Virus record (IMG/VR): IMGVR_UViG_3300028194_000423
Span: 1 to 24,345 of that record
Length of the DNA: 24,345 nucleotides
From: a virus
Reading direction: 5' to 3' (one strand)
Program-made: the position numbers and the translations under genes
The notes under the pieces: model-generated
Database searches by the model: none
What the model was told of the DNA's origin: nothing
What the model saw: only the letters and a program-made list of their open reading frames with translations
In this document: one piece after another, positions 1-24,345 of the stretch
Numbering within the stretch: the stretch's first letter is position 1
How the letters are laid out: each line of letters begins with the position of its first letter

Positions 1-1
1 A

Positions 2-697
2 GGTACCATTACTGCTGGTGGAGACATTACTTCAACTACAGATATAATTGCTGGTAGTGAATTCGTAATCGGAAGTGCAAGAGTAGGTGAGGCCGAACTA
101 GAAATACTAGACGGTGCAACTTTATCTACTACAGAGATTAACTATCTTGACGGAACTACATTAGGAAACGTTGTTGCTAGTAAAGCAGTTGCAGTATCTT
201 CAGATAAAGATATCACTGGATTTAGAAACATTACTGCAACAGGTACCATATCAACTAGTAGTGAACTAGACGGTGGTTCTTTAGATATCAGTGGTAATGC
301 AGATATCGATGGTAACTTAGATGTAGGTGGTAACTTAACATTCAATGGTGTAACTTTCCAAGAATACGCACAGGACAAAGTATCGGGTCTATTAAACCAT
401 GGTTCTCATACAAACATCACTGCAACTTATGACGATGCAGCTGATAAGATTCTACTTACTGGAGTTCCTACATATGGGGATAACGATGTCGCTGCATTGA
501 CAGTTGGCGGTACTGGTATTACTGAAACATATACTGGAGATGGAAACTCTTTGACATTTGCTACAGACCCAGGCGATGGATTGATACATAGTGGTAGTGG
601 AGTATCAGATAAAATTAAATTGGATTATGAAGTGGTTTCTAATGCACCTTCGAGTGTAGGTAGTACAAAAGTGGGACACTTATGGTTCGTGGTATAA
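2..697 (+). CDS. Tail-fibre-like structural protein, C-terminal part (5' end outside window)
   Basis: The frame is open from base 2 (first complete codon) to TAA at 695-697, giving 231 residues of a longer protein cut by the window edge. There is no reason to start it at the internal ATG at 497. The sequence is rich in Gly, Thr, Asp and Asn and has the short beta-repeat style of marine T4-like fibre proteins, with segments such as LDGATLSTTEINYLDGTT, GNLDVGGNLTFNG and HTNITATYDDAADKILLTG. The last of these recurs in the large fibre at 8475-11366. It ends in VGHLWFVV, resembling the VGDMWILYS end of that same large fibre. It probably forms part of a fibre or baseplate-attached spike. The exact role is unknown. 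Confidence 0.8.
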   Translation, partial: GTITAGGDITSTTDIIAGSEFVIGSARVGEAELEILDGATLSTTEINYLDGTTLGNVVASKAVAVSSDKDITGFRNITATGTISTSSELDGGSLDISGNADIDGNLDVGGNLTFNGVTFQEYAQDKVSGLLNHGSHTNITATYDDAADKILLTGVPTYGDNDVAALTVGGTGITETYTGDGNSLTFATDPGDGLIHSGSGVSDKIKLDYEVVSNAPSSVGSTKVGHLWFVV

Positions 698-703
698 TAT
701 GAT

Positions 704-2449
704 ATGTCTGAAGAAATATTTGTAAATATAGAAACGGAAATCCAGCAACCGTACAATGCTCGAGTTCCAGTAAATGGTCAAGAACCAAACATTAGACAGA
801 CACAGTCTATCTATACAGCTGAATCTCGTCAGCCCTCAACATATCAATACAGGTCTCCACATATATACACTAGGCCTGTTTCTGCACAAGAACCAAACAT
901 AAGGAATGCAAGGTCACCCTTTACTTATGCAAGACAGGGTCAGACACCTACAATCTATCAACATCAAAGTCCATTCACATATGCAAGACAAGCACTGCAA
1001 CCAGCAACATATGATTTTCAGCAACCATATCCCTATATTGCAACTGCTCAAGAACCAAATGCAAGGTCTTTACAAACTTCTTATCCTTATATTGCAAATG
1101 CTAGACAGCCTGGGTTCTACCAACACCCTAGTCCATTCATATATCAAAACCCTGTAAATGCCCAAGAACCAAACATAAGAGATACACAACAACCATATCC
1201 TTATATTGCAGTTGCTCAAGAAGCAAATCAAGTAGCTGCACAAGAACCTAATATACGTAATAAGCAGACACCGTTTACTTATAATCATAGGTCACCATTC
1301 ACTTACAGAAATCCAGTGAATAAACAAGAACCTAATATTAGAAACCAACAAGAACCTAATATAAGAAATCAGCAAGAACCTAATATTAGAAACAGTCAAA
1401 CAGCGTTTACTTATAATCATAGGTCACCATTTACATATAGGAATCCTGTATCTGCACAACAACCTACTATTAAGAATGCACAACAGCCTACTATTAAGAA
1501 CCAACAGGAACCTAATATTAGAAATGCACAAGCAGCGTTTAATTATAATCATAGGTCACCGTCTACTTATCAGACTCCTGTTAATAAACAAAATCCTTAT
1601 CCCTATAGTGCAAATTCTCAGACTGCTTTTACATATCAACATAGGTCACCATTTACTTATGCAAGACAGGGTCAAACACCAACGACTTATAATGTACAGA
1701 CACCAGCAACTACAAGTTCATCAACTCCAATAATTGCCCAACAACCTTCCATATATGATGGAGTGGATGGAGAGGATGCACCAAACAATGCAGGCAACAC
1801 TACTTGGGGCCCAGGCAACAGTGCAGCGATTCATATTAACGCGGGTCAATCTCAGTCAGGCCTCACAACAACAAATAGAACTTGGGAAACAGTAAGAACT
1901 CATTCTTCAGCTAGTGAAACAAGTGGCAGTTGCTTAATGCGATTCGATTGGCAATCCAGTGGTACCAATGCATATTCAGTTAAAGCAAAATGGTATGCAG
2001 TCGATAGCGCAGCAATGGGCCCAGTTTATGAAGACTATATTAACTTCTATGGAGACTTCCAAGGTGATAGTCAAGATGGAGATGGTATAGAGATATCTGC
2101 TAAATGGAATTCTAGTTCTGACTTTGATGACAGTAATTTTAGTGGTTCAGTTGAATTTCCAAATGATTCAGCTAACGAAACTGGTGCAAAAGTTAAAAAC
2201 CAATACTATATGATTTGGGATGGAGAACAAAATAGTGATAGTGCAACAGCGGTAGGGTTTAAGTGGTCTGCAAATTCTGGCAATAGTAACCAATCGGGTT
2301 CTTTAGGTTATTTGCAGTCTTCAAACGTTTCAATACAATTAAAAGTTGTGAATGGTAATGATTCGGGTAATCCTACTATCTATACAACAAACCCAACGAA
2401 TCAAATGATTCGATTGTCCATGGCTAAAGGTTCGGGGGCATTATTATAA
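704..2449 (+). CDS. Pro/Tyr-repeat fibre protein with unique C-terminal domain
   Basis: This 581-residue protein is unlike any family I can name. Residues about 15-350 are tandem short units such as RSPFTYRN, QEPNIRNA and QPYPYIA; inside the tract successive prolines lie 2, 6, 8, 10 or 16 residues apart, always an even number. Residues about 350-581 form a non-repetitive Gly/Ser/Asn/Trp-rich domain (WGPGNSAAIHINAGQSQSG, then several Trp and Asp-rich segments) absent from the three paralogues in this window. I infer an elongated shaft with a terminal, possibly receptor- or glycan-binding, head. There is no signal peptide or membrane segment. It starts 6 nt after the preceding gene without an obvious Shine-Dalgarno (SD) sequence, and its stop overlaps the next start (TAATG at 2447-2451). 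A virion role is inferred from context. Confidence 0.75.
   Translation: MSEEIFVNIETEIQQPYNARVPVNGQEPNIRQTQSIYTAESRQPSTYQYRSPHIYTRPVSAQEPNIRNARSPFTYARQGQTPTIYQHQSPFTYARQALQPATYDFQQPYPYIATAQEPNARSLQTSYPYIANARQPGFYQHPSPFIYQNPVNAQEPNIRDTQQPYPYIAVAQEANQVAAQEPNIRNKQTPFTYNHRSPFTYRNPVNKQEPNIRNQQEPNIRNQQEPNIRNSQTAFTYNHRSPFTYRNPVSAQQPTIKNAQQPTIKNQQEPNIRNAQAAFNYNHRSPSTYQTPVNKQNPYPYSANSQTAFTYQHRSPFTYARQGQTPTTYNVQTPATTSSSTPIIAQQPSIYDGVDGEDAPNNAGNTTWGPGNSAAIHINAGQSQSGLTTTNRTWETVRTHSSASETSGSCLMRFDWQSSGTNAYSVKAKWYAVDSAAMGPVYEDYINFYGDFQGDSQDGDGIEISAKWNSSSDFDDSNFSGSVEFPNDSANETGAKVKNQYYMIWDGEQNSDSATAVGFKWSANSGNSNQSGSLGYLQSSNVSIQLKVVNGNDSGNPTIYTTNPTNQMIRLSMAKGSGALL
737..1753 (+). repeat. Short Pro/Tyr peptide repeats, tract 1
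   Basis: This is a coding repeat of octads and hexads with the grammar [R/Q]-x-P-x-[T/I/N/V]-x-..., for example RSPFTYRN, QEPNIRNQ and QQPTIKNA. Three QEPNIRN units stand in direct tandem around 1326-1395. DNA copies are similar but differ in synonymous codons. Confidence 0.85.
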
Positions 2450-3621
2450 TGGCTATTGCTCAACAACCATATAGTTTACAACAACCTACTATAGTTTCAT
2501 ATAGGATGCCTTCTATAGCAAGTAAACAGAATCCTTATCCATATATTGCAGCTGCAAGAGCACCTCATATTAGAGAAGCAAGACAGCCTTCTACATATGA
2601 TAGACAAGGACAGACACCTACTACATATAGAAATCCAGTGAATGCACAAGAACCTAATATTAGAGAAGCAAGACAACCTAGTACATACCAACATAGAAGT
2701 CCTTTAACATATAGTCACAGGTCACCATTTACCTATCAACATAGGTCACCGTTCACTTATAGAAGTCCAGTGGATGCACAGGAACCAAACATAAGAGAGG
2801 CAAGACAACCTAATACATATAACCATAGAAGTCCTTTAACATATAGTCACAGGTCACCGTCTACGTATCAACATCAAAGTCCACTCACATATAGAAGTCC
2901 AGTGGATGCACAGCAACCAAACATAAGAGGTGCAAGACAACCTAGTTCGTATGAACATAGGTCACCGTTCACCTATGAGACAAGAAGTCCATTTACATAT
3001 GCAAGACAAGCAATAAGACAAGTTGCATATCAACATCAAAGTCCGTTCACTTATCAGAAATCTAGTAATGCACAAACAAATGTTGTAAAGGCAAATCAAA
3101 CACCATTTACGTATCAAAGAACTGGTCAACAACCAAGTATCTATCAACATAGAAGTCCATTTACGTATGCTAGACAAGGTCAACAACCAGCTATTGGTAA
3201 CCGTGATGTACCTTATCCATATATTGCAATTGGAAATCAACCTGTTGCTAGGGATAAGCAATTACCTTATCCATATATTGCAGCTGGACAAACTCCGTCA
3301 ACGTATAACCATAGAAGTCCGTTCACATATCAAAGCACAGTACAAGGACAAGAACCTAATATAAGAAATACACAATCACCTTTCTTCTATAATGCTGGTT
3401 CTCAGATATCATATCAACATCAAAGTCCGTTTACCTATCAAGTGACTTACTCACATCAAAGAGTCATACCTAGATATGCAAAAGTTAAAGGTGTATTCAT
3501 TAATGATAATGGAACTCTGAAAAAGGTAGAAGAAGCTTATGTAAATGATGGTGGAACTGCAAAGAAAACACATCAATCTGTACCGACTGCTCAGTTCCCA
3601 TTTGGTGAGTTTGGTGCTTAA
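2449..3621 (+). CDS. Pro/Tyr-repeat fibre protein with C-terminal VNDGG module
   Basis: This 390-residue protein consists, from about residue 5 to 340, of the same short units as its upstream neighbour (QHRSPFTY, AQEPNIRE, ARQPSTYQ, LPYPYIAA). All proline spacings in the tract are even, including long gaps of 12, 14, 16, 18 and 20 residues. The C-terminus (about 342-390) is different: KVKGVFINDNGTLKKVEEAY and YVNDGGTAKKTHQ form two copies of a short beta-hairpin module with a V-x-D/N-G-T-x-K pattern, often seen at phage tail-protein ends. The start codon overlaps the stop of the preceding gene (TAATG), so translation is probably coupled. A virion fibre is inferred; no enzymatic motif is visible. 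Confidence 0.75.
   Translation: MAIAQQPYSLQQPTIVSYRMPSIASKQNPYPYIAAARAPHIREARQPSTYDRQGQTPTTYRNPVNAQEPNIREARQPSTYQHRSPLTYSHRSPFTYQHRSPFTYRSPVDAQEPNIREARQPNTYNHRSPLTYSHRSPSTYQHQSPLTYRSPVDAQQPNIRGARQPSSYEHRSPFTYETRSPFTYARQAIRQVAYQHQSPFTYQKSSNAQTNVVKANQTPFTYQRTGQQPSIYQHRSPFTYARQGQQPAIGNRDVPYPYIAIGNQPVARDKQLPYPYIAAGQTPSTYNHRSPFTYQSTVQGQEPNIRNTQSPFFYNAGSQISYQHQSPFTYQVTYSHQRVIPRYAKVKGVFINDNGTLKKVEEAYVNDGGTAKKTHQSVPTAQFPFGEFGA
2455..3465 (+). repeat. Short Pro/Tyr peptide repeats, tract 2
   Basis: Coding repeats of the same octad/hexad family. HRSPFTY and HRSPLTY units recur as tandem blocks around 2690-3000. The Arg-Ser pair is written either AGG-TCN or AGA-AGT. Confidence 0.85.
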
Positions 3622-3644
3622 TTCATAAGTAAAACTTAAAAAGG

Positions 3645-3652
3645 TATAAATA
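3645..3652 (+). promoter_or_regulatory. T4-type late promoter box TATAAATA
   Basis: Perfect match to the T4 late consensus TATAAATA. The first base of the box is 13 nt before the ATG at 3658, so initiation by the T4 rule would fall at or next to the start codon and give a leaderless message. Confidence 0.7.
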
Positions 3653-3657
3653 GATAT

Positions 3658-3987
3658 ATGGCTATTCTTGCAAACATATTTATCGACCAACATACAGACT
3701 TCAGCATTACTGTAGATGTCACCGATGCAACTGGAAATGTTCTTAACTTAACAGGTTATACTGCAGCTGCACAAATGAGAAAGACATATACTTCAACAAA
3801 TGCAAGTGCAACATTCAGTACTGTAGTATCAGCGCCTGATGGTAAGGTAACTTTATTATTAACCGATACTGTTACTGGTGCATTGGAGCCAGGCAGGTAT
3901 GTTTACGATATGACTGTAACTAGTGGTTCAACAACGACTAGAGTAATAGAAGGACAAGCCATCGTAACCCCAAGTGTGACGAGGTAA
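3658..3987 (+). CDS. Small Ig-like / BppU-N-type structural protein
   Basis: This 109-residue beta-rich protein begins MAILANIFIDQHTDFSITVD and continues with LTGYTAAAQMRKTY, DGKVTLLLTDTVTGALEPGR, YVYDMTV and IEGQAIVTPSVTR. The order of DFSITVDVTDATGNVLNLTG, a central Arg, T-x-x-LEPGRYVYD and a final VTPxVTR is typical of the small Ig-fold domain found in phage baseplate or fibre proteins (BppU N-terminal-like). It likely serves as an adaptor or decoration domain in the tail. A TATAAATA box lies just upstream; the only SD-like bases (AAGG at 3641-3644) are 13 nt from the ATG and would be lost from a message started at that box. Confidence 0.7.
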   Translation: MAILANIFIDQHTDFSITVDVTDATGNVLNLTGYTAAAQMRKTYTSTNASATFSTVVSAPDGKVTLLLTDTVTGALEPGRYVYDMTVTSGSTTTRVIEGQAIVTPSVTR

Positions 3988-3991
3988 TAAT

Positions 3992-4237
3992 ATGGCAATT
4001 AGAGGAACATTAAGTAGAGTTGTAACCGTCGGTGGTAAAGTCACTGGTGGTGGAAACATCAAAGCAACACAGGTTGCTATGGGTGGAACTTCTGCAGCCC
4101 AAACAGACATCACTGCAAAATCAATCAATGAACTTGCAGACGTAAATGCTTCGGAAACAGATGATGGATTACTATCATATGACCAAGCATCAGACAAATG
4201 GACTACAACTACCGTTTTAGACGGTGGGACATTCTAA
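3992..4237 (+). CDS. Small fibre-associated protein ending in DGGTF
   Basis: This 81-residue protein follows 4 nt after the previous stop, with GAGG (3980-3983) as SD. It starts MAIRGTLSRVVTVGGKVTGG and continues with ITAKSINELADVNASETDDG, LLSYDQASDKW and a C-terminal LDGGTF. The segment around residues 50-72 (LADVNxSxTDDGLLSYDxAxDKW) is a pattern common in marine phage fibre proteins. The C-terminal DGGTF is shared with the proteins ending at 5988 and, as DGGTI, at 8475. It is probably a small virion or fibre-attachment component; the specific role is unknown. Confidence 0.65.
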   Translation: MAIRGTLSRVVTVGGKVTGGGNIKATQVAMGGTSAAQTDITAKSINELADVNASETDDGLLSYDQASDKWTTTTVLDGGTF

Positions 4238-4240
4238 AAC

Positions 4241-4248
4241 ACTAAATA
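4241..4248 (+). promoter_or_regulatory. Putative late promoter box ACTAAATA
   Basis: A variant of the late box, identical to the one before the gene at 14405. Initiation about 13 nt from its first base (about 4254) would give a roughly 127-nt structured leader for the gene at 4381. Confidence 0.4.
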
Positions 4249-4263
4249 AGTGTACAAATCAAG

Positions 4264-4346
4264 GTTGTCGACAGTGAGACAACGACCCACATTGTGAGTG
4301 GACAGACTATATAATGAACTCAACTTCTCGGGATAGTGAACGAGAA
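4264..4346 (+). promoter_or_regulatory. Three consecutive stem-loops with related loops in a leader
   Basis: The 143-nt gap between genes 3992-4237 and 4381-5988 holds three inverted repeats. GTTGTC/GACAAC (4264-4269 with 4278-4283) has loop GACAGTGA. CCAC/GTGG (4287-4290 with 4298-4301) has loop ATTGTGA. TTCTCG/CGAGAA (4325-4330 with 4341-4346) has loop GGATAGTGAA. All three loops contain A-Y-W-GTGA. An SD (AAAGGAAA) follows before ATG 4381. There is no U-tract, so a terminator is unlikely. It may be a regulatory leader or protein-binding array. Confidence 0.5.
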
Positions 4347-4380
4347 ACATAACTAATAATTTTATTTAAAGGAAATAAAA

Positions 4381-5988
4381 ATGGCAACAGTAATTCAGAT
4401 TAAAAGAAGTACAGGTGTATCTGCACCAGCTATCTCCGACTTAGCGGAAGGTGAATTAGCGTACGTACAGGATAGGTCGAATTCGGGTGCTGGAGCAAAA
4501 CTATTCATCGAATCAGTAGATTCTGATAATAGTACACCGTTAATCCAAGCAATTGGTGGTAAGTACTATACAGATATGCTTGCTGGTACAAGTGCAACTC
4601 CTGCCGACCTTAAGGTTGGTAATAGTGCAAGTACAGGTGGTAGTTTAAAGTTAATGGAAGACACAGACAACGGAACAAACTTCGTTGCCCTTAAATCTCC
4701 AAACACTTTAGGTTCTTCAGTAACGTGGACTCTTCCTTCAACAGACGGTAGTGCAAACCAAGTCATCGGTACAGATGGTTCGGGTCAACTTGCATTCTTA
4801 TCAACAACATCAACCCTAGCAGGTGCAACGGATTCAGATATTTCTTCTCCAGCAGCAGGACACGTTCTTGTTCATGACGGAAGTAACTCTTTTGACAACA
4901 AACCAATAAGTGGTGATGTTACTATGGCATCTAGTGGTGCTGTAACAATCGCAAACGATGCTGTAGAAACAGCAATGATTGCAGACAGTAATGTAACAGT
5001 AGGAAAAATCGACTTCTTAGTAGACGAAGACAATATGGCTTCTAACTCTGCAGTCAAAGTTCCTTCTCAGCAATCTGTTAAAGCATATGTAGACAGTAGT
5101 GTAACCGCTTCAGACTTAGATATGGCTGGTGATAGTGGAACTGGTGCAGTCGACTTAGACTCTCAGTCAATCACATTTACTGGTGGAACTGGTGTAACAA
5201 CTTCTGTTTCAGGTCAAGCAGCGACTTTCGCTATTGGTCAGGCAGTTGGAACTTCAGACAACGTATCATTCGGTAACGTAACAGTTGGCGGAACACTAAA
5301 CTCAGACGATATCACTGCAACAACATTGACTGCAAGTGGTAACGTTGTTGTAACAGGTAACTTAAGTGTTAACGGTACTACTACAACAGTAAATAGTACA
5401 ACTGTTTCTATCGCAGACCCAGTGTTTGAAATTGGTTCAGATAGTTCAGACGATAACTTAGACCGTGGTATTAAATTCAAATATAACGATGGAGCTGCTA
5501 AACTCGGTTTCTTCGGTATGGACGAAAATAATCAGAAATTTGTTGCTCTTAAAGCTGCAACAGATTCTTCTTCAGTATTCAGTGGTACAGCGATGGACGG
5601 TGTATTCGGTGGATTAGAAGCAAGTGGTCTTGCATTAAGTGGTTCAATCACTTCTGTAGACGGTGCTGCTCCAACAGCTGGTCAAATAATGATGGGTACT
5701 GGTTCAGACTTTGCAGTTGGAACTATTACTGCTGGTGATGGAATTGATGTTACTAACGGAAGTGGAAGCATTACAATCAGTTCTGAGCAATCTACTGCAT
5801 CTAATTTAGGTGTTGTAATTGTAGCAGCTGGAGATGGTATGGACGTATCATACTCAAGCGGAACAGCAACTGTAAGTGGTGAAGATGCAACAACATCCAA
5901 TAAAGGTATTGCAAGTTTTGCTACAGCAAACTTTACAGTATCAAGTGGTGCAGTTTCAATCACTGGTATTGACGGCGGAACATTTTAA
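4381..5988 (+). CDS. Tail-fibre-like structural protein (535 aa)
   Basis: The N-terminus MATVIQIKRSTGVSAPAISD followed by LAEGELAYVQD is the common phage fibre start module (KRSxxxxxP..sDLxxGExAy), shared with the gene at 6027. The middle is Gly/Thr/Ser/Asp-rich and includes DEDNMASNSAVKVPSQQSVK, repeated in the gene at 8475. Residues about 319-395 form the NGTTTTVNSTTVSIADPVFE module followed by DRGIKFKYNDGAAKLGFFG, a signature of marine T4-like fibre proteins. It ends GIDGGTF. AAAGGAAA (4368-4375) is a good SD. No enzymatic motif is visible. I infer a virion fibre or tail-associated protein; its position in the particle cannot be told from the sequence. Confidence 0.8.
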   Translation: MATVIQIKRSTGVSAPAISDLAEGELAYVQDRSNSGAGAKLFIESVDSDNSTPLIQAIGGKYYTDMLAGTSATPADLKVGNSASTGGSLKLMEDTDNGTNFVALKSPNTLGSSVTWTLPSTDGSANQVIGTDGSGQLAFLSTTSTLAGATDSDISSPAAGHVLVHDGSNSFDNKPISGDVTMASSGAVTIANDAVETAMIADSNVTVGKIDFLVDEDNMASNSAVKVPSQQSVKAYVDSSVTASDLDMAGDSGTGAVDLDSQSITFTGGTGVTTSVSGQAATFAIGQAVGTSDNVSFGNVTVGGTLNSDDITATTLTASGNVVVTGNLSVNGTTTTVNSTTVSIADPVFEIGSDSSDDNLDRGIKFKYNDGAAKLGFFGMDENNQKFVALKAATDSSSVFSGTAMDGVFGGLEASGLALSGSITSVDGAAPTAGQIMMGTGSDFAVGTITAGDGIDVTNGSGSITISSEQSTASNLGVVIVAAGDGMDVSYSSGTATVSGEDATTSNKGIASFATANFTVSSGAVSITGIDGGTF

Positions 5989-6026
5989 TTAATATTTCAT
6001 CAATCAATCAATACTAGGAGAGTAAC

Positions 6027-6854
6027 ATGGCAACAGTTATTAATTTTAAAAGAAGTTCGACTCAGAATGCAGTCCCGACTACTAGTGATTTATCACTAGG
6101 TGAAGTCGCGATTAATACCTATCATGGTAGAATGTATACTGAAAAGAACGATGGGTCAGCAGCGGTTTCTGAAATCGGTTCTAATCCTAAAACTCTTACT
6201 GTTAATGACGCCTACTCCTTTCCATCAAGTGACGGAACATCGAACCAAGTATTGTCAACGAATGGCTCAGGCACACTTTCATTTAGTAATCAACCATCAA
6301 GTGGAGTTGTAACATTTACCTACACTATAGGCTCAACGACAACAGTCATCACTGGAAACGATGATGATAGTAACTCGTTAGTTTATCAAGCAGGTAGTGA
6401 ACAAGTTTACTTAAATGGTGTAAAACTAATTGGTGGTGGCATTGACTATGCAACGACATCCAGTTCGGTCATTACCCTTCAAGCAAATGCTTTAAGTGGT
6501 GATGTGTTAGAAATAGTTGCAATCACAGCTGCAGCGAACCTTGTACAAGGGTTCTTTACTGCAAGTGTTTTAACAGCAACAACAGCAGACCAAGTATTAT
6601 CTTCAAATGCAGTTGCAATAAAGGCAGTTAAATATGTCATTAATGCAACTCATGCTTCGGCAGGGACACATGCAAGTGAAGTATTACTTATTAATAACGG
6701 CTCGAATGCATACTTCACGCAATATGGTGATGTGTATTCAACAGCAAGTTTGTTTACATTGAGTGCAGACGTTGACTCGGGGGCAATGAGATTACTCGTT
6801 ACTCCAGCCAATACAAACACTACAATTGATACATTCCAAATTAGACATTCTTAA
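6027..6854 (+). CDS. Tail-fibre-like protein with NGV-L and conserved C-terminal domain
   Basis: This 275-residue protein has an AGGAGAG SD at 6015-6021. The N-terminus (MATVINFKRSSTQNAVPTTS, then DLSLGEVAINTYHGRMYTEK) is the same start module as the gene at 4381. Residues about 94-170 contain TFTYTIGSTTTVI and QVYLNGVKLIGGGIDYATTS followed by GDVLEIVA, a widespread phage fibre motif (VYLNGVxLxxGxDYxxxxxxxxL...GDVxEIVA). Residues about 195-275 (AVKYVINATHASAGTHASEV to DTFQIRHS) are paralogous to the C-terminal domains of the next two genes. It is likely a virion fibre or tail-collar subunit. Confidence 0.75.
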   Translation: MATVINFKRSSTQNAVPTTSDLSLGEVAINTYHGRMYTEKNDGSAAVSEIGSNPKTLTVNDAYSFPSSDGTSNQVLSTNGSGTLSFSNQPSSGVVTFTYTIGSTTTVITGNDDDSNSLVYQAGSEQVYLNGVKLIGGGIDYATTSSSVITLQANALSGDVLEIVAITAAANLVQGFFTASVLTATTADQVLSSNAVAIKAVKYVINATHASAGTHASEVLLINNGSNAYFTQYGDVYSTASLFTLSADVDSGAMRLLVTPANTNTTIDTFQIRHS

Positions 6855-6868
6855 GGGGGGATTAACTA

Positions 6869-7282
6869 ATGGCAAAATCAAATAGTTTTAAATTAGCAGA
6901 ATTAATCCGTGTCTTCCAGTACGATACATCGTCAGATAAAATCAGTACAAGTAAGACCCTTTTAGATGCAAACAGAAGTAAAGGCGATTTAACTACTACT
7001 GCAACTACCCAAGTTAACTTGGATACGTTTGCAAAAGCAAGTTATAGAGCTGCACGATATGTTATTGCAATGACTGAAGGGGGTGATTTTCATAGTACCG
7101 AACTAATGTTAGTTCATGATGGTACCAATGTAACATTAACAGCTTACGGCACGTTAAAAAGTGGTTCTGTTCTGGCAACCTTTGATGCAGATATAAGTGG
7201 GAGTGACCTCAGATTGAGAATCACACCTGCTACAACTTCATCAACCGTTACTAAATTTGATAGAACAACAGTAGACGCATAA
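6869..7282 (+). CDS. Small structural protein carrying the shared C-terminal domain
   Basis: This 137-residue protein has a strong SD (AAGGGGGG, 6853-6860) partly overlapping the upstream stop. After a short N-terminus (MAKSNSFKLAELIRVFQYDT) the rest is the domain YRAARYVIAMTEGGDFHSTE, LMLVHDGTNVTLTAYGTLKS, LATFDADISGSDLRLRITPA and TVTKFDRTTVDA. It aligns along its length with the C-terminal domains of the genes at 6027 and 7346. The pattern is K/R-Y-x-I, then E-L/V-x-x-x-x-x-G, Y-G-x-x, L-x-T-F, D-x-x-x-G-x-x-R-L/I and T-K/x-F. A stable terminator follows. I infer a virion protein, perhaps a free-standing copy of a head domain used at fibre tips. Confidence 0.7.
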   Translation: MAKSNSFKLAELIRVFQYDTSSDKISTSKTLLDANRSKGDLTTTATTQVNLDTFAKASYRAARYVIAMTEGGDFHSTELMLVHDGTNVTLTAYGTLKSGSVLATFDADISGSDLRLRITPATTSSTVTKFDRTTVDA

Positions 7283-7302
7283 ACAAAAGACCAAAATCTT
7301 TT

Positions 7303-7329
7303 AAGGGGAACTTCGGTTCCCCTTTTTTT
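7303..7329 (+). terminator. Intrinsic terminator with C(UUCG)G loop
   Basis: A perfect 9-bp stem (7303-7311 with 7316-7324) is capped by UUCG (7312-7315) closed by a C-G pair, an exceptionally stable tetraloop. A T-run at 7323-7329 follows. It ends the transcription unit that includes the gene at 6869. Confidence 0.92.
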
Positions 7330-7332
7330 AGC

Positions 7333-7340
7333 TATAAATA
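7333..7340 (+). promoter_or_regulatory. T4-type late promoter box TATAAATA
   Basis: Perfect late consensus directly behind the terminator and 13 nt (first base) before ATG 7346. No SD fits between the terminator and the ATG, so the message is predicted to be leaderless. Confidence 0.75.
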
Positions 7341-7345
7341 GAACT

Positions 7346-8179
7346 ATGGCAACTCAATCTAAATTTTTAGCAGATGTAGGGATACAAACAGCAGGAGATA
7401 CATCCATAGGTGGGAATCTTGTTGTTACTGGTGACCTAACTGTTAACGGAACCAATACAATTATTGATTCTACAACCCAATCGGTTACAGATTCATTGAT
7501 AGAACTTGCAAGTGGTAATACAACTGCAGATACTATTGACATTGGTATATATGGTAACTATAATGACGGTCTAAGTGGAGAGGGTGGTGCAAGTGAATAT
7601 ACAGGTCTATTTAGAGACGCGTCAGACTCCACATGGAAGTTATTTGATGGTCTAGAAGTAGAACCTTCTACCACAGTTAATATGAGTGGTAGTGGTTATG
7701 CATTAGCAGACTTACATGTTGGTGACTTAGTTGCAACAACATTGACTGCAACAAATAGTTTAACAGGTGCAAGTATTACTTACCCAACTTCAGATGGAAG
7801 TAGTGGTCAAGTATTAACTACAAATGGTAGTGGAACACTAACCTTTGCAACACCTACAGGTTTAGAAGGTGGAACAGTAACGACTACATCAACCTCTGAA
7901 GCAACTATGGATACCTTTGCAACTGGCTCTTATAGAAGTGCAAAGTATGAAGTATCTATATCAGATTCAACAAGTGGAACGTATCAGTTCACAGAACTTT
8001 CAATAGTTCATAATGGAACAACTGCAAGTGTGTCTCAGTACGGTACAGTCCTTACAGGGAATTCAGAACTTGCAACATTTGGAGTAGATATCAATATAGG
8101 AACTCTAAGAATTAGAGCAACTTCTGCTTCTTCAAATTCAACCGTCTATAAATTTAAAAAGATTTTAGTAGATGTATAA
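7346..8179 (+). CDS. Tail-fibre-like protein (277 aa)
   Basis: The N-terminus is MATQSKFLADVGIQTAGDTS. Residues about 22-60 carry the GNLVVTGDLTVNG...SLIELASG module also found in the genes at 4381 and 8475. Residues about 68-95 contain GIYGNYNDG and YTGLFRDASDSTWKLFDGLE, a common continuation of this module in marine phage fibres. The C-terminal third, from about residue 195 (YRSAKYEVSISDSTSGTYQF to TVYKFKKILVDV), is the domain shared with the two genes upstream. There is no SD: a terminator ends 16 nt before the ATG and a late promoter box occupies the gap. This gene is therefore transcribed on its own and probably translated from a leaderless mRNA. A virion role is inferred. Confidence 0.75.
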   Translation: MATQSKFLADVGIQTAGDTSIGGNLVVTGDLTVNGTNTIIDSTTQSVTDSLIELASGNTTADTIDIGIYGNYNDGLSGEGGASEYTGLFRDASDSTWKLFDGLEVEPSTTVNMSGSGYALADLHVGDLVATTLTATNSLTGASITYPTSDGSSGQVLTTNGSGTLTFATPTGLEGGTVTTTSTSEATMDTFATGSYRSAKYEVSISDSTSGTYQFTELSIVHNGTTASVSQYGTVLTGNSELATFGVDINIGTLRIRATSASSNSTVYKFKKILVDV

Positions 8180-8207
8180 AATACGATACTTATGAGTGGG
8201 CAGAATC

Positions 8208-8215
8208 GATAAATA
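8208..8215 (+). promoter_or_regulatory. Late promoter box GATAAATA
   Basis: One mismatch to TATAAATA and a fit to NATAAATA. It would give a leader of about 36 nt with AAAGGA as SD for the gene at 8257. The preceding TGAGTGGGCAGA (8193-8204) nearly matches TGAGTGGACAGA at 4295-4306. Confidence 0.55.
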
Positions 8216-8256
8216 AATGTATCACCCCTCAAGGTAAACCTTAAAAGGACACATAA

Positions 8257-8475
8257 ATGGCAACACAAAATACATTCGTAATTGAGTACGGACTTACAGT
8301 TGGTTCAACAGAAGTTATTTCCTCTGCAGGAAAACTAGCTGTATCAGCAATATCTTTACTTACTTCAGATAACTTAACGGAAGGTTCTTCGAACCAATAC
8401 TTTACTTCAAGTAGATTTAACACTTCATTCGATACTAGATTATCAAATGCAGTTATTGATGGGGGTACAATCTAA
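8257..8475 (+). CDS. Mini fibre protein ending in DGGTI
   Basis: This 72-residue protein has AAAAGGA as SD at 8242-8248. The N-terminus MATQNTFVIEYGLTVGSTEV resembles the first residues of the large fibre downstream (NFILKNGLSVGTNDV). It continues with LTSDNLTEGSSNQYFTSSRF, equivalent to the NLTENTNLYYTDARADARI-type repeats of the large fibre, and ends VIDGGTI. It thus looks like a start module joined directly to one fibre repeat and an end tag. The stop overlaps the next ATG (TAATG at 8473-8477), implying coupled translation. A small virion adaptor or fibre-assembly component is possible. Confidence 0.65.
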   Translation: MATQNTFVIEYGLTVGSTEVISSAGKLAVSAISLLTSDNLTEGSSNQYFTSSRFNTSFDTRLSNAVIDGGTI

Positions 8476-11366
8476 TGGCAGGAGAAAAGAATTTTATACT
8501 GAAGAACGGTTTATCCGTAGGAACAAATGATGTTCTAGATAGTTCGGGTGACTTAGTAGCAGGTGCATTTGGTACTGCAGCTATAGAGGTCATCGATGAC
8601 CACGTTGCAAATACCTTACTAACAGCAGGTGCAGGCATTGGGCTTGCATATGATGACTCTGCTGGAACACTTACAATCACAGGACAAGTTGGTGATATTA
8701 CAGGAGTTAACGCAGGACTTGGTTTAACTGGTACTGCAACTAGTGGAGATGCAACATTAAACATTGGTGCTGGTACAGGTATTACTGTAAATGCAGATGA
8801 CATTGCAATCAACTTTAAAGACGAAGATAATATGGCATCAGATAGTGCCGTACATGCAGCTACTCAACAATCAATTAAAGCATATGTTGACACTCAAGTT
8901 GCAACAGTTCCAGTTGGAGACATAACAAGTGTTGTTGCTGGAGCAGGTTTAACAGGTGGTGGAACAAGTGGTGATGTAACAGTAAATGCTATTGCTGGAA
9001 CAGGTATCACAGTTAATGCAGATAGTATTGAAGCTGATATGACTGCAATTAGAGCAAGTATCGATGGTGCAGACCTTGATATGAGTGGTAACAAAGTATT
9101 ATTTGGTAACATGTATGCTCAAGAAGCAGACTTACCAAGTGCAAGTACATATCATGGTATGTTTGCACATGTACATGGAACAGGAGCAGGTTATTTTGCT
9201 CATGCTGGTGCATGGAAAAAATTACTAGATGAGTCTAGTTCAACAACTGCAAACTTAACAGAAAACACAAACCTGTATTATACAGATGCAAGAGCAGATG
9301 CAAGGATTACAAATGCACTTATAGATGAAGACGATTTCTCATCCAATAGTGCTACTAAGATTCCTTCACAACAATCTACAAAAGCATATATTGCTACACA
9401 GATTGCAACTAAAGATAATTCAGACGAAATTACAGAAGGTTCAAGTAACCTTTATCACACCACTGCAAGAGCAAGAGCATCTATAAGTGCTGGTGGTGAC
9501 TTAGCATACAACAGTACAACTGGTGTAATGAGTTTCACAAACGATGCTGGAGATATTTCTTCAGTAGTTGCTGGTAACGGTTTAACTGGTGGTGCAACTA
9601 CTGGTGACGCAACCTTGACGGTTGGTGCTGGTACAGGTATTACAGTTAACTCAACTAACGTTGCAGTTAATATGGGTGCATTTGATTCAGATGACTTAAA
9701 CGAAGGCTCAACTAATCTATATCACACTACAGAAAGAGTTCAAGATATTGCTGGAGCAATGTTCAGTTCAAATACTGAAACAGGTATTGCAGTAACATAT
9801 GACGATGCAGACGGAACAATAGACCTTGCAGTAGACGCAGAATTTATTTCAGATACAGTTGGTAACATGGTCACTTCTAATACAGAAAGTGGTCTTACAG
9901 TTACGTATCAAGATGCAGATAACACTTTAGACTTTGCAGTCGGAACACTTAACCAAGATACAACAGGATTAGCAGGAACTGCTACAGCACTTGCAAGTGC
10001 AAGAACTATCTCGGGTGTTTCATTTGACGGTACAGCAAACATCACACTAAACACTGGTGGAATCACAGAGAGTGGTAACCTTTACTTTACAAACGAAAGA
10101 GTGGATGACAGAGTTAATGCATTAATTGTTGGCGGAACAAACATAACTGCAACATACGATGATTCAGCTGGAACACTTACAATTGACGGTAACGCAGCGG
10201 ACATCACAGGTGTTACAGCTGGAGACGGTTTATCGGGTGGTGGTTCAAGTGGTACAGTTACTTTAAACCTAGATGCTTCAGTAGCAGGTGACGGTCTTGC
10301 ACATTCAAGTGGTGTTCTATCAGTCGGAGTAGACGATAGTTCAATCGAAACAAATTCAGATGCATTAAGAGTTAAAGCACTTGGTGTTACTAATGCCATG
10401 TTAGCAGGTTCAATTGCAAACAGTAAACTTGCAAATGACAGTGTAACAATTAACTCACAGTCAGTAGACTTAGGTGCTTCAGTTACTTTAAACACATCTC
10501 ACATTGGTGAGAGTGGTAACTTATACTTCACAGATGAAAGAGTTGACGATAGAGTTAACGCTTTAATTACTGCTGGTGTAAACGTTGCAACAACATACGA
10601 TGATTCAGCTGGAACACTAGAAATTAGAGTACCTTACGAAAACATTCAAGACACAGTTGGAACTCAATTTGCTACAAACGGTTCACACACAAACATAACT
10701 GCAACATACGATGATGCTGGTGACGGTGCAATTGACCTTTCAATTACAGATGCAACAATCAGAGCAAAACACTCTGCAGTTTCAAACGGAATTGGTGGAC
10801 TAGCATATAGTACTTCAACAGGTGCATATACTTACACAGGGCCTTCTGCAACAGAAGTAAGAGCTCAACTAAGTGGTGGTACTGGTGTTGCATACAGTGG
10901 TGGTGAATTCAGTATTGGACAGGCAGTTGCAACAACTAGTGATGTTACCTTTGCAGACGTATCTGCAAGTGGTAACCTTGTAGTTACAGGTAACTTGACA
11001 GTTAACGGTTCAACAGTAACAAATAGTTCAACTAACACAACAATCGAAGATTCATTGATTGAGTTAGGAAGTGGAACAACTGGTTCTCCATCGGGTGACG
11101 CAGGTATTGTCATTGAAAGAGGTGATGAAAGTAACGTGTTTATGGGTTGGGACGACAGTGCATCAAGTTTTGCATTCGGAACAACTACTGCAACAGGTTC
11201 TTCAACTGGTGCATTAACAGTGACACCAGCAGCGGTATCTACAGGTGCATTGACAATAACAAATGCATCCAACAGTGGTGGAACTGCAAGAAATGTTTAC
11301 CAATCAACATCGGCTCCAACAGGTGGGCAAGGTGCAGTTGGTGATATGTGGATTCTTTACTCCTAA
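8475..11366 (+). CDS. Large tail-fibre-like protein (963 aa)
   Basis: This is the longest gene in the window. GGGGG (8461-8465) serves as SD, and the start overlaps the preceding stop. Residues about 70-610 contain at least four copies of a unit like GDITSVVAGAGLTGGGTSGD followed by GAGTGITVN (about 8688, 8920, 9548 and 10200). They alternate with LYYTDARADARI / LYFTDERVDDRVNAL units and THTNITATYDDAGDGAIDL-type segments. Residues about 831-870 hold the GNLVVTGNLTVNG...SLIELGSG module, and the end is APTGGQGAVGDMWILYS. These repeats are familiar from tail fibres of marine T4-like phages and are expected to form long trimeric beta-structured shafts. The particular fibre and the receptor are unknown. 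Confidence 0.85.
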   Translation: MAGEKNFILKNGLSVGTNDVLDSSGDLVAGAFGTAAIEVIDDHVANTLLTAGAGIGLAYDDSAGTLTITGQVGDITGVNAGLGLTGTATSGDATLNIGAGTGITVNADDIAINFKDEDNMASDSAVHAATQQSIKAYVDTQVATVPVGDITSVVAGAGLTGGGTSGDVTVNAIAGTGITVNADSIEADMTAIRASIDGADLDMSGNKVLFGNMYAQEADLPSASTYHGMFAHVHGTGAGYFAHAGAWKKLLDESSSTTANLTENTNLYYTDARADARITNALIDEDDFSSNSATKIPSQQSTKAYIATQIATKDNSDEITEGSSNLYHTTARARASISAGGDLAYNSTTGVMSFTNDAGDISSVVAGNGLTGGATTGDATLTVGAGTGITVNSTNVAVNMGAFDSDDLNEGSTNLYHTTERVQDIAGAMFSSNTETGIAVTYDDADGTIDLAVDAEFISDTVGNMVTSNTESGLTVTYQDADNTLDFAVGTLNQDTTGLAGTATALASARTISGVSFDGTANITLNTGGITESGNLYFTNERVDDRVNALIVGGTNITATYDDSAGTLTIDGNAADITGVTAGDGLSGGGSSGTVTLNLDASVAGDGLAHSSGVLSVGVDDSSIETNSDALRVKALGVTNAMLAGSIANSKLANDSVTINSQSVDLGASVTLNTSHIGESGNLYFTDERVDDRVNALITAGVNVATTYDDSAGTLEIRVPYENIQDTVGTQFATNGSHTNITATYDDAGDGAIDLSITDATIRAKHSAVSNGIGGLAYSTSTGAYTYTGPSATEVRAQLSGGTGVAYSGGEFSIGQAVATTSDVTFADVSASGNLVVTGNLTVNGSTVTNSSTNTTIEDSLIELGSGTTGSPSGDAGIVIERGDESNVFMGWDDSASSFAFGTTTATGSSTGALTVTPAAVSTGALTITNASNSGGTARNVYQSTSAPTGGQGAVGDMWILYS

Positions 11367-11385
11367 TACAGGGGTTTAGAATTCT

Positions 11386-11393
11386 AATAAATA
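11386..11393 (+). promoter_or_regulatory. Late promoter box AATAAATA
   Basis: Fits NATAAATA and lies between the large fibre gene and the repeat-protein gene at 11418. A start near 11399 would leave a leader of about 19 nt with at best a weak SD (GGA at 11408-11410). Confidence 0.5.
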
Positions 11394-11417
11394 ACAGTAT
11401 TATTAATGGATAACTAA

Positions 11418-12908
11418 ATGGCAACAGGTTCACAAAAGGTCAAAACACCAGCAGGTTGGAATTCAACTCAAGGTGCATGGGTAAAAACAGCTAGTTCCAC
11501 ATGGAAAGCAGTTGACCAAATCTATATTAAAACTCCTACAGGATGGAATAATGCGTCAGGGCAGACTGCAACTCAAGTTCCTTACCCATACATTGCAAAT
11601 GGACAAGAACCCAATATAAGAAACAAACAGAATCCGTATCCTTATATTGCAAATGCACAAGAGCCTAACATAAGGAACAAACAGAATCCTTATCCATACA
11701 TTGCAAATGCACAAGAACCTAATATAAGAAGCCAACAACAACCGTATCCTTATATAGCACAAGCAAGACAACCTAGTACATACCAACATAGAAGTCCATT
11801 TACATATAGTAATGTTGGTCAACAACCTACTACTTATCAACATAGGTCACCGTTCACTTATAGGAATCCTGTAAATGCACAAGAGCCTAATATAAGGAAT
11901 GCACAAACACCGTTCACTTACAGAAATCCAGTGAATGGACAAGAACCTAATATTAGAGATGCAAGACAGCCTGCAACTTATCAACATAGGTCTCCTTTAA
12001 CATACTCACATAGGTCACCATTTACCTATCAACATAGGTCTCCATTCACATATAGAAATCCAGTGAATGCACAAGAACCTAATATTAGAAATGCAAGACA
12101 ACCTTCTACGTATCAACATAGGTCACCGTTAACATATAGTCATAGAAGTCCTTTAACGTATACTCATAGGTCACCATTTACATATAGAAGTCCTGTATCT
12201 GCACAAGAGCCTAACATAAGAGAAGCAAGACAACCTTCTACGTATCAACATAGAAGTCCTTTAACATATAGTCATAGGTCACCGTCTATTTACCAACATA
12301 GGTCACCATTTACATATAGAAGTCCTGTATCTGCACAAGAACCTAATATTCGTTCTGCACAACAACCGTATCCTTATATTGCAGCTGCACAACAACCTAA
12401 TATTCGTGCTGCACAACAACCTACTATTAAGAACCAACAGGAACCTAATATTAGAAATAATCAGGCACCATTTACGTACAATCATAGGTCACCGTTCACT
12501 TATAGGAATCCTGTATCTGCACAACAACCTAATATTCGTTCTGCACAAGAACCTAATATTAGAAGTTCACAAACACCATTTACATATAGTGCAAGGTATC
12601 CAGCGAATGCACAGCAACCTTTTACATTCCAAGCACCATTTACGTACAGGAACCCTACTAACGCAAGGCAACCTAACAGTGCAAGGAACCCATTCACATA
12701 TAGACAACCTTATATAGCGAATGGAAGACAACCAAATAGTGCAAGGAACCCATTCACATATAGAGTACCGTACATTGCAAACGCAAGAACTGGAACACCC
12801 GCTAGGTCACCAAGTATTGCACAACAACCCTCAACGTACCAGCACAGAAGTCCATTTACATACTACTTTGCTTACGGTGGCGGAGGGCAGAATTTTTATG
12901 AACCATAA
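11418..12908 (+). CDS. Pro/Tyr-repeat fibre protein with N-terminal WVKT module
   Basis: This 496-residue protein starts with about 50 non-repetitive residues: MATGSQKVKTPAGWNSTQGA, then WVKTASSTWKAVDQIYIKTP and TGWNN. These are two copies of a V/I-K-T-x-x-x-W short beta module related in style to the C-terminal module of the repeat protein at 2449. Residues about 53-490 are octads and hexads (NPYPYIANAQEPNIRNK, HRSPFTYRNPVNAQEP, HRSPLTYS, ARNPFTYRQPYIANG); proline spacing is always even within the tract. It ends with an aromatic/Gly tail, YYFAYGGGGQNFYEP. No enzymatic motif is visible. I infer a long extended fibre or sleeve protein of the virion, paralogous to the genes at 704, 2449 and 12960. 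Confidence 0.75.
   Translation: MATGSQKVKTPAGWNSTQGAWVKTASSTWKAVDQIYIKTPTGWNNASGQTATQVPYPYIANGQEPNIRNKQNPYPYIANAQEPNIRNKQNPYPYIANAQEPNIRSQQQPYPYIAQARQPSTYQHRSPFTYSNVGQQPTTYQHRSPFTYRNPVNAQEPNIRNAQTPFTYRNPVNGQEPNIRDARQPATYQHRSPLTYSHRSPFTYQHRSPFTYRNPVNAQEPNIRNARQPSTYQHRSPLTYSHRSPLTYTHRSPFTYRSPVSAQEPNIREARQPSTYQHRSPLTYSHRSPSIYQHRSPFTYRSPVSAQEPNIRSAQQPYPYIAAAQQPNIRAAQQPTIKNQQEPNIRNNQAPFTYNHRSPFTYRNPVSAQQPNIRSAQEPNIRSSQTPFTYSARYPANAQQPFTFQAPFTYRNPTNARQPNSARNPFTYRQPYIANGRQPNSARNPFTYRVPYIANARTGTPARSPSIAQQPSTYQHRSPFTYYFAYGGGGQNFYEP
11572..12870 (+). repeat. Short Pro/Tyr peptide repeats, tract 3
   Basis: The longest uninterrupted coding repeat tract of the octad/hexad family. Larger supermodules of the type RQPSTYQ-HRSPLTYS-HRSPFTY followed by RNPVNAQEPNIR recur several times at about 11960-12360, suggesting growth by duplication of multi-unit blocks. 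Confidence 0.85.
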
Positions 12909-12932
12909 GCTGATGATACATATGAATAGTAA

Positions 12933-12940
12933 TATAAAAT
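12933..12940 (+). promoter_or_regulatory. Possible late promoter box TATAAAAT
   Basis: Imperfect late box in the 51-nt gap before the gene at 12960. An SD (AGGAA, 12946-12950) follows. Confidence 0.3.
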
Positions 12941-12959
12941 TTAACAGGAATAATCTAAG

Positions 12960-14318
12960 ATGCCTATAGGTAATAGACAGCAACCCGCTAGCAGATTTGC
13001 TCAAACATCTGTCAATGTACAGACGCCTTCGATTGTGCAACAACCGTTTACATATAGTGCAAGATATCCAGCGAATGCACAGCAACCTTTTACATTCCAA
13101 GCACCATTTACGTATAATGCTAGATATCCAGCGAATGCACAACAACCGTTCACATTCCAAGCACCATTTACGTATAGGAACCCTACTAACGCAAGACAAC
13201 CAAATAGTGCAAGGAACCCATTTACATATAGACAACCGTACATTGCAAATGCAAGGCAACCTAATTCATACCAACATAGGTCACCATTTACGTACAGTTA
13301 TGGGTCTCCATTTACATATAGGGTTCCTGTATCTGCACAAGAACCTAATATTCGTTCTGCAAGACAACCGAGTTCATATCAACATAGAAGTCCTTTGACG
13401 TATTCACACAGGTCACCGTTTACGTATAGTCATAGGTCACCATTTACGTATGCTAGGCAAGGTCAAACACCGTTTACTTATAATCATAGGTCACCATTCA
13501 CTTACAGAAATCCAGTAAATGCACAAGAACCTAATATTAGAAGCAATCAGCAACCTAACATTAGAAGTCAACAAGAACCTAATATTAGAAATGCACAAGC
13601 AGCGTTTACATATAACCATAGAAGTCCGTTCACTTATAGGAATCCTGTATCTGCACAAGAGCCTAATATTAGAAACCAACAAGAACCTAATATAAGAAAT
13701 CAGCAAGAACCTAATATTAGAAACAATCAAGCACCATTTACGTACAATCATAGGTCACCGTCTACTTATCAGAATCCTAGTAATGCACAGGAACCTAATA
13801 TTCGTTCTGCACAACAACCTAATATTAGAAGTCAACAAGAGCCTAATATTAGAAACAATCAGACACCGTTTACGTATAGTCATAGGTCACCGTTTACTTA
13901 TCAGAATCCTAGTAATGCACGTCAACCTTCTACGTATCAACATAGGTCGCCGTTCACTTATAGGAATCCTGTAAATGCACAAGAGCCTAATATTAGAAAC
14001 AGAGATACTACATTCCCTTACATCGCAGTAGCCCAAGAACCTAATATAAGGAATGCACAAACACCGTTCACATATCAAAGAACTGGTCAGTCACCTGTAA
14101 TATATTCTCACAGGTCACCATTTACGTATGCTAGACAAGGTCAAACACCAACGACTTATAACCATAGAAGTCCGTTCACGTATCAAAGAACTGGTCAAAC
14201 ACCAACGACTTATCAACATAGAAGTCCGTTTACATATAATAGAACTGGTCAAACGCCTGAAGCAAGATGGGATGGAGTGGTATCACAACAGTGGCCTGCA
14301 ACACCAATTACGTCATAG
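12960..14318 (+). CDS. Pro/Tyr-repeat fibre protein (452 aa)
   Basis: It starts MPIGNRQQPASRFAQTSVNV and is repeat from about residue 9 to 440. Early units are hexads (RYPANAQQPFTFQAPFTY, twice). Later units are octads (HRSPFTYS, QEPNIRNQ in tandem, TGQTPTTYQ). The end is a short non-repeat tail, EARWDGVVSQQWPATPITS. Proline parity is kept throughout the tract and breaks only in the first few residues and in this tail. AGGAA at 12946-12950 is the SD, and a strong terminator follows 25 nt after the stop, so this is the last gene of its unit. Segments are near-identical to parts of the gene at 11418, for example ANAQQPFTFQAPFTYRNPTN followed by ARQPNSARNPFTYRQPYIA, pointing to recent exchange or duplication between the pair. 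An elongated virion fibre protein is inferred. Confidence 0.75.
   Translation: MPIGNRQQPASRFAQTSVNVQTPSIVQQPFTYSARYPANAQQPFTFQAPFTYNARYPANAQQPFTFQAPFTYRNPTNARQPNSARNPFTYRQPYIANARQPNSYQHRSPFTYSYGSPFTYRVPVSAQEPNIRSARQPSSYQHRSPLTYSHRSPFTYSHRSPFTYARQGQTPFTYNHRSPFTYRNPVNAQEPNIRSNQQPNIRSQQEPNIRNAQAAFTYNHRSPFTYRNPVSAQEPNIRNQQEPNIRNQQEPNIRNNQAPFTYNHRSPSTYQNPSNAQEPNIRSAQQPNIRSQQEPNIRNNQTPFTYSHRSPFTYQNPSNARQPSTYQHRSPFTYRNPVNAQEPNIRNRDTTFPYIAVAQEPNIRNAQTPFTYQRTGQSPVIYSHRSPFTYARQGQTPTTYNHRSPFTYQRTGQTPTTYQHRSPFTYNRTGQTPEARWDGVVSQQWPATPITS
12984..14262 (+). repeat. Short Pro/Tyr peptide repeats, tract 4
   Basis: Coding repeats of the same family. It includes tandem QEPNIRN units at about 13660-13725 and ends in TGQTPTTY-type decads. 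Confidence 0.85.
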
Positions 14319-14342
14319 GAACCTACCCGACAGTGAACAAAG

Positions 14343-14367
14343 ACCCCTCGAAAGAGGGGTTTTTTTT
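14343..14367 (+). terminator. Intrinsic terminator with GAAA loop
   Basis: ACCCCTC (14343-14349) pairs with GAGGGGT (14354-14360) across a GAAA (GNRA) tetraloop, followed by eight Ts (14360-14367). It separates the fibre block from the accessory block. Confidence 0.93.
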
Positions 14368-14372
14368 ATCTT

Positions 14373-14380
14373 ACTAAATA
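14373..14380 (+). promoter_or_regulatory. Putative late promoter box ACTAAATA
   Basis: It lies directly behind the terminator and 32 nt before ATG 14405, with SD GGAGA at 14396-14400 between. It matches the ACTAAATA at 4241. Placement after a terminator supports promoter function. Confidence 0.55.
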
Positions 14381-14404
14381 TAGGACAGATATTATGGAGA
14401 CATC

Positions 14405-15982
14405 ATGCAGAAAATTGAAACCCTAGAACAAGCAAAAGAATTAATAAAACCTTACGACCCTAAGATAACCTCACAAGAGAGACAGGCCATAGGCAATTTT
14501 CATCTAGGTGCATTTAATATAGAACCAGGCTATTCAAAAACCTCAGAAAGTTATAAAATACTTGAATGGATGTTTGAAGAAATTTTACCACCAGTAAAGA
14601 TTGCAAAGTGGAAAGACTTTGAATATCTAAGAAAGGAAAATAGATTTGGTGGGTTCAATGGGTTAAGAAATGAGTCAGTAACATATCATAAATTTTTACC
14701 AGTCGGTTATGCAGAGAAACCTAGAAAACCTATTCCAGGCGTAGCAGGTATGGACATGAAAGATTCCGATGGATATGTTAATATAGATACATTAATTGAT
14801 TGGGACTCAGTTGAAAACAGAGACGAACATGCAGAAGGGTCACTATTGTCTATGTACTATCACGGTGCAAAAGCACATTGGTTAATTCAAAGTATTCAAG
14901 AGGAAGGTTTAAGAGCTCCTATTCAAGGGTATGTTGTAGATAATGGTTCCAGTGGTATGAGTACTGAATCTAGTTACACATTTAGAATACACCCAGGCTC
15001 TATTCGTTCGGGTGTCTTTGAAGAGATGCAAGATAATGATATGGAAATTATGGTAATAGATAATTTTGATGTTGTGAAAGTGGAACCATCAAGCCTTGAC
15101 AGCGTATTACAGATGTGGTATAATAAGTTACAAAGACTTAATAAACCATTTCATTGTTCATTTACATATGTAGATGGTTGTATTGAATACAATACTGCAT
15201 TAATGGACTTAGATTTTAGAGATGAAGTACATGCATTTAACAAACAAGTTTATGAACTTGCAAAAGGTAAACCTCTAACAATCTATATCGGACATGATAG
15301 TAGACATGGAGATTTGTCTAAGCTTTCTAAGTTTGCAATCCTAGAAAGTATTAAAAGCGGATTTGGTAATGGATGGATGCATGACCAAATCAGATGGCAA
15401 CCCGAAGTTAAAATACTTGACATTGCTGAGATTCCCGAGTATACTAGAGAATATGCAAATCAAAGTACTGAATTTACATACAGTAGATTCTTAATACCTT
15501 ATCTAGAGAACTATGAAGGATTTAGTATCTTTATTGATGACGATTTCATCTTTAAGAAAAGTATATTACCTATGTTTTATTACTTAAACCCTAATGATGC
15601 TGTTGCATGTATACAATATCCACAATACAAACATGATGAAACAAAGTTTGATGGTGAAGTTAATATAGATTACCCTAAGAAGCTTTGGTCTAGTATGATG
15701 GTATTCAATAATGGACATGAAGACTGTAAGAAGCTAACACCCGAAGTTGTTAACACTTGGACAGGAAAACAGCTACATCAATTTGAGTGGACAGATAAAA
15801 TCTCTAAAATACCCGAACATTATATCTTTGTAGAAGGATATGATAACCATGAAGAAAAGTACAACTACAGTGGTATACATTATACACGTGGTGGCCCATG
15901 GGTAAAAGGGATGGATTATTCAACCATAAATAATCTTGAAGACTTTTTAAAAGTGAAAAGAACATTGCCAATTGGCGATTAG
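14405..15982 (+). CDS. ParB-like domain fused to GT-A glycosyltransferase
   Basis: 525 residues. Residues about 155-222 (AKAHWLIQSIQEEGLRAPIQ, then TFRIHPGSIRSGVFEEM and MEIMVID) have the layout of ParB/sulfiredoxin-like domains: helix-x-x-I-x-x-x-G-L-x-x-P-I-x-G, then a HPGSxR motif in place of the usual GxxR. Residues about 290-500 look like a GT8-like GT-A glycosyltransferase: LTIYIGHDSR, STEFTYSRFLIPYLENYEGF, an IDDD metal/nucleotide-sugar motif at 377-380, YPKKLWSSMMVFNNGH, LTPEVVN...LHQFEW and GIHYTRGGPW (490-499). It probably transfers a sugar from a nucleotide-sugar to a protein or other acceptor in the cytoplasm. The acceptor is unknown; the fibre proteins next door are candidates. 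GT assignment is moderately secure, the ParB-like assignment less so. Confidence 0.7.
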   Translation: MQKIETLEQAKELIKPYDPKITSQERQAIGNFHLGAFNIEPGYSKTSESYKILEWMFEEILPPVKIAKWKDFEYLRKENRFGGFNGLRNESVTYHKFLPVGYAEKPRKPIPGVAGMDMKDSDGYVNIDTLIDWDSVENRDEHAEGSLLSMYYHGAKAHWLIQSIQEEGLRAPIQGYVVDNGSSGMSTESSYTFRIHPGSIRSGVFEEMQDNDMEIMVIDNFDVVKVEPSSLDSVLQMWYNKLQRLNKPFHCSFTYVDGCIEYNTALMDLDFRDEVHAFNKQVYELAKGKPLTIYIGHDSRHGDLSKLSKFAILESIKSGFGNGWMHDQIRWQPEVKILDIAEIPEYTREYANQSTEFTYSRFLIPYLENYEGFSIFIDDDFIFKKSILPMFYYLNPNDAVACIQYPQYKHDETKFDGEVNIDYPKKLWSSMMVFNNGHEDCKKLTPEVVNTWTGKQLHQFEWTDKISKIPEHYIFVEGYDNHEEKYNYSGIHYTRGGPWVKGMDYSTINNLEDFLKVKRTLPIGD

Positions 15983-16012
15983 TATGATATAATATTACCG
16001 AGGAACTAAATT

Positions 16013-16570
16013 ATGAACGCATTTATATACGACAGTGAGGGAACTTTATTCATCCGTAAACCAAACGGACTTGAATACAATTACGATTCTGTAGACAAAC
16101 CAGCTTTTGATTTCGATTTTGATGTTATCATTTATGATGATATAGAAGTTAAAATATTAAACTACGAAGATGGTCTAGACTTTGACCGTCAACAAAAAAC
16201 TGCACTTACAAAAGAAGAGTGTGAAATGATTGAACAATATATTGAGAATAGTGAACCGCCTATAGGTCACAGTCTTAATGCACAATACATAAACAATCTT
16301 TATAGAACAACTAAAGAATTCATCGACCAAGAATGTCAACAATATAACTTTGATAGTTTATCTGAAGTTACATATGCTGGTAGGGAAGGTTCAAATCATC
16401 CACATAGAAATAATGCTCGAAGAGCAATGGAGTTTGCAGATGCAGTTAATTCTGTTCTAGACCAACTAGTTCAAGAAATCCAATCTACTAGAGAAGACTT
16501 CTTAAAGGAATATGATTCTTATGAGAGTGAATTACCTAGTCCATATACGCCAGAAGATACTAGGCCATAG
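16013..16570 (+). CDS. Putative tail-fibre-assembly-like protein
   Basis: 185 residues, SD GAGGA at 16000-16004. The N-terminal half is acidic and aromatic (MNAFIYDSEGTLFIRKPNGL; FDFDFDVIIYDDIE). Residues about 104-160 (TTKEFIDQECQQYNFDSLSE, then VTYAGREGSNHPHRNNARRA and MEFADAVNSVLDQLVQEI) follow the pattern of C-terminal domains in phage fibre-assembly/DUF4376-like proteins: a helix, a -Y-xxxxSxxxYA- segment, then a long helix with A-x-x-xx-W/V. That resemblance is only by pattern. If right, the protein would be a chaperone or accessory for a fibre encoded nearby. It begins 30 nt after the glycosyltransferase stop and sits in the same apparent operon. Confidence 0.45.
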   Translation: MNAFIYDSEGTLFIRKPNGLEYNYDSVDKPAFDFDFDVIIYDDIEVKILNYEDGLDFDRQQKTALTKEECEMIEQYIENSEPPIGHSLNAQYINNLYRTTKEFIDQECQQYNFDSLSEVTYAGREGSNHPHRNNARRAMEFADAVNSVLDQLVQEIQSTREDFLKEYDSYESELPSPYTPEDTRP

Positions 16571-16573
16571 TCA

Positions 16574-17278
16574 ATGGATTTAAACGTTGAGTTAGAGTTC
16601 ATCAAAGAACCTTTCCATATCAAAGATATGCCTTTGAAAAAAGTATACGTTTTAGACGATTACTTATCTACAACAATGCATCATTGTATTGATGATAAAA
16701 TAACTAGAAATGCTTTTTGGGGAAAAAGTAATCAAGTAAACTCAAACAGTCCTACAGGATTACCTCATCATAGTTTTTGGGGAGCAGGTTTCTTCAGAGG
16801 CCATGACCAAGAAATAGAACATGATATGGAACCCAAAAAAACATATCTTATGAGATGGTTTAATAGAAAGTTACAAACCGACTTTGGATTTATGTGGGAG
16901 AGATTTCAATACTTTGGTTTGAATTCTCAGACTCAAGGACTAGAGGGAACAACACATGCAGATTGTGAACCTCAAGATGATTGGAATCTTTCATTTTTAT
17001 ATTATCCAAATAAATTTTGGAATGATTCTTGGGGGGGTTCTTTAAGAATGTATGATAAAATGCAACAAGGAATACACGGAAGAGCAGACCATATTAAAAA
17101 TCATCAAGTTGCAGAAGTGTATTTTAAACCTAATAGATTATTAATATTTGATGGAAGAATACCACATGGTGCAGACGCACCCAAACCAGCTGCAAAGTAT
17201 ATGGATAGACGTTCTTTGGTTATAAGAGGGGACGAAATTAGTCTAAGGACTTTATGGGGTGAAGATGCCTACGATTGA
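16574..17278 (+). CDS. 2OG-Fe(II) oxygenase, prolyl-hydroxylase-like
   Basis: 234 residues. The double-stranded beta-helix core is visible: THADCEPQDDWNLSFLYYPN gives the H128-x-D130 iron pair. It is followed by WGGSLRMYD, then KPNRLLIFDGRIPHGADAPK with the distal iron ligand H198. The 2-oxoglutarate-binding Arg is in DRRSLVI (R212 or R213). Spacing matches the P4H-like 2OG-Fe(II) dioxygenase class, which hydroxylates side chains (often Pro) using O2 and 2-oxoglutarate. Substrate cannot be deduced. The start is 4 nt after the previous stop with only a weak SD, and the 3' end overlaps the next gene by 14 nt, indicating a coupled operon. T4-like marine phages often carry such enzymes, mostly of unknown function. 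Confidence 0.8.
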   Translation: MDLNVELEFIKEPFHIKDMPLKKVYVLDDYLSTTMHHCIDDKITRNAFWGKSNQVNSNSPTGLPHHSFWGAGFFRGHDQEIEHDMEPKKTYLMRWFNRKLQTDFGFMWERFQYFGLNSQTQGLEGTTHADCEPQDDWNLSFLYYPNKFWNDSWGGSLRMYDKMQQGIHGRADHIKNHQVAEVYFKPNRLLIFDGRIPHGADAPKPAAKYMDRRSLVIRGDEISLRTLWGEDAYD

Positions 17279-18164
17279 ATTTACATGTTATGATAAAGAA
17301 ACCACAGAGAATTGGAAACCAGTTCTAGCAAAGAAACTAGTTCCCGATTGGTGGAAGACTATGAAAGTTCAAGAGAATGTTCGTGGTCATAAAACTCAGA
17401 CTATAAGGTCATGTCCTGCTATGGATGACTGGTTAAAGACTGGGTGGTATCTTTGTGCAAAGAAAGACATGAAAGTATTTGTAAGTGAACATTCTAGTAA
17501 ATCAAGAACAGACCCACAAGACAGACTTTCATCACCAACACATCCAGCTGGACAAGCAGGTCATCAATTTACTTACTTATCTAAAGAAGATGCACCAACA
17601 AAAGATGCATTCAAAATGAAAGCACCATGGAATATTATTACTCCGCCAGGCTATTCTTGTCTATACCTAGACCCCTTTCTATTTCAAAATAAGTATTTTG
17701 CAACATGGCAAGGTATGATTGATACAGATGCATTTAATGTGAATATGGATAACTCTCAGATTATTTTCTATCCTAAAACGAATAAAGACTTTACAATTAA
17801 AGCTGGAACACCATTGGTTCAAATCATTCCATACAGAAGAGAAGATTGGACAGCATCATATATAACTTATGACAATAAATCGTGGCAAGAAAATAGGTCA
17901 GTTAGAACTACTCATAGAGTAGGTGAAGATGGTGGTAAGTTAAAAACAATGGATGAGTGGAATAGGTCACCCGAACTTAGAGAAGAGAAGAGGCATATCG
18001 AAGGAATGGCAGGTGCCTATAGAAGAATTAAGTATTGGAATGAGAAGGGAAGAATGTTTAAAGAAGAGAATCCACCACCCGAGTGTCCTATGCATAATCC
18101 CGATTTAGTAGAACATAAAGCAGAAGTGCAGTTGGATTTATTTGGAGACCAAGATGACAGTTAG
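17265..18164 (+). CDS. Conserved phage protein of unknown function
   Basis: 299 residues from ATG 17265, preferred over GTG 17259 because GGGG (17256-17259) then sits at SD distance. I do not recognise a named domain. Visible are many Trp residues (VPDWWKTM, WLKTGWYL), a CPAMDDW segment and a beta-rich middle: APWNIITPPGYSCLYLDPFL, GMIDTDAFNVN, and TIKAGTPLVQIIPYRREDW. The last of these reads like a small beta-barrel or cupin-type fold. A charged helical C-terminus carries ECPMHNPD. It overlaps the oxygenase genes on both sides (14 nt upstream, 11 nt downstream), so it is likely co-produced with them and may be a partner or a third enzyme. No function is claimed. Confidence 0.75.
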   Translation: MPTIEFTCYDKETTENWKPVLAKKLVPDWWKTMKVQENVRGHKTQTIRSCPAMDDWLKTGWYLCAKKDMKVFVSEHSSKSRTDPQDRLSSPTHPAGQAGHQFTYLSKEDAPTKDAFKMKAPWNIITPPGYSCLYLDPFLFQNKYFATWQGMIDTDAFNVNMDNSQIIFYPKTNKDFTIKAGTPLVQIIPYRREDWTASYITYDNKSWQENRSVRTTHRVGEDGGKLKTMDEWNRSPELREEKRHIEGMAGAYRRIKYWNEKGRMFKEENPPPECPMHNPDLVEHKAEVQLDLFGDQDDS

Positions 18165-18861
18165 ATTAGCATTCCCTACATTTATATTTGAAAGAGATGT
18201 ACTTGACAAAAAGTATGGTAATGCTTCAGTATCAAAAGAATACTTAACATCCCTTAAGAATGAGATGGATGCATGGAGACAAAGAGACCCAAAAGGTAGA
18301 CAAATATCAAACAGATATACTGGTTGGCAGTCTCAAGATGGTGTAGAAAAACATCCAGCCTTTCAAAAGATTATTAGATGTATTGAAGCTGCATTGAGAG
18401 ATGAAGTGCAACAATTCTTTAGAGTTCATCCCGACGATTCACAAATCAAAATAGATAATACATGGGCAAACATAAATGATAAAGGTGCATGGAATACACC
18501 ACATTTACACAATGGTTGTTGGTATAGTGGAGTCTTTTACGTACATGGAGACGGTGATGAAGGTAACCTTCAACTAATCAATACAGACCCGAAGGTAGTT
18601 GCAGACCATCCTACTAACGCTAGAATGCACGAGAGTATGGGATATGGGCCTGTTACTGGAAGACTTATAATGTTTCCTAGTGGTGCAATGCATATGGTAG
18701 AACCCAATCCTACAGACAAAGAAAGATACTCAATTTCATTCAATTGTAGAGTACAACAAATAACAAATAGTCGTGAAAGAAGAGACCCTCAAGGGAATCC
18801 ACCTCATGAGAATGAATTTACTTTTGAATTAGATGAATTAGGCAACCCCACACTGAACTAA
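18154..18861 (+). CDS. 2OG-Fe(II) oxygenase (2OG-FeII_Oxy_5 type)
   Basis: 235 residues from ATG 18154; GGAG at 18144-18147 is the SD, so the upstream TTG at 18142 is not the start. It begins TVRLAFPTFIFERDV. The core reads WANINDKGAWNTPHLHNGCW, YSGVFYVHGDGDEGNLQLIN, RLIMFPSGAMHMVEPNPTDK, ERYSISFNCRV. This is the layout of the family often called putative 2OG-Fe(II) oxygenase (TIGR02466-like): H117-x-H119 region, SGVFYV, FPSxxxHxVxPN with H180, and R191 for 2-oxoglutarate. It belongs to a different subfamily from the oxygenase at 16574, so this is not a tandem duplication. Probable hydroxylase; substrate unknown. It overlaps the previous gene by 11 nt. Confidence 0.82.
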   Translation: MTVRLAFPTFIFERDVLDKKYGNASVSKEYLTSLKNEMDAWRQRDPKGRQISNRYTGWQSQDGVEKHPAFQKIIRCIEAALRDEVQQFFRVHPDDSQIKIDNTWANINDKGAWNTPHLHNGCWYSGVFYVHGDGDEGNLQLINTDPKVVADHPTNARMHESMGYGPVTGRLIMFPSGAMHMVEPNPTDKERYSISFNCRVQQITNSRERRDPQGNPPHENEFTFELDELGNPTLN

Positions 18862-18865
18862 AATC

Positions 18866-18873
18866 TCTAAATA
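18866..18873 (+). promoter_or_regulatory. Late promoter box TCTAAATA
   Basis: Variant late box whose first base is exactly 13 nt before ATG 18879, the same geometry as at 3645 and 7333. There is no SD for the downstream gene, so a leaderless message is predicted. Confidence 0.5.
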
Positions 18874-18878
18874 GTAGT

Positions 18879-19139
18879 ATGGAACTTACTATCACACCTT
18901 ACATACTTTGGAATATCGTTACAGTATTTGTTATCGTACCTATTGGCTTTCTTCTTAGAAACACACTTCAAGAGGTGTCACGACAGGGTATTCTACTCAA
19001 CAAGACTCGTGAAGAGATAGCAAAAGACTATGTCACACGTGAAGAGATTGAGAGAGACATGGCAAAGTTGATAGACCAATTAAACCGTATCTCAGACAAA
19101 ATAGACAAACTTACCACAAAGACTTATTTCCAAGAATAA
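18879..19139 (+). CDS. Small membrane protein with coiled-coil tail
   Basis: 86 residues. Residues about 8-27 (YILWNIVTVFVIVPIGFLL) form one transmembrane helix. The rest is charged and helical: EVSRQGILLNKTREEIAKDY, VTREEIERDMAKLIDQLNRI and DKIDKLTTK, with heptad-like spacing of I/L. Similar one-TM plus coiled-coil proteins with YVTxEExxxDMxxxxxxxxxLxxKIDxL are common in marine T4-like phages near structural genes, function unknown. The layout would also suit an inner-membrane spanin-like or holin-accessory protein, but no outer-membrane lipoprotein partner is seen. It is preceded by a late box 13 nt upstream and lacks an SD. Confidence 0.7.
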   Translation: MELTITPYILWNIVTVFVIVPIGFLLRNTLQEVSRQGILLNKTREEIAKDYVTREEIERDMAKLIDQLNRISDKIDKLTTKTYFQE

Positions 19140-19145
19140 AAAACG

Positions 19146-19153
19146 CATAAATA
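19146..19153 (+). promoter_or_regulatory. Late promoter box CATAAATA
   Basis: Fits NATAAATA and lies ahead of gene 13. Predicted initiation 13 nt from the first base of the box is at 19159, the first base after the left arm of the hairpin described at 19150-19175. Confidence 0.65.
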
Positions 19154-19175
19154 GTATTAAACAGGAAATACTATT
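19150..19175 (+). promoter_or_regulatory. Perfect 9-bp hairpin holding the gene 13 SD in its loop
   Basis: AATAGTATT (19150-19158) and AATACTATT (19167-19175) are exact inverted repeats. The 8-nt loop AAACAGGA contains the SD, and the ATG of gene 13 follows immediately. Only transcripts reading through from upstream would contain both arms. Confidence 0.7.
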
Positions 19176-19991
19176 ATGGCACAACCCAATTCAAAAGCAA
19201 CCCTCAAGGAGTATGTCAAGAGAAAACTAGGCGCACCTGTGTTGGAAATCAACGTTGATGACGACCAGTTTGATGATAGGCTTGATGAAGGTCTTCAATA
19301 CTTTAGAGAATACTGCTATGATGGTAGTATCAAAACCTATTTAAAACATCAACTTACACAAAATCAGATAGATTCATTCAAGTCAGATGAATCACATTCA
19401 GCTGCCACAGCTGGTGGTCAAGTAATAAGTGGACAAACTTACAAAGAACAACAAAACTATCTCACTCTACCCGAACATGTGCTATCTGTTTTAAACATTT
19501 TACCATTCAACGACAAATCAAATCTTAATATGTTTGATTTGAGATATCAATTAAGATTGAATGACATGTACGACTTATCTTCAACTAATGTTTTACATTA
19601 TGAAATGGTGCAACAGAACCTTTCAATGATGAATAATATTCTAGTTGGAAGAACACCTATAAGATACAACATGCATTCTAATAGATTATATCTAGATTTA
19701 GATGCATCTAGTTTAACAGCTGGTGAATACTTAATCATTGAATGTTACAGAAAGATTGACCCAACAGATATGACAGATGTCTATGACGATATATGGTTGA
19801 AGAAATATTGTACTGCATTAGTTAAGTATCAGTGGGGTGAAAACCTATCTAAGTTTTCGGGAATTGCATTACCTGGCGGAGTCACATTAGACGCTGCACA
19901 AATGAAGTCCGAAGCTCAAGAGGAAATTACAAGATTAGAAGAAGAGTCTAGACTGAATTTTGAAATGCCAGTCATGGACTTAATGGGATAA
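19176..19991 (+). CDS. 13: Neck protein gp13
   Basis: 271 residues (T4 gp13 is about 309). T4-like gp13 pattern: N-terminal YVKRKLGAPVLEINVDDDQF then DDRLDEGLQYFREYCYDGS; centre NYLTLPEHVLSVLNILPFND and MNNILVGRTPIRYNMHSNRL; C-terminal YDDIWLKKYCTALVKYQWGE, NLSKFSGIALPGGVTLDA and EAQEEITRLEEESR. gp13 forms the neck ring with gp14 on the portal side of the head and closes the filled head before tail joining. It is the first gene of the 13-17 operon, 4 nt before gene 14. Expression probably comes from the CATAAATA late box; the SD is AGGA at 19163-19166. Confidence 0.92.
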   Translation: MAQPNSKATLKEYVKRKLGAPVLEINVDDDQFDDRLDEGLQYFREYCYDGSIKTYLKHQLTQNQIDSFKSDESHSAATAGGQVISGQTYKEQQNYLTLPEHVLSVLNILPFNDKSNLNMFDLRYQLRLNDMYDLSSTNVLHYEMVQQNLSMMNNILVGRTPIRYNMHSNRLYLDLDASSLTAGEYLIIECYRKIDPTDMTDVYDDIWLKKYCTALVKYQWGENLSKFSGIALPGGVTLDAAQMKSEAQEEITRLEEESRLNFEMPVMDLMG

Positions 19992-19995
19992 AAAC

Positions 19996-20859
19996 ATGCC
20001 AACAAATGTATTTTTTAACCATGCAGTTAGTACTGAACAGATGTTATTTGAAGACATCGTTGTTGAGTCACTTAGAATGTATGGACACGAAACATTTTAC
20101 CTACCAAGAGAAATTGTAGAGGAAGATACTATCCTTGGTGAAGATGTGCAATCTAAATTTGGAGATGCATACTCAGTAGAAATGTACCTAGAAAATACAG
20201 ATGGATTTGAAGGTGATGGGGATTTAATGTCTAAGTTTGGTGTCTCAGTTAGGGATACTGCAACCTTTGTAATATCGCTAAGAACATGGGAAAGATTCAT
20301 TTCTCTTGATTCGAACCTTACAACATCATTAAGACCTAACGAGGGAGATTTAATTTACTTCCCTATGAGTGGTTCAATGTTTGAAATCAAATTTGTAGAA
20401 CATGAGAACCCATTCTATCAAGTCGGAAAATTATTTGTATTCAAATTACAATGTGAGTTGTTCGAATACAGTGGAGAGGATTTCGATACTGGAACAGTAG
20501 TAGACTTAGTAGAAAACGAACAGGCATATACAATCGAAATGGTTGTTTCAAATACAAGTGGAGAATTTACAATTCAAGAAGCTATAAAATACAGTGGAGC
20601 TGCAACTGGTGAAGTTATTGGTTGGACGCCAGGCGCATCAGACGAGATACGTAAACTTACTATCAAGGATGTTACAAGAACCCTTGCAGTTGGTGATACC
20701 TTAGTTGGTGCATCAAGTGGTAAGACAGTGGTCATAGAATCCATTACAGACGTTCTAACGTTTGCAAATGATGGTGATGCACAGAATAAAGACTTCGAAG
20801 ATAAAGCAGATGGATACCTAGACTTCTCAGAGACAAATCCATTTGGTGAGGTCACATAA
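19996..20859 (+). CDS. 14: Neck protein gp14
   Basis: 287 residues (T4 gp14 is 256). The conserved N-terminal half matches T4: VFFNHAVSTEQMLFEDIVVE, SLRMYGHETFYLPREIV, GEDVQSKFGDAYSVEMYLEN, EGDLIYFPMSGSMFEIKFVE and ENPFYQVGKLFVFKLQCELF. Residues about 180-255 are an inserted beta-type segment with GEFTIQEAIKYSGAATGEVI and DTLVGASSGKTVVIESI, not present in T4 gp14. The end, DYSETNPFGE-like (FSETNPFGEVT), resembles the T4 tail SPFDN. It is a head-closure/neck component acting with gp13. TAATG overlap with gene 15. Confidence 0.92.
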   Translation: MPTNVFFNHAVSTEQMLFEDIVVESLRMYGHETFYLPREIVEEDTILGEDVQSKFGDAYSVEMYLENTDGFEGDGDLMSKFGVSVRDTATFVISLRTWERFISLDSNLTTSLRPNEGDLIYFPMSGSMFEIKFVEHENPFYQVGKLFVFKLQCELFEYSGEDFDTGTVVDLVENEQAYTIEMVVSNTSGEFTIQEAIKYSGAATGEVIGWTPGASDEIRKLTIKDVTRTLAVGDTLVGASSGKTVVIESITDVLTFANDGDAQNKDFEDKADGYLDFSETNPFGEVT

Positions 20860-21935
20860 TGTTTGGTACATATTTTTATAATGAAACAATGAAGAGAGCT
20901 GTATCAATTTTTGGTACTCTTTTTAATAACATAACTGTTAAGAAAGTCAAGGCAGATGGAACTGTACTCACGGAACAAAAGGTACCCATAAGTTATGGGC
21001 CGAAACAAAAGTTCCTACAAAGACTAGCAGAAGATGCTGACCTTGGTGATGGTATGAGAACTGCAATCAGTATGCCTAGACTTGCATTCGAACTTACAGG
21101 GTTTGAATACGATGCAACAAGACAACAAAACAAACTAATTAGAAGTTCTAAATCACAACTAGAGAGTGCAGATACAGGAAAGAGAGGATTCCAGTATCAA
21201 CCAGCACCATATAATTTAACATTTAGTCTATCGATTCTTGCAAAGAACATGAACGATGCACTACAAATAGTAGAACAAATACTACCATATTTCCAACCCG
21301 AATACACAGTTACCATGAAGATGATTGACTCTATGGTTGATTACAGAGACGTACCTATCATTCTAGGTTCTGTAACAATGGAAGACCAATACGAAGGTTC
21401 ATTCGAAGAAAGACGTGTGATTGAGTACACATTAGAGTTTACTATGAAGTTATATTTCTTCGGCCCAGTATATACTGGTGAAGTTATTAAGAATGTTATT
21501 GAAAGAACATACATATCAGACGGAGTGCAAGGTCAAGTTAAGACTGCAAGTGGTCTATTCACTACCAGTGAGATAGACGGTAGTGGACTGGTTAAAGAAG
21601 TCAAACATTACGAACCAGCCTTTGGAGAAACAACCTCAACTGCAGTATCTTCATCCACTACAATCTCTTTTGCAACGGCTATAAATACTAAGATAAGTGC
21701 AAACGATGAAGTATTCGGTACGAACTTAGCAACGAATCCAACTATAGCTTCGATTGCTGAGGATAAAAAGAGTATTGTTGTATCAAGTGCAGTGACATTA
21801 GATGCAAAAACTAAACTTAAATTTGTTGGTTCGGTTGACCCAACTGATACATTCGTCGTTGCAGAAACGGTAACATTTTATGATGATGGTTCTACAAGAA
21901 GCTTTGCAGACGATAGGACTACAGATGCGAGTTAA
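20859..21935 (+). CDS. 15: Tail sheath stabiliser / completion protein gp15
   Basis: 358 residues (T4 gp15 is 272). It matches T4 gp15 through MFGTYFYNETMKRAVSIFGT, VPISYGPKQKFLQRL, YQPAPYNLTFSLSILAKNMN, QIVEQILPYFQPEYTVTM and RRVIEYTLEFTMKLYFFGPV. gp15 forms the hexameric ring that caps the tail tube and sheath and joins the tail to the neck. After about residue 255 there is an extra beta-rich stretch (TTISFATAINTKISANDEVF to TKLKFVGSVDPTDTFVVAET) that T4 lacks in this form. A TATAAATA occurs inside the gene at 21680-21687; its use is uncertain. Gene 16 starts 2 nt after the stop. Confidence 0.92.
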   Translation: MFGTYFYNETMKRAVSIFGTLFNNITVKKVKADGTVLTEQKVPISYGPKQKFLQRLAEDADLGDGMRTAISMPRLAFELTGFEYDATRQQNKLIRSSKSQLESADTGKRGFQYQPAPYNLTFSLSILAKNMNDALQIVEQILPYFQPEYTVTMKMIDSMVDYRDVPIILGSVTMEDQYEGSFEERRVIEYTLEFTMKLYFFGPVYTGEVIKNVIERTYISDGVQGQVKTASGLFTTSEIDGSGLVKEVKHYEPAFGETTSTAVSSSTTISFATAINTKISANDEVFGTNLATNPTIASIAEDKKSIVVSSAVTLDAKTKLKFVGSVDPTDTFVVAETVTFYDDGSTRSFADDRTTDAS

Positions 21936-21937
21936 TA

Positions 21938-22354
21938 ATGACAAAAGACACGATAGATAAACAGTTAGATGATGTCTTAGACATTCATACTGAAATCAAA
22001 ACAGAAGTAGAAATACTTCCCAAAAAATTACCTACTGTTAAAGACAGGGGTGAATCAATAGTAAACGACTACAAATATGCAAGAGAAAATCTCTATGGTC
22101 TTGTAGAGCGTGGGCAAGATGCAATTGAAGGTATCTTAGATGTTGCAAAGGAAACAGAACATCCTCGTGCATATGAAGTTGCTGGACAACTACTTAAAAC
22201 GGTTGGTGATACTGCAGAAAAATTATTAGACGTGCAGAAGAAATTAAAAGAATTAGAAAAAGACGACGAAGAAAAAAGGATTGGAACACAACACAATCAT
22301 CTCTATGTCGGTTCAACATCTGAGTTGCAGAAATTTCTAAAGAAGAATAAGTAA
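21938..22354 (+). CDS. 16: Small terminase subunit gp16
   Basis: 138 residues (T4 gp16 is 164). It is almost wholly helical with the T4-like gp16 core YKYARENLYGLVERGQDAIE, GILDVAKETEHPRAYEVAGQ and LLKTVGDTAEKLLDVQKKLK, and a C-terminal YVGSTSELQKFLKK motif that is typical of the family. It forms a multimeric ring, recognises DNA for packaging and stimulates the gp17 ATPase. The 3' end overlaps gene 17 by one base (TAATG at 22352-22356), which fits matched production of the two subunits. Confidence 0.92.
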   Translation: MTKDTIDKQLDDVLDIHTEIKTEVEILPKKLPTVKDRGESIVNDYKYARENLYGLVERGQDAIEGILDVAKETEHPRAYEVAGQLLKTVGDTAEKLLDVQKKLKELEKDDEEKRIGTQHNHLYVGSTSELQKFLKKNK

Positions 22355-23943
22355 TGGTACAACCTACAAACGAGGGATACTTAGGTAACAACCTCATCAA
22401 ACGTTCGGGTATAGAACATCAATATACCGAAAAAGAGCTTGCAGAATACATGAAGTGTTCTGAAGACCCATGTCATTTCATTGAAAATTACACACAAATT
22501 ATATCACTAGATGAAGGTATGGTACCTTTTAAGCTTCGTGGATATCAAGATAAACTTATAAAACATTACGATAGTAATCGTTTTAATGTAGTACTTGCAT
22601 CAAGACAGAGTGGTAAATCAATCACATCATGTGCATACTTATTGTGGTATCTAGTGTTTCATCCCGAGGTTACTGTAGCAGTTCTTGCAAACAAAGGTGC
22701 AATTGCAAGGGAGATGATTGCACGTATTGTTACCATGTTAGAATCAGTTCCGTTCTTTTTACAGCCGGGCGTTAAGATTCTCAACAAAGGTTCGATAGAA
22801 TTTGCAAACGACTCGAAGGTTGTTGCAGCTGCAACGTCCTCATCATCCATTCGTGGTATGTCTATCAACCTACTATATTTGGATGAGTTTGCATTCGTAG
22901 AAGACGCTGCAACATTCTATACTGCAACATATCCAGTGGTAACATCGGGTAAAGATTCAAAGGTTATTATTACCTCTACTGCAAACGGTGTAGGTAATAT
23001 GTTTCATAAGATATATGAGAGTGCAGTACACGGACAATCAGAGTACAAAGACTTCCTTATTAATTGGTTTGATGTGCCAGGCAGAGATGAAGAATGGAAA
23101 AAACAAACCATTGCAAATACATCGGAAGCACAGTTTGAACAAGAGTATGGTAACTCGTTCTTAGGAACTGGTAATACTCTTATTAATAGTAACACACTAT
23201 TAGAGATGAAAGCAGTAGACGGTGAATGGATGAGAGACGGTTTCACAATGTATAATAAACCAATAGAAGGTCATGAGTACATAGTAACAGTCGACGTGGC
23301 AAAGGGTAGAGGGATGGATTGGTCGACGTTTACTATCTTCGATGTGTCTACACAACCCTTTAAACAAGTGGCTGTGTACAGAGATAACATGATAAGTCCC
23401 CTTCTCTTCCCCGATATTATAAATAAGTTTGTAACACCTTACAATAAGCCAATTGTAATAATTGAGAATAATAACGAAGGTGCTATGGTGGCTAATCAAC
23501 TACACTATGATATAGAGTACGAAAACGTCTTTACTCAAGGTTTTGCAAAAGCAGAAGACATTGGAGTTACGATGTCGAGAAAGATTAAACGTATCGGTTG
23601 TTCTACAATGAAAGAGTTGTTGGAAGAACACAGATTAGAGTTAGTGGATAGACCTACAATCACGGAGCTTATGACCTTCATAAATAAAGGTACTAGTTTC
23701 GAGGCTGATAGAGGATATCACGACGACATGGTAATGAATGTCGTAATGTTCAGTTGGTTTATCACCACAGAATACTTTTATCACTTGACTGATACACAAG
23801 TCAAAGACTTGTTGTATGCAGAACAACAGAAGATAATTCAAGACGACTTGCTACCAGCGGGAGTCTTTGGAGATGTTTCACAACAGGAAACATCATTTGT
23901 TGATAATCAAGGTGATAGATGGTATCACAAAAACATGGAATAG
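22354..23943 (+). CDS. 17: Large terminase subunit gp17 (packaging ATPase-nuclease)
   Basis: 529 residues (T4 gp17 is 610). N-terminal ATPase: adenine-binding region LRGYQDKLIKHYD (about 61-73), Walker A SRQSGKS (83-89), Walker B LLYLDEF with D177-E178, coupling motif TSTANG (207-212). C-terminal RNase H-like nuclease: VTVDVAKGRGMDWSTFTIFD with D314 and D322, IIENNNEG with E371, and GYHDDMVMN with D457/D458. All expected catalytic acids are present, so it should be active. It docks on the portal, cuts concatemeric DNA and drives headful packaging. A second TATAAATA inside the gene (23418-23425) may be a chance match. Confidence 0.96.
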   Translation: MVQPTNEGYLGNNLIKRSGIEHQYTEKELAEYMKCSEDPCHFIENYTQIISLDEGMVPFKLRGYQDKLIKHYDSNRFNVVLASRQSGKSITSCAYLLWYLVFHPEVTVAVLANKGAIAREMIARIVTMLESVPFFLQPGVKILNKGSIEFANDSKVVAAATSSSSIRGMSINLLYLDEFAFVEDAATFYTATYPVVTSGKDSKVIITSTANGVGNMFHKIYESAVHGQSEYKDFLINWFDVPGRDEEWKKQTIANTSEAQFEQEYGNSFLGTGNTLINSNTLLEMKAVDGEWMRDGFTMYNKPIEGHEYIVTVDVAKGRGMDWSTFTIFDVSTQPFKQVAVYRDNMISPLLFPDIINKFVTPYNKPIVIIENNNEGAMVANQLHYDIEYENVFTQGFAKAEDIGVTMSRKIKRIGCSTMKELLEEHRLELVDRPTITELMTFINKGTSFEADRGYHDDMVMNVVMFSWFITTEYFYHLTDTQVKDLLYAEQQKIIQDDLLPAGVFGDVSQQETSFVDNQGDRWYHKNME

Positions 23944-23975
23944 TAATAAAGCTATTAAGTTAGGAAATTAAAAGT

Positions 23976-23983
23976 TATAAATA
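23976..23983 (+). promoter_or_regulatory. T4-type late promoter box TATAAATA
   Basis: Perfect late consensus in the 79-nt gap between genes 17 and 18. Initiation near 23989 would leave a leader of about 34 nt with a strong AGGAG SD (24011-24015). Such a promoter suits the abundant sheath protein. The flanking AAAAGTT/AACTTTT (23970-23976 and 23995-24001) are inverted repeats. Confidence 0.75.
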
Positions 23984-24022
23984 AAACAGTAAACAACTTT
24001 TTACATTAACAGGAGAAAAAGT

Positions 24023-24345
24023 ATGGCATTTCAAGTATCACCAGGCGTACAGGTCAAAGAGGTAGACCTTACAAATGTTGTACCAGCAGTATCAAGCACA
24101 ACTGGTGCTTTCGCTGGTTCATTCCAATGGGGCCCTGTTGATGAAGTTAAGACAGTTTCAGATACAAAGGGTTTAGTCGATGAGTTTTACGAACCAGCTA
24201 ATACACTTGCAGGAGCAGAAGACTTTTATTCAGCAGAAGCATTTTTAAGATATGGTTCATCTCTTAAAGTAGTTAGGATTAACACCACAGGTTTGTTTAG
24301 TGCAAATACTGGTGGTTCTACATCATCACTTTTAAAGAATCATGA
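24023..24345 (+). CDS. 18: Tail sheath protein gp18, N-terminal part (3' end outside window)
   Basis: The first 107 residues are present and the frame is open to the window end. MAFQVSPGVQVKEVDLTNVV, STTGAFAGSFQWGPVDEVKT, VSDTKGLVDEFYEPAN and FYSAEAFLRYGSSLKVVRI match the N-terminus of T4 gp18 (SPGIELKE..., GKFQWGP...). This part contributes to the inner, tube-contacting core of the contractile sheath. A strong SD and its own late promoter precede it, as expected for a protein made in many copies. Confidence 0.93.
   Translation, partial: MAFQVSPGVQVKEVDLTNVVPAVSSTTGAFAGSFQWGPVDEVKTVSDTKGLVDEFYEPANTLAGAEDFYSAEAFLRYGSSLKVVRINTTGLFSANTGGSTSSLLKNH

Follow-up and report, generated by a model that had tools for sequence, protein, structure and literature searches.

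What keeps the prolines in the repeat tracts of four virus-encoded proteins an even number of residues apart, and what sort of structure would call for such a rule? The question is raised by a window of 24,345 nt (the whole stretch of DNA analyzed here) from an uncultured virus, IMG/VR record IMGVR_UViG_3300028194_000423, positions 1 to 24,345. The initial annotation had placed four such ORFs at positions 704, 2449, 11418 and 12960, and all four were found there; we call their products A, B, C and D. The features are as follows.

704..2449, + strand: protein A, 581 aa; N-cap, tract and tip domain
704..742, + strand: A N-cap, type M[AS][DEKN]EI[FY][VI]N, present in 32/162 clusters
749..1747, + strand: A parity tract, residues 16-348
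1754..2446, + strand: A tip domain, a predicted beta sandwich; divergent, with other domains substituting for it in relatives
2449..3621, + strand: protein B, 390 aa; its start overlaps the stop of A by 1 base
2467..3471, + strand: B parity tract, residues 7-341
3481..3579, + strand: B C-cap, AKVKGVFIND.., with a weak phrog_13729 match
11418..12908, + strand: protein C, 496 aa
11418..11573, + strand: C N-cap, with the KVKTPxGW motif twice
11580..12854, + strand: C parity tract, residues 55-479
12861..12905, + strand: short C-terminus of C with GGGG; in some relatives poly-Gly plus a Cys-Hint domain continues here
12960..14318, + strand: protein D, 452 aa
13026..14258, + strand: D parity tract, residues 23-433
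14262..14315, + strand: D C-cap, RWDGVVSQQWPATPI; R, W, D and W-P invariant in 20/20 alignment rows

Inside the tracts, 204 prolines gave 200 Pro-Pro distances, none of which was odd, and every even value from 2 to 20 occurred, both as initially claimed; residues 360 and 370 of A, which are among these prolines, belong to the start of the A tip domain, outside the repeat. Over the whole proteins, even distances amounted to 46/48 in A, 41/42 in B, 62/65 in C and 55/58 in D. The nine odd ones (two, one, three and three, respectively) lay in end segments or in the C-terminal domain of A, in agreement with the earlier view that parity breaks only at the ends and in unique domains. The spectral power of Pro was 46-74 at period 2 in the four tracts and at most 2.3 at period 3. 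The grammar proposed for the repeats, with R or Q two residues before Pro and T, I, N or V two residues after it, needed one correction. Position -2 was Q in 94 cases, R in 86 and P in 12, so that [RQ] accounted for 180/204 (88%, or 94% with PxP counted). Position +2 was most often T (80) or I (68), together 148/204, followed by N (20), S (15) and P (12), but it was never V (0/204).

The parity rule extends beyond Pro. Even:odd counts in the window were 0:131 for Y, 0:45 for H, 2:61 for F, 71:3 for I and 11:1 for D. The overall segregation of non-Pro residues by phase gave a chi2 of 482.6 (df 17, p 8.6e-92), a p value that is only indicative as repeats are non-independent. Because residues other than Pro segregate in this way, each of the two faces of the chain has an alphabet of its own. 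The idea of prolines with a polar ladder along one face therefore tells only half of it, the other face (Y/F/A/H/V/E) being equally regular. The tracts have a pI of 9.7-10.7 and are without a hydrophobic core.

The two-residue rule among relatives

We then turned to relatives, using tracts chosen by [RQ]xP density (90 tracts, 3718 Pro, window copies included). Only 41/3628 distances were odd, 28 of them at one D-type C-cap boundary, 11 in L068 and two in L047, and 2923/3628 were distances of 6 or 8. Relatives at 37% (L070) and 42% (L064) identity had no odd distance, and the rule recurs in relatives down to ~40% identity. Four loci (L001, L028, L191 and L205) represent one record that is 100% identical to window A and D, and they are not independent. 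Counts depended on how tracts were delimited: a laxer P-density definition gave 529/6842 odd distances because it took in end segments and tip domains, and prolines of [RQ]xP no more than 30 residues apart gave 119/5276.

With the D-type C-cap trimmed beforehand, Pro in relatives showed an even:odd phase of 3672:20. Ile (1191:82) and Asp (186:10) shared its phase, and Tyr (15:2453), Phe (25:1261), His (5:524), Val (30:542) and Lys (3:92) occupied the other; Asn was evenly split (1275:1291), and Q, R, T and S leaned without being exclusive. Among distinct 8-residue words, R or Q stood at -2 in 721/804 and I or T at +2 in 650/804. Entropies were 2.03, 2.79 and 1.71 at the even sites of these words and 3.09, 2.54, 3.40 and 2.92 at the odd ones, so that, one exception aside, constraint tends to be tighter at the even sites.

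The rule has limits. In L068, 11/42 distances were odd, and the divergent A/B-end fusions L068, L162, L163 and L173 consisted of in-phase blocks separated by phase flips. The distance from Met to cap in fused A/B proteins was odd in 10 and even in seven, and the end-to-end length of fused C/D proteins was odd in five and even in one. In view of these flips and of this mixed end-to-end parity, the rule is a property of continuous shaft blocks and not of the whole family from end to end.

Is the rule selected, or an accident of repeat copying? When relatives were compared, gaps within tracts were odd in 42/724 cases (321 pairs), vs 1250/2089 (1721 pairs) for ordinary non-repeat proteins at the same loci. 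That control, from which known-phage loci L071, L072 and L229-L232 were excluded, comprised up to 2,500 shuffled pairs, 1,721 of which passed the identity filter, and its k-mer overlap and end-margin filters differed from those of the tract comparison; gap parity moreover depends partly on Pro spacing, because a gap has to be even where prolines are aligned, and the pairs share ancestry. The phase between tract and cap is a more independent test. It was constant for the C N-cap (46/46 clusters), the D C-cap (43/43) and the B C-cap (31/31), and it was 26 : 6 for the A N-cap. From the first Pro to the C-cap, D-type proteins showed 26 distinct lengths of 166 to 560 residues, 31/32 proteins having an even one, and B-type proteins were of one parity in 14/14. 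In the window, codons one base away from a Pro codon numbered 283 in the even phase and 298 in the odd phase, yet Pro itself was distributed 204 even : 0 odd. As one-step access to Pro codons was similar in both phases, the missing odd prolines are not mutational. The two-residue rule thus seems to be under selection and not a chance outcome of the copying of repeats.

Modular ends and gene setting

An anatomy survey was made of 162 P-density clusters, from which known-phage loci L071 and L072 were excluded and of which two (L160:2 and L031:3) are unrelated long proteins. It distinguished four types. A-type proteins have the M[AS][DEKN]EI[FY][VI]N N-cap, a tract and then a tip of several unrelated-looking kinds; B-type proteins have a tract followed by the AKVKG C-cap. 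C-type proteins start with the KVKTPxGW N-cap, and their tract is followed by a short end, another domain, or poly-Gly plus a Cys-Hint domain; D-type proteins have a tract and then the RWDG..QQWP C-cap. Single proteins joining the A N-cap to the B C-cap made up 17 clusters, and those joining the C N-cap to the D C-cap made up six. Since such fused forms exist, each window pair (A+B, C+D) resembles a single shaft gene broken into two. The swappable ends were tips, other C-terminal domains and Hint. In Pfam, the Hint assignment was supported for L070 (Vint 34.5 bits, cut-off 27; Hom_end_hint 33.6, cut-off 32.1) and L107 (Vint 28.1 bits, cut-off 27), and matches of L081 and L122 to Hint and intein families were below cut-off; in window C, GGGG and a few further residues close the chain and there is no Hint domain.

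The A tip (1754-2446) was predicted as a beta sandwich (pLDDT 72.6, pTM 0.75, nine-row alignment). Eight related tips were 88, 51, 33, 31, 25, 23, 23 and 21% identical to it, a divergence that fits what might be expected of receptor-binding tips. Foldseek found no PDB match to the model with E < 0.001. VIA-align gave a best Z of 4.6, for the pilin EcpA and a conjugative transposon lipoprotein, then for fimbrial adhesins, a level that the tool calls common. BFVD returned one match below 0.001, the uncharacterised A0A6J5MDS7 (E 7.4e-6). A ribonuclease, the best PDB profile match (E 0.079), was taken as chance.

The repeat genes are arranged as the pairs A+B and C+D in a T4-like tail-fibre cluster. 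The interval 3658-3987 matched phrog_3304 (L-shaped tail fibre assembly), phrog_1084, of unknown function, scoring higher there. Three ORFs between 4381 and 11366 matched structural or tail-fibre PHROGs, phrog_9729 (tail fibre) and phrog_697 (structural) being among the neighbours. Fibre genes are followed by connector genes (phrog_211 and phrog_460, which we take to be T4 gp13/gp14) and then by the terminase and an ORF that presumably resembles tail sheath. The terminase shared 56% identity with its counterpart in Phage C48C1 (Kyanoviridae), the nearest known phage, whose tail fibre genes occupy the matching interval, between baseplate and connector genes, and whose fibre cluster encodes an (AP)n(EP)n stretch and then poly-Gly. 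The four genes thus lie in a fibre-structural cluster, and in the family as surveyed the shaft and caps are constant and the C-terminal tip varies.

Known relatives and the nature of the shaft

It had been claimed that no described family follows this rule. This was upheld for the tracts in PHROGs, PDB sequences and phage records, with one borderline Pfam match, of C, against it. In PHROGs, the tracts of the four window proteins and of eight relatives were unmatched, the only matches being weak ones of the B C-cap and of one Hint end. A PDB sequence and profile search with C and three profiles, of a kind that would miss distant folds, gave no significant match. Among 50,697 phage records, C had no match at 1e-5 and A none at 10, under a BLAST low-complexity filter that weakens such searches. 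A match of a short C relative to Pseudomonas phage KIL5 (E 0.1) was rejected; it fell in a 249-base ORF among small hypothetical genes. No parity tract was present in the pieces of C48C1, Mosig, Syn33 and AG-345-F15 examined, the top even fractions being 0.76 (33 distances, the C48C1 X-Pro rod) and 0.75 (20 distances, AG-345-F15). The words RSPFTY, QEPNIR, NARQPS and AQEPNI were not found in a literature text search, and the titles and opening parts of abstracts among the matches listed held nothing on such repeats.

The Pfam match aligned a 27-residue stretch of C (residues 151-177) with Cementoin (PF10511) at 27.4 bits (gathering cut-off 27, E 2.5e-6). Cementoin and mussel-foot-like adhesive repeats are short and contain Pro, as do the repeats of the tracts. 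However, A, B and D had no Cementoin match at E up to 1, two relatives remained below cut-off (L064, 25.5 bits; L081, 17.0 bits) and L068, L070 and L082 had none; the match is borderline and probably spurious. Apart from it, we found the tracts to be without a known relative.

T4-like long and short tail fibres likewise have a long repetitive shaft, distinct end caps and a swappable C-terminal tip, in a fibre cluster beside a predicted L-shaped-fibre assembly protein, but the window tracts differ from them in being Pro-rich with strict parity and in having no PHROG match and one borderline Pfam match. Collagen and collagen-like phage fibres share a Pro-rich repetitive shaft; unlike the Gly-X-Y period of 3, the window tracts have period 2, with no period-3 power for Pro and, in tracts 339-429 residues long, only 5 to 9 Gly each. 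The proline parity of the tracts suggests rod-shaped virus fibres with a strict two-residue rhythm, which sets them apart from the known families searched.

Along an extended strand, the face of the side chains and the direction of the backbone NH both alternate with period two, so that packing in register would forbid one-residue slips and allow any even word length. Parity kept over gaps of 16-20 residues and up to the caps implies that neighbouring parts sense which face is which. The reading that we favour, with a confidence somewhat above even, is that a T4-like, probably marine phage builds virion appendages (tail fibres or similar whiskers) with A-D as subunits, and that the tracts form the shafts, made of extended chains in register. 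Each chain would be extended, in a beta conformation, with alternating faces, P/Q/R/T/N/I on the even one and Y/F/A/S/H/E on the odd one, and identical chains would most probably be packed next to one another in register. The distance from word to word (6, 8 or 10 residues) would be free to vary, but a one-residue slip would not be tolerated because faces and left/right backbone hydrogen-bond directions would swap for the rest of the rod. The constant caps would anchor or nucleate the rod, the C-terminal domain of A would act as a receptor-binding tip, and in C relatives the poly-Gly/Hint domain would probably process or tether the chain end.

A more specific proposal, which we make tentatively and regard as rather unlikely, is a period-2 counterpart of collagen, a new fibrous fold of several identical extended chains in register. 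The NH of odd residues, which are almost never Pro, would bond to a neighbouring chain and the even NH would be dispensable, so that Pro could occupy any even site but no odd one. Judged from sequence, the fibre interpretation is plausible and there is a fair chance that the tracts, possibly, are a new fibre fold. To our knowledge, a code legible by eye is rare among natural fibrous proteins, the examples including collagen, coiled coils and silk. This family offers a strict and testable two-residue code with natural length variants and modular caps and tips; were the new rod fold true, it could serve as a programmable scaffold and help to pick out fibre genes in viral dark matter.

Several observations go against packed shafts. 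AlphaFold2 gave no structure for a single chain of a 209-aa D-type relative (pLDDT 36, pTM 0.10), and the chain may just be disordered. Most protein cores are hydrophobic, and the even face is not. Divergent fused proteins break phase, and the A N-cap falls short of constancy, as seen above.

A possibility was that the tracts are a new sequence family of the known triple-stranded beta-helix, of T4 gp5 type, only the code being new; we consider this unlikely, yet worth keeping in mind. Phage hyaluronidase is another example of this fold, whose beta strands naturally alternate in and out, as in a two-residue rhythm, and the window genes do lie in a fibre cluster. On the other hand, ~27% Pro on one face and little Gly are unlike gp5, and word lengths are irregular, though irregular triple-stranded helices might tolerate this. 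Neither the PDB sequence search nor the profile search, of a kind that would miss distant folds, related the tracts to it. In gp5, hydrophobic, polar and charged residues fill the interior of the helix, and a distinct hydrophobic core exists only at the tip (PMC4576200), a precedent indicating that such a rod can do without an uninterrupted hydrophobic core and that a polar interior is possible.

Alternatively, the tracts could be stiff or disordered single-chain spacers like the X-Pro rods of TonB, their parity left over from an ancestral dipeptide repeat. The TonB linker is reported to form, in all likelihood, a stiff polyproline-II helix (PMC10907165). Such rods are also Pro-rich with a two-residue sequence period; the lack of an AlphaFold2 fold, the absence of a hydrophobic core, the high pI and the (AP)n(EP)n and poly-Gly of the related C48C1 fibre cluster all speak for this. 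Nevertheless, the tracts do not consist of consecutive X-Pro dipeptides: Pro takes 27.8% of even sites in relatives, the other residues are phased too, the aromatics nearly as strictly on the other phase, and there are two faces with different alphabets instead of one dipeptide repeated. An isolated chain would have no reason to hold parity across gaps of 16-20 residues, 26 lengths and the caps, or to lack odd-phase Pro with 298 odd-phase codons one base away. We judge this reading improbable.

A last reading, in which DNA repeat dynamics (units of 6-nt multiples) generate parity as a side effect with no structural meaning, is very improbable: tandem arrays with periods of 18, 24, 54, 60 and 132 nt are present, but none of 6 or 12 nt that would explain two-residue steps occurs among the 20 listed, the repeats are not recent copies since their codons differ (20 codings for 28 copies of RSPFTY, 16 for 31 of QEPNIR), and extra Pro appears at even sites (PxP 260 times in relatives) and hardly at odd ones (20).

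Neighbouring enzymes and host

If A-D are indeed phage appendages, which host do they serve? The family was found in metagenomic phage contigs and two MAG contigs only. The phage is probably marine, as judged from its kinship to marine phages and not from sample data. A cyanophage was considered and rejected: PF00124 (psbA type) was absent from 9/9 large relatives, records that may be incomplete. In a scan for the C-cap pattern, relatives were encoded on two GTDB contigs binned as Bacteroidota-type MAGs, a weak indication of a Bacteroidota-type host, as phage contigs may be misbinned.

On the 3' side of D, the window encodes a GT8-like protein (below cut-off) and two 2OG-Fe(II) oxygenases, at 16574-17278 and 18142-18861. 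Prolyl hydroxylation of the tracts by these enzymes was an attractive idea, and a literature search for a cyanophage prolyl hydroxylase found nothing. The link is unsupported because such genes are widespread in marine phages: the second oxygenase matched 198 phage records, in a collection where A and C have no relative, and nine large relatives carried three to eight PF13640 matches each.

Apparently divided shaft genes and Hint-ended relatives

The repeat-protein pairs A/B (window 704-3621) and C/D (11418-14318) each look like one shaft gene, divided. A tip or Hint domain, together with a new start codon, would account for the split. Counterparts of both pairs are fused genes in other phages. 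Four shaft proteins at related loci, three C-type and one A-type, have a Cys-Hint/intein-like C-terminal domain:
L122, 4946-6376
L107, 3173-4603
L081, 10582-11796
L070, 5953-7680
The domain ends in VHN or AHN and follows poly-Gly in all three C-type proteins. Self-cleavage or thioester tethering of the phage fibre end is a possible function.

Candidate fibre-modifying enzymes

Three window genes lie downstream of the Pro-rich proteins:
14405-15982, large protein, C-terminal half GT8-like (Pfam score below cut-off)
16574-17278, 2OG-Fe(II) oxygenase
18142-18861, 2OG-Fe(II) oxygenase
The first, immediately 3' of D and matched by 8 phage records, could modify the fibres. The two oxygenases are possible prolyl hydroxylases, though genes of this kind are frequent among related phages.

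A proline rod in Phage C48C1

Within the fibre cluster of this nearest known phage sits a further protein:
L232, 29362-30405 (about 139.4-140.4 kb of C48C1), with an (AP)n(EP)n rod plus poly-Gly at its end
The rod is a second two-residue Pro code, besides the parity tracts.
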